IMG/VR virus record: IMGVR_UViG_3300020404_002009
Location: 1 to 64,000 of that record
DNA length: 64,000 bases
Strand: one strand, 5' to 3'
DNA from: a virus
In this document: one piece after another, positions 1 to 64,000 of the stretch
Position numbering within the stretch: position 1 is the first letter of the stretch
How the letters are laid out: the number at the start of each line of letters is the position of its first letter
Translations under genes and position numbers: made by a program
Notes under the pieces: generated by a model
What the model was told of the DNA's origin: nothing
Database searches by the model: none
The model's input: the letters and a program-made list of their open reading frames with translations, nothing else

Positions 1-1
1 C

Positions 2-124
2 AGTCGGGTAATTGTTATAGAGGGTTATAACGGTGGAGAACCGTCGACACCATCCGAAGTGGCACACACGGTCGGCCGGGTATCGAAAAGATTTTTTTCA
101 TCAGGCCGGTCGGCTTATAAATGA
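2..124 (+). CDS. Possible 3' end of a protein entering from the left edge
   Basis: Reading frame 2 is open from the window edge to a TGA at 122-124 and gives about 40 residues with a plausible globular composition. The stop overlaps the ATG at 121 of the next frame as ATGA, an overlap style common in this genome. I do not recognise the product and the upstream part lies outside the window. It could be a chance open frame, so confidence is low. Confidence 0.3.
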   Translation, partial: SRVIVIEGYNGGEPSTPSEVAHTVGRVSKRFFSSGRSAYK

Positions 125-333
125 ACACGCATGGTGGTAAAACTGGTAGGGCAATGATAAAATACCCCCTATATAAAAAAAATGCACAGCGGCCAAAAAG
201 GTCTGCATACCCAGGTTGGCAACAGTGTCGTTTGACTGGCACAAACCAGATATATACTAGTATGCGTTCTAACTTAACATTCTGGGTCATAGTGATAGCA
301 GTCAGCATCTATCTTGGCATATACGTATGGTAG
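121..333 (+). CDS. Small protein with a C-terminal membrane segment
   Basis: This frame encodes 70 residues starting with the ATG that overlaps the preceding stop (ATGA). The first part is basic and polar. The last 20 or so residues form one hydrophobic stretch ending in Tyr-Val-Trp. An internal ATG at 262 would give a 23-residue peptide that is almost entirely membrane segment, and that shorter form resembles the other tiny membrane genes that follow. I do not recognise a family. Which start is used cannot be decided from sequence. Confidence 0.35.
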   Translation: MNTHGGKTGRAMIKYPLYKKNAQRPKRSAYPGWQQCRLTGTNQIYTSMRSNLTFWVIVIAVSIYLGIYVW

Positions 334-341
334 TTGAGATC

Positions 342-398
342 ATGATCATTGCTTACTACGTGATCGCTATCCCCCTGGGCATATGGGCATTGAGATAA
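342..398 (+). CDS. Very short hydrophobic peptide (18 aa)
   Basis: ATG at 342 opens an 18-codon frame encoding a hydrophobic peptide. Its TAA (396-398) overlaps the ATG of the next small frame (398-400) as TAATG. The support is its position in a chain of overlapping small membrane frames. No family can be assigned at this length. Confidence 0.22.
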   Translation: MIIAYYVIAIPLGIWALR

Positions 399-490
399 TG
401 GACATTGTGTGGATCATAACCGGCATATTCCTGAGTGCGATAGCGATAGCACTGTATCTGGGCCACGCAAATGGGACACTGATATGGTAA
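398..490 (+). CDS. Single-pass small membrane protein (30 aa)
   Basis: The ATG overlaps the previous TAA (TAATG). The 30-residue product is one hydrophobic helix followed by a short polar tail. The next gene starts inside its end, at 484, in another frame. Overlaps on both sides argue for a real translated unit in a small-gene operon. The function is unknown. Confidence 0.35.
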   Translation: MDIVWIITGIFLSAIAIALYLGHANGTLIW

Positions 491-630
491 AGACTGTCAT
501 ACTGATCATACTATTCTTTACTGTGCCGGGCGTGATCATGGGCATAGTTTCGAGTTACAGGGCGGGCCAAAAACCCCATGAGGACCTGTACCTGAGATTC
601 AAAAAATTTGCACAGCGGAAAAATAAATAA
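484..630 (+). CDS. Small membrane protein with basic tail (48 aa)
   Basis: This 48-residue protein starts at ATG 484, overlapping the end of the preceding small gene. Residues 3-24 form a hydrophobic helix. The C-terminal half is positively charged and ends in a Lys/Arg-rich stretch, so the tail probably faces the cytoplasm. An in-frame upstream ATG at 409 would add residues that look non-coding. I cannot name it; it resembles the small inner-membrane proteins phages make to alter host membranes. Confidence 0.45.
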   Translation: MVKTVILIILFFTVPGVIMGIVSSYRAGQKPHEDLYLRFKKFAQRKNK

Positions 631-636
631 CTGCAT

Positions 637-909
637 ATGAGATCACTGGGATTACTACTGAGCATTATACTATTGATGTGCCTCACAGTACCCGCACAGT
701 CAGGGCACTCCAGAGACAACGGCACCTGCGATGACGACAAGACCCACTACGAGAACATGACTGTCAACAACAAGCGATCGGACGCACCCCTGTATGCAGA
801 GAGCCAGGCCATGAGGGACAAGGCACACACCTACAACAATTACAAGTTGTGTGAGAAGTACATGGAAGAGGCACTGCGTATGATACGCAAACCCTATCCC
901 ACAGAGTAG
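637..909 (+). CDS. Small secreted protein with signal peptide (90 aa)
   Basis: The first 20 residues form a typical signal peptide: Met-Arg, a leucine/isoleucine-rich core, and a likely cleavage after Pro-Ala-Gln-Ser. The mature part is about 68 polar residues with two Cys that could form a disulfide in the periplasm. It lies 6 bases after the preceding small membrane gene and closes the first small-gene string. No family is recognised. An exported role is well supported by the signal; the function is not. Confidence 0.55.
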   Translation: MRSLGLLLSIILLMCLTVPAQSGHSRDNGTCDDDKTHYENMTVNNKRSDAPLYAESQAMRDKAHTYNNYKLCEKYMEEALRMIRKPYPTE

Positions 910-1031
910 TAGACAGATTATCCAAACTATAATATAATTACAGATGTAACGATTACGTGGCATGTACAGGATCTGTGAAGCGAGAGGGGATCAGGTCCTG
1001 GCGCCATTGTGCATAGCACCTATGCTGAATC

Positions 1032-1066
1032 AACACTAGTGTTTTGACCTGCAACATGCTAAATTA
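1032..1066 (+). promoter_or_regulatory. Palindrome beside a weak promoter-like element
   Basis: The stretch 910-1092 holds no gene that I can see. Inside it, 1032-1043 is a perfect 12-bp palindrome (AACACTAGTGTT). A TTGACC hexamer follows at 1044-1049, but no convincing -10 hexamer is at the right spacing. It may be an operator and promoter for the two small genes that follow. The promoter part is weak. Confidence 0.25.
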
Positions 1067-1092
1067 GTGTAAAACAAAGGAACAATCCAACA

Positions 1093-1272
1093 ATGATACC
1101 ATACACGGAAGAAGAGATGAACTGGGTGACGACCGGCTCATATCGCAAATCGAACACGAACAAACAACGCAAGGTGAAGCAGGAAGATGCCAGGCTGTGG
1201 TCAAGAGCATGGGGCATACGCACAACCATAGAAGTGGACGGCCGAGAATACACAGTGCCGATACAGTTGTAA
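1093..1272 (+). CDS. Small protein of the PYTxEE type (59 aa)
   Basis: The gene has AAAGGAACAATCC before the ATG, a plausible ribosome binding site. It encodes 59 polar residues with many Lys and Arg. The N-terminus MIPYTEEE resembles the N-terminus (MWPYTDEE) of the small reverse-strand protein at 11879-12073, which suggests a phage-specific small-protein family. Its TAA overlaps the ATG of the next gene (TAATG at 1270-1274). The function is unknown. Confidence 0.5.
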   Translation: MIPYTEEEMNWVTTGSYRKSNTNKQRKVKQEDARLWSRAWGIRTTIEVDGREYTVPIQL

Positions 1273-1370
1273 TGTCAGAGAAGAGATACAACACCATCGA
1301 GCGACACGCCGTGGACTGCTGGGTGTTCATAGCGTTCTTCGTGGGCATGGCCATATTCGCACACATCTAG
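1272..1370 (+). CDS. Small membrane protein (32 aa)
   Basis: This frame starts inside the stop of the preceding gene (TAATG). Residues 1-15 are polar and charged, and the rest is one hydrophobic helix. It repeats the pattern seen upstream of overlapped single-helix proteins. I cannot assign a function. Confidence 0.42.
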   Translation: MSEKRYNTIERHAVDCWVFIAFFVGMAIFAHI

Positions 1371-1443
1371 TTCATTATAACACCAGATAACTCCGCAGTG
1401 CCGCGATCAGGGAATAGGCGCAGATAACACGATAAAATACTGC

Positions 1444-2565
1444 ATGGCGGCAATAGATCACGACTCACGCGGCGCGGCGACCACACAGTGGCACGGCCGG
1501 GTGTACACACCCCGAGAACCATTCCACAGAGATCCCAGGGAACAGATGCGTGGGCTCAGGGGCGACTTCGCGGTCATGCACTCGGACGACGAGCACGTAT
1601 GGTTCGCCACAGATTCCTTCAGCACACATCCGCTGTGGTACTACTACGACACGGAGCACATGCACGTGGCATCACGCGGCGACGTTATAAGAGCAGTTAA
1701 TCCAACCGCCTGGCGGGCACGTGCCAATCACACCTATAGGTGGAACAGGCGCACAGGCACGCTCACACACGAACCACGCAGGCCATTTGACCTCGCACAG
1801 CACACCCAGAACTACGACAGGGTGTTCGAGGGCCTGGAGAACGCGGTCAGGGAGAGATTCACGGATGACGCAGTCACGCTGATGGGCAGTGGCTACGACA
1901 CAGGCGTGATCCTAGCGGCGGCCCAGAGTGTTGGCCTCACGGCGAACACAGTGGTGGCAAAGTTTGGCGAACGCAACAGGACGCTGGCGGACCGCATGCG
2001 GATCCATGGTAGCAGGTTCGTCAAGCATGGCACAGTCAATGATCTGGCCGCTGACATTGAGAGGCTCACAGAGATACACTACGGCAGGTTCAACAAGTCC
2101 GAGGAGTCACGTGTGCTCTTGGCTGTGTTCCGCAATCACATGGGAGGTGACGGTCCAACGGCCTTTGTCAGTCCTGTGGGTGGTGACGAGTTCCACGCAG
2201 ATTACGGCTACGATGGCACACCCATAAGAGCAGACAGCAGTTTTGGCGGAAGGTTCCCCAAGGATCTGGGACTGGTATGGCCATGGCATGGCATACTGCA
2301 GGAATGGTTGGACAGGGACAACGCACTCGCCTGTTTCTGTGAAGTGCAGAGACGTTACCCGCTGTTGGATCATGACCTGGTGCAGGCATGGTTGAACACC
2401 ACACACCTGCTGAAGAACAACAGCCACAAGGACTGGATGAAGTGCTACATGAAGGAAAAAGGTTATCCGTTCCAGGAGCCCGACACCAGATATGCGCCAT
2501 GGAGGAGGGACACAGCGGATCGCGGCCGGGAACTGATGCCGCCACAACGCAATTTCCAAGAGTAA
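1444..2565 (+). CDS. AsnB-like protein with degenerate glutaminase and PP-loop motifs
   Basis: The protein has 373 residues, against about 550-630 for asparagine synthetase B. Residues about 38-85 match the end of a class II glutaminase domain (GDFA, then a PLWYYY stretch, then an ASRGD-like motif). The N-terminal catalytic Cys is missing. The synthetase part follows, with GSGYDT at 148-153 where active enzymes have SGGxDS. The Gly-to-Ser and Ser-to-Thr changes make ATP-pyrophosphatase activity uncertain. It probably binds a nucleotide or an amino-acid-like substrate, or modifies a peptide. It lies just upstream of clpP and the PP-loop/Tct cassettes, and is the most GC-rich large gene here. 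Confidence 0.6.
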
Positions 2566-2593
2566 TATAACACTTGACCATTTTGTGTTTTCA

Positions 2594-3214
2594 ATGTATT
2601 ATAACAATATGCCACTTACACCAATAGTGATAGAACAGACATCCAAGGGCGAGAGATCGTATGACATATTCTCTAGACTGCTCAAGGACAGGATAATCAT
2701 GTTGGAAGGTCCAATAGGAGAGAACACCGCTTCGGTTTTGTGTGCTCAACTGTTGTTCCTGGAATCACAGGATGCCCAGAAGGATATAACACTGTATATC
2801 AATTCGCCGGGCGGACTGGTAACGGCAGGCATGGCGATATACGACACCATGCAGTATGTGAGATCGGACATACAAACAATAGTGGTGGGCCAGGCATGTA
2901 GCATGGGCTCACTTCTTGCGTCAGCGGGAACCAAAGGCAAGCGATTGATGTTGCCACACGCACGACACATGATACACCAACCACTGGGCGGAGCAAGTGG
3001 ACAGGCCACAGACGTTGAGATCCGTGCCAATGAACTGCTACGTTGGAAGAAAGAACTGACAGAAATATACGAAAAGACAACAGGACAACCACTGCAGAAG
3101 TTAAAAGACGACATGGAACGAGACAAGTTCATGAACGCCGAAGAGGCAGTTGCGTATGGACTTGTGGACAAGGTGATTACCAACAGAGCAGAAGACGACG
3201 ACCAAGACAACTAG
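2594..3214 (+). CDS. clpP: ATP-dependent Clp protease proteolytic subunit ClpP
   Basis: The product matches ClpP over its full length of about 200 residues. The catalytic Ser lies in GQACSMG, the catalytic His in MIHQPLGG and the catalytic Asp in the MERDKFM stretch, and the YINSPGG motif is intact. The peptidase therefore looks active. It would form a tetradecamer and work with a host Clp ATPase or a phage adaptor. Starts at 2585 (GTG), 2594 or 2609 (both ATG) are possible. The family's usual N-terminus (PxVxEQTSxGER) begins right after the ATG at 2609. TTGACC (2575-2580), 17 bp, TATTAT (2598-2603) would make a transcript beginning near 2609. There is no Shine-Dalgarno at any of them. Confidence 0.9.
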
Positions 3215-3243
3215 ACTGGTAAAAAACGCACTGTAAATATCCA

Positions 3244-4485
3244 GTGACCTTCGAAAACCTCAACAAGAATCTCAGAAACAGACACACCAGCATAGTAGCG
3301 GACGGCAAACGTTTTCACAGTGACATAGAGGCACTGATGCACCTGTCAAAGAAGTTAGGACCACTGTCTGAATTAGAGAATCGAATACCTCGTTACGACA
3401 ACACACAGTCAAAAACTTTGGGAGAGTATCACAAAGGCCTGGGAGAATATCTTTCCAAGAAAGGTGTTTTGCAATTTGACATACATGGCAAGTTCATGGA
3501 TACAGATTGGACCACAGAGCCAGAACACGATGTGTCTGTCTATATAGACAGGATGTGCGAGGCCATAGAGCAGAACTATGATGAGATCATGATAAGTTAC
3601 TCGGGAGGCACAGACAGCAACACAATTACGGACGCCTTCCTCAGGAGGGGCACCAGGAACGTGAAGTTAGTGAACTTTGTCAACACATCTCTACAGATAC
3701 ACGTGGAGGCACGTAAGTGGTTAGCAAAGCACACCAACGATGCCCTCAAATACAAATATGAAAATGCCATACGGAATCTCAATTGGTCTGTGCAGATTTT
3801 CGAAGCATGGCAACCGTATTCGGCAAAGCAATACGAGGACAGCATCGCCAACAGAGAGTTCATGGCATGGAACAACGATTACAACAACTTGCATTCCTGG
3901 GCACAGAACAGCGGCGAGATCATAGCCACGAGGAACACAGGCAGGCGCACTTGCTGGATAGTGGGATATGAAAAACCACATCTAACAATTGACAATGGAT
4001 GGTACTGCTTCAGGATGAGTCACGACATCATGGACACTCCTCTGTCACCGGTTGATCCCAATGCAGAACTGATATATTTCTGGATGAATGACCTGGAACC
4101 CAACTTGATTAAAAAACTTGCACACTGCAAGGCAAAAGAAATACGCAAAATATTTGCAGAGAACAACACATCACCAAATAAGGAAAACGTTGAGATGATG
4201 AATCGTTCTCACTCTGCACACTACCACAGGCTCAACAAAGCAATGGGCATGTCCGCTCTGACAGACTTCCTTGCTACAAACGAGACCAAAGATGGCTACT
4301 GGAAACAGCAAGACCTCGAACAGCAATCTCGTGTGTTGCACAAGGAAACTGAGATTAAAAAGACATTAAGAGACAAGTATTTTGATGAAGTAATCAAGAA
4401 AGAAATCAATGCCAATCTCTTGGCCATGGAACTGCGTAGGCCCATAAGCATTGTTTCCAAAATAAAGAAAGTCATTGCCGCATGA
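3244..4485 (+). CDS. N-type ATP-pyrophosphatase (PP-loop) protein, first Tct cassette
   Basis: The 413-residue protein carries the PP-loop signature SGGTDS at residues 120-125. This motif binds the ATP pyrophosphate in asparagine synthetase, NAD synthetase, GMP synthetase and tRNA thiolation enzymes, which adenylate a carbonyl group and then aminate or thiolate it. There is no glutaminase domain and I cannot name a subfamily. The GTG start follows a TAAATA box (3234-3239) by 4 bases with no Shine-Dalgarno. The stop overlaps the start of tctA by 4 bases, so the two are translationally coupled. Its partner at 7371 sits in the same position before the second TctA. Confidence 0.7.
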   Translation: MTFENLNKNLRNRHTSIVADGKRFHSDIEALMHLSKKLGPLSELENRIPRYDNTQSKTLGEYHKGLGEYLSKKGVLQFDIHGKFMDTDWTTEPEHDVSVYIDRMCEAIEQNYDEIMISYSGGTDSNTITDAFLRRGTRNVKLVNFVNTSLQIHVEARKWLAKHTNDALKYKYENAIRNLNWSVQIFEAWQPYSAKQYEDSIANREFMAWNNDYNNLHSWAQNSGEIIATRNTGRRTCWIVGYEKPHLTIDNGWYCFRMSHDIMDTPLSPVDPNAELIYFWMNDLEPNLIKKLAHCKAKEIRKIFAENNTSPNKENVEMMNRSHSAHYHRLNKAMGMSALTDFLATNETKDGYWKQQDLEQQSRVLHKETEIKKTLRDKYFDEVIKKEINANLLAMELRRPISIVSKIKKVIAA

Positions 4486-5813
4486 TAGAAACAGCGATTG
4501 TATTCATATGTGGAATAGTAAGCGGACTCCTGGCCGGTGTTCTTCCGGGCATAGGCGGTGTGGTTGTAATGACATTGGCTTTCCCTTTCCTGATACAGAT
4601 AGATCCTGTGAACATATTAATTTTCTACGTCACGATGGCCAGCATAGATCAATACTTTAATGGCATCACAGCAATAGTGTTTGGTGTGCCCGGGGCAAGT
4701 ATGAACATACCAACACAAATAGAAGGACACACATTGTTCAGACAGGGCAAAGGCAACGATGCAATTATGTTCAGTGCTGTGGGCAGTTGGATATCCAGCA
4801 TGTTCGCAATCGTTTTAGTGGTCATGCTGTTGCCAGTGCTATGGGGAGTGTACGGTGTGTGGACGTCCTTGATGCAAGGAGTGTTGTTAGGCATAGCCTC
4901 GTTGGTTCTTGTGTACGTTAGTAGAAATAAAATTTTACTGAGCACTTTGTTGTTTGTGTTTGGTGGGTTGCTTGGGCAAGTGGGGTACAGTGAAGAGACA
5001 GGTAGGTCAGTGATGACCCTAGGTTTTGATCTATTGCATTCTGGAATACCAACACTTGCAGTTTTGGTCAGCCTGTTTGTTGTTCCTGTGTTGCTCAAGA
5101 GTTACCGTAAGCAACCTGGTAGTTTTAGTTTTCCAGGTGTGTCCTTTGACGGATACAAGAAAGTGTTTGGCAAAATGAGGAACTACACGTCAACGTTGAT
5201 CAGGAGTTCGTTCCTAGGTTCGGTTGGCGGATTGATGCCGGGCATGAGTTTTGGATTTAGTAGTTTGTTGGCCTATATAACAGAAAAGTCATTGCGTAAG
5301 AAACAAAAATTATACAAGCAAGGAGACTTTCCTAGTCTTATTGCAAGTGAAAGCGCCAACAACGCAGGTGTGTTCACGCAATTGGTACCATTGCTTTTCT
5401 TGGGCATTCCCATTACTGCCAGCGAAGCACTGATATACAACATACTCGAGATGAGGGGATTGCCTGTTGACATAGAATGGTTTAAGGGCACCTTTATGCA
5501 AGTATTGGTATTTTTCTTTGTGAGCTCAATAATAGGCTTGATACTTGCCGCAAAATATGTTAATCTACTGAAAGTGTTCAACGGCATACCGATTGAAAGA
5601 ATTTATATCTCTGTGGTTGTGTTGTTGGCAGTTGCCCTGTGGCAAACAGGAGTCACGCAGTACGCAGGATTTAATCATCTGTTGATTGCTGTAATGATGT
5701 TGCCACTTGGAGTGTTATTACAAAAACACGATACCACTCCTCTGTTATTTGGCTTTCTGTTGAGTGAGCCATTGATAGACAACTTACAACGAGTGTTTGT
5801 GATATATTTTTAG
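4482..5813 (+). CDS. tctA: TctA-family permease, large subunit of a tripartite tricarboxylate transporter (first copy)
   Basis: This 443-residue, very hydrophobic protein has the TctA hallmarks: GVLPGIGG at residues 19-26, the GVPGASMN segment followed by EGHTLFRQGKG, and about ten or more membrane helices. TctA is the large inner-membrane subunit that imports citrate or similar carboxylates delivered by the periplasmic TctC protein. It is somewhat shorter than the usual 500 residues. It overlaps the upstream PP-loop gene by 4 bases and is followed after 1 base by a TctC gene. No TctB-like four-helix protein is nearby. The substrate cannot be told from sequence. Confidence 0.88.
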   Translation: MIETAIVFICGIVSGLLAGVLPGIGGVVVMTLAFPFLIQIDPVNILIFYVTMASIDQYFNGITAIVFGVPGASMNIPTQIEGHTLFRQGKGNDAIMFSAVGSWISSMFAIVLVVMLLPVLWGVYGVWTSLMQGVLLGIASLVLVYVSRNKILLSTLLFVFGGLLGQVGYSEETGRSVMTLGFDLLHSGIPTLAVLVSLFVVPVLLKSYRKQPGSFSFPGVSFDGYKKVFGKMRNYTSTLIRSSFLGSVGGLMPGMSFGFSSLLAYITEKSLRKKQKLYKQGDFPSLIASESANNAGVFTQLVPLLFLGIPITASEALIYNILEMRGLPVDIEWFKGTFMQVLVFFFVSSIIGLILAAKYVNLLKVFNGIPIERIYISVVVLLAVALWQTGVTQYAGFNHLLIAVMMLPLGVLLQKHDTTPLLFGFLLSEPLIDNLQRVFVIYF

Positions 5814-5814
5814 T

Positions 5815-6594
5815 ATGAAAAAACTTTTACTACTTGTAGCATTTTTGTTTTGCACCAACGCAGTTGCAGAAAAGATAGATGTGATAAAACACTCAAAGCC
5901 AGGTGGACTCATTGACAGGATGAACGAAGTCATAGCACAGTCACTAGGCGATAATTTTGGAGAGTTCATAAAGGTTGAAAACTGTGTGCAGGCAATAAAG
6001 GTGATAGAAAAATCAAAGACTAAAGTGCTAACTGCATGGCCAACAGAAAGAGAAGCCGAGAATAGTCCTTGTAATTTGGATAACAAATTTATTCTATCTA
6101 CGTTTAGTAATAGTCCCTATCACATAACCTACTTTGAATCAAACACCCAAGCCGCGGACTTGAACTATCTAAAGAGCGGGGAAGAAGTTATAGTTGGTGT
6201 TTGGGATAGCAATTTTTGGGCACCACCACAGACAAAATTTTTACAGGCCATTAATCCAAACATCAAAGTTGTGAGATACAAAAGCAAACCATTTAGGACA
6301 GCACTCGCAAGTGGTGAGATAGATTACAAGATAGTTTCCTTCCCGGGCAACGATCCAGTGTTGGCCATAATGAACGGAGAGACACTATTACCGGAACACG
6401 AGTTTTCAAACATGGGATATTCGATGATGTTTGCAGGTAACTTTGATTACAATGTTCGATATGTGTACGAAAGCAAAGCATGGGAGCAACGCAAAGATGT
6501 CACGCACATGCCATGGTTGCAAGGACAGTACAAAGATTACAAAATAAAATATGTGGAGCAAATGTTATCCGCTTTAACAAAAACAAAAGAGTAA
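5815..6594 (+). CDS. tctC: TctC-like periplasmic solute-binding protein (first copy)
   Basis: The 259-residue product begins with a clear signal peptide (MKKLLLLVAFLF, cleavage after AVA near residue 18). Early in the mature protein is a KPGGLIDR segment that corresponds to the PGG-x-x-D loop of the TctC/Bug family, which holds a carboxylate in family members. It is short for the family (about 320) and divergent, so it may have a narrow or new ligand. It starts 1 base after the stop of tctA and is certainly co-transcribed with it. The assignment rests on the motif, the export signal and the context. Confidence 0.72.
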   Translation: MKKLLLLVAFLFCTNAVAEKIDVIKHSKPGGLIDRMNEVIAQSLGDNFGEFIKVENCVQAIKVIEKSKTKVLTAWPTEREAENSPCNLDNKFILSTFSNSPYHITYFESNTQAADLNYLKSGEEVIVGVWDSNFWAPPQTKFLQAINPNIKVVRYKSKPFRTALASGEIDYKIVSFPGNDPVLAIMNGETLLPEHEFSNMGYSMMFAGNFDYNVRYVYESKAWEQRKDVTHMPWLQGQYKDYKIKYVEQMLSALTKTKE

Positions 6595-6648
6595 AAATAT
6601 GGACGTAATAAATATCATTAGGTACTGGCATACTGTAAGGAATATAAT

Positions 6649-7368
6649 ATGTACAAGACCGATCTAGACAAACAACTTCTCAAACACAACATATCCCCAT
6701 GGGGAGAAAGCCAGCAGAATTCTTGGCGACTATATAATCTCAACAAGGCCAAGCCTGGATACCATAAGCACGGCAACGTTTGGAAACACTTTGCCAAGCA
6801 CGGAGTCACAAAAGAAAGACTCACTGATTGGGATATACCAAAAGTTGTTGGAATCAGTAGCACACTAGGACTGCAGGATCAACTTCCAGAATCAAGACCC
6901 ACATTGAATCACATCCGCGAACTAAACATTTACAGCGATCATGCACCGCATGACATAACAGTCACAAACGATCTTATTGTTAAGCAGACACAGGACTACA
7001 CGCTCAACAAAGATGTCTACAACTCATTGCAAGACTTCTTGGAACCTTTGGGTTGGGAGAAAGCAAGGTACTCACGTTTCCAGCAGTATCCAAATGAGAT
7101 GACAAGGGTGCATGTTGATATACACAGACAAATGAGCAACATGCATAACTCTCCAACAGATCCTATACTGTGTGGCGAGGTAAGGATAGGAGTAGTGTTT
7201 CTAAATGACTGGGCCTATGGACAAGGATTTGGAATGGGCAAAGACATTGTGCAGAATTGGAAGATGGGAGACTTCTATGAATGGCCGTGGTTCTTTCCAC
7301 ATCACACATTTAATAATTCAAACGTACTTCGTAACTCACTGACTATCATAGCACGTAAAAGATCGTAG
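6649..7368 (+). CDS. 2-oxoglutarate/Fe(II)-dependent oxygenase-like protein
   Basis: The 239-residue protein has a His-x-Asp metal motif (HVDIH). About 70 residues further on it has a distal His in PHHTF, then an Arg in the VLRNSLTI strand. This order (HxD, then His, then Arg) is that of 2OG-Fe(II) hydroxylases, where the Arg binds 2-oxoglutarate. The substrate is unknown. It has a Shine-Dalgarno-like TAAGGA before the ATG and lies 2 bases before the second PP-loop gene. The link to a carboxylate transporter is suggestive because the enzyme would consume 2-oxoglutarate. Confidence 0.6.
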   Translation: MYKTDLDKQLLKHNISPWGESQQNSWRLYNLNKAKPGYHKHGNVWKHFAKHGVTKERLTDWDIPKVVGISSTLGLQDQLPESRPTLNHIRELNIYSDHAPHDITVTNDLIVKQTQDYTLNKDVYNSLQDFLEPLGWEKARYSRFQQYPNEMTRVHVDIHRQMSNMHNSPTDPILCGEVRIGVVFLNDWAYGQGFGMGKDIVQNWKMGDFYEWPWFFPHHTFNNSNVLRNSLTIIARKRS

Positions 7369-7370
7369 TA

Positions 7371-8489
7371 ATGCAAATATTTGATTCTACATACACAGAG
7401 GACATGTATCCTTATAGGAATGAATGGCCAGAGGGAGTGTTTGATCACCGCACAAAGAAAAAATATCCAACAACACTAACTGCTCTCTTGGATTGTCAGC
7501 ACTTTGACGATCTAGAACTATACACAGGGTTCCAGGTAAAACAACCTGTACCGGACAAGTCTTTGGAAGAACTTTACAAAGATCGTATGAGAGCCTTACG
7601 TAACAAATATGATTATCTAGAATTGAGTTGGGGTGGCGGACATGACAGCACAATGATACTGAAAGTATCAGAGCAAACAGGTTGCCCACTTGATGTAATT
7701 TCAATGCAGTGCTTTGGAGATCCACGTGAAGATGATTCCAGATTTAATTCGGAAATATCAAAAAATTTGCATCATGTGTTATCGTATGTTGAAATGTTTC
7801 CACAGACTAAAATTGTGTTCCTTGACATCAATGAAACATATAAGGCAACGGTGGAGCACTATCTTGATAATAAGATGTGGTGTAGGATGACAACAATGGG
7901 TATGCTTGATGACATCTGCAGGATCAGTGCAGATAGATTTATTCCACAACGTAATAATAAAAACGGTGCTGTGCTGACAGGCCAAGGATGGAAACCTGTG
8001 CTGTACAACAAACACTACGGCACTTGGTCATTGTACCAACAGCAGGACATGGTAAACCAATTGGGCAGTATAAGTTTTCTTGTGCCAACAATTAGGTTCT
8101 ACGAAACCGCAGAAATTATGATCAAGGTCGGGGATGACATTAGGAAAAAATATAAAACCAGCGATCAAGATTATCTAGACAGAGCAGATGTTTCGCAAAA
8201 TGCAAATGTATGGATTGGTAATAATGAATGGATACACGAAGAAATCATGTACACAGAATTAAAAGGTGAAATTTTCCATGATGGTAAAGATCCTAAATTC
8301 CATATACCATGGCAAGATGAACCGAGGTTCGAATGGTTTTGCAAGAACCAAAATGCCAAAACCATGTACAAAGAATATTTTGAGTGGGTTGAATTCCTTG
8401 ACAAGAACATACATCCAAGTTGTATGCTCGAGGGTGGGATACTCAAAGGCGGACTCAAGAATGTCAAACCAATGATGATTGACTTCTAA
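7371..8489 (+). CDS. N-type ATP-pyrophosphatase (PP-loop) protein, second Tct cassette
   Basis: This 372-residue protein carries GGGHDS at residues 88-93, a variant of the SGGxDS ATP-pyrophosphatase loop with Gly for the first Ser. The stretch before it is a beta strand (YLELSW), as in the family. It has no glutaminase domain. It differs greatly in sequence from the 3244 gene but sits in the same place before a TctA gene. The start is 2 bases after the oxygenase stop. The likely chemistry is adenylation of a carboxylate or amide, which is inferred from the family. Confidence 0.65.
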   Translation: MQIFDSTYTEDMYPYRNEWPEGVFDHRTKKKYPTTLTALLDCQHFDDLELYTGFQVKQPVPDKSLEELYKDRMRALRNKYDYLELSWGGGHDSTMILKVSEQTGCPLDVISMQCFGDPREDDSRFNSEISKNLHHVLSYVEMFPQTKIVFLDINETYKATVEHYLDNKMWCRMTTMGMLDDICRISADRFIPQRNNKNGAVLTGQGWKPVLYNKHYGTWSLYQQQDMVNQLGSISFLVPTIRFYETAEIMIKVGDDIRKKYKTSDQDYLDRADVSQNANVWIGNNEWIHEEIMYTELKGEIFHDGKDPKFHIPWQDEPRFEWFCKNQNAKTMYKEYFEWVEFLDKNIHPSCMLEGGILKGGLKNVKPMMIDF

Positions 8490-8512
8490 CGAAGTGTATT
8501 TTATAATTTAGA

Positions 8513-9922
8513 GTGGAACTAATTTTACTAAACTTATCGGTAATGCTATCTGGGATATTCCTAGGATTGATTGCTGGCGTACTGCCGGGAATTGGTAATG
8601 TTGTTACTTTGATTTTGGTTTATCCTTTCATAACAGATTTTGATCTCTTTCAGATAGTTTTGTTCTATATGTGCCTGGCAGGCTCGTCGCAGTACACAGG
8701 CAGTGTTGTGGCCACAACCTTGGCAGTGCCAGGAGAGACTTCTAGTCTGCCGGCGGTCACAGAAGGCCATAGAATGTTTTTGTCTGGCAGAGGCAACTAT
8801 GCAATCAGTAACAGTGCAATGGGAAGTTTTCTTGGTGCGGGTATAGCCTCACTGATAATGATGATATTTCTTCCGGTAGGGGTATATGCTATCTCTAAAT
8901 TTTACAATACCCATGTGCAGTCTGTAATTCTAATAGGAGTTGCAATATTTTTAGTTGCCACATACGCAGGACAAAAATGGTATCACAACCTTATGCTGTT
9001 TGCAATAGGATGGTTCTTGAGTTCTATAGGATTCTCTAAAGAACTTATGCAGTACAACTGGGACTTTTTAATCGACTACCAAAAATTTTATTACCTACAT
9101 TTTGGATTACCTCTTTATCCTGTGGTGGTTGCATTGTTTGTGTTTCCGATATTCCTCAAAGAGTGGAACTCTCCCAGACCAGATGCAAGTGCATTGGATA
9201 AACTTTGGGACAACAAATTTATACAACACGCCAGAGAGTTTTTAAAAAACATAGGATCTAGTATCAGAGGCACGGTCATTGGAAGTCTTTGTGGACTAGT
9301 TCCACACATGACCTCTACACTTGCCAGCAACGTTGCCTACATAAGAGAAAGGAATCGTGGAAAGAAGAACGGCACATATGACGAGAATGGTGATATCAAA
9401 AGTCTAGTAAGTGCGGAGACGGCCAATAATGCCGCGGGATTGACACAACTTACTCCTCTGTTGCTAATAGGAATTCCTATCACGACAAGTGAAGCCATTG
9501 TGTTGAACATAATTGAAAACAACATGCAAATTATAAATTGGGAAACAACTGTGTCTTCTGGTATGTTTGGTACACTTGTAATCTATTTTGTAGTAATGAA
9601 TGCATTATGTTTGTTGGCGGCCTGGCCCTTTGCCAAGCATCTGCACGTATTGTTTAGGATAAATCAGAAAACCCTATACACATTTACTTTCTTGCTTTTG
9701 ATGTGTCTGGTATTCTACATGGGCACTATTGTAAATCAACAGATGTACTATGTCGTGGTCACATTGGCCTTACTGCCAATTGGATATCTGTTGCGAAGAT
9801 GGGATACCTTGATATTAATATTTGCCTTTGTGTTGCAGGGACAGATACAAGGTGCTGTGATAAGATTGGCCCATATCTATAGCGACTGGCTACCATACAT
9901 ATCAAATCTAGGACGTTGGTAA
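8513..9922 (+). CDS. tctA: TctA-family permease (second copy)
   Basis: This 469-residue membrane protein shares the TctA motifs with the first copy: GVLPGIGN at residues 22-29, AVPGETSSLP followed by EGHRMF, and a SAETANNAAGLTQLTPLLLIGIPIT-type repeat in the second half. The two copies differ widely, so this is not a recent duplication. The GTG start has no Shine-Dalgarno. Unlike the first cassette, its TctC partner follows only after a 263-base gap containing a separate promoter. It would be the permease of a TTT system in the host inner membrane. Confidence 0.88.
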   Translation: MELILLNLSVMLSGIFLGLIAGVLPGIGNVVTLILVYPFITDFDLFQIVLFYMCLAGSSQYTGSVVATTLAVPGETSSLPAVTEGHRMFLSGRGNYAISNSAMGSFLGAGIASLIMMIFLPVGVYAISKFYNTHVQSVILIGVAIFLVATYAGQKWYHNLMLFAIGWFLSSIGFSKELMQYNWDFLIDYQKFYYLHFGLPLYPVVVALFVFPIFLKEWNSPRPDASALDKLWDNKFIQHAREFLKNIGSSIRGTVIGSLCGLVPHMTSTLASNVAYIRERNRGKKNGTYDENGDIKSLVSAETANNAAGLTQLTPLLLIGIPITTSEAIVLNIIENNMQIINWETTVSSGMFGTLVIYFVVMNALCLLAAWPFAKHLHVLFRINQKTLYTFTFLLLMCLVFYMGTIVNQQMYYVVVTLALLPIGYLLRRWDTLILIFAFVLQGQIQGAVIRLAHIYSDWLPYISNLGRW

Positions 9923-9984
9923 TTTGATTGGATAAGTACTGATGTAACGCCGAACATCATTCGACGTCGGGTTTAATGACGCTT

Positions 9985-10017
9985 GAGAGATTTACATATG
10001 CCAGTATCCAATCTCTC
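9985..10017 (+). terminator. Hairpin after second tctA (possible terminator)
   Basis: GAGAGATT at 9985-9992 pairs perfectly with AATCTCTC at 10010-10017, leaving a 17-base loop, followed by TTT. It lies about 60 bases after the tctA stop, in the 263-base gap before tctC. The short T-run makes it a weak intrinsic terminator. It may instead be part of a structured leader RNA. Confidence 0.4.
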
Positions 10018-10067
10018 TTTACTCGCTTGAGAACGCCTTCCCGTATGCCTCCAGGCTAACTTTCACA

Positions 10068-10129
10068 AACACACGATTGCAGGATGAAGAACATAACTCC
10101 TATTTTCTATTTCCATGTGATCGTGTGTT
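10068..10129 (+). repeat. 10-bp inverted repeat whose right arm overlaps the tctC -35 box
   Basis: AACACACGAT at 10068-10077 is the exact reverse complement of ATCGTGTGTT at 10120-10129. The arms are 42 bases apart. The right arm shares its last two bases with the TTGACA box of the promoter at 10128. Either a dimeric repressor bound at both arms or a cruciform could control this promoter. No second copy was seen in the window. Confidence 0.45.
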
Positions 10130-10156
10130 GACAAAACTTTAATAAAAATGTAAAAT
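10128..10156 (+). promoter_or_regulatory. Strong sigma-70-type promoter for tctC
   Basis: TTGACA at 10128-10133 is the consensus -35. After exactly 17 bases comes TAAAAT at 10151-10156, one mismatch from the -10 consensus. The expected start near 10163 gives a leader of about 23 bases containing AAAGGA before the ATG at 10186. It lets tctC be expressed separately from, and more strongly than, the permease gene. Confidence 0.75.
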
Positions 10157-10185
10157 TAGTAAAGTTAACTTAAAGGAAAATAAAA

Positions 10186-11058
10186 ATGAAGAAGACAATA
10201 ATAGCGTTTTTGGTCTCGCTTATGACTTTTGGTATAGCGAACGCAAAAACTATCGATTACCTGGTTACAGGTACCCCGGGTGGAACTGCGTATGATAACG
10301 CAGAATTGTTTGTTCCAATTCTTGAAAAAGAAACAGGCTTCAAGTTCAACAAGGTAATAGTTGACAGTGCCGTTGGAGCAACAATATACCTTAAGAAAAG
10401 CAAAAACCCAAGCGTATGGATTCAGAACACACTGGATCATGAGTCTGTGGGAAACGAGTTGCAGGCGACTCCTGAATCATGGATTGGTACAGGATGGGGC
10501 AGAGCAATGGCTTTCTGTTCTAACGAAGCACTAGACGAAGCAGTTGCAAGGCTCAAAGCCGGCAAAAGACTTACGTTTGCTGTTTCAAACTCTTATGGTC
10601 AGCACTTGATCGACCCATTGGTTGATGTCACAGGCACACCAATGAAGTTTGTACCATATGGTTCGTCGGGCAAAAGCCTTAAAGGTTTTGTTGCAGGCGA
10701 CACAGATATGTTGTTCACTAACATGCCAAAAGCAGTGAGTGGCGTAACGAAGAACGGTATCAGTTGTTGGGCAAACACAGGACCAACAAAGATACTTGAT
10801 ATGGAACCAATGGCAACACTGTTTCCTGAATACAAGTACAATGACATTCAAACGTTCACATACTTGGATTCTGCGAACATGAGTGAGTCAGACGTCGCGA
10901 CATTGAGGGCGGCATGGCAAAACGTGTTGAAGAACGAAGCAGTTGCAGGACACATCAAGAACAAGAAACTATTCCATCCATCTGTATACGGTGACCTTAC
11001 ACCAACAGAGTGGGCCGCGAAATTAGATAAAGCGGGTAAGAACTGGGTAGGCAAATAA
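10186..11058 (+). CDS. tctC: TctC-family periplasmic solute-binding protein (second copy)
   Basis: The 290-residue protein has a signal peptide (cleavage after ANA near residue 20) and then the TctC/Bug hallmark TGTPGGTAYDNA, whose PGG-x-x-D loop contacts the carboxylate ligand. The central VPYGSSGKSLKGFVAGDTDM segment matches the family's second ligand-binding loop. It is closer to standard TctC than the copy at 5815. It has its own consensus promoter, a good Shine-Dalgarno and a strong palindrome after it. It should therefore be made in excess over TctA, as is usual for binding proteins. Confidence 0.85.
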   Translation: MKKTIIAFLVSLMTFGIANAKTIDYLVTGTPGGTAYDNAELFVPILEKETGFKFNKVIVDSAVGATIYLKKSKNPSVWIQNTLDHESVGNELQATPESWIGTGWGRAMAFCSNEALDEAVARLKAGKRLTFAVSNSYGQHLIDPLVDVTGTPMKFVPYGSSGKSLKGFVAGDTDMLFTNMPKAVSGVTKNGISCWANTGPTKILDMEPMATLFPEYKYNDIQTFTYLDSANMSESDVATLRAAWQNVLKNEAVAGHIKNKKLFHPSVYGDLTPTEWAAKLDKAGKNWVGK

Positions 11059-11067
11059 TCTAATCAT

Positions 11068-11091
11068 ATAGGTGGCCCTAGGGCCACCTAT
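11068..11091 (+). terminator. 24-bp perfect palindrome after tctC
   Basis: ATAGGTGGCCCT is followed directly by its reverse complement AGGGCCACCTAT. In RNA this gives a stable GC-rich stem with a minimal loop. It starts 9 bases after the tctC stop and ends 11 bases before the SDR start codon. There is no T-run, so it is more likely an mRNA 3'-end stabiliser, processing site or partial terminator than a full intrinsic terminator. Confidence 0.55.
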
Positions 11092-11102
11092 TGAGGAACA
11101 AC

Positions 11103-11882
11103 ATGACAGTATTGATATGCGGAGCAAATGGATCGATAGGAAGTTTCGTAGCACAGGCAGAAGCAAAAGATCATAAAGTGGTGGGCACATACAGAAAGTA
11201 TGATGAACACGCAAAAGAATTAGATAAAAATCCAAACATCACACTAGTGCGTAAGAACATGTTCGAGGGTACAGACATGAAGGACGTGGTGGACAAAGCC
11301 AGGGAGCAAGGTCCTATAACCAAAGTGTACTGGTTGGTAGGTGAGAGTTGGAACATCGGTTGGGACAAATTAAAATTACAAGACATTCAAAATGCAGTTA
11401 GGATGTGTTCGGAACCTTTGGCAAGCCTAATAATTGAATGCAAACCAGAGTTGTCAGATGAAAATAATTTAATGCGGTGGGCAAGTATCTCAGGAATAAG
11501 CAGTCTGATATATGCAGGTGGACCTAACAAGCCTGCCACAGGTGGAGCCAAGCACATGGCAGAATTTTATTTTAGATCTGCTAGTGCGTTTTGGACTTGG
11601 AAGCAAAACCTTTTTAACAACGTAATACTTGGCAACAGCAGAAGGACAAAGAATTTACACGTTGGATATCATGGTGATGCTCTCAAACAAATCTATAAGA
11701 ACGATATTCCATTGGGCACAGGAACCCAATCAGAAAACGTTGCCAATGTGTTGTTATGGTTGAACAGCGATGTAAACAAATTCATGACAGGCCAAGATAT
11801 CGTATTTGATGGTGCAGAAACAATCCGCACAAGGGATAATGTCAAAGACACACCCATGAAGGATCATCCAAAATATTATTAA
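11103..11882 (+). CDS. SDR-like Rossmann-fold protein, catalytic Tyr not evident
   Basis: The 259-residue product begins with a beta strand and GANGSIG, the TGxxGxG-type nucleotide loop of short-chain dehydrogenases. A Ser-rich ASISGIS segment fits the catalytic Ser region. In the expected YxxxK position, TGGAK has the Lys but no Tyr four residues before it. It may bind NAD(P) without being a normal dehydrogenase. I chose the ATG at 11103, which has GAGGAA upstream. Its TAA overlaps the stop of the convergent small gene. It follows the second TctC and may belong to that cassette. Confidence 0.65.
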   Translation: MTVLICGANGSIGSFVAQAEAKDHKVVGTYRKYDEHAKELDKNPNITLVRKNMFEGTDMKDVVDKAREQGPITKVYWLVGESWNIGWDKLKLQDIQNAVRMCSEPLASLIIECKPELSDENNLMRWASISGISSLIYAGGPNKPATGGAKHMAEFYFRSASAFWTWKQNLFNNVILGNSRRTKNLHVGYHGDALKQIYKNDIPLGTGTQSENVANVLLWLNSDVNKFMTGQDIVFDGAETIRTRDNVKDTPMKDHPKYY

Positions 11883-12073
11883 GCGGCGAATCTAAAGTAT
11901 TCTGCTTCTTCGTCAGTGAACGGAACTTGATTTTTTGAATAGTCGGCCAGTGGAGCAAGTTCGTTTAAGCACTTGTCTTTGTACCTTTCCCAATACCATC
12001 CAGACTCATCCCATTTTTTTTCCTGTTTAGGAAAAGTCAAGTAATCTGCTTCTTCGTCAGTATAGGGCCACAT
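11879..12073 (-). CDS. Small protein with two PYTDEEA-type repeats (64 aa)
   Basis: The N-terminus MWPYTDEEADYLTF recurs near the C-terminus as VPFTDEEAEYFRF. The repeat is also visible as a 17-bp exact DNA repeat (11901-11917 and 12045-12061). The start at 12073 overlaps the stop of the upstream gene (TAATG) and has GGAAGG 10 bases before it. A longer TTG start at 12091 is less likely. A similar N-terminus occurs in the protein at 1093. The role is unknown; it could be a short acidic binding module. Confidence 0.6.
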   Translation of the reverse strand: MWPYTDEEADYLTFPKQEKKWDESGWYWERYKDKCLNELAPLADYSKNQVPFTDEEAEYFRFAA

Positions 12074-12231
12074 TATTGTATTACCTTCCAATGGTCAGGC
12101 CATTGTTCATTAGTTTGTTCATTTACAGTCACGAACTCCGTGTCCGGTGTTTCATCCCAACAACAGTCGTCACGAGAAACACATTTGCTTTCTACATAAA
12201 CCTTTAGGCTTTTCTTTTTGTCTGCGTACAT
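12073..12231 (-). CDS. Small hypothetical protein (52 aa)
   Basis: The ATG at 12231 is preceded by AAAGGAAAC, a good ribosome binding site. The product is charged, with a basic N-terminus, three Cys and an acidic middle. Its TAA overlaps the next ATG (TAATG). It was too short for a length-based screen, but the overlap and the ribosome binding site support it. I do not recognise it. Confidence 0.55.
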   Translation of the reverse strand: MYADKKKSLKVYVESKCVSRDDCCWDETPDTEFVTVNEQTNEQWPDHWKVIQ

Positions 12232-12245
12232 TGTTTGTTTCCTTT

Positions 12246-12376
12246 TGTAAATTAATTTTTGTAAATTTACTTATTGTAAACTTATACACAAAACCGTTGA
12301 AAATCAAGTCATACGTTGTAAACGGAGTAAATTTTTTGTAAATTTAAATTTACAAAATTTACAAATAGTAAATTAG
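12246..12376. repeat. AT-rich block of repeated GTAAA(TTT) units with a 24-bp palindrome
   Basis: The motif GTAAA, mostly as TTGTAAATTT, occurs at least seven times on this strand and twice more inverted as TTTACAAA. The core is a perfect 24-bp palindrome at 12334-12357, TTTTGTAAATTT followed by its reverse complement. The block lies between two reverse-strand small genes and has no coding frame of its own. Iteron-like repeats in an AT-rich setting fit a replication origin or a multi-site operator. The sequence alone does not separate these. Confidence 0.5.
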
Positions 12377-12525
12377 TTGATGAGTGTTTGTTCTACAGGT
12401 ATTACAGGATACTTGTCTAGTACCTGTCGTTCTTCCGGATAAGTGTAAGACTCCGGCCATACCCATGTTGTCTGCTCAGGGGTTGATGCCGATAGCAACA
12501 ACATGAATATGAAAGTTGAAAGCAT
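12373..12525 (-). CDS. Small exported protein (50 aa)
   Basis: The ATG at 12525 overlaps the stop of the upstream gene (TAATG) and has GGAAGAAAT before it. The N-terminal 12 residues are hydrophobic and followed by SAS, which looks like a short signal peptide. The rest is Pro-, Tyr- and Glu-rich. The stop falls at the edge of the AT-rich repeat block. The function is unknown. Confidence 0.5.
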   Translation of the reverse strand: MLSTFIFMLLLSASTPEQTTWVWPESYTYPEERQVLDKYPVIPVEQTLIN

Positions 12526-12635
12526 TATTTCTTCCAGAACATTAGTTTGGTGCTGGCAGATTTTAGATCATCCCATTTCTCGTTGGCGAACCAACCTACA
12601 GCAATACCGATGATTATTCCTAGTGTAAAAAACAT
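12525..12635 (-). CDS. Small single-pass membrane protein (36 aa)
   Basis: Residues 2-16 are a hydrophobic helix and the tail is charged, ending in Trp-Lys-Lys. The gene has AGCAG before its ATG and ends in a TAATG overlap with the next gene. It belongs to the reverse-strand string of tiny membrane and exported proteins here. Confidence 0.5.
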   Translation of the reverse strand: MFFTLGIIIGIAVGWFANEKWDDLKSASTKLMFWKK

Positions 12636-12649
12636 TTTACTGCTCCTTA

Positions 12650-12769
12650 TTATTCAACAGTTGGTGCAGGTTCGTTTGCGATAAGCATCCATGCAAATAT
12701 CACTATGACAACAGCAACACCGATCACTGCTTTTTTGTTTTTCTTAACTTCGTCGATAATTTTTTTCAT
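12650..12769 (-). CDS. Small membrane-anchored protein (39 aa)
   Basis: A strong GGAGGA precedes the ATG at 12769. A Lys-rich N-terminal 14 residues are followed by one hydrophobic helix and a short acidic/proline tail. The layout resembles the N-terminus of the exported protein at 20456. It is the first gene of the reverse-strand string read away from the promoter region at 12804-12832. Confidence 0.55.
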   Translation of the reverse strand: MKKIIDEVKKNKKAVIGVAVVIVIFAWMLIANEPAPTVE

Positions 12770-12803
12770 TATGCGTCCTCCTAAAGTTAATCGTATTTAT
12801 TTG

Positions 12804-12832
12804 TTGCTTCCACCATATAACAATGTTATAAT
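12804..12832 (+). promoter_or_regulatory. Promoter with overlapping palindromic operator
   Basis: TTGCTT (12804-12809), 17 bases and TATAAT (12827-12832) form a good forward promoter for the lipoprotein gene at 12854. A 15-bp palindrome at 12816-12830, TATAACA-A-TGTTATA, covers part of the spacer and the -10 box. It could be a repressor site controlling both this gene and the divergent string starting at 12769. Confidence 0.55.
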
Positions 12833-12853
12833 GTGCGTACATAAATACCATAT

Positions 12854-13054
12854 ATGAAAAAAATACTATCAATAATGTTCTTAATAGCAGTTACAGGATG
12901 TGCAATACCTAAAAATCCTGAAGTGTTAGTTGGTAAAAAATGTTTAGTGGAAGGTGACAACATCAGTTATTCTTGGGTGTGGATCGCTGAAAAAGGTCTA
13001 AGCAATAAACCAACAGCAGAAGCCTGCAACCTACTTCCAAAGAAAGCGAAGTAG
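12854..13054 (+). CDS. Small lipoprotein (66 aa)
   Basis: The N-terminus is a lipoprotein signal with the lipobox AVTGC, so Cys16 would be lipidated and the protein held at the inner or outer membrane. About 50 mature residues follow, including two more Cys. A CATAAATA box (12840-12847) lies 6 bases before the ATG and there is no Shine-Dalgarno. The next gene starts 1 base after its stop. Phage lipoproteins often act in superinfection exclusion or lysis; that role is inference. Confidence 0.65.
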   Translation: MKKILSIMFLIAVTGCAIPKNPEVLVGKKCLVEGDNISYSWVWIAEKGLSNKPTAEACNLLPKKAK

Positions 13055-13055
13055 T

Positions 13056-13367
13056 ATGTACAAGATACTAATACTGGCTTATCTAATAGGCCAAGATCCT
13101 GCATCTACGATGAAGACTTTCCAGATGGAAAGAACCTTCGACACCATGGAACAATGTAAGAAAGAACTATTACTAACAGATCCAGATAGAGGAACTTATG
13201 ATGTCATGTGGGAGTTTGTAAACGATTTAAACTTCAAATATGACTGGCTTGCGGCCGCGTGTAAAAATGAGGACGGCACAGAGGAATTTGTAATAGAGCC
13301 TTCTTATCCAAAAGGAAAACCACAAGAATTACAAGGTTTAGATATTATTCCTGGCGAGAAGATTTAG
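13056..13367 (+). CDS. Hypothetical protein (103 aa)
   Basis: This gene follows the lipoprotein after 1 base. The first 10 residues are hydrophobic but no full signal peptide is clear. Two Cys lie about 37 residues apart in the polar region, which would fit a periplasmic disulfide-bonded protein. Its 3' end overlaps that of the convergent lipoprotein gene at 13345. I do not recognise the family. Confidence 0.5.
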   Translation: MYKILILAYLIGQDPASTMKTFQMERTFDTMEQCKKELLLTDPDRGTYDVMWEFVNDLNFKYDWLAAACKNEDGTEEFVIEPSYPKGKPQELQGLDIIPGEKI

Positions 13368-13629
13368 TTTCTTCCATACTGTCCCATTCTTTATTTGTTT
13401 CTTGAACGTCAGTTTTTTTATGTCGTATCTTATCACACTCAGGTGAATTAGGTGCAAACATACATCCGATCATTAGACCTATGCTATCTGCTTTGCTTAT
13501 TGTGTCCATTACGGTTGGTTGCTTTGGACCTTGATCTGGTAGGTGTTTAGGTGCACATCCACCTAATGCTAGTGTTACCATTACTATAATCAGAATGGCA
13601 ATAAAAGTTCTCTCATTGAAAAAGTCCAT
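13345..13629 (-). CDS. Small lipoprotein, possibly spanin-like (94 aa)
   Basis: From the ATG at 13629 the protein has a charged N-terminus, a hydrophobic helix and the lipobox LGGC. About 65 polar mature residues follow. A longer frame to 13689 lacks signal-peptide character at its start. TTAAATA (13634-13640 on the reverse strand) lies 4 bases before the ATG and there is no Shine-Dalgarno. Outer-membrane spanins are small phage lipoproteins of similar size, but no partner spanin was seen, so that role is a guess. Confidence 0.55.
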   Translation of the reverse strand: MDFFNERTFIAILIIVMVTLALGGCAPKHLPDQGPKQPTVMDTISKADSIGLMIGCMFAPNSPECDKIRHKKTDVQETNKEWDSMEETKSSRQE

Positions 13630-13663
13630 GAAATATTTAACAGTCGGTGTCGTAGAATAATGT

Positions 13664-13843
13664 TTATTGAAAAGTATCTTTGGTTGCAACCTTACCAGCG
13701 TTAGATCCGTTCTTGATCACATAACTCTGTGTGCCGTTACCACCCACGTCAACTTCCTTACGCAAGTTCTTTTTTAGCAAAGCCTCTTTGGCTTTTTTCT
13801 GCATTTGCTTTGCGTATGCAAGTATTGAATTAACATCTCTCAT
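13664..13843 (-). CDS. Small basic protein (59 aa)
   Basis: The ATG at 13843 follows AGGAGGACACAT, the strongest ribosome binding site in this region, and a consensus promoter lies just upstream. The first 30 residues form a likely Lys-rich amphipathic helix. The tail is Gly/Asn-rich. A strong promoter plus a strong ribosome binding site suggests abundant early expression. The function is unknown. Confidence 0.62.
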   Translation of the reverse strand: MRDVNSILAYAKQMQKKAKEALLKKNLRKEVDVGGNGTQSYVIKNGSNAGKVATKDTFQ

Positions 13844-13861
13844 ATGTGTCCTCCTAACTTT

Positions 13862-13890
13862 AGTATAAAATATTATTTATGCATTGTCAA
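13862..13890 (-). promoter_or_regulatory. Consensus sigma-70 promoter, reverse strand
   Basis: Read on the reverse strand, TTGACA (13885-13890) is followed after 17 bases by TATACT (13862-13867). This is close to the host housekeeping consensus and typical of phage early promoters. It reads into the small gene at 13843 and probably on into the lipoprotein gene. Confidence 0.7.
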
Positions 13891-14003
13891 CATACCTGGC
13901 CTGCATTTTAAACATAGTACATAATGTCAAAATAGGCAGATATATAACTGCTCCAGAACAATCATTACCATGCGTGTACGTGCATCTATGTGCGTTTAAA
14001 AGG

Positions 14004-14032
14004 TAGACTAGAACGGGTTTATCGTGTAATAT
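14004..14032 (+). promoter_or_regulatory. Candidate promoter for the tRNA cluster
   Basis: TAGACT (14004-14009), 17 bases and TAATAT (14027-14032) lie 13 bases before the first tRNA. The -10 is good and the -35 weak. The position is right for transcription of the four tRNA genes. Confidence 0.4.
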
Positions 14033-14044
14033 TATTATTAAGAT

Positions 14045-14120
14045 GCCGCTTTAGCTCAGTTGGTAGAGCAACTGATTTGTAATCAGTAGGTCCGCGGTTC
14101 GAATCCGTGAAGCGGCACCA
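14045..14120 (+). tRNA. tRNA-Thr (anticodon TGT)
   Basis: A full cloverleaf is visible. The acceptor GCCGCTT pairs with AAGCGGC, TAGCTCAGTTGGTAGAGCA forms the D arm, CTGATTTGTAATCAG the anticodon arm with TGT, and GGTTCGAATCC the T arm. CCA is encoded. Confidence 0.95.
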
Positions 14121-14202
14121 TGTAAACCAATTATGCCTGAATTACCATTATCACCAAAAAAGTCAATGGCCTTGCATGTGATTGGTGTATTTGGACAATT
14201 AA

Positions 14203-14277
14203 GGTCCCTTCGTCTATCGGTTAGGACACGTGGTTTTCATCCTCGAAAGAGGGGTTCGACTCCCCTAGGGACCGCCA
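14203..14277 (+). tRNA. tRNA-Glu (anticodon TTC)
   Basis: The acceptor GGTCCCT pairs with AGGGACC. The anticodon loop TTTTCAT gives TTC and the T arm is GGGGTTCGACTCCCC. CCA is encoded. The anticodon stem has one apparent T-T mismatch in the middle. Confidence 0.9.
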
Positions 14278-14283
14278 CACAAT

Positions 14284-14360
14284 CTCCGGGTAGTTCAGTT
14301 GGATAGAATACGAGTTTCCTAAACTTGGGGTCGGGGGTTCGAATCCCTCCCCGGAGGCCA
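14284..14360 (+). tRNA. tRNA-Arg (anticodon CCT)
   Basis: The acceptor CTCCGGG pairs with CCCGGAG. The anticodon stem CGAGT/ACTTG encloses TTCCTAA, giving anticodon CCT for the rare Arg codon AGG. CCA is encoded. Confidence 0.9.
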
Positions 14361-14365
14361 ATAAT

Positions 14366-14442
14366 GGACCGGTAGCTCAGTTGGATAGAGCGTGAGTTTG
14401 CGGAACTCAAGGCCATAGGTTCGAATCCTGTCCGGTCCACCA
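14366..14442 (+). tRNA. tRNA-Arg (anticodon GCG)
   Basis: The acceptor GGACCGG pairs with CCGGTCC. The anticodon stem TGAGT/ACTCA encloses TTGCGGA, giving anticodon GCG, which reads CGC and CGT. CCA is encoded. Most bacteria use tRNA-Arg(ACG), edited to inosine, for this box, so a GCG anticodon is unusual. Confidence 0.85.
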
Positions 14443-14462
14443 TTTGCACAATAATTAATTGT

Positions 14463-14765
14463 GTGCAAAGATTTTATTCAGTCAAGTTAAAAGAAAGAAA
14501 TGAACAAATACCACCGTTCGTGGCAAAACATCTTTTGAAAAAAGAATCTCCCTTAATAAATTACCTTGCGGAGAACAAGGCACTCAAATTTGTGCATCGA
14601 AAAAAAACTGATACCCTTGACTGCTACGGAGAAGAGAAACATCTAATGGTTGGCAAACTAAAGTATCCAGACCTATGGGGTCGCAAGACCAGGATGGGAT
14701 TTATGGAACTATACATCAACATGCGTATACAACAGCAGATGAGTCTATCCAGAGGTAGCTCATGA
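14463..14765 (+). CDS. Hypothetical protein (100 aa)
   Basis: The frame opens with a GTG at 14463, shortly after the tRNA cluster, and its stop overlaps the ATG of the next gene. The product is basic with no membrane segment. I do not recognise it. The overlap with an SGNH-type gene and a plausible composition support a real gene. Confidence 0.5.
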   Translation: MQRFYSVKLKERNEQIPPFVAKHLLKKESPLINYLAENKALKFVHRKKTDTLDCYGEEKHLMVGKLKYPDLWGRKTRMGFMELYINMRIQQQMSLSRGSS

Positions 14766-15451
14766 GATATGGACATTACTCAGACAATGAACTAAAAACT
14801 TTTGCCGACTGGCCCTTCAGGTGCCCAAGTTGGAATCCTATGCCGGATGGCAAGAAGAATGTGGTTGTTTTGGGTTGTAGCCACACCTGGGGTGTTGGAC
14901 TGGAGGAGAACGAAACATGGGTGCATCTAATCAGTAAGCACAACAATAAACGTCTGCGATTCTGGAACCTAGGACAACCTGGTGCCAGTCCCGAAGCGTG
15001 TGTTCGCATATTGTACGCCTCCGAAAAGGTTATCAATCCAAAAATAATAATTGTGTGTTGGCCTGAGATTAGCAGGCGCGAAAGGCTTGAAACAAACGCA
15101 CCTCGCAACCTTACAGGATCTGATGAAAGACTGCGTCACGAGGACAACGAGACTGATATCAATAATTTTCTTAAATCGGTATTTTTTCTTGAAAAGTTTG
15201 CAGAGAAAAACGGTTGCAAGACATTTCATTGTTTTGCCCATGACACTGTTGATTTAAAAAAACATAATCCAGAACTTAATATTATCCAGGACTATTCATT
15301 GAGAAACTGTTGGCCACACTGGGATAAATTCACAGCGAGAGAACTTCATACAGAACCTTCGCGAGCAAGGGATGGTATACATTTTGGTGTTGACAATCAC
15401 AGGCGTTTTGCAAATATAATTATAGAACGTCTTGGTCAGAAGTTAAAGTAA
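14762..15451 (+). CDS. SGNH-hydrolase-like protein
   Basis: The 229-residue protein has GCSHTWG near residue 39, corresponding to block I (GDS) of SGNH hydrolases, with Ser as the likely nucleophile. It then has GQPGAS (block II Gly) and, near the end, RDGIHFG, where the Asp and His complete the triad. Members of this fold remove or transfer acyl groups on sugars, lipids or peptidoglycan. It overlaps the upstream small gene as ATGA, and its 3' end overlaps the convergent radical SAM gene. A related protein is at 44820. Confidence 0.65.
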   Translation: MRYGHYSDNELKTFADWPFRCPSWNPMPDGKKNVVVLGCSHTWGVGLEENETWVHLISKHNNKRLRFWNLGQPGASPEACVRILYASEKVINPKIIIVCWPEISRRERLETNAPRNLTGSDERLRHEDNETDINNFLKSVFFLEKFAEKNGCKTFHCFAHDTVDLKKHNPELNIIQDYSLRNCWPHWDKFTARELHTEPSRARDGIHFGVDNHRRFANIIIERLGQKLK

Positions 15452-16455
15452 TCATTTATATCTATCTTACGTAACCAATCCTGCTTTTTAATAAACAGAT
15501 TCAATTGCTCATCGTTTTCCTTGCCCACAGCGATTACTTTTGCAATGTCCTTACACACCTTATAAGAAGAGTTTCCTAGTTTTTCTTTTGCGGATAAGGT
15601 GAATCGATTTTTGTGTGTGGGATCATAGACTTCCGGATCATTTAGGAATGCCCACGAATGTTCTAGATTGTGTTCAGTCACAAAGTCGAGTATCCTTGGT
15701 AAGTTCCCCACATTGATACTGCTTACAGTGGTCCAGGTGTTTAGTCTTAAAAGCGGAAATCTTTTTTGCAACTCTTTGTATGCTATTACGCTTTTGCTAA
15801 ACTGTTTCCATTTGATAGGCCACCTTACATAATCGTGGACATCTTCGACGCCGTCAAGACTCAAAGTCACTATCACCATGATTCTTTTGCTTAAGATTGT
15901 TTCAAGTTCGGGAATCATACGCGAACCGTTCGTGTTCATTCTCACTATCCTAACGTTTTTTGGCAGGCGTCCCAATATTTTTTTATAGTTCTTGCTGGCA
16001 GTTGGCTCTCCTCCATTTACATCGATCTCTAAAATTCTGTTTAGTGGCAACTCCCAAAATTTTACATAGTTGTCAACACGTGGATAATCTTTGGATCCCA
16101 GGCTTCCGATTTTAGTACTTAGACCTGAATTGCATGTTTGACAAGCACTGTTGCATACATTGTCAAGTACACCGCCAACAACAAGGTAGTCGTCCCTAAA
16201 AGGTTGTAGCACCTTGTGCCTTTGAATACTTTTGAGACGTATACTTTCCTGATTTATTTCTTCGGACTGTTTACATCTTACGCATTCGTCTGGCCACTGA
16301 TCGTTTTCCATTTTGTTTTTGATATCTCTCAACCATTTGCTTTTGTCAAGTTGTTCAACTGATTCGAATCCCATTTTAGTATCCATGTGGCCGCACTTTC
16401 CCACAGTGCCGTTTCGATTCAATCTTACAAAGTGTTTTAATCTAGGACAATACAT
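15436..16455 (-). CDS. Radical SAM enzyme (first of four)
   Basis: The 339-residue protein contains CNSACQTC, the CxxxCxxC motif that binds the catalytic 4Fe-4S cluster and S-adenosylmethionine. It is followed by the NGGEPT segment. A Cys-containing N-terminal stretch (CVRCKQSEE) fits an accessory twitch or SPASM-like cluster placed before the core. The substrate is unknown; such proteins often modify peptides or sugars. Its start overlaps the end of the sulfotransferase-like gene upstream, forming a reverse-strand set with that gene, the next radical SAM gene and an SDR. Confidence 0.8.
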   Translation of the reverse strand: MYCPRLKHFVRLNRNGTVGKCGHMDTKMGFESVEQLDKSKWLRDIKNKMENDQWPDECVRCKQSEEINQESIRLKSIQRHKVLQPFRDDYLVVGGVLDNVCNSACQTCNSGLSTKIGSLGSKDYPRVDNYVKFWELPLNRILEIDVNGGEPTASKNYKKILGRLPKNVRIVRMNTNGSRMIPELETILSKRIMVIVTLSLDGVEDVHDYVRWPIKWKQFSKSVIAYKELQKRFPLLRLNTWTTVSSINVGNLPRILDFVTEHNLEHSWAFLNDPEVYDPTHKNRFTLSAKEKLGNSSYKVCKDIAKVIAVGKENDEQLNLFIKKQDWLRKIDINDYFNF

Positions 16456-16951
16456 TTTTAACCTTATTTAAAACTTCTTTGATGTTGTAAGTGCTGTTGC
16501 ACATTGATAACAATACGTTATCCTCCTTGCCATAATCCTTTAAGGTTCTCACAGGTTTTTTGTTTGGTGTTTCGTTCTTGCGGCTGTGTGGTATAGCACT
16601 CATGGGTAACAACTGTATGTCACCGTCATAGAATTTACTGAGATGCATTATCCAAAAATATTGAGGTAGCCAATGCTTGTCTACTAGTTTGTCATTTTCG
16701 ATTTGCCTTACAATGTCATCATTTTCGATATTGTTCAGTTGTGAATATTTGTTGATGCCCCCACGCCAACGGAGCAATGGATCTCTTATGAAAACATTAA
16801 TTTTTTCACACTGTTTAATTTCGTCATTATACAGGCTTTGTTCTTTAACCTTTTGAAAGCCGTTCCATCCACACTTGAATATCGGGTATATCCATTGTCC
16901 TTTGTACAGAATGACCTCGCAACTGTCGGTAAAAATTTTAGTCAAGTTCAT
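16442..16951 (-). CDS. Sulfotransferase-like protein
   Basis: The 169-residue product (start chosen at the MNLTKIF methionine; a longer frame reaches 16987) has PIFKCGWNGF, which resembles the 5'-phosphosulfate loop. It also has FIRDPLLRWRGG, which resembles the RDPxxRxxSG 3'-phosphate motif of PAPS sulfotransferases. The usual Ser in the second motif is Gly. It is sandwiched between two radical SAM genes with short overlaps. If active it would move a sulfate onto a sugar, lipid or peptide. The family assignment is from motif resemblance only. Confidence 0.45.
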   Translation of the reverse strand: MNLTKIFTDSCEVILYKGQWIYPIFKCGWNGFQKVKEQSLYNDEIKQCEKINVFIRDPLLRWRGGINKYSQLNNIENDDIVRQIENDKLVDKHWLPQYFWIMHLSKFYDGDIQLLPMSAIPHSRKNETPNKKPVRTLKDYGKEDNVLLSMCNSTYNIKEVLNKVKNVLS

Positions 16952-18107
16952 GTAAATCCAACTCCATAAAAAGATCATGGAAAACATTTTTTGAATCTAG
17001 TTTCCTTCTTTGGTCCATTTTTCCTATGTTGTAATAAAAGCCTTTCATGTTTTTTTGCCATTGTGTGTCCGTGTAATATTTCAACAAGTTTTGATAACTG
17101 TTTTTCAAATAGCCTTGGGGGTTGCCATCTAATTTCTCCTGCAATTTTTCTTTTATGCTATCCAACATCTTCTCTGGTAGATTCATTATATTCAGCCATG
17201 ACGGTCCAGACACAGGACCAATTATGAAACTGTTGTCATGGAATCCTTTCGACTGCAGGAAATCAACGCAGTCATGAATGCTTTTGTAATTAAGAATAAA
17301 GTGAAGCATATTGAAACTAATTTTATGTTTCAATGTTGTGAGCACATCTAGATTTTTTGTGAAGTCGCTCCACTTACCTAGATGCCTTATGTATTCGTAT
17401 TCTTTTTCAATTGCTTCTATGCTAACAGTCCAATGAACGTTCTCGAAGTCGCAAAGCAGTTCGAAGATACCGGTCTGTGTTGTACTTAGATTTGTGTTCA
17501 CTCTTACAGTGCATTCCGGATTTTTCTCTTTTAATAATTTTAAGAACTCAAAATTTTCTTTCATTAACATTGGTTCGCCGCCTGCTAGATAAACATTTTC
17601 TAAATTTTCTATGTTCTCAAAAACAAATTGTTTTACCTCGTCTCTTGCTTCTTTGTTTGATTTTACCTTTACACCCAACTCCTGAGCCCATTTGCTACTG
17701 TACTCTGGCATACAATAAACACACGCCTGGTTGCATGAATTTGTCCATCGCAGGTCAACATGTTTCAATGTGAAATTTTTTACGTCATCAAAAGTTTTAA
17801 GGTCTGTGTTGGGAACAATTCCTTTCAAATAGTACAACCTACTACTGATACTACTCAAATCATTTGTATTCTTTTCTTGGTGATAACAACCTTGGCAGTT
17901 GCTGGGTTTTTGATCTTGCAACATAGCCTTTTTCAAATTGACATTTTGGTCACCCGACATTATGTCCTTGATGTTTGCAGTGTTTATGTTGCCTAGGGTG
18001 TTTTTGGCAATTATGCAATTTTTAACTCCACCGTTGGGTTCGAGTTCGAATCCTGTCCAAGGCAGAGCACATATACTTTTGTTCTTCAAAAATGTTTTTG
18101 GATTCAT
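16938..18107 (-). CDS. Radical SAM enzyme with N-terminal twitch-like domain (second)
   Basis: The 389-residue protein has CNQACVYC (CxxxCxxC) and AGGEPML, the core of radical SAM enzymes. Before the core is a CALPWTGFELEPNGGVKNC stretch and a CQGC motif, typical of an accessory iron-sulfur region in the twitch/SPASM group. It shares this layout with the 15436 gene. Its start touches the stop of the SDR gene at 18107, so the two are coupled. Confidence 0.82.
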   Translation of the reverse strand: MNPKTFLKNKSICALPWTGFELEPNGGVKNCIIAKNTLGNINTANIKDIMSGDQNVNLKKAMLQDQKPSNCQGCYHQEKNTNDLSSISSRLYYLKGIVPNTDLKTFDDVKNFTLKHVDLRWTNSCNQACVYCMPEYSSKWAQELGVKVKSNKEARDEVKQFVFENIENLENVYLAGGEPMLMKENFEFLKLLKEKNPECTVRVNTNLSTTQTGIFELLCDFENVHWTVSIEAIEKEYEYIRHLGKWSDFTKNLDVLTTLKHKISFNMLHFILNYKSIHDCVDFLQSKGFHDNSFIIGPVSGPSWLNIMNLPEKMLDSIKEKLQEKLDGNPQGYLKNSYQNLLKYYTDTQWQKNMKGFYYNIGKMDQRRKLDSKNVFHDLFMELDLHELD

Positions 18108-18616
18108 TACAGTGTGCCTTGCTCACTTAAAACTTGTTTGACATATTGTTCAGCCGGGATACTATCGTCGCTACTGAATGACTGCGTGGCAATATTTCCC
18201 GGACGTATCAAATTCATTTTGATATTGCTCGGTTGCATCTGCAGTTGTCTGTGGGCATGTTCCAGTGCCATCTTTTGATTCTTGTACTGCATTGACTCTC
18301 TCATCGTAAGACCTTTGATATCTATGTCTTCGGTTTGTTTGCACAACTGTGTTGAAATGTTCCATATGTAGTGTACATCCTTGTAGGGTTGCCATCTGTG
18401 CCACACTTCGAACAACAGTTCAGTCTGTGCGTACATGCTGACAGCGTTGTTGATGAAAAGGTCACATGGTTCTATTAGTGACGCGGTGTGTGCCACACGC
18501 CTGATGTTCTCACCATCACTCCTTGAGATGCCTACTATTTCATGACCTTGTGCGGCCAGTTGTTTCGCAAACTCTTGGCCTATGCCTTTCTTGTGTCCAG
18601 TAATTGCTATTTTCAT
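18107..18616 (-). CDS. Short-chain dehydrogenase/reductase
   Basis: The 169-residue protein has TGHKKGIG (the TGxxxGIG nucleotide loop), NNAVSM (the NNAG-type motif) and YKNQK (the catalytic YxxxK). It is short for an SDR, which is usually about 250 residues. The ATG at 18616 is preferred over the GTG at 18622. It is the first gene of the reverse-strand radical SAM operon and shares a divergent TATTTAAATA element with the oxygenase gene at 18642. Confidence 0.72.
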   Translation of the reverse strand: MKIAITGHKKGIGQEFAKQLAAQGHEIVGISRSDGENIRRVAHTASLIEPCDLFINNAVSMYAQTELLFEVWHRWQPYKDVHYIWNISTQLCKQTEDIDIKGLTMRESMQYKNQKMALEHAHRQLQMQPSNIKMNLIRPGNIATQSFSSDDSIPAEQYVKQVLSEQGTL

Positions 18617-18625
18617 ACGCACTGG

Positions 18626-18635
18626 TATTTAAATA
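18626..18635. promoter_or_regulatory. Palindromic TATTTAAATA between divergent genes
   Basis: This element reads TTAAATA in both directions and lies 6 bases before the forward ATG and 9 before the reverse ATG. Neither gene has a Shine-Dalgarno. It matches the box seen before many genes here and could act as a two-way late-type promoter. Confidence 0.45.
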
Positions 18636-18641
18636 GGTGCA

Positions 18642-19124
18642 ATGAAGTCTTATCACATACTGAACTGTGACACGCAACAGAAGATCGCGGACAGCCTATA
18701 CGGCTATTACGTTGGCATAACAGCCAACAAGACCGTTACCGATTTCTGGAATCATCTCACAAGGGAGCAGATAAAACAGTATATGTTGATACCCAACAAT
18801 CCAACGGTCAAATGGTTTGACAGCATGGGGCTCAAAGTCAGAGACATGAGTTTCACCCTGTACAACGAAACAGTCAAGACCGACATACACAAAGACCAAC
18901 CACCTGTCGTGGCAAAGATTAACTTCCCGGTGTTGAACACAAAGGACACCTATAATGTTTGGTTCGACGATGACAGGAATGAAATAGACAGAGTTGAGTG
19001 TGATAGGCCCATTGTGTTGCGTTCCGACATCTTGCACACAGTTGAGATAGGAAAGTCAGCGTCGTTTCCGAGACTGCAATTTAGTTTTTGTTTTTATAAC
19101 GAACCGCTTCAGTTATTAGCGTAG
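18642..19124 (+). CDS. 2OG-Fe(II) oxygenase-like protein
   Basis: The 160-residue protein has a DIHKDQ segment (His-x-Asp), then about 55 residues later LHTVEIG, and then an Arg in the FPRLQFSF strand. The order fits the iron-binding HxD...H and the 2-oxoglutarate-binding Arg of cupin-type hydroxylases. It is short but compact. Its last 44 bases overlap the 3' end of the convergent radical SAM gene. The substrate is unknown. Confidence 0.6.
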   Translation: MKSYHILNCDTQQKIADSLYGYYVGITANKTVTDFWNHLTREQIKQYMLIPNNPTVKWFDSMGLKVRDMSFTLYNETVKTDIHKDQPPVVAKINFPVLNTKDTYNVWFDDDRNEIDRVECDRPIVLRSDILHTVEIGKSASFPRLQFSFCFYNEPLQLLA

Positions 19125-20118
19125 GACACTCGATAAATCTATCATTGCGTTTGTTTATGCGTGACACCACGTGTGCCAACTGCTCCTGATATTCCGGCGT
19201 GTGCCAGATGTTCTGTGAGTCAAAGTCAGAGATGGTTCCCCAGTCCTCTATCCTGTTGAGCCACACCCTGTCTGCACCGAACTGTTCGCCCAGGTCAATT
19301 ATGGTCTCCATCTCATGATAGTTGTCCTTCTGCACAACAAAATGCAATATGAATCTGAAACCGTGTTTCTGTTTTTGTTCCGCCATGCATTCCAGTCCCT
19401 CCAGTATCTTGTCCCATTTGCCTCCCAGTCGGAGTTTCTCGTATGTTTCCTTGGAGGCCCCGTCTATGCTGACGCCAAGTTCGTTGAGATTTTCGATGAC
19501 GTTGGGAACCTTGTTATGGAACTCCTTGAACATCAATCCGTTTGTCAGTATGGAATATTTGATGTTGTTGGTCCTGGGTGTCTGGCTCATGAAGTGCCTG
19601 TACACGTGTGACGCAAATGGATCTCCGTCGGAGCCTATGTGCACCTGTATGGGGTGCTTGTGGTCCCACAGCCATTCGTTGATCCTGTCCGCCAGTCTGA
19701 TTCCGAGATTGAACGCAGAACCCTCCTTGTGGAATATCATGGACTTCCTGCAACTCGGACATCGCAGATTGCAACTGTCATCTATCGCCAGTCTGAGATG
19801 CTGTATGCGTTCCGGCTGGCCATGCAACACAGCATTCGACTTGATGTAGGAGCACTGCTTGGCGTTGCAGTACCTGTAGGTGCCGTCCGCGATTGATCCT
19901 TGCAGGTGTTGGCGCATGGGCGAGCCAAATATCTCCTCCAGCGATTTGACCTGCAGGTTGCCTATGCTCTGTGGCAACCATGACTGGCACTCACAGGCGT
20001 AGCACGATCCCTGCTTGTCGATCAGCACAGTGTCATATGGTCTGGGACACCTGTTCTGTATCTTGAGGTCCTTGCTGGTGTCTATGCCGTAGTGTTGGAA
20101 CAGTCGTTGGTTTATCAT
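19081..20118 (-). CDS. Radical SAM enzyme with SPASM-like N-terminal cysteines (third)
   Basis: The 345-residue protein has CNLRCPSC (CxxxCxxC) near residue 136 and a later LTNGLMF strand. The first 90 residues hold several Cys (CPRP, CYACEC, CNAKQC) that fit a second iron-sulfur cluster. The region is more GC-rich than its neighbours. Its ATG overlaps the TGA of the small upstream gene (ATGA). It probably acts on a peptide or small molecule; no target peptide is evident. Confidence 0.8.
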   Translation of the reverse strand: MINQRLFQHYGIDTSKDLKIQNRCPRPYDTVLIDKQGSCYACECQSWLPQSIGNLQVKSLEEIFGSPMRQHLQGSIADGTYRYCNAKQCSYIKSNAVLHGQPERIQHLRLAIDDSCNLRCPSCRKSMIFHKEGSAFNLGIRLADRINEWLWDHKHPIQVHIGSDGDPFASHVYRHFMSQTPRTNNIKYSILTNGLMFKEFHNKVPNVIENLNELGVSIDGASKETYEKLRLGGKWDKILEGLECMAEQKQKHGFRFILHFVVQKDNYHEMETIIDLGEQFGADRVWLNRIEDWGTISDFDSQNIWHTPEYQEQLAHVVSRINKRNDRFIECPTLITEAVRYKNKN

Positions 20119-20282
20119 CTGTCGGGATCGGTGATCATGTCCAGCGTCAGTGGCTTGTCCTCGTTGGTCGCCGGCTTGGGCATCTGTTGGGCCTTCTTGC
20201 TACGCCTTCGCTGTTCGCGTTCCTGTTGCTTCTGCAGTTTCTTGGCACCCCTGGTGCTCTTGTAGTCGTAGTGTATGCCCAT
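20115..20282 (-). CDS. Small highly basic protein (55 aa)
   Basis: From the ATG at 20282, which has GGGAG at good spacing, the product is 55 residues with a long Lys/Arg/Gln-rich helix. The frame can be extended to 20333. Its stop overlaps the radical SAM start (ATGA). It could bind nucleic acid, but could also be a precursor peptide for the coupled radical SAM enzyme. Both are inference. Confidence 0.5.
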   Translation of the reverse strand: MGIHYDYKSTRGAKKLQKQQEREQRRRSKKAQQMPKPATNEDKPLTLDMITDPDR

Positions 20283-20367
20283 GATCTTTCTCCCATTGCT
20301 GTGCGTAATTATCATGTGTGACCGGGGTGGCACAAATGTTTTTGGTAAATTAAGTGCGTACTAAAGG

Positions 20368-20396
20368 TTGCATTTTAGGTAAATATGTCTTACAAT
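20368..20396 (+). promoter_or_regulatory. Promoter for the exported beta-rich protein
   Basis: TTGCAT (20368-20373), 17 bases and TACAAT (20391-20396) form a sigma-70-type promoter about 60 bases before the gene at 20456. The leader contains a GCGGTCAC/GTGATCGC stem and then AAAGGA before the ATG. Confidence 0.55.
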
Positions 20397-20455
20397 CCAG
20401 AGCGGTCACGAGGCCTGTGATCGCATTAATCATATAGCAAAGGAAACAACAACCT

Positions 20456-20827
20456 ATGAAAATGACTAAGAAGAAACTGGGTATAGGTGTGGCGGTAATA
20501 GTCGCACTTGGTATCCTATGGTCTGTGCTTAAACCTGCACCGGCTGAGGCGGCAGAAGTGGATTTCACTTTTGGTGCTGAAAGAAAACTGGAAGCGGAAA
20601 CAAACGCCATGTACTTGGACTCACACATCAAACTGTGGGACACAGGCATCGGCGCCACTTCTGGTGTGAACTACACAGTGGATGACAACATGGACGCCAC
20701 GTTTGATTCTTTCGAATTGGATTTCGACAAGAGCCTTACAGAAAGCGCCTCAATCTACGTGAACAACGATTTCGACGTTAATCTCGACCACACAGAGACT
20801 ACGATCGGTTTCAAGTTCAAGTTCTAG
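20456..20827 (+). CDS. Small exported beta-strand-rich protein, outer-membrane-like
   Basis: The 123-residue protein has a basic N-terminus, a hydrophobic helix and an AEAAE cleavage-like site. The mature 90 residues alternate polar and hydrophobic positions through about six segments. The C-terminus ends in IGFKFKF; a terminal Phe on an amphipathic strand is the signal used by outer-membrane beta-barrels for assembly by BAM. It has its own promoter, a Shine-Dalgarno and a following hairpin, so it is a single-gene unit. It may be a mini-barrel or periplasmic protein placed in the host envelope. The exact role is unknown. Confidence 0.6.
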   Translation: MKMTKKKLGIGVAVIVALGILWSVLKPAPAEAAEVDFTFGAERKLEAETNAMYLDSHIKLWDTGIGATSGVNYTVDDNMDATFDSFELDFDKSLTESASIYVNNDFDVNLDHTETTIGFKFKF

Positions 20828-20840
20828 TTTAAGCAACGTC

Positions 20841-20874
20841 AAGGCGGTCGAGCTCAAGGATGCAAGACCGTCTT
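20841..20874 (+). terminator. Hairpin terminator after the exported protein gene
   Basis: AAGGCGGTC (20841-20849) pairs with GACCGTCTT (20866-20874) with one G-U pair and a 16-base loop. A T-rich stretch with repeated TTTACGC follows. It separates the forward gene from the convergent glycosyltransferase gene. Confidence 0.6.
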
Positions 20875-20926
20875 TACGCTTTTTTACGCTCCGCGTAATT
20901 TTCTCGTAAACGCTTATTTGGTAATT

Positions 20927-21628
20927 TTACGCTTTCGCTTCGCTGATTGATTTACGCAACTTGGTAATATCGGAATCAAAGTTGTTCTTCATCAACTTAT
21001 CGTACACCCATTTGTCTCTGTTGAAAAGTCCAGGCTTACGTAGCCTTGCTCCAGTAGTGTCTTTGATCTTGGCACATTTGATAACCAAATCTTTTAGATA
21101 TATGAATCTGTCAATTGCTTTGCACAGTTCTCCTGTGTATTCATCTATGTTCCAATGGAAGAATGCAGGATTCCAATGGTAGCCTAATGCCTCTGCCCAT
21201 TCCTTTGTTACAAATGGTTGTGTGCACCTGCCATGGGTGTGCGAACCTCTGTCGTCGTAGGCGGCTATTACAAATATTCCATCTGGATACTTTTCTTTGC
21301 ATTCCTTGATTTTTTTGTCCCACCTTTTTGTTTTGAATGTTACTTCGTCACCCGCCAACATATAAAAATCTGCTTTTGTGCTTTCTGCTATCAAGTTCCA
21401 ACTGTAGACAGGACTTTGATCAGGACCTACAATGTATTGTACTGAATCGCCGTAAATCGTTTGCATTTTTTTTAGTTGCTTTGTGTAACTTTTTAGATCT
21501 GGGTCGTCGTCATTAATGTAGTATTTTACAATAACATTTTTCTTATTGTCAGCATGATCCAGTATAGAAGAAACAGTGCCTTGTATCAGCGTTGGACGGC
21601 CTCGAGATGGAATACAAATGCAGATCAT
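20927..21628 (-). CDS. GT-A type glycosyltransferase-like protein
   Basis: The 233-residue protein begins ICIPSRGRP, the first strand of family-2-like glycosyltransferases. It has acidic clusters (DDDPD, then AGDEV) where such enzymes bind the nucleotide sugar and metal. It is clearly related to the protein at 50961, sharing the PSR-x-RP start, the YxNDxDP stretch, VGPDQS and SWN. It lies apart from the main glycan island. Its start overlaps the deoD-like stop (ATGA). Confidence 0.62.
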   Translation of the reverse strand: MICICIPSRGRPTLIQGTVSSILDHADNKKNVIVKYYINDDDPDLKSYTKQLKKMQTIYGDSVQYIVGPDQSPVYSWNLIAESTKADFYMLAGDEVTFKTKRWDKKIKECKEKYPDGIFVIAAYDDRGSHTHGRCTQPFVTKEWAEALGYHWNPAFFHWNIDEYTGELCKAIDRFIYLKDLVIKCAKIKDTTGARLRKPGLFNRDKWVYDKLMKNNFDSDITKLRKSISEAKA

Positions 21629-22311
21629 ATTTTAAGCACTGCTTCTATCATACTTGAAAAACCAGTTTCTCTTTCTTTTGGTGTCATGACTTTGTCTGTG
21701 TGTTCGAAGTGGTCCGACACAGTGTTGACCGATAATGCCTTCTTGTTATACTCTGCGGCTAGTGTGTACAAAATGTATGTTTCCATTTCAACTGCTAGTG
21801 TTCCATATGTTTGTAATTCTCTCCACCAGTGTTCATTAGGCTGATAAAAATAATCGTTTGATACTATACTGCCAACGTGTGCTAGTGGACAATGTGTCAA
21901 AAAACTTTGTAGCAACTGATGATCAACACTGGGACTGATTTGGAAACCGGCTACTAATTGTTTGCCCATTGCACTATCAGTACTTGCTGTCGTTGCCGCA
22001 ACAATATCTCCTACCTGTACATGTTTTGCTATCCCACCGCAACTTCCTACTCTTATAATTTTTTCAACTTCGTAGAATTTGAAAAGTTCTGTAATGTATA
22101 TTGCGTTGCTTGGCATACCCATGCCACCTGCTTGAACAGATATTCTTTTTCCATTATAGGTACCAGTATATCCTAGGCAATTCCTCACACTGTTTACTTG
22201 CACAGGTTGGTCAAAAAATGTTTCTGCAATCCATTTTGCTCTTAAAGGATCTCCTGGCAATAGGACTGTGTCTGCGTAGTCTCCGGGTTTGGCCTCAATG
22301 TGTGGCGTCAT
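21625..22311 (-). CDS. deoD: DeoD-type purine-nucleoside phosphorylase
   Basis: The 228-residue protein matches the DeoD family in length and motifs: LLPGDPLRA near the N-terminus, GMGMPS, RVGSCGG and the AVEMET segment that contacts the ribose. It splits purine nucleosides with phosphate to base and ribose-1-phosphate. In a phage it would help to recycle host nucleotides. It is followed by the glycosyltransferase gene (ATGA) and preceded by an overlapping HAD phosphatase gene, which may also act on nucleotides. Confidence 0.9.
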   Translation of the reverse strand: MTPHIEAKPGDYADTVLLPGDPLRAKWIAETFFDQPVQVNSVRNCLGYTGTYNGKRISVQAGGMGMPSNAIYITELFKFYEVEKIIRVGSCGGIAKHVQVGDIVAATTASTDSAMGKQLVAGFQISPSVDHQLLQSFLTHCPLAHVGSIVSNDYFYQPNEHWWRELQTYGTLAVEMETYILYTLAAEYNKKALSVNTVSDHFEHTDKVMTPKERETGFSSMIEAVLKI

Positions 22312-22858
22312 AAATTTCCTTCCAACTGCTTATCCTTCTACCTGTGTATTCTCGATTGTACGGCCAATCCATGATATAAGTTTTCAGTCCCATTTGGTCG
22401 CCGTCTTTTGCGTAGTCTATCCTGTCCTCTATCCAAATAAGATTGCTATCTTTATATTTCTCTAACACACCTTTTTTAGATTCGGTGAATTCTCCTGAGC
22501 AATAGATGTTGTCAAATACATCTCCAAATAAATGTTGCAGATTAATTCTACGTAATCGGTGAGCGTATTTGTCTTTGCCTATCATTGTAATAACATCGAA
22601 CCGCCAACCTTCATTTGCAAGTTTCGTAACATACTCCACACTGTCTTTGTAAGCGGGTATGAAACCCAAAGCACCGGTCTGGTTAAACATATTGATCTGA
22701 TCAAATGCTTCTTTTTCATCTATACCATATCTTTTTGCCTGTGAAAAGAAATGATCTGTATTTGGCAAACGGAAGTAACCTTGCTCTCTCATCCACACAT
22801 CAAATGCAAACGCCCAATCAAGTAGGACGCCATCACAATCAGTTATTATTTTCTTCAT
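22295..22858 (-). CDS. HAD-family phosphatase-like protein
   Basis: The 187-residue product opens with ITDCDGVLLDW, the DxDGV motif whose first Asp forms the phospho-intermediate in HAD enzymes. A later WIEDRIDYA segment supplies the final acidic motif. Size and motif resemble phage 5'(3')-nucleotidases or polynucleotide phosphatases. A related gene is at 53411. It overlaps deoD and the nucleotidylyltransferase gene on either side. Confidence 0.72.
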   Translation of the reverse strand: MKKIITDCDGVLLDWAFAFDVWMREQGYFRLPNTDHFFSQAKRYGIDEKEAFDQINMFNQTGALGFIPAYKDSVEYVTKLANEGWRFDVITMIGKDKYAHRLRRINLQHLFGDVFDNIYCSGEFTESKKGVLEKYKDSNLIWIEDRIDYAKDGDQMGLKTYIMDWPYNREYTGRRISSWKEIYDATH

Positions 22859-23576
22859 TGAGTAACATCCTTCTTATTTCTTTCCATGTACCTAAGTCTC
22901 TGTAATCCTGCACAGGAATGCCTTTTGATTTGTAAATTGGTGTGTCCTTTATTTCTTCCTGGTTTACTTTTTGCCTTAATGTTGACTTCTCCATGAATGA
23001 GATACATTGATTAAATGTTCTTCTTCTAAATGCAAACGCACACCAGAACGCATTAAATTTTTGGAGTCCATCCTGTGGCTTATCTTCATATGCTGTGATG
23101 AGGTCGTCCTCATTAACTGCTAATGCACCTTTAGTTTTCAATACTTCGGGATCTTTTTCTTTTTTATATAAGAATGTAAATCCTGTTTCCGTCAATGACG
23201 AATTAGTTAAATCGTATAAATCAGAACTAGGCGCTAACGTCATTATTGTATCAGGTAATAATACTAAATTGTGTTCTCCAAATAAATGACTTGCACTCTT
23301 GATGGCGCCTGTGTATTCGTGTTCGTTTGGATTTTGATATGTGAAAGTGATGTTGTATCTGTCTTTGTACTTTGATAGGTACGACAATAGTTCTGGTTTA
23401 TTCTCGTTTATGATTACAACAAACTCTACATTTTTTCGACCGTAGTCTCTGAAAAAGTTAAACGAATGATCAATTAATGCTTCTTCGTTGTTAAGTCGTA
23501 ATATCTCTTTCGGATACGGCAGGTTCAATCTTGTTCCCTTACCGGCCGCAGGTAATATTACTGTTAGGTTGCTCAT
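22839..23576 (-). CDS. Sugar nucleotidylyltransferase-like protein
   Basis: The 245-residue protein starts with ILPAAGKGTRL and soon after PKEIL, the nucleotide-binding and Lys motifs of sugar-1-phosphate nucleotidylyltransferases. An LLPDTI stretch corresponds to the metal-binding Asp. It would make an activated sugar such as an NDP-hexose that the glycan island could use. It lies in a reverse-strand set with a HAD phosphatase. Confidence 0.75.
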   Translation of the reverse strand: MSNLTVILPAAGKGTRLNLPYPKEILRLNNEEALIDHSFNFFRDYGRKNVEFVVIINENKPELLSYLSKYKDRYNITFTYQNPNEHEYTGAIKSASHLFGEHNLVLLPDTIMTLAPSSDLYDLTNSSLTETGFTFLYKKEKDPEVLKTKGALAVNEDDLITAYEDKPQDGLQKFNAFWCAFAFRRRTFNQCISFMEKSTLRQKVNQEEIKDTPIYKSKGIPVQDYRDLGTWKEIRRMLLNEENNN

Positions 23577-23588
23577 GCTAGTATTATA

Positions 23589-25280
23589 CTAGTTATTGAC
23601 GTATTTTTCTAGCCTGAATCCTTTGGAGTCGTAGCACTCCACGTAGTCTGAATTATTCGAATGTCTTATGGTGCCTTGTCCCCATATTACATCATGATCA
23701 CTGTATGCAAATGCTTTCTTTATTGTTACATCAATGTATTGTCCATTACCAACACCTAGTGTTAGAAAAGTTACGTATCTACCTTTGTCACCTCGAAACA
23801 CCCTACCGTTGGCAATCATTCCTGCAAACTCCACTTTGTCGAGATAAAGTTCTTTCACATACATGCCAGGCATGAAGTCCTTGTGACTCCACCAACCATA
23901 TTTTCTATATTGAAACTCAGGAGTGTCCCACTTGTCGGACTTGCTAGGTGTAACAACTTCTATGCCAACACGTTTTGCTTCTGTTCTGTACACCCAACGT
24001 TTGTAGGATCCTTGACAGTGTTTTAAACATGACTTCCAAAACTTTTCCGGATTGTGTGCTTTCTGGTATGCCAGTGCCCATATCAGTCTACCTAGATTCA
24101 CAGCGTGGGCTCTACAAAGTCCAAAGCCAGACAAGGATTGTAACATTGCGATAATTTCGTCCTTGCGTGGATGATTTCCTAGTCTCGAAATGAACTCCAT
24201 TATTTTTTCTTCATTCTTTTTGGCAAACGCTCTGCGATACATGTCTGCTTCGTATTTGTCTATGTCCAGAACTTCTGATATTCTATCTATGGCATCGTCC
24301 TCGTACACTATTGTGTCACTCATACGTTCCTTGCTCCAGTCATGAAACATAGTTGCTTTCTTTCTTCCTGATATTGCCACGGGCCTTATCAGTGCTGTTC
24401 CGAATACACAGTCTTTTCTACTTTTTGGTTGTATCGCTCTGAACAGTCTCCTCATGGCAGGACTTTCCGCTTGGGTCACTCCCAACACATCTCCTCTGCA
24501 CAAAAGTTCCGAAGTAGCGGAGTCCTCTTCTGGATAGTCCGTGAGTTTCATTGTTGGATCTATTTCTATGAGTTGCGACAAACCACGATTGGCTAAAATA
24601 TCCACCTTTAGGTGTTCCAGGTCCTCCACTTCGTTTTTGTCTAGTAGTATTTGATTTTCTGCCGTGAACAGGCTTTTTGGTAATTGTCTTTGAAACATCA
24701 GTATTCCTCCGCAGTGTTTTGATATGCATCTCTTCTTGCCTTTCAATTTGTTTTCGATTCTTTTGGCTTCTTTGGTGTCGATGCCTAGCGAATCATATGT
24801 GAACCTGCGGGGTAGGTTACCCTTGACTCCAAGTCTTTTGGCCGCTTCACGCCTTGCTGATTTATCTTGATAGAGCACGTAGTTAGATATCCTAGCACTG
24901 CGTCCGGGCCATTTCTTGAATATCCTCTTCATGACTTCTTCCTGTTGATGATGGGGGAAATCAATATCAACATCAGGAAGGTCATCTCTGTTAGGGTTGA
25001 GGAATCTTGCCACGGGTATGTCCCACTCCACTGGGTCCACATCTGTTATGCCCAGAAGATAACAGACCAATGACGAACCAGCACTACCACGTGTCATGTG
25101 TGGTATGTCTCTTGTCATTGCAATGATATCACATATTTGGATGAAGTAATCTACGAAACGTAGTTTAAGGATGATTTGAGTTTCCTCGGCGAGCCTTTGC
25201 GTGTATTCTTCTGTGCCTGGACATTGCCTAATGAATCTATCGTACAGCCTTGTTATGTCGTTTAGTTCTTTGTCTTTCAT
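23589..25280 (-). CDS. dnaE: C-family DNA polymerase core (DnaE-like, PHP domain absent)
   Basis: The 563-residue protein aligns with the polymerase core of bacterial DNA polymerase III alpha. GSAGSSLV (about 66) corresponds to the PRGSGAGSLV loop, FLNPNRDDLPDVDIDF gives the catalytic Asp pair (D105, D107), and HLKVDIL (D227) the third Asp. A tandem Gly-Leu-Cys-Arg-Ala-His helix-hairpin-helix region and a C-terminal OB-like segment follow. The N-terminal PHP domain of DnaE, of about 270 residues, is absent, as is the tau-binding tail. All three catalytic Asp are kept, so activity is likely. T4-like phages normally carry a B-family polymerase, which is not in this window. Confidence 0.88.
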   Translation of the reverse strand: MKDKELNDITRLYDRFIRQCPGTEEYTQRLAEETQIILKLRFVDYFIQICDIIAMTRDIPHMTRGSAGSSLVCYLLGITDVDPVEWDIPVARFLNPNRDDLPDVDIDFPHHQQEEVMKRIFKKWPGRSARISNYVLYQDKSARREAAKRLGVKGNLPRRFTYDSLGIDTKEAKRIENKLKGKKRCISKHCGGILMFQRQLPKSLFTAENQILLDKNEVEDLEHLKVDILANRGLSQLIEIDPTMKLTDYPEEDSATSELLCRGDVLGVTQAESPAMRRLFRAIQPKSRKDCVFGTALIRPVAISGRKKATMFHDWSKERMSDTIVYEDDAIDRISEVLDIDKYEADMYRRAFAKKNEEKIMEFISRLGNHPRKDEIIAMLQSLSGFGLCRAHAVNLGRLIWALAYQKAHNPEKFWKSCLKHCQGSYKRWVYRTEAKRVGIEVVTPSKSDKWDTPEFQYRKYGWWSHKDFMPGMYVKELYLDKVEFAGMIANGRVFRGDKGRYVTFLTLGVGNGQYIDVTIKKAFAYSDHDVIWGQGTIRHSNNSDYVECYDSKGFRLEKYVNN

Positions 25281-25343
25281 TTGCCTATGCTTTTATGTTT
25301 GCCTGTTATTGCCTTGAGCAAATATATTTATCTACGTATATTA

Positions 25344-26024
25344 TTATGACTGTAAATTTTGGCGAAGTTTACTTTTAGGAATATTGATATCTCTCTTGTC
25401 ACATGCGGCACTCAACACACAAGGATCACAGACCGGAGATCTTGACTTGCAAACTTTCTTGGCATGTGTGATCAACCACATGTGAGCACCGTATTTGTAC
25501 TTGCTTGGTGTTGTATTGTTCACTGTAATTGATGCCTTACCTTCGTCCAAATTATCTACCCAACCCAAACGCCATAGCATTCTAAAGACGTGGGTGTCTA
25601 CTGCTATGTGCGGTTCACCAAATACAAATCTCATCACGATGTCTGAACTTTTTCTTCCAACTCCGGGCAGTGTCATTAATTCTTTTTGTGTCCTTGGTAC
25701 TTGCCCGTTAAAATTCTCTAATAACATTTTACTTGTGGCAAGGATGTTTTTGCTTTTAGCATTGAATAATCCTGCAGGTTTGATTGCTTCAATAATTTCT
25801 TCTTGTGATAATTTTATCATCTCTTCTGGTGTATCCGCTAACGCAAACAGTTGATTACATGCTATTGCTGTTCTCTTGTCTTGACTTTGTGCAGACAACA
25901 TCACACCTATCAAACTTGTATAGGCCTTGGAATATATTTTTGCTTTAGGTTTACGATTTGAATAGTGCGGATATAGAGAACTTAACTTCTCGTAAATGTA
26001 TTCGATGTCATTACTGTTCTTCAT
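25344..26024 (-). CDS. nth: Endonuclease III (DNA glycosylase/AP lyase)
   Basis: The 226-residue protein has the helix-hairpin-helix LPGVGRKSSD with the catalytic Lys, VDTHVFR with the catalytic Asp, and a C-terminal C-x6-C-x2-C-x5-C motif for the 4Fe-4S cluster. All functional residues of Nth are present. It removes oxidised pyrimidines and nicks the abasic site. Its start overlaps the end of the helicase gene by 14 bases, placing base excision repair inside the replication operon. Confidence 0.92.
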   Translation of the reverse strand: MKNSNDIEYIYEKLSSLYPHYSNRKPKAKIYSKAYTSLIGVMLSAQSQDKRTAIACNQLFALADTPEEMIKLSQEEIIEAIKPAGLFNAKSKNILATSKMLLENFNGQVPRTQKELMTLPGVGRKSSDIVMRFVFGEPHIAVDTHVFRMLWRLGWVDNLDEGKASITVNNTTPSKYKYGAHMWLITHAKKVCKSRSPVCDPCVLSAACDKRDINIPKSKLRQNLQS

Positions 26025-27450
26025 CTGAGTGCAGTTCGTTTAGAAGTTGTCTCAGTTTGCCGCCCTCAACGGTGGCTTTTACTTTACCAATAGTGTCGCC
26101 CTTGCGTGGATCCGGTATCTCTGGTCTTGCATCTTTTGGAGTGTCATTACCCGTAACTTTTGATGTCTTTTTAAGATTATCGTAAATTGTACTTCTCTGT
26201 TTGTCAAACTGTTTGTATTCCGGATCGTCTGCCAAGTCTCTAATACGCAAACTATCCACATCAAATTCTAAATCTACTTTTTGTCCTACACCAGAACTTG
26301 ATCTAGTCTTCATGAACTGTATCTGATATCTGCCACGTTCTTTCATTGCTCTACTTGTGAATATACCTATCACGTTGTCTGCTGTCTGTATCTTGGATAG
26401 TCCACCCGATATGTGAGAGTGATCAAACTCTATCTCTTCAACACTGGCTCTGTTCAACTGTGATGCAGTTGCCAACACACACTGTTTCTCAACAACCAAG
26501 TTTCTCAATTCTTCAGATACGTATTTGTCTTTTATGAATAAGTCTGCCGGCGATATTCTTTTGCTTTTTGGCATCATGAGATCCAAATAGTCAATCAGTA
26601 TACAGTCTATTTTTTTCTTGTTTTTAAGTTCTAGTTCTTTAAGATAAGTTCTAACATCTAGCACATTGCTTCCACTAGGCAAGTATTTGATCTGTAAAGT
26701 TCCTGACTTCTTGGCCAGCATCTTCACTTTCATTTCCACGTTGTCAATCTCCGGAAACACTTTCTTTGTTGGAATGTTTGTCATCATTGCATCCAATCTC
26801 ATTGCCGTAAGTTGTTCACTTAATTCAAAAGATATGTAACAAACGTTCAGACCAGCCTGTGCCCAGTTCACTGCAAGATTCTGCAAGAACAAACTCTTAC
26901 CTGCGCCTGATCCACCTGCAAAGATGTTTAGTTCTCCACGGTTGAAACCGCCAAACAGTTTCTTGTCTAAGTTCGCCCAGCCTGTGCTGATCTGTCCGTT
27001 GTTTGCCTTGAGTGCCTCTAGTCTTCCTTTCGGATCCTCAAAGTAGTCTGTACCAAGATCACGTGTCAGTCCTACATTGACTGCTTCCTTGACCATGTCC
27101 TCTACAGGAGCATAGTCACCCTTCTCTAGCAAGTCTGCCGATTGTAGTATTGCATGTTCTAGTGCCTTGTGTCTTGAAAATGTTTCAAATTCATCTAACA
27201 GCCAATTGAAATGGCTTGGGTCTAAATCTTTTGCTGATTTTAATTTTATATCATGTTTTGCATTTACCTGTTCTACGTCGGGCATTACTTTGTATTCGTC
27301 CATGTAGTCTTTTACAAACTTTGCAATAGGTTGTAGTTTACGGTCAAACGATTCAGGTTTGAATATGTTCTGTGCCCTTGCAAACGACTCGGCGTCCGCC
27401 AATAGCATTTCTATATAAAGTTTTTGTACATCAAATGTGTATTCAGCCAT
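26011..27450 (-). CDS. 41: Replicative DNA helicase, T4 gp41/DnaB family
   Basis: The 479-residue protein has an N-terminal helical domain, then STGWANLDKKLFGGFNRGEL leading to the Walker A loop GGSGAGKS (179-186), and a Walker B strand ILIDYLDLM. ATASQLNR and a later arginine-containing strand match the DnaB/gp41 motifs. It would unwind DNA ahead of the polymerase as a hexamer with the primase next to it. It overlaps the primase stop by 8 bases. Confidence 0.92.
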   Translation of the reverse strand: MAEYTFDVQKLYIEMLLADAESFARAQNIFKPESFDRKLQPIAKFVKDYMDEYKVMPDVEQVNAKHDIKLKSAKDLDPSHFNWLLDEFETFSRHKALEHAILQSADLLEKGDYAPVEDMVKEAVNVGLTRDLGTDYFEDPKGRLEALKANNGQISTGWANLDKKLFGGFNRGELNIFAGGSGAGKSLFLQNLAVNWAQAGLNVCYISFELSEQLTAMRLDAMMTNIPTKKVFPEIDNVEMKVKMLAKKSGTLQIKYLPSGSNVLDVRTYLKELELKNKKKIDCILIDYLDLMMPKSKRISPADLFIKDKYVSEELRNLVVEKQCVLATASQLNRASVEEIEFDHSHISGGLSKIQTADNVIGIFTSRAMKERGRYQIQFMKTRSSSGVGQKVDLEFDVDSLRIRDLADDPEYKQFDKQRSTIYDNLKKTSKVTGNDTPKDARPEIPDPRKGDTIGKVKATVEGGKLRQLLNELHSDEEQ

Positions 27451-28456
27451 ACATCTTTCTCTTTAAATCTATCTTCAGTTTACTTCGTTCTGTTGTTTTC
27501 AATATTGATTGTATAGTAAACAACCTGCCATATTTTAACACAGCATCCGCCACATCGCCAACCGTTTTGTCCCATTCTGGAAAAGCAACACTCCATCCAA
27601 ATTCTATTGCTTGGTTAATCAGTTTTTCTCCCGGAGCATCTCTGTCTGGCACCACAATTACTTGTCTGCCTAATGCATCTATTAACTCTCTTTGTGTTTC
27701 ATTTATCTCCGATCCTAGTATGCTTACACCAGAAACGGTTATTGCATCAAATGGACCTTCAGTAACTATTACAAACTTTCTTGTCCAGTCCTGTGCATCC
27801 ATGTTAAACACATATCCTGGTTGCACGTCCGTGTAATATTTTACTTTGTCAGATTGATCAAATATCCTTCCTGTAAAGCCAACGATATCACCACGCCAGT
27901 AAAATGGAATCAATAATCTTCGATCAACGTCCCAATGCCTGTCAGACGAATACATGAAGTCATACCAATCAGCACCTATGCCTCTTCCTGCTAGATAGTT
28001 TAATAAATTATCAATTTTGGTTTGTTGCTCTTTAGTCATTGTTCCTACTGTGTACTCTTCCAACCATTCGCCAAGTGATCTTGTTTGTTTTGGCAAGTCT
28101 TTTTTCTTGAATGTGACAAATTTTTTCTTTTCGTATTTGACGTCACCTTCTTCTTCACGCATGGCTTCTATTGCTAATTTACGTATTGTGTCATCGGGTA
28201 TGCCAATGTATCCCATGAACTGTCTCATCTTGTATGTAAGTTTTCTTCCTATCACATAACTTGCTTTGTACCCACAGTTGAAACAGTGATAACTGACAGT
28301 ACCATCTGCACTTGTCATTATTCCACCACGCTTTTTCTTGTCTGCAGTTTCACCGTTGTGTACACAACAAGGTGCATTGAATGAGATCCATCCAGAAGGA
28401 GTTTTTTTCCTACCCGCAGGCAGGCTCGTCAGAATAGTAGATTGGATCAGGTTCAT
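27443..28456 (-). CDS. 61: DNA primase, T4 gp61-like with zinc ribbon and TOPRIM
   Basis: The 337-residue protein has an N-terminal zinc-binding set (CCVHNGE, then CFNCGY) and a TOPRIM domain. The VTEGPFDA segment of TOPRIM supplies the Glu and VVPDRDAPG the DxD acidic motif. It synthesises RNA primers together with the gp41-type helicase encoded immediately downstream. The order primase then helicase with a short overlap supports a primosome unit. Confidence 0.9.
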   Translation of the reverse strand: MNLIQSTILTSLPAGRKKTPSGWISFNAPCCVHNGETADKKKRGGIMTSADGTVSYHCFNCGYKASYVIGRKLTYKMRQFMGYIGIPDDTIRKLAIEAMREEEGDVKYEKKKFVTFKKKDLPKQTRSLGEWLEEYTVGTMTKEQQTKIDNLLNYLAGRGIGADWYDFMYSSDRHWDVDRRLLIPFYWRGDIVGFTGRIFDQSDKVKYYTDVQPGYVFNMDAQDWTRKFVIVTEGPFDAITVSGVSILGSEINETQRELIDALGRQVIVVPDRDAPGEKLINQAIEFGWSVAFPEWDKTVGDVADAVLKYGRLFTIQSILKTTERSKLKIDLKRKMYG

Positions 28457-28466
28457 ACCCTATATT

Positions 28467-29285
28467 TTACTGTCTATAAAGGATTTTGTCAATCTTTCCA
28501 GTGTTGTCTGGAGCCATGGAACTTCCATTGTCCCAACAGAATCTTACCGAATGGTAAACACCGGTAAAGTTGTAATTCGCAACTTTGGTTTCAGGTAATT
28601 CAAAAGTCACAGTGCTTCCAGACTCGCCTTCTAAGGTAATATCAAAATAGTCTGATGTTTCTGGATCGCTGGACATAGTTCCTTGGACTTTGAACGAACC
28701 TGCAAAGTCTTTAAGGTAAACAGCAATCGTGTGTAATGCTTTGTTATTGTTGATTCCAGGTTTGCCATCTATTGCACCTGAAGTAAATTCTAGTGGACCG
28801 CCCGAAGCAGTGAAACTTGATATTTCTGTGCTTGGAATATGTTCAGGGTAAGCACCATCCAAAATCTCTATTGTGCCTGCAGATGCGTAACCTGTGTCTG
28901 CGTATGTGACTTCTCTGCTTCCATCTGATTTTACTTCACGCACTGCAAAGTTGTAAAATTTAGCATCTAGTGGTAACAAGTCGCCTTCTGTGATAGTGCA
29001 ACTAGCATCACCCTTTGTGCTCACAGTAGAGCCATCGTCTAGTATTGTTAGAGTTTTGGTGATTACGGATTTTTTGGACTCCGTATCAATCACATTCAAC
29101 TCATAAGTCTTAGAAGTGATATCTTGGGCCTTTTGATCCTCGTTTTTGAACGTGAATGTAAGGGGATTACTGACCCCTCTGTGTATAGTCAATCGTCTAT
29201 CGTACACTTCTGAGTTCCTCCCGTGAAAACCATTTACGTAGGATATTACCAACTGTGATAGTAAATACCTTGATACTGTTTGCAT
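28467..29285 (-). CDS. Predicted virion protein with BppU-like N-terminal beta domain
   Basis: The 272-residue product is rich in beta strands, Ser, Thr, Gly and Asp. The N-terminal RRLTIHRGVSNPLTF stretch and the following ILDDGS resemble the N-terminal domain of baseplate or receptor-binding proteins that start with an Ig-like fold. A T4-late-type TATAAATA and a second TTAAATA box precede the start, as expected for a structural gene. It sits alone inside the replication region. The exact place in the virion is unknown. Confidence 0.5.
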   Translation of the reverse strand: MQTVSRYLLSQLVISYVNGFHGRNSEVYDRRLTIHRGVSNPLTFTFKNEDQKAQDITSKTYELNVIDTESKKSVITKTLTILDDGSTVSTKGDASCTITEGDLLPLDAKFYNFAVREVKSDGSREVTYADTGYASAGTIEILDGAYPEHIPSTEISSFTASGGPLEFTSGAIDGKPGINNNKALHTIAVYLKDFAGSFKVQGTMSSDPETSDYFDITLEGESGSTVTFELPETKVANYNFTGVYHSVRFCWDNGSSMAPDNTGKIDKILYRQ

Positions 29286-29291
29286 AATACA

Positions 29292-29309
29292 TATTTAACA
29301 GTATTTATA
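29292..29309 (-). promoter_or_regulatory. T4-late-type promoter boxes
   Basis: On the reverse strand TATAAATA (29302-29309) is the exact T4 late -10 octamer, and a TTAAATA copy (29292-29298) lies 6 bases before the ATG at 29285. The gene has no Shine-Dalgarno. The first box would give a normal short leader and the second an almost leaderless mRNA. Confidence 0.6.
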
Positions 29310-29317
29310 GATAGAGC

Positions 29318-29692
29318 ATGAACGAAATTTTTAAGACTTTAAGGGATAAATTTCCATTTTTGAGCCTCATTAGAAAGGGCGATTTGGAATATGTTGGTAT
29401 TGTACAAAATCAAGACGCCAACGTTATCAGTTTTTACGACTATGGTAGACTTATGCTACCGCAGGATAAAATGAAATATCTCAAATGTGGGGAAACTTGG
29501 TGGCACGAGTCTAATCGCAAATTACCAATTAACATTTTCCTTAAGGGCGAGTTCCGTTATTTCCGTTCAACGTTGGTAACTCTTAATGCAAAAGATATCG
29601 AAATCGTGCATGGACCAACAGTTAAACTTTCGGAAATTTCTAAGAAACGGGTAAAGCGGAAAACAATCCAACTAGTTAGAAGACCTATCTAA
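29318..29692 (+). CDS. Hypothetical protein (124 aa)
   Basis: This is the only forward gene between 20.8 and 35.3 kb. The 124-residue product is basic, has a Trp-Trp-His-Glu segment in the middle and a Lys/Arg-rich C-terminus, and has no membrane segment. It ends at the stop of a convergent tiny gene. I do not recognise the family. Confidence 0.6.
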   Translation: MNEIFKTLRDKFPFLSLIRKGDLEYVGIVQNQDANVISFYDYGRLMLPQDKMKYLKCGETWWHESNRKLPINIFLKGEFRYFRSTLVTLNAKDIEIVHGPTVKLSEISKKRVKRKTIQLVRRPI

Positions 29693-29841
29693 TTTTTTTT
29701 CTCAGGAAGTATAGAACCTGTTGTAATATAGTGTAATGTTAAAGGACTATCTGGCTGATAGCCATATGGGTCTTTTTTTGAAGCGGAGTTTCTTTTAGTA
29801 CGTTTTTTGGATTTTTTCTTTTTATATTTTTGATGGTGCAT
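29689..29841 (-). CDS. Small very basic protein (50 aa)
   Basis: An ATG at 29841 lies inside the end of the mini polymerase gene, and the frame runs to a TAG at 29689. The N-terminal half is a Lys/Arg-rich tract. The C-terminal half has a Tyr/Pro/Leu-rich mixed sequence. It fills a gap that is otherwise empty. It could bind nucleic acid; this is inferred from charge alone. Confidence 0.45.
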   Translation of the reverse strand: MHHQKYKKKKSKKRTKRNSASKKDPYGYQPDSPLTLHYITTGSILPEKKN

Positions 29842-30412
29842 CAAAACTATATTTAGCTCTGCTGATTAAATTCATCTGCACAACAATGGCCTGTGCATAT
29901 GCCACAGCGTGTGACTTCTTGAAAAAATATGATCCGTCTGCAGGACGTACCCATACTTCGTTTGTTATATCCTTCCACTCCTTGTGCATCAAGTGTCGCT
30001 TGGCTGGTCTTATTATTGCTAGTACAGCCGCAAGTTGTTCAATAGTTCGAGGGCGTAGTGTCGACACAATACTGAAGTGCCCGTTAAGGTGGAAAAGTTT
30101 TTCAACTATCTTTTGATCTTCCAACATATCCCAGTCAGGTTCTTGTATCATCAATTCAACTAGTTCTTGTTCTGATTTGACTTCTTTGTATATGTTTACA
30201 TTCAACATGTCTATTTTAAAATATTTTCTTTCTTCCGCTTCCTTGTAATCTAGAGAACTGTGTCCTGTCACAGGATGCTCTGGACAAGCATGGAAATAAA
30301 CTCCTGTCTTATGTTTTTCCATTTTGTCGTCCTTTATTATTGTAGCAGGTGTGTGCTTGAAAAGTTTCAGCACTCCATCTCTATCGTAAAAATCTATATC
30401 TACATCAGGCAT
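29822..30412 (-). CDS. Miniature C-family polymerase fragment (DnaE-like paralogue)
   Basis: The 196-residue protein begins exactly at the catalytic motif: MPDVDIDF (Asp5, Asp7). It keeps a FKIDML segment (Asp68) matching the third catalytic Asp, an RPRTIEQLAAV stretch and a KKSHAVAYA stretch matching the region near the helix-hairpin-helix of DnaE. Between these, most of the polymerase is missing. The ATG overlaps the upstream stop (TAATG), so the short form looks like the real gene and not a truncated reading. It may be a remnant, a regulator or a polymerase subunit. All three Asp survive, which argues against simple decay. Confidence 0.72.
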   Translation of the reverse strand: MPDVDIDFYDRDGVLKLFKHTPATIIKDDKMEKHKTGVYFHACPEHPVTGHSSLDYKEAEERKYFKIDMLNVNIYKEVKSEQELVELMIQEPDWDMLEDQKIVEKLFHLNGHFSIVSTLRPRTIEQLAAVLAIIRPAKRHLMHKEWKDITNEVWVRPADGSYFFKKSHAVAYAQAIVVQMNLISRAKYSFDAPSKI

Positions 30413-30645
30413 TAGTGTACACTTCCTTTTTTCTTTTCAGTATATTTTATAAAATGTTCTTTGCTACCAGGATCTAGAACGTCAACGACGTCTAGTAATT
30501 TTCTGTAACCTTCTGTGTTAAGATAATCCTTATTCATATCGGGCATAATCACTCTACCGATCGATCCATCCTCCTTGATAACCACAGCACAATCTCCTTC
30601 CTCGAATTTAAGATCATCAGTAATTTCTAATTTTATCTTAGACAA
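30412..30645 (-). CDS. Hypothetical protein (77 aa)
   Basis: The small acidic protein has a GDCAVVIKEDGSIGRVIMP strand pattern and overlaps its neighbours at both ends (an 8-base overlap upstream, TAATG downstream). It is always read together with the mini polymerase fragment and may be its partner. I cannot name a family. Confidence 0.55.
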   Translation of the reverse strand: MSKIKLEITDDLKFEEGDCAVVIKEDGSIGRVIMPDMNKDYLNTEGYRKLLDVVDVLDPGSKEHFIKYTEKKKGSVH

Positions 30646-31324
30646 TTTTGGCCTCCTTTGCTGTGTCCTGCACCAGCATATGATCAGCAGGATAACTTTT
30701 CAATTTGCTTGGCCAGAAACTTGGGTTTATAAATCTTTCTATCATTTGTAATTGTTCGTCGTTAAATGATTTTAACATCCTTTTGCCTGCGTTGCAACCT
30801 AGCAACAACCACGGACTTATCTTTCCTTGCTGTATGTGTGCAACTGCTCTATTTGTATTCACAAGCCTGAAGTAGTCTGACCACTGTGCATTTTGTTCGT
30901 TTGCCCAATCCATCATTGTTGCTATACTTCTTTGCAGTGCGGCCTCCACTGGTTCCGTCTTGAGTGTGTCTATTAGATATGCTTCGTATAAATCGTCTCT
31001 TGCCCAGTGGTCCAATTTAATTTTTGATTGTAAAACATAATCAATATATTTTTCTGGATATATTGGGTTGATGTGCATGATATATCTACCAAATTTTACG
31101 AATGCGTTATAGTAAGCACTTTTACAAAAGTCGTCGTATGTTTTTACTTTCGCATTGTGTTGATGTATTTGATAGAATCTTTGGAATACCATAAATGCGT
31201 TGACCACCCATTTTTCATCGCGTTGTAGATATCTACGCTTTGGTTCACATAGGTGTACTTGCAAGGTTCTTGCCTTTGCAAATTCCTTGCCACAGTAGGT
31301 ACATTTATTTTGATTCGATGCCAT
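30638..31324 (-). CDS. Zinc-finger protein (228 aa), unknown replication role
   Basis: Residues 8-26 contain CTYCGKEFAKARTLQVHLC, a classic zinc finger with His and Cys in the second pair. The rest is helical, with many aromatic residues and no other motif that I recognise. Its position among replication genes suggests a DNA-binding accessory protein. I considered a helicase loader like gp59 but the sequence does not support it. It overlaps both neighbours. Confidence 0.55.
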   Translation of the reverse strand: MASNQNKCTYCGKEFAKARTLQVHLCEPKRRYLQRDEKWVVNAFMVFQRFYQIHQHNAKVKTYDDFCKSAYYNAFVKFGRYIMHINPIYPEKYIDYVLQSKIKLDHWARDDLYEAYLIDTLKTEPVEAALQRSIATMMDWANEQNAQWSDYFRLVNTNRAVAHIQQGKISPWLLLGCNAGKRMLKSFNDEQLQMIERFINPSFWPSKLKSYPADHMLVQDTAKEAKIV

Positions 31325-31760
31325 GTGCTTCTATTAATTCCTCAAGTTCTTTATCTGAGATAATTTTGTCTAACACTTCTAAGTCTGCTTCTTTCCAGTT
31401 TGGATAAATTTGTTGCAACTGCTTCAGACTTTTATTTGGAACACGCTTCATTGGTTTGATCCATGGATGGAACTGTTGCTGAAGCGATCCACACATTGCC
31501 GTGAGTATCCATAGAAGTTTTTTGTGTTTGCCTAGAGTGAAGCAATGTTTATTAACACATTCGTTGATCATTTCTACGTAGTGTTCTACATAAAATGGGT
31601 CTTTTGAAGATGTGCTTGATACGTATCTCATGAGCATGTAAGGAGAGTACAAAGATTTTTCCTTGTCGTCTATCCTGTCAAAGTAATCTTTGTTTCTGAA
31701 ATCGACTGCCTTGAGTCCGTTCCTAAGATCAAAAAATTTTCTATTTTTTTCTGCTGGCAT
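31305..31760 (-). CDS. Possible clamp-loader small subunit (gp62-like)
   Basis: The 151-residue helical protein has a SPYMLMRYVS segment near residue 39 and later HPWIKPMKR. T4-like gp62 has a similar layout: a basic helical protein with a mid-protein membrane-free hydrophobic helix and an R/K-GKxYxKW-type end. It lies near helicase, primase and polymerase genes, as gp62 should. gp44 and gp45 are not in this window, which weakens the case. Treat the name as tentative. Confidence 0.4.
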   Translation of the reverse strand: MPAEKNRKFFDLRNGLKAVDFRNKDYFDRIDDKEKSLYSPYMLMRYVSSTSSKDPFYVEHYVEMINECVNKHCFTLGKHKKLLWILTAMCGSLQQQFHPWIKPMKRVPNKSLKQLQQIYPNWKEADLEVLDKIISDKELEELIEAHGIESK

Positions 31761-31983
31761 ATTTTAATCCAAATGTTGTACAATCTTTTGGTGTAATAAA
31801 TGTTAATTTTATTTTGTTGTTCATGTGTTGTAAACCTGAAACTTTATCATTTAATTTTGCTTTCCCTAACCAATCAAAGAAATCCATTGCCCATTTACCG
31901 TCGTCCATCCACACAGGCGTTCCGTTACTTGTTAACATAATAGGAGCCTCTATTTTAATTGTTTTTCTACCAGACTGAGCCAT
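31741..31983 (-). CDS. Hypothetical protein (80 aa)
   Basis: The small protein overlaps the genes on both sides. It has a WMDDGKWAMDFFDWLGKAK amphipathic stretch and a basic end. No family is recognised. Confidence 0.5.
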   Translation of the reverse strand: MAQSGRKTIKIEAPIMLTSNGTPVWMDDGKWAMDFFDWLGKAKLNDKVSGLQHMNNKIKLTFITPKDCTTFGLKYASRKK

Positions 31984-32470
31984 AATCTACTTGTTCACAT
32001 TGTCTTGATATATCTTTTACAAAGTAGGCACACATTGGCTTTGGACCATCTCGCAATGGAACTGCTAACATCTGTCCTGATTTTATTTTTGGAAAGTACC
32101 ATTTTACTTCTGTGTATATGTCTACAACATCAATAGGCATAAAGTCCGGTTTACTACTGCTCAAAGGATTAAACGTAAAAGCATCAAAACCTCTGTCATT
32201 CAAACTTGTAATTGGTAGAACGTGCATCTCTGATTGGCCTGCTTCTCCTATTAACATTTTCCAATCAAGTGGCATTTTAATTTTGTGCTCACCTATTTCA
32301 AGAACGGCGGCCGGAGCATTGAAACTTTCTAAGAATATTAATGGTATGTAAAAGAAATCTGGATTGGCAGGATCTGAGTTGTCCAGAACAGCAAATCGCA
32401 ATTTCTCATCAACCCATTCAGGTATTCTTTCTAGTGTGTATGTTCTATCGTCCAGAGTAAGGATTTTCAT
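31967..32470 (-). CDS. Hypothetical protein (167 aa)
   Basis: The 167-residue product is beta-rich and has a Pro-rich, hydrophobic middle, with no catalytic motif or membrane segment that I can see. It overlaps the uvsW gene at its start by 26 bases and the small gene downstream at its end. Its place suggests a role in recombination or late control. I cannot name it. Confidence 0.5.
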   Translation of the reverse strand: MKILTLDDRTYTLERIPEWVDEKLRFAVLDNSDPANPDFFYIPLIFLESFNAPAAVLEIGEHKIKMPLDWKMLIGEAGQSEMHVLPITSLNDRGFDAFTFNPLSSSKPDFMPIDVVDIYTEVKWYFPKIKSGQMLAVPLRDGPKPMCAYFVKDISRQCEQVDYGSVW

Positions 32471-33914
32471 AATCTATCTTTTCTATATTATACGGGTAAT
32501 TTGCCTCTTTGTAAAACTTTTTTCTTTGACCGAGGTGTCTTTTTGCAAACTTGCAACTGCTGGTTATATCCCATATTTGCACACTATCCTTGTCCTCTGC
32601 CTTACGTATACCACGTCCTATCGATTGTATCACACGCACAAATGACTTGCCCGGTTCTATTAGGACAAGATTAAAAATACGAGGAATATTAATGCCAACA
32701 GCGGCAACTCCATATGTGGCAATAATAATTTTATTTTGGCTAGTAGAGATTTCATCATATTGTTCCTTTCTGTCTGTATTTTTAGTTGAACCAGATACAA
32801 ATACTGCGTCCTTTAATTTCTTCTCCAGTATCTCACCTGCACTTATTCTATCAACAAGTATCAAAGTATTACCTGAAGTTGCTATGCTTTGGATGGTTTG
32901 TGCTACCCATGTCATCCGTGTTGTGTCTGTTGTGAGCCATTTTAATTCTTCGCCATAACTTTTGAACTGCGGGAAATCTTGTGTTTGTAAAACATTAACA
33001 TGACAGTTTGCCAATACTCCTTTGTCTTGCAATTCACTAGCCTGTATTCTGTTTGCAACTTCACCTATGCTACATTTAAGTCCCATGAATTCGTAATCTG
33101 CTTTTGGCACAGTACCTGTTAGTCCCCAACGTATGCCACAATGTGCAAACGGGCCAGTAAGCAATCTCTTTAGGACGTCTGCTTTTGCCATGTGAACTTC
33201 ATCGATTATTACTGTGTTGATACCTTGTATGGCTTCGAGGAACTCTGTTGTGTGTTCGTCTTTGGCTTTTTTCTCTAGCACGTTAAGACTTTGCCACGTT
33301 GCAATCGTGTTGTATCTTCCAAGTTCTTTCCTATCTCCGTAGTATACTCCAGTATCCAAATTACATGTAAGAAAATCTTCTTCTGTCTGTGTTACTAAAC
33401 TTTTGTTAGGGACTATTGTAAGTGTTCGTCCATATGGTTCTACAAGTTGACACAACGCCGCTGTAATAATTGTTTTACCTGCACCTGTGGCAATCTCCTG
33501 TATACACTGTGGATTTTCTATAAACTTGTTTATAGTCTCAACTTGATAATCACGAAGTTCTAGTTTTTGTCCTGCACATGGATGATTGTCGGGCCATGTT
33601 ATGTGTGATAGATAATCTTTATCTACTTTTTTAAATTCAAAATTGTGTTGCTGTCTCCGATCTTCGAAATCCACATATACGCCGCCGTCTTCTAATATTG
33701 GCAATATTTGGTCAACAAGATTTAGATATGTTGTGCCTCCCAGTCCAAAAAAACTTACTTTGCCGTCCCACCTGCCAAGTTTCACGGCTGGTAGATGTCT
33801 AGCGTATGGAATCTCATATTTAAATTTATTGGATAGACGTTTACGCCATTCGAGAGACAAGTTCTCAAACTTCACATTTACTTCGTCTTTGATTACTAGT
33901 TTACAACTACTCAT
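32445..33914 (-). CDS. uvsW: UvsW-like SF2 DNA/RNA helicase
   Basis: The 489-residue protein carries SF2 helicase motifs in order: ATGAGKT (Walker A), VIIDEVHMA (DExH box), LTGTVPK (motif III), and in the second half IIATYGVAAVGINIP and QSIGRGIRKA (motifs V and VI). The N-terminal 90 residues match the UvsW DNA-binding part. UvsW resolves recombination intermediates and shuts off R-loop-based origins late in T4 infection. It is followed by unrecognised genes that overlap it. Confidence 0.9.
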   Translation of the reverse strand: MSSCKLVIKDEVNVKFENLSLEWRKRLSNKFKYEIPYARHLPAVKLGRWDGKVSFFGLGGTTYLNLVDQILPILEDGGVYVDFEDRRQQHNFEFKKVDKDYLSHITWPDNHPCAGQKLELRDYQVETINKFIENPQCIQEIATGAGKTIITAALCQLVEPYGRTLTIVPNKSLVTQTEEDFLTCNLDTGVYYGDRKELGRYNTIATWQSLNVLEKKAKDEHTTEFLEAIQGINTVIIDEVHMAKADVLKRLLTGPFAHCGIRWGLTGTVPKADYEFMGLKCSIGEVANRIQASELQDKGVLANCHVNVLQTQDFPQFKSYGEELKWLTTDTTRMTWVAQTIQSIATSGNTLILVDRISAGEILEKKLKDAVFVSGSTKNTDRKEQYDEISTSQNKIIIATYGVAAVGINIPRIFNLVLIEPGKSFVRVIQSIGRGIRKAEDKDSVQIWDITSSCKFAKRHLGQRKKFYKEANYPYNIEKIDYENPYSGR

Positions 33915-35261
33915 TTATAATTTTTTAATAACGTTATCATGCCAATCCCAACTACTAGGTTGGTGATCACTATAATACAACTTTTTAGGAAGATTTTCAA
34001 GTAGTCTTTTTAGATTGTCTGTCCCTGTGGCATAATAACCACCGCCTAAAGCAACTAAAGACGATTGTGGTTGAATCTTACTTTTAATCAGTGCCCGAGG
34101 AACTCTGTTTCTCACAAAAATTATTTTGGTATTTTTATCTATGAATTTGAACTGTTTGCTCATTTGATGTAGTTCGTATAGGTTTTCAAAGAACTCTTGA
34201 GACATTTGGTTATTGAGTAAGTAAGTTCTTTCTTGATTAAAACGATCTAAGTCTTTTTTGAATATAGGTTCTTTCAAGTCAAAACCCCAACTACATTCTT
34301 TTAATAAATCTATTCCATACTCTTTGAATGCATTTAGCCATTCCCAGAACTCTTCAACTTCCTTAGGTTCCTGTACTTCGCTGTGGCAAGGCATTAGTAG
34401 AGGAAAAGCATTCAATTCTATCAATGATTTTACTACTTCCTTTTTGGAATATGTTTTAGAATCTATCCAAAGTTTGTGATAATTTTTTTTAGCAATTTTT
34501 TTGGCTAGAGGATTTACAGCAGGAAAGTCTAATTGACTTGCATCTATCCTTAAATTTTTAAGACAGTCTACTTGTTCGATTAAAGATTTATTGGCCATAT
34601 GTGTTTGCCAATACTCCGCCATCGAATCAGGTGCATGACGGAGTTGCACTGACCCATCAATTATTTCTGCGGACGGTACTTTGTAATTGCTTATTGCTTT
34701 GTTTACTTCATCGTAATCTTTTAGAATGTCTTTTGTTACAAATTCAAAATCATATCTAGCGGCTATAAGGGTGATGTAGTACACAGTAAGATCAGTAAGT
34801 TTGAATAGCCATGTTTTAGAATCTCCGTCGTAGGAATAATAGGATGTTGGCAAGTTACGTTTGTCTTTGATACATCTAATTAATTGTATAACTTTTTTGT
34901 TGTAAGGAAATTTTACATGAATGTATGTCTCGTTGTTGTGTGTTACGTACTTGATTGTTTTTTCAAAATTTATAACTCTGAATTCTGATTCATATACTGG
35001 ATTATCTGCAAGATATTTCAGGTCCATCCCGTGTGCTTCAAATTTTGTGAGATATCTTTTAAAGATCATCAATGCAAGTTTGGCTTGTTTTTCTGTCCAA
35101 GCATACTGTGATTCGGCCAGTGATACGATTGTTTGCCTATCCTTTGGATGTGGCTTGATTCCCCCTGTATTTCCTATCATACCGGGGTTTGCCCAAAAAT
35201 AATCATTATATGCTAATATTTTGAGTGCTTCGTTAACTGTTTTTGGCAAATCTGACTGCAT
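33915..35261 (-). CDS. Large uncharacterised protein, possible HARP-like domain
   Basis: The 448-residue protein lies directly upstream of uvsW. Residues about 105-180 show a pattern, roughly VKFPYNKKVI, then a Tyr-Asp stretch, KTWLFKLTDL and a following helix. It resembles the HARP domain found in annealing helicases of the SMARCAL1 type. No ATPase motif is present. The pairing of a HARP-like protein with a UvsW helicase would split in two genes what SMARCAL1 has in one. This is inference from a pattern and should be weighed lightly. Confidence 0.45.
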   Translation of the reverse strand: MQSDLPKTVNEALKILAYNDYFWANPGMIGNTGGIKPHPKDRQTIVSLAESQYAWTEKQAKLALMIFKRYLTKFEAHGMDLKYLADNPVYESEFRVINFEKTIKYVTHNNETYIHVKFPYNKKVIQLIRCIKDKRNLPTSYYSYDGDSKTWLFKLTDLTVYYITLIAARYDFEFVTKDILKDYDEVNKAISNYKVPSAEIIDGSVQLRHAPDSMAEYWQTHMANKSLIEQVDCLKNLRIDASQLDFPAVNPLAKKIAKKNYHKLWIDSKTYSKKEVVKSLIELNAFPLLMPCHSEVQEPKEVEEFWEWLNAFKEYGIDLLKECSWGFDLKEPIFKKDLDRFNQERTYLLNNQMSQEFFENLYELHQMSKQFKFIDKNTKIIFVRNRVPRALIKSKIQPQSSLVALGGGYYATGTDNLKRLLENLPKKLYYSDHQPSSWDWHDNVIKKL

Positions 35262-35325
35262 TTTCTATCCTGGTAATTTAGATAATTATTAGTATATTAT
35301 AGCATAATTGGTAATATAGTCAACC

Positions 35326-35802
35326 ATGAAAAAGTACAAAAACAAAAGTGTAAATGTCAGGAAACAACTTAAAATTAAGTTGGAAAATACTCTGACTAGA
35401 CATAAAAACATTGCCGGATTCAAACCAACAGAACAACAATTATATCACTGGTTTGGTGTGATCAACAGAGGACTTTTCAACAGTAGATTACCAAGAGTAC
35501 CTTTACATATTAAAAAATTACATAAGGATTGGGGAAGATGTGTGGCAAATTGGGACAATAGAAAGACACCCAAAGGCAAATTTGATCAAAGGGTAATACC
35601 ATATCATATCGAAGTTGAATACTATATCGAATTACACTGCAAATTTCCTAGGTGGAAAGATTTTATAGAAACACTTGCACACGAAATGGTACATCTATAT
35701 CAAATGACTTGGCTGAAAGATCCTTATTCAAACCATAACTCTAACTTCTTTGCTTGGAAAAATAAATTTAAGGTTGCAGGTTTAAACCTGTCCAGGTGCT
35801 AA
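35326..35802 (+). CDS. SprT-like zinc metallopeptidase
   Basis: The 158-residue protein contains HEMVH (119-123), the HExxH zinc motif, within LAHEMVHLYQ. A WGRCVANWDNRKTP segment before it matches the SprT domain's strand-rich region. SprT/Spartan proteins digest DNA-crosslinked proteins or act as small cytoplasmic peptidases. It is a forward gene flanked by reverse genes and has its own start in an AT-rich gap. Confidence 0.72.
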   Translation: MKKYKNKSVNVRKQLKIKLENTLTRHKNIAGFKPTEQQLYHWFGVINRGLFNSRLPRVPLHIKKLHKDWGRCVANWDNRKTPKGKFDQRVIPYHIEVEYYIELHCKFPRWKDFIETLAHEMVHLYQMTWLKDPYSNHNSNFFAWKNKFKVAGLNLSRC

Positions 35803-36519
35803 AACTTTTTCAAATTCAGCGTAACTAATAGTTTTTGTATTGCCCAGGTCTGTACCTGTTTGTAAATTTTGCATGTATTCGGGAGGATTGTCATGTACAA
35901 CAACATAATTTACATATGGTCTCATTTTGATCATATCTCTAAATTGTTTTAACCAACCATCGAATACAGTGTCGTCATTTCGAGGACCATAATTCAACGT
36001 GTCTTGATACATGTTGTTTAATTCACCCTTGCCGTACTCTCTGAAATCATAACCAATCAGGTAGATGTTTTTATGTCCATGGACACCGGCAGTCCAAAAG
36101 GCTGTGTTTCCTGATATCCAGTGTGGATTGTTTGGTATCAAATGTAAAAGTGGCGGTCCGCCTTTAGGATGTCTGTTGACTTCTATTGAAGGCGCATAGT
36201 GTATACATTTTTCGTAAACTTTATCCTTGACCATTGAAAGAGTCATCCTCATGTCAACACTAAAAATAAAATCTGGCATGAAGTCTCTGTAGAGTGCGTT
36301 ACAGCCGTAAGTTTGTCCTGTTGCTTTAAGTTTATTGAGATCAAAATTTTTTCTCGATGGACCATTTCCGATGCAGTAAGCGTTACCTCGCACCTTGGCC
36401 TTGACCCGGTCTTCGTAGTAAGCAGTCTCCTGTGTTTTCTTGCCGTTACGTATAATCAGATTTGTGTTTACAGTTTCCCCTGTGTACGGCTTCCATTCGA
36501 TTGGCTCGATCTTATTCAT
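35782..36519 (-). CDS. DUF115/sialyltransferase-like glycan enzyme
   Basis: The 245-residue protein has AYCIGNGPSR and a following YGCNALYRDF segment. This pairing is seen in DUF115 and CstII-like proteins that bind a nucleotide sugar. It ends the reverse-strand part of the glycan island and overlaps the next GT-B gene by 4 bases. Sialic-acid or related sugar transfer is possible. The acceptor is unknown. Confidence 0.55.
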   Translation of the reverse strand: MNKIEPIEWKPYTGETVNTNLIIRNGKKTQETAYYEDRVKAKVRGNAYCIGNGPSRKNFDLNKLKATGQTYGCNALYRDFMPDFIFSVDMRMTLSMVKDKVYEKCIHYAPSIEVNRHPKGGPPLLHLIPNNPHWISGNTAFWTAGVHGHKNIYLIGYDFREYGKGELNNMYQDTLNYGPRNDDTVFDGWLKQFRDMIKMRPYVNYVVVHDNPPEYMQNLQTGTDLGNTKTISYAEFEKVLAPGQV

Positions 36520-37385
36520 AGATAATTTTTAATAAGTCTTTCTTTAATTTTTTTCCATGGTAATCCATTTTCAATTTCGTCTTGAAACCATTCAGTGTAT
36601 GATAACTTGTTTGCCCATGTTTGTCTATCAGGCATTCTTGGATCATTAATATTTTCTAGAGAATGATTACCAACATCGTAACACAGACTGCTTTCAGATA
36701 CAAAAACAGGAATGCCGTTGATTACTGCCTCCATGGCAGGATTTGAACTGTGGTTTACTACTGCCCAAGCATTTTTTAGAGTGTCTTTAAAATTGGTGTC
36801 GTCAATTGTGTTGCTGTCCATTACAGGTCTAGTAATTGTTACATTTTTATATTTGTTTGTATCCAAACCGACAGGGTTCCTAGGATGAGGTCTAACCTGA
36901 ATAGGCTTGTTGGTGTGTTTTCTAATTTGCTCTATCTGTTGTTCGAACCAAACTTTCATGCTAGGCATACCACTCCACTGCTCGGATGCATCATGTTGTC
37001 CTAAAATTATTATGTTGTCACCTGTCTGTTTCCATGGTTTAATGTTGTGTTTGAATAATGGCCATCTAGTTGCGTCGACTTCTTGATTGGCAAAGTCTGC
37101 TCTTCTGTTGACTCCATTTATTCCAATCTTGAAACTTTTATTTCTTCTAAGTCCTCCTACTTCCAGCACGATCACAGGCTTGTTGGCCTGTCTGTATCGT
37201 TTCCATATCTGTCTGTAATTACGCATCCTGCCTAGCCATAACACACTCCATATTACTGCCACGTCGGCGTTGCTATCTCTGTTGAGTATTACTTCGTCAC
37301 CTGCGTCTTGCAAACTTTTTATAAACGCATTGAATATAGGCTCCGAATTTAATGGCCCGTGCTGTGTCCAAACTTCTAACTTCAT
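36516..37385 (-). CDS. GT-B type surface-glycan glycosyltransferase (paralogue 1)
   Basis: The 289-residue protein has VRPHPRN near residue 165, corresponding to the R/K-P-HP motif of capsule and Kdo transferases. It also has WAVVNHSSNPAMEAVINGIPVF, the C-terminal nucleotide-binding stretch of that group. Three other proteins here (40037, 41007, 45487) share this layout. The ATG at 37385 overlaps the upstream stop as ATGA, so I prefer it over the TTG at 37400. It would add a sugar to a polysaccharide or lipid. Confidence 0.68.
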   Translation of the reverse strand: MKLEVWTQHGPLNSEPIFNAFIKSLQDAGDEVILNRDSNADVAVIWSVLWLGRMRNYRQIWKRYRQANKPVIVLEVGGLRRNKSFKIGINGVNRRADFANQEVDATRWPLFKHNIKPWKQTGDNIIILGQHDASEQWSGMPSMKVWFEQQIEQIRKHTNKPIQVRPHPRNPVGLDTNKYKNVTITRPVMDSNTIDDTNFKDTLKNAWAVVNHSSNPAMEAVINGIPVFVSESSLCYDVGNHSLENINDPRMPDRQTWANKLSYTEWFQDEIENGLPWKKIKERLIKNYL

Positions 37386-38263
37386 TTTACTTTTTTCCAA
37401 TAATCCAAATCAGCAATACCTTTTGTTTCTTCGCGTGATTGTGGTTTGAAATCTTTTTTCCAACTAGTTCCTGTCTCCTTTCTTTTGCCTTTGAAGTGGT
37501 CCATGTATAATCCTAAGACGCTATTAATGAATACATGATGTCCTCTTACGCCACTAGCGTATCCTATGTCATTTACTTTTGCATCTTTTTCTTTTTGATA
37601 TTTTTTAGAGAGAAACCAAAGCGAAGAACAGTCTGTCCATCCTGACGTAAGTTTGAATACTCCTCCGTTTATATAAAGATTTTCCCAGTCGGTGTTAAAG
37701 TTTTGTATCTCTGGATGTTTTAAATTATATCCAACAAATCCGCATTCTGGATCTTTGCCTCCGTCGTTTAGTTTTGGATTCTCTCGCCCAAGATAGGTTA
37801 TTAATGTGTCTTTGGGTAACACTTGTTGTAAAAAACTTTCTGGCATGGAACGGAAACTATATGTGTCAGCATCAAGCCAAATTACATAATCATAATCAGT
37901 ATTAGACTTTATTGCGTGTGTCACACAAAATACTTTGTTTGCAAATCTAACAGCATTCCACTGGAATGATCCTTTGGACGGCATAGGACCTGGCCTCCTC
38001 ACCCCGTTGGGTTTTAATTCTATCTCACCATTTGCTACAGGATCGTCTTTGTGTTTATTTTTAAATTTCAATAATTCTGGCTGAACAGCATGGACATCAA
38101 GCCATTGCACTCTTGGATGTTCAAAAATATCCTGTGCCTGTGACTCATGGTACACTGCGATTTCAGTGCCCTCCGGCCAATGTTCTAATACACTGTCTAC
38201 TGCACGTTTGGCGTATTGGTTCCATGTGCCTGGCTTGTATGATGTTATTACTTTGATCTTCAT
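37382..38263 (-). CDS. GT-A type glycosyltransferase (paralogue 1)
   Basis: The 293-residue protein begins MKIKVITSYKPGTW and contains VIWLDADTY, the DxD motif for metal and nucleotide sugar. The protein at 42812 shares the start, the DADTY segment, TLGRENP and ECGFVGYNLKH, so the pair arose by duplication. A TAAATA box lies 5 bases before the ATG and there is no Shine-Dalgarno. The product probably transfers a hexose in the glycan island. Confidence 0.75.
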   Translation of the reverse strand: MKIKVITSYKPGTWNQYAKRAVDSVLEHWPEGTEIAVYHESQAQDIFEHPRVQWLDVHAVQPELLKFKNKHKDDPVANGEIELKPNGVRRPGPMPSKGSFQWNAVRFANKVFCVTHAIKSNTDYDYVIWLDADTYSFRSMPESFLQQVLPKDTLITYLGRENPKLNDGGKDPECGFVGYNLKHPEIQNFNTDWENLYINGGVFKLTSGWTDCSSLWFLSKKYQKEKDAKVNDIGYASGVRGHHVFINSVLGLYMDHFKGKRKETGTSWKKDFKPQSREETKGIADLDYWKKVK

Positions 38264-38276
38264 GAAAATATTTACA

Positions 38277-40037
38277 TTACCTTGTCATGTTGTATTTTTT
38301 AATCCAATCGCTGACCATCCACGCTGGTATTAATGCCTTGCCTGCTTTTTGGCTGGCACGTACTACGTTCAGTTTGGATTCCTTGCCTGTGCGTTCATTG
38401 TAGAACTTGTTAAGTTTGTTACTTGTACTTTTTGTAAGCCAGTGTCCTACAGGCACAGTCCATCCTGTCTTTTGTTTGTTAATAATTGCATCTGGCAGTC
38501 TACCAGCATACGCTTTCTTAATCAATATTTTTGTATCACTTTTGTCTTTTCCCATCTTGTCATCTGTGTGAATGCCAAAACAATATTTCATAAAAGTCTT
38601 GGTTGCTAAAGGGAAACGTCCCTCCATGCTGTACGCCATGCCGTATTTGTCATTTCTACTAAACATTTCTTCCGGCACCTGTGCAACACAGTCTAGTGCC
38701 ATATGAGAGCCAATTGGATCATTTGGATTCCATAGTTCTCCCTCATAACACTTTTTGAACTCTTCGAGCAGTATGTGATCGGGAACAGGATTATCTGTGA
38801 GGTTCAGTGGACGCTTGATACGGTTCAGCCAAAGTTTCAACACATCGTCCCAACTTTCTATTTTTGATTTTCCTATTTTTTTCTGTAAGAATTCTGGATT
38901 TTTCATTTTCCAATATTTTGGATATCCTGCTAATATCTCATCACCCATATCACCTGCTAGTGTTACTACGATTTCATTGTCTGCTAAAAACTTGTTTGTA
39001 TAGCAATACATCGACATGCTAGGATTGTACACCGGCTGTTCCATGTAATATATGCTGTCGTCCCATTTGTCGATGAATGCTTCTGGAGTGATTACCACTT
39101 CTTTATGATTGAAACTATTTTCGTTTGCTAGTATTTTGGCACAATTTGCATCACTGTTGTAGTCTTCGTCGGCTTGTACATTTGGATTCATTCTGTTCGT
39201 GAATGTATTTGCTTCACCTTTTATTTGTTTCAATTCGTATGCAACTACACTTGAATCTAATCCACCGCTTAAGAACACACCAATTTTTCTACGGCCAATA
39301 GCACACATCTCAACTGTCTTACGTGCCATTTTTCTAAATTCTTCTTCGCTGAAACTTTTATCTCCGATTGGTTTGATATGAACCCTATGGGTGTTTGTAA
39401 TCTTTTTTTGGGCCATGTCATATACTATTGTTTCGCCTGCTAATAATTTTTTGATGCCAGTGAAGAAAGTATTACGCAGAGCATTTATACCGGTACGTGC
39501 CATAAAACTGACTGCTAGGTTATCCATCTTCCTGCTTCCCGGTACCTTGTCTAACATGCCTTTAATTTCCGATCCAAACACCAATCCTTCATCGATTTCA
39601 GCATAGTACAGAGGCTTCACGCCAGCATGGTCTCTAGACAACCAAAGTTGTTGTTTGTCTTTTTTGTAATATGCAAATCCATGCATCGAATCTATTTCGT
39701 CTATGAAATCCAGTCCAAACTTGTCGAGTCCCCAAGCCAAAAGTTCTGTGTCACATCCGGTGATACCCGCAAAGCCTTTGTTGTTATATTTTTCTTTCAA
39801 TTCATAGTAGTTGAAAATTTCACCGTTGTAGACCAGAGTGTTACCTTTGGGTGTCTTCCATGGTTGTATAGAAAGTTGTGGGTTGGCCATGATGCTTAAT
39901 AGATTGTGTCCCAATGTAAGTTTATGTTCCGGATCCCACCAGACCTTGTTCCCGTCTGGCCCTCTATGTTCACAGGTCTGGATAAAGTTCTGTATAAATT
40001 CTGGATTGTGTTCGGTTATTCCGTATATGCCACACAT
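38277..40037 (-). CDS. asnB: Glutamine-hydrolysing asparagine synthetase
   Basis: The 586-residue protein begins MCGIYGI, so the nucleophilic Cys follows Met as in class II glutamine amidotransferases. RGPDG and GDTELL-like segments complete that domain. FLSGGLDSS is the PP-loop of the synthetase domain. Both halves look complete, so it would make asparagine or a related amide from glutamine, ATP and an acid. In a glycan island it may instead amidate a sugar acid or peptide. It lies between glycosyltransferase genes, with a 13-base gap to the one downstream. Confidence 0.92.
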   Translation of the reverse strand: MCGIYGITEHNPEFIQNFIQTCEHRGPDGNKVWWDPEHKLTLGHNLLSIMANPQLSIQPWKTPKGNTLVYNGEIFNYYELKEKYNNKGFAGITGCDTELLAWGLDKFGLDFIDEIDSMHGFAYYKKDKQQLWLSRDHAGVKPLYYAEIDEGLVFGSEIKGMLDKVPGSRKMDNLAVSFMARTGINALRNTFFTGIKKLLAGETIVYDMAQKKITNTHRVHIKPIGDKSFSEEEFRKMARKTVEMCAIGRRKIGVFLSGGLDSSVVAYELKQIKGEANTFTNRMNPNVQADEDYNSDANCAKILANENSFNHKEVVITPEAFIDKWDDSIYYMEQPVYNPSMSMYCYTNKFLADNEIVVTLAGDMGDEILAGYPKYWKMKNPEFLQKKIGKSKIESWDDVLKLWLNRIKRPLNLTDNPVPDHILLEEFKKCYEGELWNPNDPIGSHMALDCVAQVPEEMFSRNDKYGMAYSMEGRFPLATKTFMKYCFGIHTDDKMGKDKSDTKILIKKAYAGRLPDAIINKQKTGWTVPVGHWLTKSTSNKLNKFYNERTGKESKLNVVRASQKAGKALIPAWMVSDWIKKYNMTR

Positions 40038-41017
40038 TACAGGCCTAACTTTGTTTTATATCTTTTGAAAACTGTGCCGTCCTTGATTTCTTTTTCGCTC
40101 CATAGTTTGTAACCTAGGTCGTGTAGCCACTGTGTCCTATCAGGATATTCTGGAGTTTCTATATTGTTTAAATCTTTGTTTGCTACTGGCCAACTAATTG
40201 CAAGATCTGAGGTATTAAAGGTAGGGATTCCACGAACGCAGGAGTCGACACCGGCAGTAGAATTGTGAGTAACAACAGCATGAATATTAGTTATTGCTTC
40301 TTGGAAATGGAATCTATAGTACTTTTTCTCATCTCCTTGGAAGTATTTTTGACCAATATGCACTTCTACGTCTTCGGGAAATTCTTTTCTTCGTTGTTCT
40401 ATGTTTACTACATGATTTGGATGCGGCCTCACAATAAATTTCCTATCGGTTATAGGTCTTAATTTTTCATACACTCCATGAAACCATTCTATAGGATCAA
40501 GTTCGTTCATGCTCCAATTATCTTTAGGTTGTAAAACAAACATAATTGGATCATCTTGATTAGACTTTCTCCACGGTTCACTTTTCACATTCCATCTGGC
40601 CTTTGCCGCTTCCCATCTGTCAGGTGGTGAGTTATCACTTAAAAAATTTCCGTTGTTCATGGGTGAATATAAAGATACTCGCCAATGATGATTAGGTCCA
40701 TGCACATTACCAAAACTTGAAAGCAATCCTCCGTCAAATGTTATTATGTATATGCCTTTTTTCTTTGCACGTTCAACGAGATCCAGTCTTCGGCCTTTGG
40801 TGTGATGCCTTTGCTTTGTGCCTCCGTAACCAAACATGCAACCGATTGGTGCTGTTGGTTCCATCTCATTGTCCTGCCACGGACCCGTCATGTGTTCGTT
40901 AACAATAACAGGTTCGTCACCACATGCTCTCACACCCTCTGCCATATATTGTAGAAGGTCCCAACTTGCACCCCTACGTCTGTCTTTTACTGTCCTTCTA
41001 AATATTTCAACTTTCAT
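40037..41017 (-). CDS. GT-B type surface-glycan glycosyltransferase (paralogue 2)
   Basis: The 326-residue product has VRPHPNHV and later VVTHNSTAGVDSCVRGIPTF, the two motifs shared by the GT-B paralogues of this island. The N-terminus is more variable, as expected for the acceptor-binding half. Its stop overlaps the asnB start and its start overlaps the next GT-B gene. Confidence 0.65.
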   Translation of the reverse strand: MKVEIFRRTVKDRRRGASWDLLQYMAEGVRACGDEPVIVNEHMTGPWQDNEMEPTAPIGCMFGYGGTKQRHHTKGRRLDLVERAKKKGIYIITFDGGLLSSFGNVHGPNHHWRVSLYSPMNNGNFLSDNSPPDRWEAAKARWNVKSEPWRKSNQDDPIMFVLQPKDNWSMNELDPIEWFHGVYEKLRPITDRKFIVRPHPNHVVNIEQRRKEFPEDVEVHIGQKYFQGDEKKYYRFHFQEAITNIHAVVTHNSTAGVDSCVRGIPTFNTSDLAISWPVANKDLNNIETPEYPDRTQWLHDLGYKLWSEKEIKDGTVFKRYKTKLGL

Positions 41018-41822
41018 CTAATACTTTCCATGCATATCCGTTTTTTATTTCTTCTGCTGTGAACTGTCCATATGCCATTGAATGATATAATGGCTCTCTT
41101 TCAACATATTTAGGTGTTTCTATTTTTGTGAAATCAGTTTCTGATATAGGTGCACACGCATTGTGCGGGTCAGTGAAACACGGTATACCTCTTGTTGTTG
41201 CCTCCAATGTGATATTTGAATTGTACGTGACAACTGCATAAGCATCGTCCCAATCTATTGGTCCGCTAGGTTTTGTGTCGTCTTTGCCCGTCACAACATA
41301 TCCCCCGTGCTTGTCGAATCCTATTATAGGATTATATCCTTTGTTTTTGACAATGATGGGTCTGTCGGTATTTGCCTTAAGTGTTTCGATCGTTTTGTCG
41401 AGCCAATTATGCACTCCAAAAAATTCTTGCATAGCATTGGATGGCGGACACACTATTATATTTTTGCCATCTTTCTTCCATGGTTTTATAGGCCATGGGA
41501 ACGAATTCTTAAAACGATCATCGGGTCTTTGCTCTTGCCAGTTTTTAAGATGATTATTTTTTACTACTTTTGTATAAAAAGGAGAGTTCCTTGTCTCTCC
41601 CCAGTAAGGTCTATCCATGTAGTAGAAATCTATTTTATTTTGCTGAGCCCATTTGTAAACTAAATGTGTGCCACGTAGGACACCGAATAGTACCACTTTG
41701 GTGCAGTCTGTTTTGCCAACTATTTCGTTAGGTAATAATTTTTGTGCACCTGGCAAGCCTTGTACGGCCCAGTCAACATATTTTTCAGTAAGTTTTCTGT
41801 TAGTTGCACTAACGTAAATCAT
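41007..41822 (-). CDS. GT-B type surface-glycan glycosyltransferase (paralogue 3)
   Basis: The 271-residue product carries the paired IVKNKGY-type stretch in place of VRPHP and VVTYNSNITLEATTRGIPCF, so the nucleotide-binding half is kept while the HP motif is altered. I prefer the ATG at 41822 because the longer start at 41846 overlaps the epimerase gene by 38 bases. The overlap style places it in the same operon as the GDP-mannose dehydratase. Confidence 0.6.
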   Translation of the reverse strand: MIYVSATNRKLTEKYVDWAVQGLPGAQKLLPNEIVGKTDCTKVVLFGVLRGTHLVYKWAQQNKIDFYYMDRPYWGETRNSPFYTKVVKNNHLKNWQEQRPDDRFKNSFPWPIKPWKKDGKNIIVCPPSNAMQEFFGVHNWLDKTIETLKANTDRPIIVKNKGYNPIIGFDKHGGYVVTGKDDTKPSGPIDWDDAYAVVTYNSNITLEATTRGIPCFTDPHNACAPISETDFTKIETPKYVEREPLYHSMAYGQFTAEEIKNGYAWKVLDES

Positions 41823-42792
41823 GGGACAGTCTCTTGATATCTTCATTAACCATCAAAGCAACCATGTCTCTGAATTCGGTTTTAGGTTCCCACCCTAATT
41901 TTTCTTTTGCTTTTGAATATGATCCATGCAATGCATGTACTTCCGCTGGACGTTTGAAACGTGGATCTGACTCGACGTATTGTTCCCAATCTTCTATGTC
42001 AGCAGTTCTAAAAGCATGGGTAAGTAATTCTCTGATAGAATGTTGCACTCCTGTGCAGATTACGTAATCTCCTGGGTCCTTCTGTTGTACCATTGTGTAC
42101 ATTGCCTCAACAAAATCTCCAGCAAATCCCCAATCTCTTTTTGCATCAAGATTTCCTAATGTAAGTTTTTTTGATAATCCTAATTTAATTTTAGCGACTC
42201 CGTCTGTAATTTTTCTTGTTACAAATTCTTTACCTCTGATTGGCGATTCATGATTAAACAGTATTCCATTAGAAGCATGTATGCTGTAACTTTCTCGGAA
42301 GTTTACGGTCATCCAGTAAGCATAAAGTTTTGACACACCATATGGTGAACGTGGATGGAAAGGTGTGTTTTCATCTTGAACACCTTCAATGTTTGCATTA
42401 CCATACAGTTCGCTTGTACTTGCTTGATAAAATCTTGTCAGTGGATTTTGATTTACTATTGCGTTTAGGATGTTTAGGACACCCATGCCATTTACTTCAC
42501 TTGTTTGTTTGTTGAGTTCCCAACTGGCACCAACAAAACTTTGTGCGGCCAAATTGTAAAATTCGTTAGGACGAATAGTTCTTACAAGATGATTCATGTT
42601 GGCATCGTCAGTGATATCACCTGTTATCAGTTCTACGTCGTTTTCTATTCCTAGGTAATTTAAATTTGATAGATTTGGATTGCTATATCTTTTTACCAAA
42701 CCATAAACTTTGTAGTCTTTTTCTAATAAATGTTTGGCTAGGTATGGACCGTCTTGCCCGGTCATTCCTGTTACAAATGCAATCTTTTTCAT
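41809..42792 (-). CDS. gmd: GDP-mannose 4,6-dehydratase
   Basis: The 327-residue protein has TGMTGQDG (NAD-binding loop), STSELYG and SPYGVSK (catalytic YxxxK), and the NHESPIRG segment diagnostic of GDP-mannose 4,6-dehydratase. It would convert GDP-mannose to GDP-4-keto-6-deoxymannose, the precursor of fucose, rhamnose, perosamine and colitose-type sugars. No fucose synthase (GMER) is seen beside it, so the end sugar is open. Confidence 0.9.
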   Translation of the reverse strand: MKKIAFVTGMTGQDGPYLAKHLLEKDYKVYGLVKRYSNPNLSNLNYLGIENDVELITGDITDDANMNHLVRTIRPNEFYNLAAQSFVGASWELNKQTSEVNGMGVLNILNAIVNQNPLTRFYQASTSELYGNANIEGVQDENTPFHPRSPYGVSKLYAYWMTVNFRESYSIHASNGILFNHESPIRGKEFVTRKITDGVAKIKLGLSKKLTLGNLDAKRDWGFAGDFVEAMYTMVQQKDPGDYVICTGVQHSIRELLTHAFRTADIEDWEQYVESDPRFKRPAEVHALHGSYSKAKEKLGWEPKTEFRDMVALMVNEDIKRLSHDLR

Positions 42793-42811
42793 TTAATTTA
42801 ATTATGGTTGT

Positions 42812-43702
42812 TTATGCTCGTGGTACTTTTTTCCAATAGTCGATGTTTTGCACGTCAACTTTTGCTTTAGGATTTTGCCTAAGATCTTTTTGTGTTGATG
42901 TTTTATGGGTTTTTCTTTTGCCTTTGAAATGGTCCATGTAAAGACCTAGTTCACTATTGACGAAAACGTGATGTCCTTTAACACCTTTCCAATAACCAAT
43001 ATCATTTACTTTGATATTTTTCTCTTTCCTATATTGTTTTGACAAATCCCAAAACACTGCAGAATCATGCCATTCTAATAAATTGAATACATTGCCGGTG
43101 ACGTACAACTGCTCCCAATCATTTATAAAATTAATAGTTTCTTTGTGTTTAAGATTGTATCCAACAAAACCACATTCCGGATACACCCCTCCATCGCCTA
43201 ACGTAGGATTTTCTCTGCCAAGGTAAGTCAACATTGTGTCTGTTGGTAAAATATTTGTAAAAAAATCTATAGGTACGGGCCTGAATGTGTATGTATCTGC
43301 ATCTAACCAAACAACATAATCATACTCTTGTGAATTACGTACAGCATTTATAATACAAAATACTTTATTTGAAAATCTAACAGCGTCCCATAAGAAAGAT
43401 TGTTTGTCCTTGTCCAGACCTTTTAGGTGCTGTGATCTACGTACCCCGCCATCAATTTTTTCTAACTTGCCATTTGCAACAGGATCGTTTTTGTATTTGT
43501 TTTTGAAATTTACTAGTTCAGGTTCTGCAGTATTCAAATCAATACAAGTAATCCTCGTATCCACATCTGCTGGTTTTGGTTCTTCGCAGTACAAAACTAT
43601 ATCTATATTATTAGGAAGATTTTTTGCCATGGAATCAATTCCACGTTTTGCAAATTGACTCCAAGTTCCTGGTTTATAAGATGTTATTAGTTTTATTTTC
43701 AT
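42812..43702 (-). CDS. GT-A type glycosyltransferase (paralogue 2)
   Basis: The 296-residue protein is the close paralogue of the 37382 gene, with the same MKIKLITSYKPGTW start, VVWLDADTY and ECGFVGYNLKH. The 1-base overlap with the GT61 gene upstream (43702) marks an operon. The two copies may add two similar sugar units or act on different acceptors. Confidence 0.75.
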   Translation of the reverse strand: MKIKLITSYKPGTWSQFAKRGIDSMAKNLPNNIDIVLYCEEPKPADVDTRITCIDLNTAEPELVNFKNKYKNDPVANGKLEKIDGGVRRSQHLKGLDKDKQSFLWDAVRFSNKVFCIINAVRNSQEYDYVVWLDADTYTFRPVPIDFFTNILPTDTMLTYLGRENPTLGDGGVYPECGFVGYNLKHKETINFINDWEQLYVTGNVFNLLEWHDSAVFWDLSKQYRKEKNIKVNDIGYWKGVKGHHVFVNSELGLYMDHFKGKRKTHKTSTQKDLRQNPKAKVDVQNIDYWKKVPRA

Positions 43703-44790
43703 TAATCTAAATGTTTTATAAAGTTTGCTACATCCACTTCGAAGTTGATCAGATCACTAAATCTTTTTACACCCTTAGGCTTCTTACCGCCGGTCATTTC
43801 TATAGGAACAGTGTTAGCAAGATATAATTCATGTTTCAATCCCAAATGGTGAGATAAAACTGGGTAAACTTTTTTGTGTACCATTTTTGGATCTTGAATC
43901 TCGATTACTTTTGTGCCCGACTTACACCATAACAGATTTACTAGACCGGCACCATGAGCCGCAACCACGTGTGTTGCCTCTGCAAATGTTTTCATCTGTT
44001 CTTTGATTGTCATATTTTCTAGTGCGACAGTTTCCCATCCTTTCAACGCTAGAACTAATTCGTTTGAGTTTACCAGTCTTCTAGTTTTTGCTCCTGGACG
44101 TAGCACTAGTATCTTACGAGAAGGTTGTATTTCTTTGAGACCATGTAAACCCTTGAAATGACGTAGCCATGGAGCAAGGTGTGGTGTTATCACGCCGTCC
44201 TGGGTGTTGCTCATACTAGGCACTAACAAATGTTTAAATTGCCATGTTTCATTTTTAGGCATCACAACAACTTTTACATCAGGAAATAATTCTTTTAACA
44301 CTTTGTCGAAGTATGGACTATGATTGGCTAAAACAAAACAGTACCTACTAAAATTTGTTGACCATCGCTTTTCGACCAGTCTAAATTTAGAAATTACGTC
44401 GATCCATATATGCCACGGATTATTGGCACTTGCTTCGTCTATTGGTAACCATACATAGCAATATTTTTCAGGAAATGTTTGTGTAACTGGCGGAATATCC
44501 ACGTTCATATTTTCTTTCCACTCGGCCCAAAGGTTATGAGATTTTTTTGGTTTCATCCTAGATTGGTGTGTCAATGGCCATACATGTTGCGTTATCATTT
44601 TATTTTCCATTGTGATTAATAATGGACACGAATGTACTTTACAATTATGAAATTCTGCAACAAATGTTGGTAAACTTTTAAAATTTGTGTTTACAGAATT
44701 ATTATACGGCACGGTGTACTGGTATTCTTGATCAACAGTTTCCCACCTATCTAAAAAGTACTTTAATGAGTTAATATTTTTTACTGGCAT
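43702..44790 (-). CDS. GT61-family glycosyltransferase-like protein
   Basis: The product from the ATG at 44790 has 362 residues. AAHGAGLVNLLWCKSGTKVIEI near the C-terminus is the hallmark of the GT61 (DUF563) family, which transfers pentoses or GlcNAc-type sugars. A longer frame to 44826 overlaps the divergent gene and is not preferred. Its first gene-end overlap with 42812 is 1 base. Confidence 0.72.
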   Translation of the reverse strand: MPVKNINSLKYFLDRWETVDQEYQYTVPYNNSVNTNFKSLPTFVAEFHNCKVHSCPLLITMENKMITQHVWPLTHQSRMKPKKSHNLWAEWKENMNVDIPPVTQTFPEKYCYVWLPIDEASANNPWHIWIDVISKFRLVEKRWSTNFSRYCFVLANHSPYFDKVLKELFPDVKVVVMPKNETWQFKHLLVPSMSNTQDGVITPHLAPWLRHFKGLHGLKEIQPSRKILVLRPGAKTRRLVNSNELVLALKGWETVALENMTIKEQMKTFAEATHVVAAHGAGLVNLLWCKSGTKVIEIQDPKMVHKKVYPVLSHHLGLKHELYLANTVPIEMTGGKKPKGVKRFSDLINFEVDVANFIKHLD

Positions 44791-44819
44791 TTTGGCAATA
44801 ATTAGTATATAATTATCGC

Positions 44820-45515
44820 ATGGCAATATCCAAGATGTTCATAAACGGTTGTTCGTTTCTAACCACACGTCCTCGCGACAATGTACACACTCATGCAGGC
44901 GAGCAACTAGCAAAAATGATGGACCTTGAAGTAGAAGTTAATTTGGCAAATGGCGGACGTGGTAGCAAAAGATTAATGTGGACTACAAGGACCTGGTGTG
45001 AAAAATTTCCGGATCAAGCAGAAAAATGTTTTTTCCTAATTGGATCAAGCGGCGGTAATAGATTTGATTATCCAACTAATGACGGTTATAAAAAACATAA
45101 GTTCCCCACAATGGAAACAACTTGGAAAACTTGGGATCCAAACAGAGACAATAGCACTAGATCTTTTATGAAATATCTATTCAAGTTAGGTGCTGATATA
45201 GACCAAATGACACAGATAGAATCATTATTAACTTTACTTGACTTGCAAGATTTTTTTGAGAAGAGAAAATATCCATATCTCTTTTATAATACTCTAGCAG
45301 ATGCAAAGATTACTAACAGTGATGTCCAATTGATGCATGATAGTTTAAACAAAAAAAGATTTTTTAGGCCCGAAACAAGTCATCTAGACTTTACAGTTGC
45401 AAACAAACAAGAATGTAAAACAGGAGATCCTCATCCAAATACAGAAGGACACACACAATGGGCAACACTGATGAAAGAATTTATAGATGCTAACAATTTA
45501 CGCTCCATTCAATAA
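44820..45515 (+). CDS. SGNH-hydrolase-like protein (second)
   Basis: The 231-residue protein has NGCSFL near the start (block I, with Ser as the possible nucleophile), NLANGGRGS (block II) and GDPHPNTEGH near the end (Asp and His of the catalytic pair). Layout and size match the SGNH-like gene at 14762. Its 3' end overlaps the next GT-B gene by 29 bases. Acyl transfer or removal on a glycan would fit the island. Confidence 0.6.
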   Translation: MAISKMFINGCSFLTTRPRDNVHTHAGEQLAKMMDLEVEVNLANGGRGSKRLMWTTRTWCEKFPDQAEKCFFLIGSSGGNRFDYPTNDGYKKHKFPTMETTWKTWDPNRDNSTRSFMKYLFKLGADIDQMTQIESLLTLLDLQDFFEKRKYPYLFYNTLADAKITNSDVQLMHDSLNKKRFFRPETSHLDFTVANKQECKTGDPHPNTEGHTQWATLMKEFIDANNLRSIQ

Positions 45516-46299
45516 TAAAAATAGCAAAGCCTGGGAAGTTTTTAACGGTGTGCAGAAGTCCTGGCCAGACCAAGTTGATGTTTTAGACAATACTAAACAC
45601 AAAGAGCCAAAGGCTAATTCTATGTTTTGGGGGTTTGTTAATAACAATTTGGACATGGTGAGAAAGTTAGAAAAACGGAAACATAATTTTTGGTTTGCGG
45701 ATACCCCTTACTTTGGTAGATTTGATAATAACAATCTTCAGCCTAATAATCATTATTGGCGTTTGTGTAACAACAGAATTCATGCAAAGTTTTACAAAGA
45801 TTGTAAACCTGATAGATTTGACAAGTTCAATATAAAAATAAAAGCACCAAAATTAAAAGGCGATCATATTCTTGTCTGTCCGAGTTCTGCAGGTATACAC
45901 AATTATTTGGACCAAATAAATTGGACCAATAACACTGTGGAGTCGTTAAAGCGATACACAGACAGACCAATCAAACTTCGACACAAGCCTAGGGGCAGGG
46001 GAACGTCAGGACCAAGTGAGGCAAAAGTTCCCCTATCCGAGGATCTCAAAGATGCATGGGCGTGTGTGACTAGTTGTAGTATTAGTGCCGTCGAAGCAGT
46101 ATGCATGGGAGTGCCTGTGTTTAGTCATGAAAAAAGTTTTGCAAGTGCAATGGGTAATTTACATCTAGAAGATATAGAAGAACCTTTTTTCGCTGATCCA
46201 GAACCATGGCTGTATAGTTTGGCTTACCAGCAATTCACACCAGAAGAATTTAGTAACGGTCGGGCAGTAGAGATCCTTATGGATATGCAGATATTGTAA
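45487..46299 (+). CDS. GT-B type surface-glycan glycosyltransferase (paralogue 4)
   Basis: The 270-residue product shares with paralogues 1-3 the LRHKPRGR stretch in place of VRPHP, and WACVTSCSISAVEAVCMGVPVF. It is the only forward-strand member. The start overlaps the SGNH gene by 29 bases. Confidence 0.65.
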   Translation: MLTIYAPFNNKNSKAWEVFNGVQKSWPDQVDVLDNTKHKEPKANSMFWGFVNNNLDMVRKLEKRKHNFWFADTPYFGRFDNNNLQPNNHYWRLCNNRIHAKFYKDCKPDRFDKFNIKIKAPKLKGDHILVCPSSAGIHNYLDQINWTNNTVESLKRYTDRPIKLRHKPRGRGTSGPSEAKVPLSEDLKDAWACVTSCSISAVEAVCMGVPVFSHEKSFASAMGNLHLEDIEEPFFADPEPWLYSLAYQQFTPEEFSNGRAVEILMDMQIL

Positions 46300-46324
46300 C
46301 TTATTTTGCCCGTTAAATAAGTGT

Positions 46325-46591
46325 ATGCCAAAAAAAAATCACAAAGAGAGAATGCTCGAATGGATTGAGAAACTTGGACTAGTCGTAGTGCAATCTGAAA
46401 TTAAACCATATGGGCCAGGCACAAGAAGGTACATGGTCGGGAGACATGTCGAAGAGCCAAAGCATAATGCATGGCAAATGCCAAGCGGTAAATGGGCATC
46501 TACACCCGGAGTTCAAGAATGGCTTACACCTCATCCGCTCACCGGTCCCGAACTAGAGGCATGGCTAACCGAACACGAAAAAAAATTATAA
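46325..46591 (+). CDS. Hypothetical protein (88 aa)
   Basis: TTAAATA at 46313-46319 lies 5 bases before the ATG and there is no Shine-Dalgarno. The protein is basic, Pro/Trp-rich and has no membrane segment. Its stop overlaps the ATG of the FkbM gene at 46591 (TAATG). I do not recognise it. Confidence 0.55.
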   Translation: MPKKNHKERMLEWIEKLGLVVVQSEIKPYGPGTRRYMVGRHVEEPKHNAWQMPSGKWASTPGVQEWLTPHPLTGPELEAWLTEHEKKL

Positions 46592-47136
46592 TGGATCAAC
46601 AGCATCTAAAAAACTGGCGAGAAACCTATGCCATGGCAAAACCTTATATTACAAAAAACACAATCGGTATTGATGTCGGATGTAGAGAGGGAGGTTTTTC
46701 GGCACAGATGGAGGATGACTTTAAGCACGTATTTGCATTTGACTTTAGGGATAAAAGAAAAGAATTTTCACGTAATGTAAAAGACAATAGAAAATTTACT
46801 TACACAGTTTGTGGTATTGGGGAAAGAGTAGGACATTCATTCACTAGTAGTGATCGTGTTGGAAGAATCAAAGATAGGGGAAATATCAAGGTACCTATTA
46901 AAACCATAGACAGTTTTGAATATGATAATGTTGGATTCATCAAGTATGATATTGAAGGATACGAATTACGGGCAATAAAAGGAAGTGAAAAAACAATAAA
47001 AAAATATTTTCCAGTAATAATTGTAGAACAAAACAAAGGCAACATAGATTGTGTAGAACTTTTACAAAAGTGGGGTTATGAATTGAAAGGTATAGATGAC
47101 ATGTTTAAAAGTGATTATCTAATGGTAAAGGCATGA
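46591..47136 (+). CDS. FkbM-family methyltransferase (first)
   Basis: The 181-residue protein has IGIDVGCREGGFS (SAM-binding motif I), VPIKTIDSF and then FIKYDIEGYELRAIKGS, the signature end of FkbM methyltransferases. It probably O-methylates a sugar or amino sugar. The ATG at 46591, overlapping the previous stop, is preferred to a long upstream extension. A second FkbM gene lies at 48131. Confidence 0.82.
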   Translation: MDQQHLKNWRETYAMAKPYITKNTIGIDVGCREGGFSAQMEDDFKHVFAFDFRDKRKEFSRNVKDNRKFTYTVCGIGERVGHSFTSSDRVGRIKDRGNIKVPIKTIDSFEYDNVGFIKYDIEGYELRAIKGSEKTIKKYFPVIIVEQNKGNIDCVELLQKWGYELKGIDDMFKSDYLMVKA

Positions 47137-48134
47137 AGTACGCAAAGATACCCATGCCAACATTCATAGCATTCGAGCCTATTAATCTTTGTAATGCAAA
47201 ATGTTTTTGCTGTCCTTACACAACATTGAGTGAAGACAAAACATATCACGGAAAGCGTATGACTCGAGAACAGTTGAAATTACTATTAGATGATTATGGT
47301 TCATTGATTAAAAAATATGGAATGAAAGATTATTCGTGTGGTATCAATCCATGGAGGTACTCCGATCCATTAGTACAGCCTGATTTAGAATACATTCTTC
47401 ATCTTTGTGATGAGCACAAAATACATGTTGGAATAACCACCAACGGTGTGTCTTTTACTAAAAAACAATGCGAAATACTTAATAGATATGAACATGTGAT
47501 TGGACCCATACACATGAGCGTAATAGGACACACAGCAGAAGAACTTTGGGAGTTTATGAAAGTCAAAAAACAAAAAACTTTGGATGGTCTGCGTTTTGTG
47601 AAAGAAAACTATCCGGCTTTGTCACGTAGGATCCGTATTGGTATTAAGCATAAGGATCAGAGTAAGAACGCACCACAGAGCGTTATACAGGAATATAGTT
47701 CCGCAATACTTGGTAAAGTAAAAAGCAAAACTAATTGGGTTGAAAATAGAATGGGAGACGGCGACGGCAGTTGGACCAAACCTTACAATGTGGTGATTAA
47801 TGAAAATAATTATATGCAAGGATGTGCAATGGGCGGTGGACGTATTTTAAGACAAATGGAAATTTTAGTCGATGGACAAGCGGTTTTGTGTTGTGATGAT
47901 GCTGAAGGAAAAACTAACTATGGAAATGTGTTTGAACTGGGTATAGAAACTGTATGGCAAAACCTACAAAAAGAACATGACATTATATACGCAACAGAGT
48001 ATAATGAAGCAAAGAAGGATTTGATATGCAACACGTGTTCAAGGGGCAAGTTTATAGGACACTGGACACAACCAATGCAAGACAAGTTACACAAAAGACA
48101 GAACGGTGTCGCACTTAGGATAAAAAAGTTATGA
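47133..48134 (+). CDS. Radical SAM enzyme with SPASM-type C-terminus (fourth)
   Basis: The 333-residue protein has CNAKCFCC (CxxxCxxC) near residue 20. C-terminal Cys in GCAMGG, LCCDD and CNTCSRG fit a SPASM domain with extra iron-sulfur clusters. It lies between two FkbM methyltransferase genes with 4-base overlaps, so it belongs to the glycan island. It could modify a sugar (epimerise, dehydrate or methylate) or a peptide. Confidence 0.82.
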   Translation: MKYAKIPMPTFIAFEPINLCNAKCFCCPYTTLSEDKTYHGKRMTREQLKLLLDDYGSLIKKYGMKDYSCGINPWRYSDPLVQPDLEYILHLCDEHKIHVGITTNGVSFTKKQCEILNRYEHVIGPIHMSVIGHTAEELWEFMKVKKQKTLDGLRFVKENYPALSRRIRIGIKHKDQSKNAPQSVIQEYSSAILGKVKSKTNWVENRMGDGDGSWTKPYNVVINENNYMQGCAMGGGRILRQMEILVDGQAVLCCDDAEGKTNYGNVFELGIETVWQNLQKEHDIIYATEYNEAKKDLICNTCSRGKFIGHWTQPMQDKLHKRQNGVALRIKKL

Positions 48135-48757
48135 AAATAGAGAAAGTAAACGGATTCTTTGTGCCAGCAAACGATATACACATAGAAGATTGGAAGGCAG
48201 GACAGCCTTTTACCCAAAATAAATGTTTGCAAAAATTCATAGACTATTGTGAGAACAATAATAAAAAATTTAATCATATATTAGATATAGGTGCATGGGT
48301 CGGAACATGGAGCATGGCGATGAACAAATATTGTGGCAGGGTTGTGGCCTTCGAACCGGATGCTTTGCATTATGAGTGTTTGGTTAAAAATGTACCAGAA
48401 GACGTTGAGACACATCAGTTGGCAGTAGGGCAAGAGGACAAAATGGTATCGCTTTCGGAAGACAATTTTACTCAAAGTAAAAGGGTAATCGGCGAAGGAG
48501 CAATACCTATGATATCCGTTGATAGCCTCGGAATGGATGATATAGATCTTATAAAGATAGATGTTGAAGGGTACGAAATGGAAGTATTGAAAGGTGCTAG
48601 TGAAACATTAAAAAATACAAAGTACCTAATGATCGAACTGAACAACAATACAAAGAAGTATGGAAGCAACAACATGGCGATAGAAAAATTTTTGGAAACT
48701 TTGGGGTTTAAAGTTTTGATGAGCCATTGGCCAGATAAAGTTTTCCACCGTGCCTAA
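48131..48757 (+). CDS. FkbM-family methyltransferase (second)
   Basis: The 208-residue protein has ILDIGAWVGTWS (motif I), AFEPDA (acidic motif II) and LIKIDVEGYEMEVLKGA, the FkbM signature. Length and motif order are normal for the family. It overlaps the radical SAM gene by 4 bases. Confidence 0.85.
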   Translation: MKIEKVNGFFVPANDIHIEDWKAGQPFTQNKCLQKFIDYCENNNKKFNHILDIGAWVGTWSMAMNKYCGRVVAFEPDALHYECLVKNVPEDVETHQLAVGQEDKMVSLSEDNFTQSKRVIGEGAIPMISVDSLGMDDIDLIKIDVEGYEMEVLKGASETLKNTKYLMIELNNNTKKYGSNNMAIEKFLETLGFKVLMSHWPDKVFHRA

Positions 48758-48776
48758 CCTAAATTAAATACCGCAC

Positions 48777-49802
48777 ATGAAAGTTTTAATTACAGGCGGT
48801 GCTGGTTTTATTGCACACCACGTCATAGATCATATTTTAAAAACTACCGATTGGCATATTACCACATTGGACAGATTAGATGAGTCTGGTAATTTAAATC
48901 GCCTGCATGACATTTTAAAAGAGCATACACCTGAAAATCGTAGAAGACATAGAACAGTATTTCACGATCTAAAGGCGGCTTTAAACAGCCAAATACGTGC
49001 AGACATAGGCGAAATTGATATTGTGCTACACTTGGCGGCAGGAAGTCATGTAGATAGGTCTATTACACATCCTATGGAGTTTGTTCAGGATAATGTGATT
49101 GGTACTGTCAATTTATTAAATTGGGCGAAACAATTACCAAGTCTGAAAAAATTTGTTTACTTCAGCACTGATGAAATTTTTGGTGTTGCACCTCCCGGAG
49201 TATCTTATAAGGAATATGATAGGTACAATTCGACAAACCCTTATAGTGCAAGTAAGGCCGCGGCTGAGGAATTTTGTGTAGCATATGAAAATACCTATAA
49301 AATGCCAATATACATAACCCATACTATGAATGTGTTTGGCCAAAGGCAACATCCAGAAAAGTTTATTCCCGGTACCATTCAGAGAGTAAGAGACGGAGAT
49401 AAAGTTACAATACATGCAGACTCTAGCAAAACCCAAGCAGGTTCGAGAATGTATATTCACGCAAGTGATGTAGCAGAAGGCTTGATGTTCATTTTGAATT
49501 TAGAAAATTACACACACAAAGGAGATTTTGGCTGGGCAAAATGTCCAAAGTTCAATTTAGTTGGCACCGAGGAAATAGATAATCTTAAACTAGCACAAAT
49601 GATTTCAGATTCCGTAGGCAAACCATTAAATTACGAAATGGTTGATTTCCATACATCGAGGCCAGGACATGACTTACGCTATGCATTAAGTGGAGATTTG
49701 TTAAAACAGTTGGGTTGGGAACCTAGAATTAAGTTGTCGGAAAGAATTAAAGAAACTGTAGATTGGACATTGGCAAATGATAGATGGTTGCGTAACTCTT
49801 AA
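48777..49802 (+). CDS. NDP-sugar 4,6-dehydratase/epimerase (dTDP-glucose dehydratase-like)
   Basis: The 341-residue protein has TGGAGFIAHH (NAD-binding loop), FSTDEIFG (the TDE motif of dTDP-glucose 4,6-dehydratase type enzymes) and NPYSASK (catalytic YxxxK). It would give a 4-keto-6-deoxy sugar nucleotide, the substrate of the C-methyltransferase encoded next. TTAAATA lies 6 bases before the ATG. Confidence 0.83.
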   Translation: MKVLITGGAGFIAHHVIDHILKTTDWHITTLDRLDESGNLNRLHDILKEHTPENRRRHRTVFHDLKAALNSQIRADIGEIDIVLHLAAGSHVDRSITHPMEFVQDNVIGTVNLLNWAKQLPSLKKFVYFSTDEIFGVAPPGVSYKEYDRYNSTNPYSASKAAAEEFCVAYENTYKMPIYITHTMNVFGQRQHPEKFIPGTIQRVRDGDKVTIHADSSKTQAGSRMYIHASDVAEGLMFILNLENYTHKGDFGWAKCPKFNLVGTEEIDNLKLAQMISDSVGKPLNYEMVDFHTSRPGHDLRYALSGDLLKQLGWEPRIKLSERIKETVDWTLANDRWLRNS

Positions 49803-50964
49803 AAATTGTGTAGTGTGCGATAACACAGTGTCACATGTTGTTGATTTAGGAGATCAACCCCTGGCAAATGGCTTTTTAGATAGTGTACAAGAAGAAAAAA
49901 CTTTCCCCCTTAAAGTTAATGCGTGTGAAAAATGTTCCCATTTACAACTATCACATGCTGTAAGTTTGCCATTAATGTACGAAACATATTTGTATAGAAG
50001 TGGTACCACGGACACTTATAAGAAATACATGGATTGGTTCTCGGATACAGCATTGAAATATTATTCTAAAGCATGTAAAAACGTTTTAGATATTGGGTGT
50101 AATGACGGGACACAACTGGACATCTTTAAAGATAAAGGTGTAGAAACATACGGAATAGATCCAGCAAAAAATCTTTATGAGTATTCAAAGTCAAATCACA
50201 AAGTGATTAATGATTATTTTAGCGATAAAATAGATTTTGGAACCAAATTCGATATGGTAGTGATGCAGAATAGTTTTGCTCATCAACCAAATCCAAGAGC
50301 ATTCTTAGAAAACATCAAAAAAATTTTACACGACGACGGATTTATTTTTATACAGACTAGTCAGGCAGACATGGTTAAAAATAATGAGTTTGATACAATC
50401 TATCATGAACACATAAACTTTTATTGTGCTAAAAGCATGAGTACATTGGTAGAGTCAGTAGGACTTCAAATTACGGATATTATTAAAAATCCTATACACG
50501 GTGTCAGTTATATTTTTGTTATATCGAATAATAAAAATAACGAAACGTTAGAACAATTTTTGCATGACGAAAGTTCTATTAACTCTATGGCAAACTATCA
50601 TGCATGGGCCAAAAATATACTAAAAGTAAAAGAGGATTACTTAAATTTGCTTGGAGAAAGAAAAGGCACACATTTGATAGGCTATGGTGCGGCCGCAAAA
50701 GGCAATACATTTCTTAATTTTATAGATAGGCCCTTGGATTTTATAATAGATGACAACAAATTAAAACAAGGCAAATTTACTCCTGGCCAACATATTCCTA
50801 TAAAATCTATAGATAGTTTAACAACAATTTCAGATGACGACGCTATTACATTTGTCCCATTGGCCTGGAACTTTTTTGATGAAATAAAATTAAGAATTAA
50901 GGCAGTAAGGAATAGTAAGAACGACAAGTTTATACGATACTTTCCAACTGCGGAATTAATATGA
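49777..50964 (+). CDS. Sugar C-methyltransferase, three-domain type
   Basis: The 395-residue protein has an N-terminal zinc motif (CVVCDNT and CEKCSH), a SAM domain (VLDIGCNDGTQLD), a catalytic HEHINF segment and a C-terminal domain with IGYGAAAKGN. This is the layout of NDP-hexose C-methyltransferases such as TcaB9/EvaC, which methylate 4-keto-6-deoxy sugars at C3. It overlaps the dehydratase gene, whose product is the matching substrate type. Together they would make a branched-chain sugar. Confidence 0.88.
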   Translation: MIDGCVTLKNCVVCDNTVSHVVDLGDQPLANGFLDSVQEEKTFPLKVNACEKCSHLQLSHAVSLPLMYETYLYRSGTTDTYKKYMDWFSDTALKYYSKACKNVLDIGCNDGTQLDIFKDKGVETYGIDPAKNLYEYSKSNHKVINDYFSDKIDFGTKFDMVVMQNSFAHQPNPRAFLENIKKILHDDGFIFIQTSQADMVKNNEFDTIYHEHINFYCAKSMSTLVESVGLQITDIIKNPIHGVSYIFVISNNKNNETLEQFLHDESSINSMANYHAWAKNILKVKEDYLNLLGERKGTHLIGYGAAAKGNTFLNFIDRPLDFIIDDNKLKQGKFTPGQHIPIKSIDSLTTISDDDAITFVPLAWNFFDEIKLRIKAVRNSKNDKFIRYFPTAELI

Positions 50965-51707
50965 TCTCTGTATTAGTTCCTTCACGTCATAGGCCAGAAC
51001 TGGCAAAACGTCTGCTTGATACTATCAATGGTACGAAAAAAACAGATGTAGAAGTCAAGTTTTATCTAAATGACAACGATCCGACAATTGAAAAATACAA
51101 ACAATTACTTCCTGAAAATGTTTATATAATCGGTCCGGACCAAAGCAGTTGTTTCAGTTGGAACTACTTGTCTACACTTGCCAGGCATGATTATTGTATG
51201 CTAGTCGGTGATGATGCACAATTTTTAACTACAAACTGGGATCAACACATAATTGATTTTTTTGAAAATTATGAATATAAAGATAAAATTTTGTATGTGT
51301 GTCCAAGAGATATGACAGGCAGTGACAAAAGAAGATGGATCAAAAATAAGGTACCCACAGATAAGCCATACAAGATAGAAACACATCCTTCCCCGATAGG
51401 CGCCGCTCACTTTGTGTTGCATAAAAACTGGATTAATACAGTTGGATATTTCTTGCCTCCACAGTTTTGGCATTGGCATATAGATAATTGGTTAACAAAA
51501 TTAGCAGTAAGATTAGGAAGGGCATATGTACTTCCCCATGTGCAGATTCAATCAAAGAAAATGATCGACGATCATACCGGGAAGAGAATAAGAAAAGAGA
51601 TGAATATCATTGAACGAGATCTTGATGTATGGAAAAGAACAAGAGATCGTTATCTAACAGCCGATGTTGAGGCACTACAAAAATTCATAAAGGATTACAA
51701 AGGATAA
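50961..51707 (+). CDS. GT-A type glycosyltransferase-like protein (paralogue of 20927)
   Basis: The 248-residue protein begins ISVLVPSRHRP and has YLNDNDP, IGPDQSSCFSWN and LVGDDAQF. These match the gene at 20927. The DD pair fits a metal/nucleotide-sugar site. It overlaps the C-methyltransferase stop (ATGA) and is the last gene of the forward run. Its 3' end overlaps the convergent oxygenase-like gene. Confidence 0.68.
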   Translation: MISVLVPSRHRPELAKRLLDTINGTKKTDVEVKFYLNDNDPTIEKYKQLLPENVYIIGPDQSSCFSWNYLSTLARHDYCMLVGDDAQFLTTNWDQHIIDFFENYEYKDKILYVCPRDMTGSDKRRWIKNKVPTDKPYKIETHPSPIGAAHFVLHKNWINTVGYFLPPQFWHWHIDNWLTKLAVRLGRAYVLPHVQIQSKKMIDDHTGKRIRKEMNIIERDLDVWKRTRDRYLTADVEALQKFIKDYKG

Positions 51708-52309
51708 AAGCACTTATCCGATCTAGGCTTCATAATGAATAGATTAAAAGTAATTCTATTTGTAGTTTGGTTGCTCTCATAGGAATGCCATGTTTTATTT
51801 TGTTGTCCACAAAAAATAAATGTTGAATTAGGTTTCCATTCTGCTTCTTTAGTGAAAGCATCTTCGGATTGTGCAGTATACATTTTAGTTCCAACATTTT
51901 GTTTAGGTGAGATATACGTTACTGAACTCCAGGTTTTCTCTAAACCTTCTTGATGGATATAAAATTTATAAGGCAAAGGTGGTGTAATGTTGATGTGTGC
52001 GTTTATACCGAGCGTTGGATATTTTCTATAGGCCGGATATACATCATGCACCTCTTTAATATTTTGAAATAATTTTTCACATATGTCCACAGTTTCAGCA
52101 TAAAAATCTATACCATAGTCCTTGTAGTCCTTTGGATGTATCTGTATCAACTTGTCTGTTGTAATATGCGATAATTTTGTTAAGCAAACATCTGTGAGTT
52201 TTTCAAAAGTATTTTCGTCAAAAGTATCGGTCAGTATTTGATGAGGCCATGGTTCTAAATTGACTTCTGTGTTTAAACACTTATCCAAGAATCTTTGTCC
52301 AACACTCAT
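51695..52309 (-). CDS. 2OG-Fe(II) oxygenase-like protein (third, weak)
   Basis: The 204-residue protein has YIHQEGL, which may supply a His-x-Glu metal pair, a WSSVTYISP strand and later KTWHSYESN followed by TTNRITFNLF (distal His and 2OG Arg). The order resembles the prolyl-hydroxylase/cupin group but Glu replaces the usual Asp. It would hydroxylate a sugar or lipid in the island. Confidence is lower than for the other two oxygenase-like genes. Confidence 0.45.
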   Translation of the reverse strand: MSVGQRFLDKCLNTEVNLEPWPHQILTDTFDENTFEKLTDVCLTKLSHITTDKLIQIHPKDYKDYGIDFYAETVDICEKLFQNIKEVHDVYPAYRKYPTLGINAHINITPPLPYKFYIHQEGLEKTWSSVTYISPKQNVGTKMYTAQSEDAFTKEAEWKPNSTFIFCGQQNKTWHSYESNQTTNRITFNLFIMKPRSDKCFYPL

Positions 52310-52740
52310 TTTTTACTCGCCATTAGTTCGTTAAATTTTTTCTTGTTTATGTCTAGTTGTATAAAAGGTCTTCTAATATATTTTTTTACTTTAGAATCAT
52401 CAATTATTATGTCATTACTACTTGTTATAATAATTGCATTTGGATAGTATGCAATTTTTTTACCGCCAAGTATTATATGCGGTGGCCTAGTTCTATCGTT
52501 CCTTTCCCTAAAGCACCATATTGCAATGATATCTCTTTTTAAATCTATTTCGGAAATATCTTCTTTAAATTCAAAACCTATTTTATATTTCTCGTCAAAC
52601 TCCTGCCACAATTGGTGGTCTAGGTCGTTTTGATTTTCGTATAACTTATCGTATTCCTTTTCTTCTATCAAGTTAATAACATGAATATGCGGAACGGGGT
52701 CGTTGTGGATATGTTTGTCTTTTAGTTTATGCCAGTCCAT
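52306..52740 (-). CDS. Hypothetical protein (144 aa)
   Basis: The ATG at 52740 overlaps the stop of the GT8-like gene as TAATG; a longer start at 52776 is not preferred. The product is charged, with no membrane segment and a basic C-terminus. No family is recognised. It ends 4 bases inside the start of the oxygenase-like gene. Confidence 0.5.
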   Translation of the reverse strand: MDWHKLKDKHIHNDPVPHIHVINLIEEKEYDKLYENQNDLDHQLWQEFDEKYKIGFEFKEDISEIDLKRDIIAIWCFRERNDRTRPPHIILGGKKIAYYPNAIIITSSNDIIIDDSKVKKYIRRPFIQLDINKKKFNELMASKK

Positions 52741-53414
52741 TATGCACTGAATAAATTGATTGCTTCTTTTTTCCAATCATCCGAGTACTCACAATTTCTG
52801 TATCCATCAAACCATGGTCCGCCTTCGGTATAGTGTAATATCTTGGGCGAGCCGTCTTCTGGTTCTCTGTACCAACCAACTAGCCAATTGAAGTTGTGAG
52901 GTAAATCACCAATTTCCGAGTCTTCAAGCCAACTAAATCTATGTAAGAATTTTGGCGTCTGTTGGTTAAGAAATTCTGGTGTAAGCATTTTATTTTTTTC
53001 GTGTTCGCAATTCCAAAGGACCATGCTTGACCAGTTTTTTCTAGGATACACGGTTTGCACTTGTCCATCCATTTTGGTTGTTTCTTTTGGTGTATAGTCA
53101 TGCTGTACGCAAACTACTGCTTTACTAGGATCCATATACTTGGTAAGCATATGGCTCGGAACTTTCCATAGGAAATCACAGTCACAGAACACTGCCCATC
53201 CTTTGAAATCGTTTAGGTAAGGGACAAAAAATCTTGTAAATGTAAATTCTGTTGATGCAAGTTTATCCTTTTCACGTGTGTAAATTCCTTGAGCTCTCAT
53301 GTCGTTTTGTTTAAGTGGTACAACTTCTGCTGACGGGTCTCTACGCTTGATACTGTGTTCGCATACTTGGTATGCTATGTCTTCCCTTGAATCCCAACCT
53401 ACGTATATTTTCAT
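52740..53414 (-). CDS. GT8-like glycosyltransferase
   Basis: From the ATG at 53414 the 224-residue protein begins KIYVGWDSRED and has AVFCDCDFLW (the DxD motif, read CDCD). It ends with ILHYTEGGPWFDGY, a His-containing loop typical of the GT8/glycogenin group. A longer frame to 53450 is not needed. It overlaps the HAD gene as ATGA. Confidence 0.7.
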   Translation of the reverse strand: MKIYVGWDSREDIAYQVCEHSIKRRDPSAEVVPLKQNDMRAQGIYTREKDKLASTEFTFTRFFVPYLNDFKGWAVFCDCDFLWKVPSHMLTKYMDPSKAVVCVQHDYTPKETTKMDGQVQTVYPRKNWSSMVLWNCEHEKNKMLTPEFLNQQTPKFLHRFSWLEDSEIGDLPHNFNWLVGWYREPEDGSPKILHYTEGGPWFDGYRNCEYSDDWKKEAINLFSA

Positions 53415-54040
53415 TTTCTTCCTGATACTAATTTGTGTATGTCTTGCCAATTACTTACACGGATAATATCGGGATGGTTGAAATCTTGATTATATGGATG
53501 ATCTATTATTATAGGTTTTAAACCGTATTTGAGCCCGGCTAATGCATTGTGAGGCTTGTCCTCTACCCAGTATAGTCCGGTGTTATGAAACTCTGCCAAT
53601 GCTGAATCTTTGTCTGCACCAGTGCCTAGTATATGATAGTTTGTAAAAACGTGATCTCCAAATAATTCTCCTAATCTTTTCTTACGTAATTCTTGTGCTG
53701 GGATATCAGAAGTTTGCGATGTGATAGGAATAAAAGTCCAACCCTCAGCCGCTAACAACTTTACCCATGTTTGAGATTCCATCATAGGTCGTTGTGTGCC
53801 CATCCATGCACTTCTATTAAACTCTCTGATTTCTTTTCTTATTTCTGTTTTTGTCAATCCAAAACGTTCTGCCATTTCGTACGTGTTTTCTTTGTTTGGT
53901 AAAAGTCTATACGGATGATACCTTGCACCTCTTTCGTCAAACAAAGTCCTTTGTAGCATCCATTTGGTGAAATGGTGTTCCCATTCCAATAGGACCCCGT
54001 CAACGTCTGTTAGTATTATTCGATTATTTGATATCGGCAT
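53411..54040 (-). CDS. HAD-family phosphatase-like protein (second)
   Basis: The 209-residue protein has ILTDVDGVLLEW, the DxDGV motif, and a later WVEDKPHNA with the final acidic residues. It is similar in layout to the gene at 22295 and may be a polynucleotide or sugar phosphatase. It overlaps the uvsY gene by 17 bases. Confidence 0.7.
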   Translation of the reverse strand: MPISNNRIILTDVDGVLLEWEHHFTKWMLQRTLFDERGARYHPYRLLPNKENTYEMAERFGLTKTEIRKEIREFNRSAWMGTQRPMMESQTWVKLLAAEGWTFIPITSQTSDIPAQELRKKRLGELFGDHVFTNYHILGTGADKDSALAEFHNTGLYWVEDKPHNALAGLKYGLKPIIIDHPYNQDFNHPDIIRVSNWQDIHKLVSGRK

Positions 54041-54485
54041 CTTCCATTCCTGCTACTCTCAGTTTTACAATGTTTGTGATTTGCCATTGTTTCTGATCCA
54101 GTCCTTTGGTGATACCTAAGTATTGATTTCTTATTAATGCAAAGTCATTTACAATCTTTGTTAAATCAACTACATCGTCTTCTCCGTCAACATATTTTTC
54201 AGCATCTCTGCTTGATAATGCTCTGTTGTAGTTTTCTAAAAATTTTTTGAAAGTTTTTGATCTTAGTCTACGAAGTTCTATGTTTAGGTATTCTAATATT
54301 GCTTCAAGTTGTTGTAGTTGTCCAAATCTTTCTTCAACTATTCCTGGCAGTGCGGCACTGGCCCTCTCCAGGTTGCCATAAATTTTGCATTGTTTTTTTG
54401 CTTCTTGCAATTCTGCTTCAAAATATGCAACACAATTTGGAATTTTATCTAAACTTCTGCTTACTTCGTTGTACCAATTAATCAT
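54024..54485 (-). CDS. uvsY: UvsY-like recombination mediator
   Basis: From the ATG at 54485 the product is 153 residues, helical and charged. It ends in WQITNIVKLRVAGMEDADI, a C-terminus typical of UvsY in T4-like marine phages. UvsY loads UvsX onto gp32-covered DNA. uvsX lies 227 bases upstream on the same strand, with one small gene between them, and gp32 follows further upstream. The three act together in recombination. Confidence 0.78.
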   Translation of the reverse strand: MINWYNEVSRSLDKIPNCVAYFEAELQEAKKQCKIYGNLERASAALPGIVEERFGQLQQLEAILEYLNIELRRLRSKTFKKFLENYNRALSSRDAEKYVDGEDDVVDLTKIVNDFALIRNQYLGITKGLDQKQWQITNIVKLRVAGMEDADIK

Positions 54486-54711
54486 CGTCGCCGTATCCGT
54501 CTGAATCATCTTCATCTTCGAACACAGTTGCTATTGCTTCTTCAAGTTTTGGATCGTATTCGGCAGATGCTTTGATTTCATCTTGCTCTATTCCTATGTC
54601 TTCTAAACTTTTTATAAAGTCTATAGCCATGTCTGATTTCTGTCTTTCGGGTACGTAGTGAATTATAGAGGTCCATAATCTTTCAATGTCCTCGTGTGTA
54701 AAATCTATCAT
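54478..54711 (-). CDS. Small acidic protein between uvsX and uvsY (77 aa)
   Basis: The acidic 77-residue protein ends in a Glu/Asp-rich tail. Its start follows the uvsX stop directly and its end overlaps the uvsY start. A small conserved gene in this position is common in marine T4-like phages. I do not know its function. Confidence 0.6.
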   Translation of the reverse strand: MIDFTHEDIERLWTSIIHYVPERQKSDMAIDFIKSLEDIGIEQDEIKASAEYDPKLEEAIATVFEDEDDSDGYGDDD

Positions 54712-55764
54712 TTACTCTTTTTCTTCCTCTGTTGGTTCAATGGTTGCAGTTTCTTTGAACTCTGCCATTATCATATCTAATTTATCTCCTACCCATGCTT
54801 TTCTAAATTCTATGTGTTCCTTGCCTTTAGAATCTACATATTTTAGTCTGTTACCCTGCTGTACAAGTAAGCCTTTTTTCTCAAACAAGTCCACAAGTCC
54901 ACTGTAAGGATCCATGCCTGTATCGTATGGAATTTTTACTTGCACTCCTTCAAAAGGTTTAGCATACCTTGTCTTCATAACTTTACAAGCGGCTCTGATA
55001 CCTCTTACATCTGTAACTTTGTTACCTTTTTCGTCTTCTTTTAGTTTTAATTTCTTCATTGCAACCACAATACTTGATGCATAGATAAATCCTTGTCCAC
55101 CTGATATCTTGTCATCTGGATCGAACATATCCTGTGATGCGTATGTGTGGTTAGTTGCTATAAGTCCCACGTTCCAACTTCCAAACATATTAACACAGTT
55201 TCTTACAAGTGCTGTTAATGCCTTAGGCTTTCTACCCAAGTCACCTTTCATCTCGCCTGCTTCAAACTGATTAACATCTGTCGGTGTTAGTAGCATACCC
55301 AAACTATCTATTACGAATAGTACTTTAGGTGCACCTTCTTTGTTGTCTGCGTGTTGGTCTTTGTAACCTTTCATAAACTCTGAAACAGTCTTTGCTACAT
55401 CATCAACCATAGACATACTTAATTTCATTAGTTTGTCTTCCGATGTGTCAACTTTTAATGCTTGTAGCCACTGTTCATCTAATGCATTCTCTGTGTCAAT
55501 CAGTATAACGAATATACCTTGATCTTGTGCATTTTTAATAATGTTGCCTGATGCTATGTATGATTTACCCGCACCAGACTCACCGGCAAGTACTGTAACT
55601 TTGCCTAGGGGAATTCCTTTATTGAAATCGCTAGTCATTAGATAATTCAATGCGTAATTTCCAGTCGATATCCAATCGGTTGGATCACTGAATCCTATGC
55701 CTAGTCCTTGTATTGATTTTGTGATACTTTTTCTAAATTTTGTTGCGTCAAAAACTTTTGTCAT
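54712..55764 (-). CDS. uvsX: UvsX recombinase (RecA family)
   Basis: The 350-residue protein has GESGAGKS (Walker A, 61-68), VLFVIDSLGML (Walker B) and ATNHTYAS, plus ISGGQGFIYASS as in UvsX. Length and motif order match T4 UvsX (about 390 residues). It catalyses strand exchange and acts with UvsY and gp32, both encoded next to it. Confidence 0.95.
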   Translation of the reverse strand: MTKVFDATKFRKSITKSIQGLGIGFSDPTDWISTGNYALNYLMTSDFNKGIPLGKVTVLAGESGAGKSYIASGNIIKNAQDQGIFVILIDTENALDEQWLQALKVDTSEDKLMKLSMSMVDDVAKTVSEFMKGYKDQHADNKEGAPKVLFVIDSLGMLLTPTDVNQFEAGEMKGDLGRKPKALTALVRNCVNMFGSWNVGLIATNHTYASQDMFDPDDKISGGQGFIYASSIVVAMKKLKLKEDEKGNKVTDVRGIRAACKVMKTRYAKPFEGVQVKIPYDTGMDPYSGLVDLFEKKGLLVQQGNRLKYVDSKGKEHIEFRKAWVGDKLDMIMAEFKETATIEPTEEEKE

Positions 55765-55771
55765 AATTTTC

Positions 55772-55870
55772 CTATAACACTATCCAAAGGAGTAATGCAA
55801 CTATTAACACCCATGCAGGTATTTGTTTGTACAATATCCATTCGACAGCCTTTTGTATTTTCTTTTTCAT
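55772..55870 (-). CDS. Small membrane protein (32 aa)
   Basis: The frame from the ATG at 55870 gives a Lys-rich N-terminus and a single hydrophobic helix ending in WIVL. It sits in the gap between gp32 and uvsX. The ribosome binding site is weak. The hydrophobic run and the phage's habit of tiny membrane genes support it. Confidence 0.4.
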   Translation of the reverse strand: MKKKIQKAVEWILYKQIPAWVLIVALLLWIVL

Positions 55871-55887
55871 ATGTTTATTTTACTACA

Positions 55888-55918
55888 CATGGCCCTAACA
55901 GTCAATATCAGGGCCATG
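55888..55918 (-). terminator. Hairpin after gp32 gene
   Basis: CATGGCCCT (55888-55896) and AGGGCCATG (55910-55918) form a perfect 9-bp stem with a 13-base loop. It is just past the gp32 stop. There is no T-run on the reverse strand, so it may stabilise the gp32 mRNA or partly stop transcription into uvsX. Confidence 0.5.
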
Positions 55919-55931
55919 GTAAAATGTCAGA

Positions 55932-56906
55932 TTATTTTGCTTGTCTTGATCTGATCAGTTTCAGTATGTCCTCTGCTCTTTTGGCACTGTCACCTGCTGG
56001 AGCCGTAGCCGCCGCTGGTTGTGGTGCTGGTGCAGATTCTGTTACTGGTGCTGGTTCAGACGCTGGTGCTGGTGTACTTGCCGGTGTTTCTGCCACAGGG
56101 GTCTGTGGTTTAGCCTGGTAAGCCACGCCTGCAGGTCTGAAGTATTGTCCATACTGCTCTAGATCATAAGCCTCACCTTCAACAGATTTTTCAAATAATT
56201 CTTTGATTATTTTTACTTCTGCTTCAGTTGGTTCTTTTGGTCTGAAGTCGTTCAGATTGTGTAATCCGTGTGTCTCGATCGCGGCTCTTTCTGCCTCGTC
56301 TAATGCACGTTCTCTTCTAGACCATTTTGATGTTGAGTAGTCAGCATAACCACCCTTTGTGGTTTTTGTTATCCTGAAGTCTACACCTTTTACGTAATCA
56401 GTTGGCATTTCTTCCATCTCTGGATCCATTAGTGCCCCTCTGATTATGTTGAATATCTGAGGTCCAATTATAAATCTTCTGATTGGATTCTCAGGTGTTG
56501 TGTCTTCTGATAAAGGATTGTTGACTACGAAACCTTGGAATATGTAACTTTTCTTTTTCCAATATTTCCTACCCATGTCCTCCATGCTCTTGTCTTTGAA
56601 CCATGGTCTCACTTCAGTGAGTACAGGACAAGTTTTGCCATACATCTCCATACACGGTACTTGTACTGTAACCGGTCTTGAATCTGTTTGACCCTTTATA
56701 CCATTAAATGGTAACTTGATCATATTTCTTTCAGTCCAGAAAAAAGTATTGTTTGGATCCTTGTCAGGTAAGAATCTAACTACTGCTTCTGAGCCTTCTG
56801 ATATATTCCAGTGTGGGTAGATGGCGTTGTCTCCGCCTGTGTTGGAAGTGGAGCGATTCACTTCTTGAGATTTTAACTTCGCCCTTATTTCAGCCAATGA
56901 TGCCAT
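55932..56906 (-). CDS. 32: Single-stranded DNA-binding protein gp32
   Basis: The 324-residue protein has the gp32 plan: a basic N-terminal region for self-association, a core with RPVTVQVPCMEMYGKTCPV (Cys residues of the zinc site) and many aromatic residues, and a Pro/Ala-rich linker before a short acidic-basic tail. AAAAGGAGG precedes the ATG. gp32 coats ssDNA and coordinates replication, repair and recombination. The linker rich in Ala-Pro is unusual and long. Confidence 0.9.
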   Translation of the reverse strand: MASLAEIRAKLKSQEVNRSTSNTGGDNAIYPHWNISEGSEAVVRFLPDKDPNNTFFWTERNMIKLPFNGIKGQTDSRPVTVQVPCMEMYGKTCPVLTEVRPWFKDKSMEDMGRKYWKKKSYIFQGFVVNNPLSEDTTPENPIRRFIIGPQIFNIIRGALMDPEMEEMPTDYVKGVDFRITKTTKGGYADYSTSKWSRRERALDEAERAAIETHGLHNLNDFRPKEPTEAEVKIIKELFEKSVEGEAYDLEQYGQYFRPAGVAYQAKPQTPVAETPASTPAPASEPAPVTESAPAPQPAAATAPAGDSAKRAEDILKLIRSRQAK

Positions 56907-56962
56907 AATGTAAGCCTCCTTTTATTGTGCCTATGTTGTTTGTGCCTAAATGTATATTAGAC

Positions 56963-56990
56963 ATATAGTTTAATATACAACTATATTTAT
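56963..56990 (-). promoter_or_regulatory. gp32 leader: inverted repeat and late-type box
   Basis: ATATAGTT (56963-56970) and AACTATAT (56979-56986) form an 8-bp inverted repeat with an 8-base loop. On the reverse strand an ATAAATA box lies at 56984-56990. T4 gp32 represses its own translation by binding a structured, AT-rich leader, and this leader could serve the same purpose. That is inference from position. Confidence 0.4.
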
Positions 56991-57006
56991 CTAATGTCTA
57001 GTACTA

Positions 57007-59037
57007 TTATTGGTAAAATGCTAGGTTTTTGATACGATCTATTTGATTGTCGTATGCTTGTTCTTCTTCAGAAAAGAAATCTTCTAGTTGCATTCCAGCA
57101 AGTTCGATTGCGTCTTGTAGTGTGTATTCTTTGTCGCCAACTTTGAATTTGTCGCCTTGTTTCATTCCAGCCGCTTTTGCTTTTCTTACAGCATGAGCGA
57201 ATTCGTTACCCTCGTCTGTTTTGTCAACATATCCAGGTGCACCGGCTTTCATTCTTTTGTAAGCAACTGTTCCACCGTCCTTGTCCGCTTTTGTTACATT
57301 AAGTTTAACAGGATTTTCTTTGTCTTTTTTTTCTGACTCTGGTTCTGGTTTTGGTTCTTCTCTTAATTTTTTGTAATTTTGTTTTAGATACTCTTGAGCC
57401 GCTTCCATGTCATTGCTTTTGAATGCTGATTTACTATCTTTATCTAAGACATCGTAAACCATTTTACCATCTTCACCTTTGTACATACTCACATAAGGTT
57501 TGATAGTTGCTTCGCCTACATTGTCTACCCAACTCTCAAATGCTTCTTGTTCTTTTGCTTTGCCTTTAAGATCTTTCTTAGGTGCAAATTCACCAGGATC
57601 TTTTCTTACTTCGTCTTTGAATGCTGGATCTTTCTGCATTTTTTTGTAGTCGTCGATGTATCTTTTTGCTAATTGTACAGCAATTTTTTTGTTTTTGATG
57701 TAGTCCGGTGTTGGTTTGAATGTTGCTGAATTTTCCTGCTCCATTTCGTCTGCTACTCTTGAAGCAAAGTTTGCCAACCTGTCCTCTTCACCTGATTTAG
57801 TTAAAAGTCTTGATGCTATATCAGAAAGTATAGAACTTAACATCGTATTTTTGTTTGTAAATTTTGTGTTCTGTAACATTTTGTCTGCAGAGTCGTCTTT
57901 TCTTAAAATAAGTTTGCTATCTGGATCTGTTAGGAAAGACTGTACTATTGCTCCATGATCAACAGGTGGCTGTATAGGTGCATCGATTGGTTCTGCATCT
58001 GGCTCAAGTTCGTTGATTGGTTCTTCTTTAGGTGCATTTTCTAATTCTGCCATTACCCTACTAATAAGTGGAAAAGCATCTTCAACTCTGCTGTCTAAAT
58101 TTGTTTGTGTGAATTTTTCTCTTAATTTGTTTACAGTTTCATCGTCTAGTACTTGATCTTCTGCTTTCTTGTAACTCTTGCAACTAGATTCGTAGTGTCC
58201 TTGTTTAGAAAGATTTCTCATGTATTCTCTTAAATTTTCTAGTTGTAATTTTGTATTTTCAATAATATCGCCTGCATTATCATTTAATTGATCTTTGTTG
58301 CTAACATATCTTTGAAATGAATTTAATTTTGCTATGTCTTCTGAAGTTTTAATAATGTGTTCCCCAAACTCGTCATGTGGTCTTCCACCGTTTGCAACGT
58401 GTCTCATCATTGCTCTTGCACCTGCTAGGTGTGTCATTGGATACTTGAATCTTTCACCGTCTTCGTTCTCAATGTATAATGATTGTATCTGTCTTGATCT
58501 TGCTCCTGGCACAGTCTCGTCAACTTTGCCTTTGTGTCTGATTATCAATTTTGTTTTGTCTAGATTTTCGTATGAACGTTTGGCAGTGCCTGTCAGGCCT
58601 TCATTAACGCCTGCTAATTTTGTAATTCTTGCTAATTCTTCTGACATTTCATCAGTATTTACCGTTTTGTTCGTATCTGCAAGATTTTCATAATCCTGCT
58701 TCGTTAGGTTGTTTTTTGTGATATCTCTAACATCAAATCCTAATTGATGCTCCACAGCAAAGTCTTTGAGCTCTTTTAAGAATGCGTACCACTCGTCTCT
58801 GCTGTCCTCGTCTATTTTACTAACAAGATCTCTATTATAATACACTTTCATGTGTTCGCCGTCTGCAAGACTAATGCTTACAGCACCAAAAGTATCAGCA
58901 TCTTCTCTGAATTCAAATTCAAAAAATACTGCACTGTTTGGATCAGCGGTAGCGGCGCCATTTTCGTCGCCTAAACGTATGTTTGCAAACTGTGATCTAA
59001 TTTTGTTGAATAGGTCTACTGAGTTTTTTGGATTCAT
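57007..59037 (-). CDS. Large predicted virion or capsid-assembly protein (676 aa)
   Basis: The 676-residue protein is acidic and charged, with a long low-complexity Glu/Lys/Pro stretch near residues 560-590. It contains ITKLAGVNEG, a short motif also seen as LKLAGVEQ in the gene at 60684, so the two probably belong to the same structural set. ATAAATA lies 6 bases before the ATG. It lies next to the terminase gene, as virion genes do in T4-like phages. I cannot name it more closely. Confidence 0.55.
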   Translation of the reverse strand: MNPKNSVDLFNKIRSQFANIRLGDENGAATADPNSAVFFEFEFREDADTFGAVSISLADGEHMKVYYNRDLVSKIDEDSRDEWYAFLKELKDFAVEHQLGFDVRDITKNNLTKQDYENLADTNKTVNTDEMSEELARITKLAGVNEGLTGTAKRSYENLDKTKLIIRHKGKVDETVPGARSRQIQSLYIENEDGERFKYPMTHLAGARAMMRHVANGGRPHDEFGEHIIKTSEDIAKLNSFQRYVSNKDQLNDNAGDIIENTKLQLENLREYMRNLSKQGHYESSCKSYKKAEDQVLDDETVNKLREKFTQTNLDSRVEDAFPLISRVMAELENAPKEEPINELEPDAEPIDAPIQPPVDHGAIVQSFLTDPDSKLILRKDDSADKMLQNTKFTNKNTMLSSILSDIASRLLTKSGEEDRLANFASRVADEMEQENSATFKPTPDYIKNKKIAVQLAKRYIDDYKKMQKDPAFKDEVRKDPGEFAPKKDLKGKAKEQEAFESWVDNVGEATIKPYVSMYKGEDGKMVYDVLDKDSKSAFKSNDMEAAQEYLKQNYKKLREEPKPEPESEKKDKENPVKLNVTKADKDGGTVAYKRMKAGAPGYVDKTDEGNEFAHAVRKAKAAGMKQGDKFKVGDKEYTLQDAIELAGMQLEDFFSEEEQAYDNQIDRIKNLAFYQ

Positions 59038-59049
59038 ATAGCGTATTTA

Positions 59050-60642
59050 TTATCCTGTGAACGATCCAAATATAGGCATTGGCGTAACTTCGCTGGTTCT
59101 GTCTGTCCACTTTTCGAATATTTTAGGGTCAAAATCGGCCAAGACCTTCATCATACGAGTCATTAATAAACAAGCACTTACAAGGTCATCATGCTGTCCT
59201 GGTTTTGCTTTGTAACTTAACCCCGACGCAACAAAGTCCTTCATTTCTGATATCAGCAGTTGAGAGTTTATTTTCATTTTGCCACCTTCGACAAGTTCCT
59301 TAAATTTTGTACAGGCGTCAATCTTATGTTTGGCTGTGGTATTGAATCCTCTTCTGAATTTCCTCCTGTGTCCTTTACGTATCGGTTCACTTAAGAACAT
59401 TCCCATTATATTTTCTTCCCCAATATCCATCACACGCATAAGTGCGGCTTCACCTATTGTATTGTTTTCCATGCTGTAGAAAATTTGTGGTGTTGCACTG
59501 GCATCTTTCTCCATAATTGTATCATGAATATGTTTGTTGATGCCTTGCAAGATTCTTACTTGTTGATTCATTGGAGTCATATTGTGATGCCATTCACCTA
59601 TTTGTTCAAATGTAGGCAGTTCAAATATTTGTATAGCGGCAAAATCTCCTCCTGTACCCATACTAGGATCCAAAGAAACCATATATGTGTGTCCTGGAGT
59701 TGGTCTCTTAAACCAACGTACCTGTCCTGTTGTCTCCACAGGTGTTGTTCCTTCCATATCTGCTAAAGTTAAACTGCTGATTAAAGTTTCGTCAAAAATT
59801 AAGAATTCACACTCGTGTTCCCTACGGAATCTTTCTTCACCAATTCTGGCTCGTTCTGCATCTGCCCAGGCTTCGTCTCTATCCGGGTGTTCAGACCAGT
59901 GAGCCTTCATGGCATAAAAGCCATTTGTTCCGGTTATCTTATCATTTCCATATTCGTCAAATCTCTTGTTTGCTTCTTTCCAAATCATAGCGAACTGATC
60001 TTCGTCACTATTAGGTGTTGATGTAATCATACATTTACCACCTGTACTCAAAGTTGGAGATAGTGATGTCCAAAATTCTTTGGCTTTTTCTGGTGGTTGC
60101 ACGAAAGCAAACTCATCACAGTAAATCAATGTTAGTGACATACCCCTACCTGTGTTTTCTGTAGTAGTAGTCGCCATTATTTTTGATCCATTATCAAATT
60201 CTATAGAGTTTCTGTTATATTGGTTTACCCCTGCCTTGATCCATGAAGGCAACATCTCATATGCATAACGCACCCTTGACATGATATCTGATGCACCAGC
60301 ATATTTGTGCGCCGCTATTAAGATCTGTGAGTCGGGTCTAAACATTGCATACCAAATAAGGTAACCGGATGCACATGTGGTCTTACCTGTTTGCCTTGGT
60401 AACATAGCAATGCTAAATCTATGATTGTTGTAACTTTCTATCAATCTTTCTTGATAAGGAAAGGGTTGAAAGGCCATTTCGCCTTTTGTAGGATGTTGAA
60501 TTTTCATGAATTTTTTCATGAAATATATTGGGCCGGTGTTAGGGTCCATGCACTTTTCTAATTGTTCTACCTGTTCCTTAGAATATTTGTGCTTCTTATT
60601 GGCCTTTTTTATTTGGTCTGAATCTAAACTTACGTATGCCAT
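59050..60642 (-). CDS. 17: Terminase large subunit (gp17)
   Basis: The 530-residue protein has RQTGKT (Walker A, 83-88), LIYCDEFAF (Walker B with catalytic Glu) and SLDPSMGTGGDFAAIQIF, the first nuclease Asp motif of the C-terminal RNase H-like domain. Length is near T4 gp17 (610). It packages DNA into proheads. TTAAATA lies 7 bases before the ATG with no Shine-Dalgarno. It belongs to the late gene set. Confidence 0.93.
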   Translation of the reverse strand: MAYVSLDSDQIKKANKKHKYSKEQVEQLEKCMDPNTGPIYFMKKFMKIQHPTKGEMAFQPFPYQERLIESYNNHRFSIAMLPRQTGKTTCASGYLIWYAMFRPDSQILIAAHKYAGASDIMSRVRYAYEMLPSWIKAGVNQYNRNSIEFDNGSKIMATTTTENTGRGMSLTLIYCDEFAFVQPPEKAKEFWTSLSPTLSTGGKCMITSTPNSDEDQFAMIWKEANKRFDEYGNDKITGTNGFYAMKAHWSEHPDRDEAWADAERARIGEERFRREHECEFLIFDETLISSLTLADMEGTTPVETTGQVRWFKRPTPGHTYMVSLDPSMGTGGDFAAIQIFELPTFEQIGEWHHNMTPMNQQVRILQGINKHIHDTIMEKDASATPQIFYSMENNTIGEAALMRVMDIGEENIMGMFLSEPIRKGHRRKFRRGFNTTAKHKIDACTKFKELVEGGKMKINSQLLISEMKDFVASGLSYKAKPGQHDDLVSACLLMTRMMKVLADFDPKIFEKWTDRTSEVTPMPIFGSFTG

Positions 60643-60683
60643 AACGTAGTATTTAATACCTTAAAGTGTGGAGGAAAACTAAC

Positions 60684-61514
60684 TTATTTTTTCTCTTTGG
60701 CTTCTTTGTCTTTTGCGGCCTTTTTCATTGGTTCAGTTTTGTTACCGTCCTTATCTAGGTCGATGTAGTCTGGTTTTGCCGCTTCTTGGTAAGCCTTTTT
60801 GAAATTGTCGTATTGTTCTCTCAGGCTATTTGCTAAACTTTCTTGAGTAATAGTGTCTTCCACTGCTAATGGATTGTCGCCCGGATATTCTTTTTTGTAT
60901 TGAATTTTTTGTCTATTAGCACCGCCCGAATGCACATTTACTAAAGTGTCCACATCCGAAGTTTTTTCATCCGGTGTGTTTGCAAATGTTTCTTCTGCTT
61001 TTTCTTCTTCTGGTGCAGTCATCATGTCTCTCATTTTACCCATTTGCATACTGCCCATTGCATCATCGCCCGGTACGTCCATTTTCTTATTCATGGCACC
61101 TGGATCCATCTCAGGTTTGTCCATACCCATCATGTCTGGTGTCACTTGTTCTACACCTGCCAATTTTAAAATCTGCATCATCATTGATGCTTCTTGTGGA
61201 GTATCTGCTTGGATTTTGATATCTTCTTTTACAGTTTCTTTTTTCATCATTTTTCCTTCTCCTGCCGCAATGCCGTCTTCGTCGTCTTCTTCGCCATTTA
61301 TTGCATTGTAAAAACCTCTTAGGCTTTCACCGTGTTTCTTTAAAAATTCTTCTCTTGAAAGTTTTTCTGCTTCACCATGTAAATAATCTTTCATTCCGCC
61401 CTCACTAACCTGTTTAGGATTTGTCTTCTCTACATTTTCAACAGCGTCTTTAACTAACTCTGGTTTAGTCTCTGCAATCTCTTGTAATCTTTTTAATACG
61501 TCGATCATTTCCAT
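60684..61514 (-). CDS. Predicted virion-associated protein (276 aa)
   Basis: The protein is acidic with Met-rich and Glu-rich low-complexity parts and ends in a Lys/Glu-rich tail. It has LKLAGVEQVTPDMMG, a motif shared with the 57007 gene, and a DYIDLDKDGNKTEPM segment. Such charged Met-rich proteins are often scaffolding or internal head proteins. CAGGAG before the ATG is a good ribosome binding site. The exact role is unknown. Confidence 0.5.
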   Translation of the reverse strand: MEMIDVLKRLQEIAETKPELVKDAVENVEKTNPKQVSEGGMKDYLHGEAEKLSREEFLKKHGESLRGFYNAINGEEDDEDGIAAGEGKMMKKETVKEDIKIQADTPQEASMMMQILKLAGVEQVTPDMMGMDKPEMDPGAMNKKMDVPGDDAMGSMQMGKMRDMMTAPEEEKAEETFANTPDEKTSDVDTLVNVHSGGANRQKIQYKKEYPGDNPLAVEDTITQESLANSLREQYDNFKKAYQEAAKPDYIDLDKDGNKTEPMKKAAKDKEAKEKK

Positions 61515-61516
61515 AA

Positions 61517-62137
61517 TTATTTTGCTCCTGCTGGGTGTGGGTTTCCTTTTATTGGACCATCGTGTCCTTTAATTGGTGAAGGACTTGCTTTTTCTTCTTT
61601 ACTCTGTGCTTCTTGAGTTTTGTTATCAGACCCTTTTTCGATCTCGTATCTATTGTCTTTGTCTTTCAATAATTCTTTTAACAAACTCATGTTTGCCTGT
61701 GTTGAATGAAAATCTTCTGCGTTTACTTTTGGAGAATCTTTCATTTCAATGTCTAATAATTTATTTTGGTATTCTGAATTCTTTGCAACCTGCATCTGGT
61801 CTTGGTATTCCTCAGTTGGCTCACCTGGCTTTCTAACAACGATATGTGTTTGTGGCAAGTTCATGTACACGCCTAGGTACTCTTTTAGTTCTCTGACAGA
61901 CACCGGATAGTTTGTAGTCACATCATAGATGGTTACTTCTTCGTTGCTTAACTGCGGAAAATCTAAAGGCTGTGTCATAATAGGCGTTTTCTTACCTGCT
62001 GACATTTTTGCTACTTCAAACTTTTGTAAAGCAGTTTCCATTTTGTTTGCAAAGTCATCTGCAATTGGTCCTGCTACCTTTATTTTGTAGTCATACGACT
62101 TTGTTGATTCTGTAAGGTATTGTGAAAACGTGCTCAT
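61517..62137 (-). CDS. Predicted virion or assembly protein (206 aa)
   Basis: From the ATG at 62137 the protein has 206 residues. A beta-rich N-terminal domain with a VTIYDVTTNYPVSVRELKEYLG stretch is followed by a charged tail rich in Lys, Glu and Pro. TAAATA lies 6 bases before the ATG. It sits between gp16-like and the gene at 60684 in a late operon. No family name is possible from the sequence alone. Confidence 0.5.
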   Translation of the reverse strand: MSTFSQYLTESTKSYDYKIKVAGPIADDFANKMETALQKFEVAKMSAGKKTPIMTQPLDFPQLSNEEVTIYDVTTNYPVSVRELKEYLGVYMNLPQTHIVVRKPGEPTEEYQDQMQVAKNSEYQNKLLDIEMKDSPKVNAEDFHSTQANMSLLKELLKDKDNRYEIEKGSDNKTQEAQSKEEKASPSPIKGHDGPIKGNPHPAGAK

Positions 62138-62146
62138 ATGCAATAT

Positions 62147-62668
62147 TTAGTCTTTTTTAAGTAGTTTCTTCATTAATTCATTACGATCAGATATTACAAA
62201 ACCCTCAGATTCCTGTACTGCTGGGCCGTCTTTGTTTCCTTGGTCTATCTTCTGCTTTTTAAGTTGTAATTCTATCATTTTGAGTTTTTTGTCTATTTTG
62301 CCGCTTTTAGCATCTATGGCGTTTCTAAGGAAATTACCCGCTACTTCAAAAATTCTGCCCGAATAACGTGAGTCTACATTCATTCCCAAGTCCATCAAGT
62401 TCTTGTAACTCTCTTCTGCTTCTATGGCCAACTTGTCCAACTCAAGATCCGACAATTCGCCCAATCCTTTAACCTGAGGAAGTGCGGCCGCTACTTTGTC
62501 AAATTCAGCATAACTTTTCTCTAAATTTTTCCTTGTTTCTGGATCAACATTTTTCATTACTTCTTTTGTTTGATCTTTGTTTGCTTTGGCTTGTTCTTTT
62601 TTATCCACCTCTTTGAACGCTTCTTTTACGTTTGGTAAATTAAGAATATCTTCTAACTTTTTTGTCAT
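62147..62668 (-). CDS. 16: Probable terminase small subunit (gp16-like)
   Basis: The 173-residue helical protein has a central coiled-coil-like region (FLRNAIDAKSGKIDKKLKMIELQLKK) and a basic end. This layout and its place between gp4 and gp17 match T4 gp16, which is a helical ring-forming protein. The sequence match is weak. TAAATA lies 5 bases before the ATG. The operon position is the main support. Confidence 0.6.
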   Translation of the reverse strand: MTKKLEDILNLPNVKEAFKEVDKKEQAKANKDQTKEVMKNVDPETRKNLEKSYAEFDKVAAALPQVKGLGELSDLELDKLAIEAEESYKNLMDLGMNVDSRYSGRIFEVAGNFLRNAIDAKSGKIDKKLKMIELQLKKQKIDQGNKDGPAVQESEGFVISDRNELMKKLLKKD

Positions 62669-62676
62669 GCCTATAT

Positions 62677-63117
62677 TTACTTACGTTTGCCGTTGTGGAA
62701 TAACTGCTCTTCTGATACGACACGGAATCCTATCCTTCTTTGCTTGGCATACGAACTAGCGGCCTCCCATTTGGCCTGATTAATTATTACCTGCTTCCTT
62801 TTACCCATACTCCTGCCGGCCTTTTCCATTGTGGTTTGAGCCATTGGTTTGACTTCAATCATCTCTGCATGTTTCTTCCCGTTCTTGTCCATGTAGATGA
62901 TAAAAAAATCAGGAACGTACACAGTGTATTTGCCAGTCAATGGATGCCTGTAAGGTATCTTGATTGATTCTGAGGCCCATTGATACACGCTTGGGTGTTC
63001 GTCACACAATCTCATAAACGCATGTTCCCAACTAGATCTGTAAGTTGGTGTTCTTGTACCAACATATTTTTCTTTGTTCTTTGGGGAGAACTTACCGCGT
63101 GCAAATCTAGGAAGCAT
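62677..63117 (-). CDS. 4: Head completion protein gp4
   Basis: The 146-residue protein has PTYRSSWEHAFMRLCDEHPSV near residue 25, YVPDFFIIYMDKNG and MIEVKPM. The FxPDF and E-x-K spacing match gp4 and its nuclease-like (PD-(D/E)xK) fold. T4 gp4 finishes the filled head before tail joining. It overlaps the upstream gene by 1 base. Confidence 0.82.
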   Translation of the reverse strand: MLPRFARGKFSPKNKEKYVGTRTPTYRSSWEHAFMRLCDEHPSVYQWASESIKIPYRHPLTGKYTVYVPDFFIIYMDKNGKKHAEMIEVKPMAQTTMEKAGRSMGKRKQVIINQAKWEAASSYAKQRRIGFRVVSEEQLFHNGKRK

Positions 63118-63494
63118 TAGTCTATTATGTTTCTAGATACTGTTTCTGTAGTGGTAAGTGTTTGTCTAACACCCAGTCTACTTGATTTGTATCTGTTGGC
63201 GTTTAGAATTATTGTTATTATTTCTGAAAGTTGTGCATCATCGACTACGGCAAGTTTATCTAATATTTCCCTTGCAGAAATGTTATCAATTTTTGCCTGT
63301 GACAATATTACATATGCAGTAGATTCAGCAGATGCTCTTTTAAATCCTCTGTTTACAAAGAAAGCAATAGTGCTGTCATACTCTCCAACATTAAATTGGT
63401 ATTCTGTTTCGTAATTGTTCGTCGTTAATTTGTCAATTGTTTTCTGTAAATCGTCTTTTTCTTTTGGTGGTAAGTTTGTGTAAAAGTCAGCCAT
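63117..63494 (-). CDS. Predicted virion protein (125 aa)
   Basis: The 125-residue protein is helical, with a FFVNRGFKRASAESTAYVIL segment and a Thr-rich C-terminus. It overlaps gp4 and the upstream gene by 1 base each. The T4 order (gp4 next to gp53) tempts a baseplate assignment, but I see no sequence support. Structural role is inferred from position. Confidence 0.5.
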   Translation of the reverse strand: MADFYTNLPPKEKDDLQKTIDKLTTNNYETEYQFNVGEYDSTIAFFVNRGFKRASAESTAYVILSQAKIDNISAREILDKLAVVDDAQLSEIITIILNANRYKSSRLGVRQTLTTTETVSRNIID

Positions 63495-64000
63495 TATAAT
63501 CCTACTTTCTCTGTTGCAATGCTTACGTCGTTAGTGTTTCTTTCAATTTTTAGATATCCTTCTGTAACTAGTTTCCGTACATCCGTAATTGCTTTGTTTC
63601 TATAAACAGTCTTTGTTGTTGCTGTGCTGTTTGTGTATTGCACATCTGACTCTGCAACTGTTAGGTTGTTTCTTGAGCCAATATCTTTGTAGTATATGCC
63701 AGACGCAATTTCATCTTTAAGAGTTTCGTCATTATTAATTAGATTAAAAGATTCGTCCGGAGTAAGGTAGTTTGTGTAATCCTGATTTGCATTTGTGATT
63801 ACTCTTAAATTGTTTTTGTTATTGTTATCATTTGTGCCTTTTGCTGTGGCAATTATTGCTCCGGCGGCTACTGCGGCTCCAACATTAAATCCACCTACAG
63901 GATTAGTAATTGTACCGGCCTCTTTTGCGACTTCTAAAACTCCTTTTTTTGCTATGCCTTTCAATTCTTCTTTTGCATCTTTCTTTTTAATCTTTTTAGC
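63494..64000 (-). CDS. Predicted virion protein, 5' end beyond the window
   Basis: The frame is open to the right edge, with a Lys-rich stretch at the edge. A TTG at 63964 is the first internal start, but the frame continues upstream with charged codons, so the true start is outside. The visible part has a Gly/Ala-rich hydrophobic stretch (AAVAAGAIIATA) and then a polar, Asn/Thr-rich beta-like region. It probably belongs to the virion gene set. Family unknown. Confidence 0.5.
   Translation of the reverse strand, partial: AKKIKKKDAKEELKGIAKKGVLEVAKEAGTITNPVGGFNVGAAVAAGAIIATAKGTNDNNNKNNLRVITNANQDYTNYLTPDESFNLINNDETLKDEIASGIYYKDIGSRNNLTVAESDVQYTNSTATTKTVYRNKAITDVRKLVTEGYLKIERNTNDVSIATEKVGL

Follow-up and report, generated by a model that had tools for sequence, protein, structure and literature searches.

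Large uncultivated phages repeatedly encode an importer-type transporter that lacks TctB, beside two enzymes with a probable role in modifying small molecules; a previously undescribed folded RNA located beside most of these cassettes probably controls them. The window analyzed here comprises 64 kb of the 66,148-base linear IMG/VR record IMGVR_UViG_3300020404_002009. By sequence comparison, its terminase is 55% identical to that of jumbo phages of the PA5oct group and its DnaB helicase approximately 50–55% identical, with Phosso and Atu_ph07 as the next-closest jumbo phages for terminase and DnaB. Since the genomes of the closest isolates are approximately 285–490 kb in size, the record is probably a fragment, namely a part of a jumbo-type phage genome of about 280 kb or more. 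By inspection, the window phage also encodes GDP-mannose-dehydratase-like and glycosyltransferase-like proteins outside the cassettes.

Two cassettes with the order PP-loop gene, tctA and tctC were found, with all features on the plus strand. Cassette 1 encodes the PP-loop ATPase-like protein PP1 (3244..4485; motif SGGTDS; open reading frame and profile A5), the TTT large permease TctA1 (4482..5813; Pfam TctA, 2.4e-62; viral clade) and TctC1, a diverged TTT substrate-binding protein with a signal peptide (5815..6594; profile A6 and predicted fold). It is joined by the gene for OG, a 2OG/Fe(II) oxygenase-like protein (6649..7368) whose HxD...H...R residues are kept in 11 relatives, to cassette 2, which encodes the PP-loop ATPase-like protein PP2 (7371..8489; motif GGGHDS; AlphaFold core and Foldseek matches), the TTT large permease TctA2 (8513..9922; Pfam TctA, 2.9e-65) and TctC2, a TTT substrate-binding protein with a signal peptide (10186..11058; PDB matches and profile). 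An SDR-family protein is encoded 3′ of cassette 2 (11091..11882; Pfam adh_short_C2, 4.8e-12). Between tctA2 and tctC2, a T4-type late-promoter-like box, TAAGTA (9933..9938), lies 4 nt 5′ of a structured RNA (9943..10066), a candidate cis-regulatory leader of tctC2 identified by covariation and by a cmsearch score of 90.7 bits to a model built with the window sequence included; a sigma70-like promoter, TTGACA-N17-TAAAAT, was recognized in the sequence between the RNA and tctC2 (10128..10156). The open reading frame check reproduced exactly the doubled order described in the earlier note (3244–6594 and 7371–11058, joined by OG), as well as its 4-base overlap between PP1 and TctA1 and 1-base gap between TctA1 and TctC1. 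The two TctA proteins, described there as divergent, share 33% identity and fall into separate viral subclades, and PP1 and PP2 could be aligned around the PP-loop only; a recent duplication of the cassettes was rejected on these grounds.

The closest relatives are four contigs (L003–L006), in which TctA2 is 85–89% and the SDR protein approximately 90% identical. All four keep the order OG-PP2-TctA2-TctC2-SDR and lack cassette 1. The slot between clpP and OG is occupied by an FTR1-family iron permease gene in L004 and L006, and in L005 by an amidinotransferase-like gene with a weak Pfam arginine deiminase match. Because the closest relatives keep only cassette 2, comparison of these contigs identifies cassette 2 as core in this group and cassette 1 as an insertion into a variable slot. 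Little protein change was observed among the close relatives for TctA2, TctC2 and the SDR protein (pN, 0.05–0.11), and OG and PP2 diverged faster than TctA2 and TctC2 (pN, 0.21 and 0.31, respectively). For most genes, synonymous sites were near saturation and nonsynonymous change was low, indicating that all are under purifying selection.

Both TctA1 and TctA2 contain the TM1 motif G-x3-G-x3-G-x2-PGxG (PMC5812351). No convincing Pfam match was obtained for TctC1, TctC2, PP1, PP2 or OG searched singly. The TctC family profile matched TTT binding proteins in the PDB (E of approximately 2e-5); the best five PDB matches of TctC2 were TTT binding proteins, and the best folds for the TctC1 model were led by proteins of this type, including terephthalate- and oxoadipate-binding ones. 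Sibling viral TctCs reach Pfam TctC (2.4e-36), whereas TctC1 and TctC2 alone do not. PP1 is 36% identical to the PP protein adjoining the viral TctA in L074 and gave weak LarE and QueC-like matches. The AlphaFold model of PP2 was of moderate confidence overall (mean pLDDT, 66); its top-ranked folds in Foldseek were PP-loop enzymes only, and its confident core matched NAD synthetase, beta-lactam and carbapenam synthetase, LarE and GMP synthetase with low TM-scores. The motif (S/G)GGxD(S/C) is retained in 21 of 21 PP family members, and this motif, together with the Rossmann-like core predicted for PP2, assigns the PP proteins to the PP-loop superfamily. Among Pfam and NCBIfam profiles, no specific amidating or thiolating PP-loop family matched the PP proteins at its cut-off. 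Amidation or thiolation by the PP-loop protein would be just one of several possible options, since the PP-loop fold is common to amidating, thiolating and other enzymes. The PP family gave two marginal matches in 240 alphaproteobacterial genomes. For OG, H155, D157 and H218 are invariant across 11 aligned OG proteins and the 2OG-binding R228 is missing in one of them; by this HxD...H...R motif, OG is a predicted Fe(II)/2OG oxygenase. No isolate phage match to the window OG was found.

TTT systems normally consist of TctA, TctB and TctC, of which TctB is poorly conserved and is missing in archaea (PMC5812351). The absence of TctB proposed in the earlier note was borne out for the 66-kb record, in which a PF07331 search (E ≤ 10) gave no match; the same search was negative in 12 further viral records (13 records in total). 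A divergent TctB inside the cassettes was also considered and rejected, as no small multi-TM open reading frame was found in the cassettes examined. Because the record is probably a fragment, the negative result applies to these 66 kb and does not extend to the whole phage.

Distant contigs were retrieved by a pattern of the TctA motif TQLxPLLxxGIPIT and later by an RNA pattern; single-protein peptide patterns retrieved close kin only. A PP-loop gene was found in the cassettes of most viral TctA lineages, usually together with a 2OG oxygenase and in shuffled gene orders. These orders were OG-TctC-TctA-PP (L075, L091 and L092), OG-PP-TctA-TctC (L071), PP...OG-TctA-TctC (L074), TctC-TctA-PP (L166), PP-TctC-TctA (L126), TctA-TctC-PP-OG-DegT (L128), TctA-TctC-PP-OG-OG (L154), TctA-TctC-asnB-PP (L160), TctA followed by TctC-DegT-OG-SDR-PP (L161) and TctA-TctC-PP (L162). 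L072 and L078 have TctA-TctC and no PP gene within the contig sequence examined. Judging from these gene contents, the predicted 2OG oxygenase is as constant a cassette partner as the PP-loop gene, a regularity that the earlier note missed. In L152, L153 and L158, an NMT1-like binding protein, an ABC ATPase and an ABC permease are encoded in place of the TTT proteins, with the PP gene in the ABC operon and OG in L153 and L158; L125 encodes a DctP-type binding protein alongside a TctC. The transporter is thus exchangeable, with the PP-loop and oxygenase partners retained, and the replacement of TctA by an ABC importer beside OG and PP suggests that import is what these cassettes have in common. 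The linkage, found again in many divergent viral lineages, agrees with the earlier proposal that a TctB-less TTT-type transporter with a PP-loop protein is a kept phage arrangement.

A TctA tree, suggested as a check in the earlier note, placed 18 viral TctAs together on one side of a branch supported at 100/100, apart from the proteobacterial proteins; the tree is unrooted, so that "clade" denotes one side of this branch, and some viral branches are long. Support for the viral branch was weaker in an earlier tree (87/77). The viral TctA of L090, which lies on one 97-kb contig with L091, groups with cellular TctAs; a TctC of its own and an OG gene lie next to it. Most members of the viral clade contain the motif ANNAxxxTQLxPLLxxGIPITxSEA. 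Across 337 alphaproteobacterial genomes and 321 genomes of the gammaproteobacterial class, the cellular TctAs nearest to TctA2 share only 23–29% identity with it. Neither PP nor OG families were found near 58 cellular TctA loci with short flanks, nor in the 16 loci readable around TctA among 20 with flanks of approximately 6 kb. Isolate phages gave only distant TctA matches, some of them in records of 2–6 kb or of bacterial size.

The gap between tctA2 and tctC2 is 264 nt long and conserved in relatives. The RNA within it, approximately 120 nt long, was overlooked in the earlier note. A 110–130-nt element recurs 5′ of the OG3 operon (L075 and L091) and 5′ of tctC3 (L092), and further copies, found by a motif scan of the sequence collection, adjoin PP, TctA, TctC, OG and radical-SAM genes. 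The RNA contains, in order, AACGCC, hairpin P2, GACGTCGG, GACGC, hairpin P3, TTTAC, hairpin P4, GAACGCC, CCGTA and hairpin P5, and a long-range stem P1 is formed by CGG(A/G) paired to (T/C)CCG; in L092, both sides of P1 are changed (GGATA/TATCC). The structure was drawn by hand from the first alignment, which favors that structure too. When 16 copies were aligned with MAFFT alone, without fitting to a model, changes on both sides were seen at 13 of the 18 pairs, and 91% of the cells were paired, compared with 74% in shuffled alignments (0/500 as high) and 30–49% in slid controls. When 28 distinct rows were aligned to the model, a procedure that leans towards the structure, 16 of 18 pairs were compensatory and 93% of the cells were paired (71% in shuffles and 39–48% when slid). 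The fold of the RNA is conserved with covariation. The unpaired motifs AACGCC, GACGC and GAACGCC are highly conserved and look like a folded pocket.

Twenty-one of the 25 distinct full-length RNA copies are located at PP/TctA/TctC/OG or ABC cassettes and the other four at radical-SAM operons. Viral records contain one copy, as does a 349-kb contig, or two in the case of G672 and G678, where one is at the TctA cassette and the other at a radical-SAM operon. A role as a general late leader was rejected because no viral record has more than two copies, and the 349-kb contig has just one. A shortened RNA core without P2 or late box precedes a virion-like gene in L155 and L157, and a weak, altered copy precedes the PP gene in L074 (22.7 bits). 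A pattern match in L127 was rejected as a chance match within GC-rich coding sequence (12.8 bits). The RNA matched no Rfam family and was found neither in isolate phages nor in 321 genomes of the class of G005, the latter being a search without a positive control.

TAARTA ends 3–8 nt 5′ of all 25 full-length copies checked, with a background of 1.1%. As TAARTA is the form of the T4-type late promoter, the RNA would begin at a late start site. The RNA is positioned after the late box and before the genes, and a sigma70-like promoter often lies 3′ of the RNA (L004, L005, L071, L092 and others), which could yield transcripts without it.

The reading that we prefer, held with slightly better than even confidence, is a phage-encoded module for late uptake and tailoring, controlled by a cis-regulatory RNA that may be a riboswitch. 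From family membership, we infer that TctC would capture a small organic molecule in the periplasm, which TctA would then carry inward without TctB. The cytoplasmic PP-loop protein would probably use ATP to activate a substrate, and the oxygenase, with Fe(II) and 2OG, would probably hydroxylate one; DegT aminotransferases or SDR proteins may contribute to the tailoring in some lineages. The RNA, located at the head of or between genes in many cassettes, most likely acts in cis to control the late transcript and is possibly a riboswitch that responds to the compound being imported or modified. Counted against this module are cassette 1 of the window, which has no RNA copy, the faster divergence of OG and PP2, the G instead of S at the first PP-loop position in PP2 and some siblings, and the RNA copies at radical-SAM operons together with the L155/L157 core. 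A wider proposal, which we advance tentatively and at somewhat less than an even chance, is that jumbo phages and related members of the T4 superfamily have in common a regulon with a new riboswitch class, interchangeable importers and PP-loop, 2OG-oxygenase and radical-SAM enzymes for late metabolite sensing, import and modification. The importer types in this proposed regulon are TTT, ABC and perhaps TRAP.

The RNA could instead be a late-transcript leader or sRNA, message-stabilizing or bound by a phage protein, with the cassette as late metabolic cargo and no metabolite sensing. Its fixed position 3′ of the TAARTA late box, its occurrence before radical-SAM operons and, shortened, before a virion-like gene, and the lack of an obvious terminator or other identified expression platform are consistent with this explanation, which we regard as less likely in view of the one or two copies per phage record, the strong bias to transport/PP/OG cassettes and the pocket-like unpaired motifs. 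An alternative for the proteins is that PP-loop, OG, DegT and SDR proteins decorate glycans at the cell surface, while the binding protein or permease blocks superinfection or exports a precursor. DegT aminotransferase and SDR genes in some cassettes, and the GDP-mannose-dehydratase-like and glycosyltransferase-like genes elsewhere in the window phage, would fit such a role. It is judged improbable, since the replacement of the TTT transporter is another importer family (ABC with NMT1-like protein, and DctP in L125) and not glycan export genes, and no glycosyltransferase was found in the cassettes inspected. That PP-loop genes adjoin TctA by chance, in a region rich in cargo genes, an outcome that the earlier note had allowed for, is very improbable: cassette 1 does sit in a variable slot, and the sequence examined for L072 and L078 contains no PP gene, but the linkage recurs far beyond chance in the viral relatives, in most TctA lineages and in differing orders, and PP and OG are absent near the 58 cellular loci. 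Because it recurs in divergent lineages with shuffled order, the PP-loop/TctA linkage is not attributed to chance.

The cassettes resemble TTT systems (TC 2.A.80, TctCBA) in the TctA family, the secreted TctC-type binding protein and the adjacency of their genes, and differ in the lack of TctB, the separate TctA clade, the PP-loop and 2OG-oxygenase partners and the leader RNA. The putative AMGs reported from SUP05 viral contigs include a tctA, recognized as a domain hit only, and a 2OG-Fe(II) oxygenase (PMC4164917), a listing repeated in PMC6359870; the passage in PMC4164917 assigns tctA no role and makes no reference to a cassette, a PP-loop partner or an RNA. The viral PP proteins share the fold and PP-loop motif with PP-loop ATP pyrophosphatases (NAD synthetase, beta-lactam synthetase, LarE and GMP synthetase), but have no family-level Pfam or NCBIfam match, and PP2 has a variant first residue. 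The HxD...H...R motif is shared with the Fe(II)/2OG oxygenases that are common in marine T4-like phages, whereas OG is tied to transporter/PP cassettes. The element resembles bacterial and phage riboswitches in Rfam in being structured, covarying and located next to transport and metabolic genes, but it matches no family there. Neither a PP-loop/TctA phage cassette nor the RNA was described in the literature covered, which is incomplete.

If the uptake-and-tailoring module is confirmed, large phages would bring their own uptake-and-processing pathway and would not be merely boosters of host pathways. The RNA may represent a new class of phage cis-regulatory RNA, and it offers a direct experimental handle, as its ligand, if any, would probably reveal the compound handled by the module.

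The structured RNA between tctA2 and tctC2 (9943-10066 in the window) also precedes genes other than those of the tripartite tricarboxylate transporter (TTT). At three loci (L152, L153 and L158), the RNA is followed by an ABC importer, consisting of an NMT1-like binding protein, an ATPase and a permease, instead of the TTT. Radical-SAM genes were found downstream of the RNA at L120, L121, L129 and L159, that of L159 being a B12-binding radical SAM. At L155, located on a 316-kb contig, and at L157, a truncated form of the RNA core, closed by a CTACTAT/ATAGTAG stem, lies upstream of a virion-like gene and lacks the late box TAARTA.

The 97-kb phage contig G664 bears, along with a viral-type cassette, a second TctA of the cellular type (L090, 28516-29835), adjoined by its own TctC and a 2OG oxygenase-like gene. 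The slot of the window's cassette 1 (3244-6594) is variable among the close relatives keeping cassette 2; it is filled by an FTR1-family iron permease gene in L004 (1665-2267) and L006, and by an amidinotransferase-like gene with a weak match to Pfam arginine deiminase in L005 (3239-4231).

A small, secreted, beta-barrel-like ORF is encoded at 20456-20827 of the window. Its porin-like relative in L005 (14511-15449; 312 aa) had no Pfam match, and on the 349-kb contig a true Gram-negative porin gene (L165, 11649-12530) adjoins the RNA cassette. The window further carries four tRNA genes (Thr, Glu, Arg and Arg; 14045-14442) and three radical-SAM genes clustered with an SDR gene (15436-20118), relatives of which lie directly 3' of the TctA3 cassette in L075.

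The asparagine-synthase-like protein encoded at 1444-2565 is probably degenerate in its PP-loop, because the motif reads GSGYDTG. The GC content of positions 1-4000, spanning this asnB-like gene, clpP and part of PP1, is ~50%, compared with 34-47% elsewhere in the window; this stretch was possibly acquired recently.
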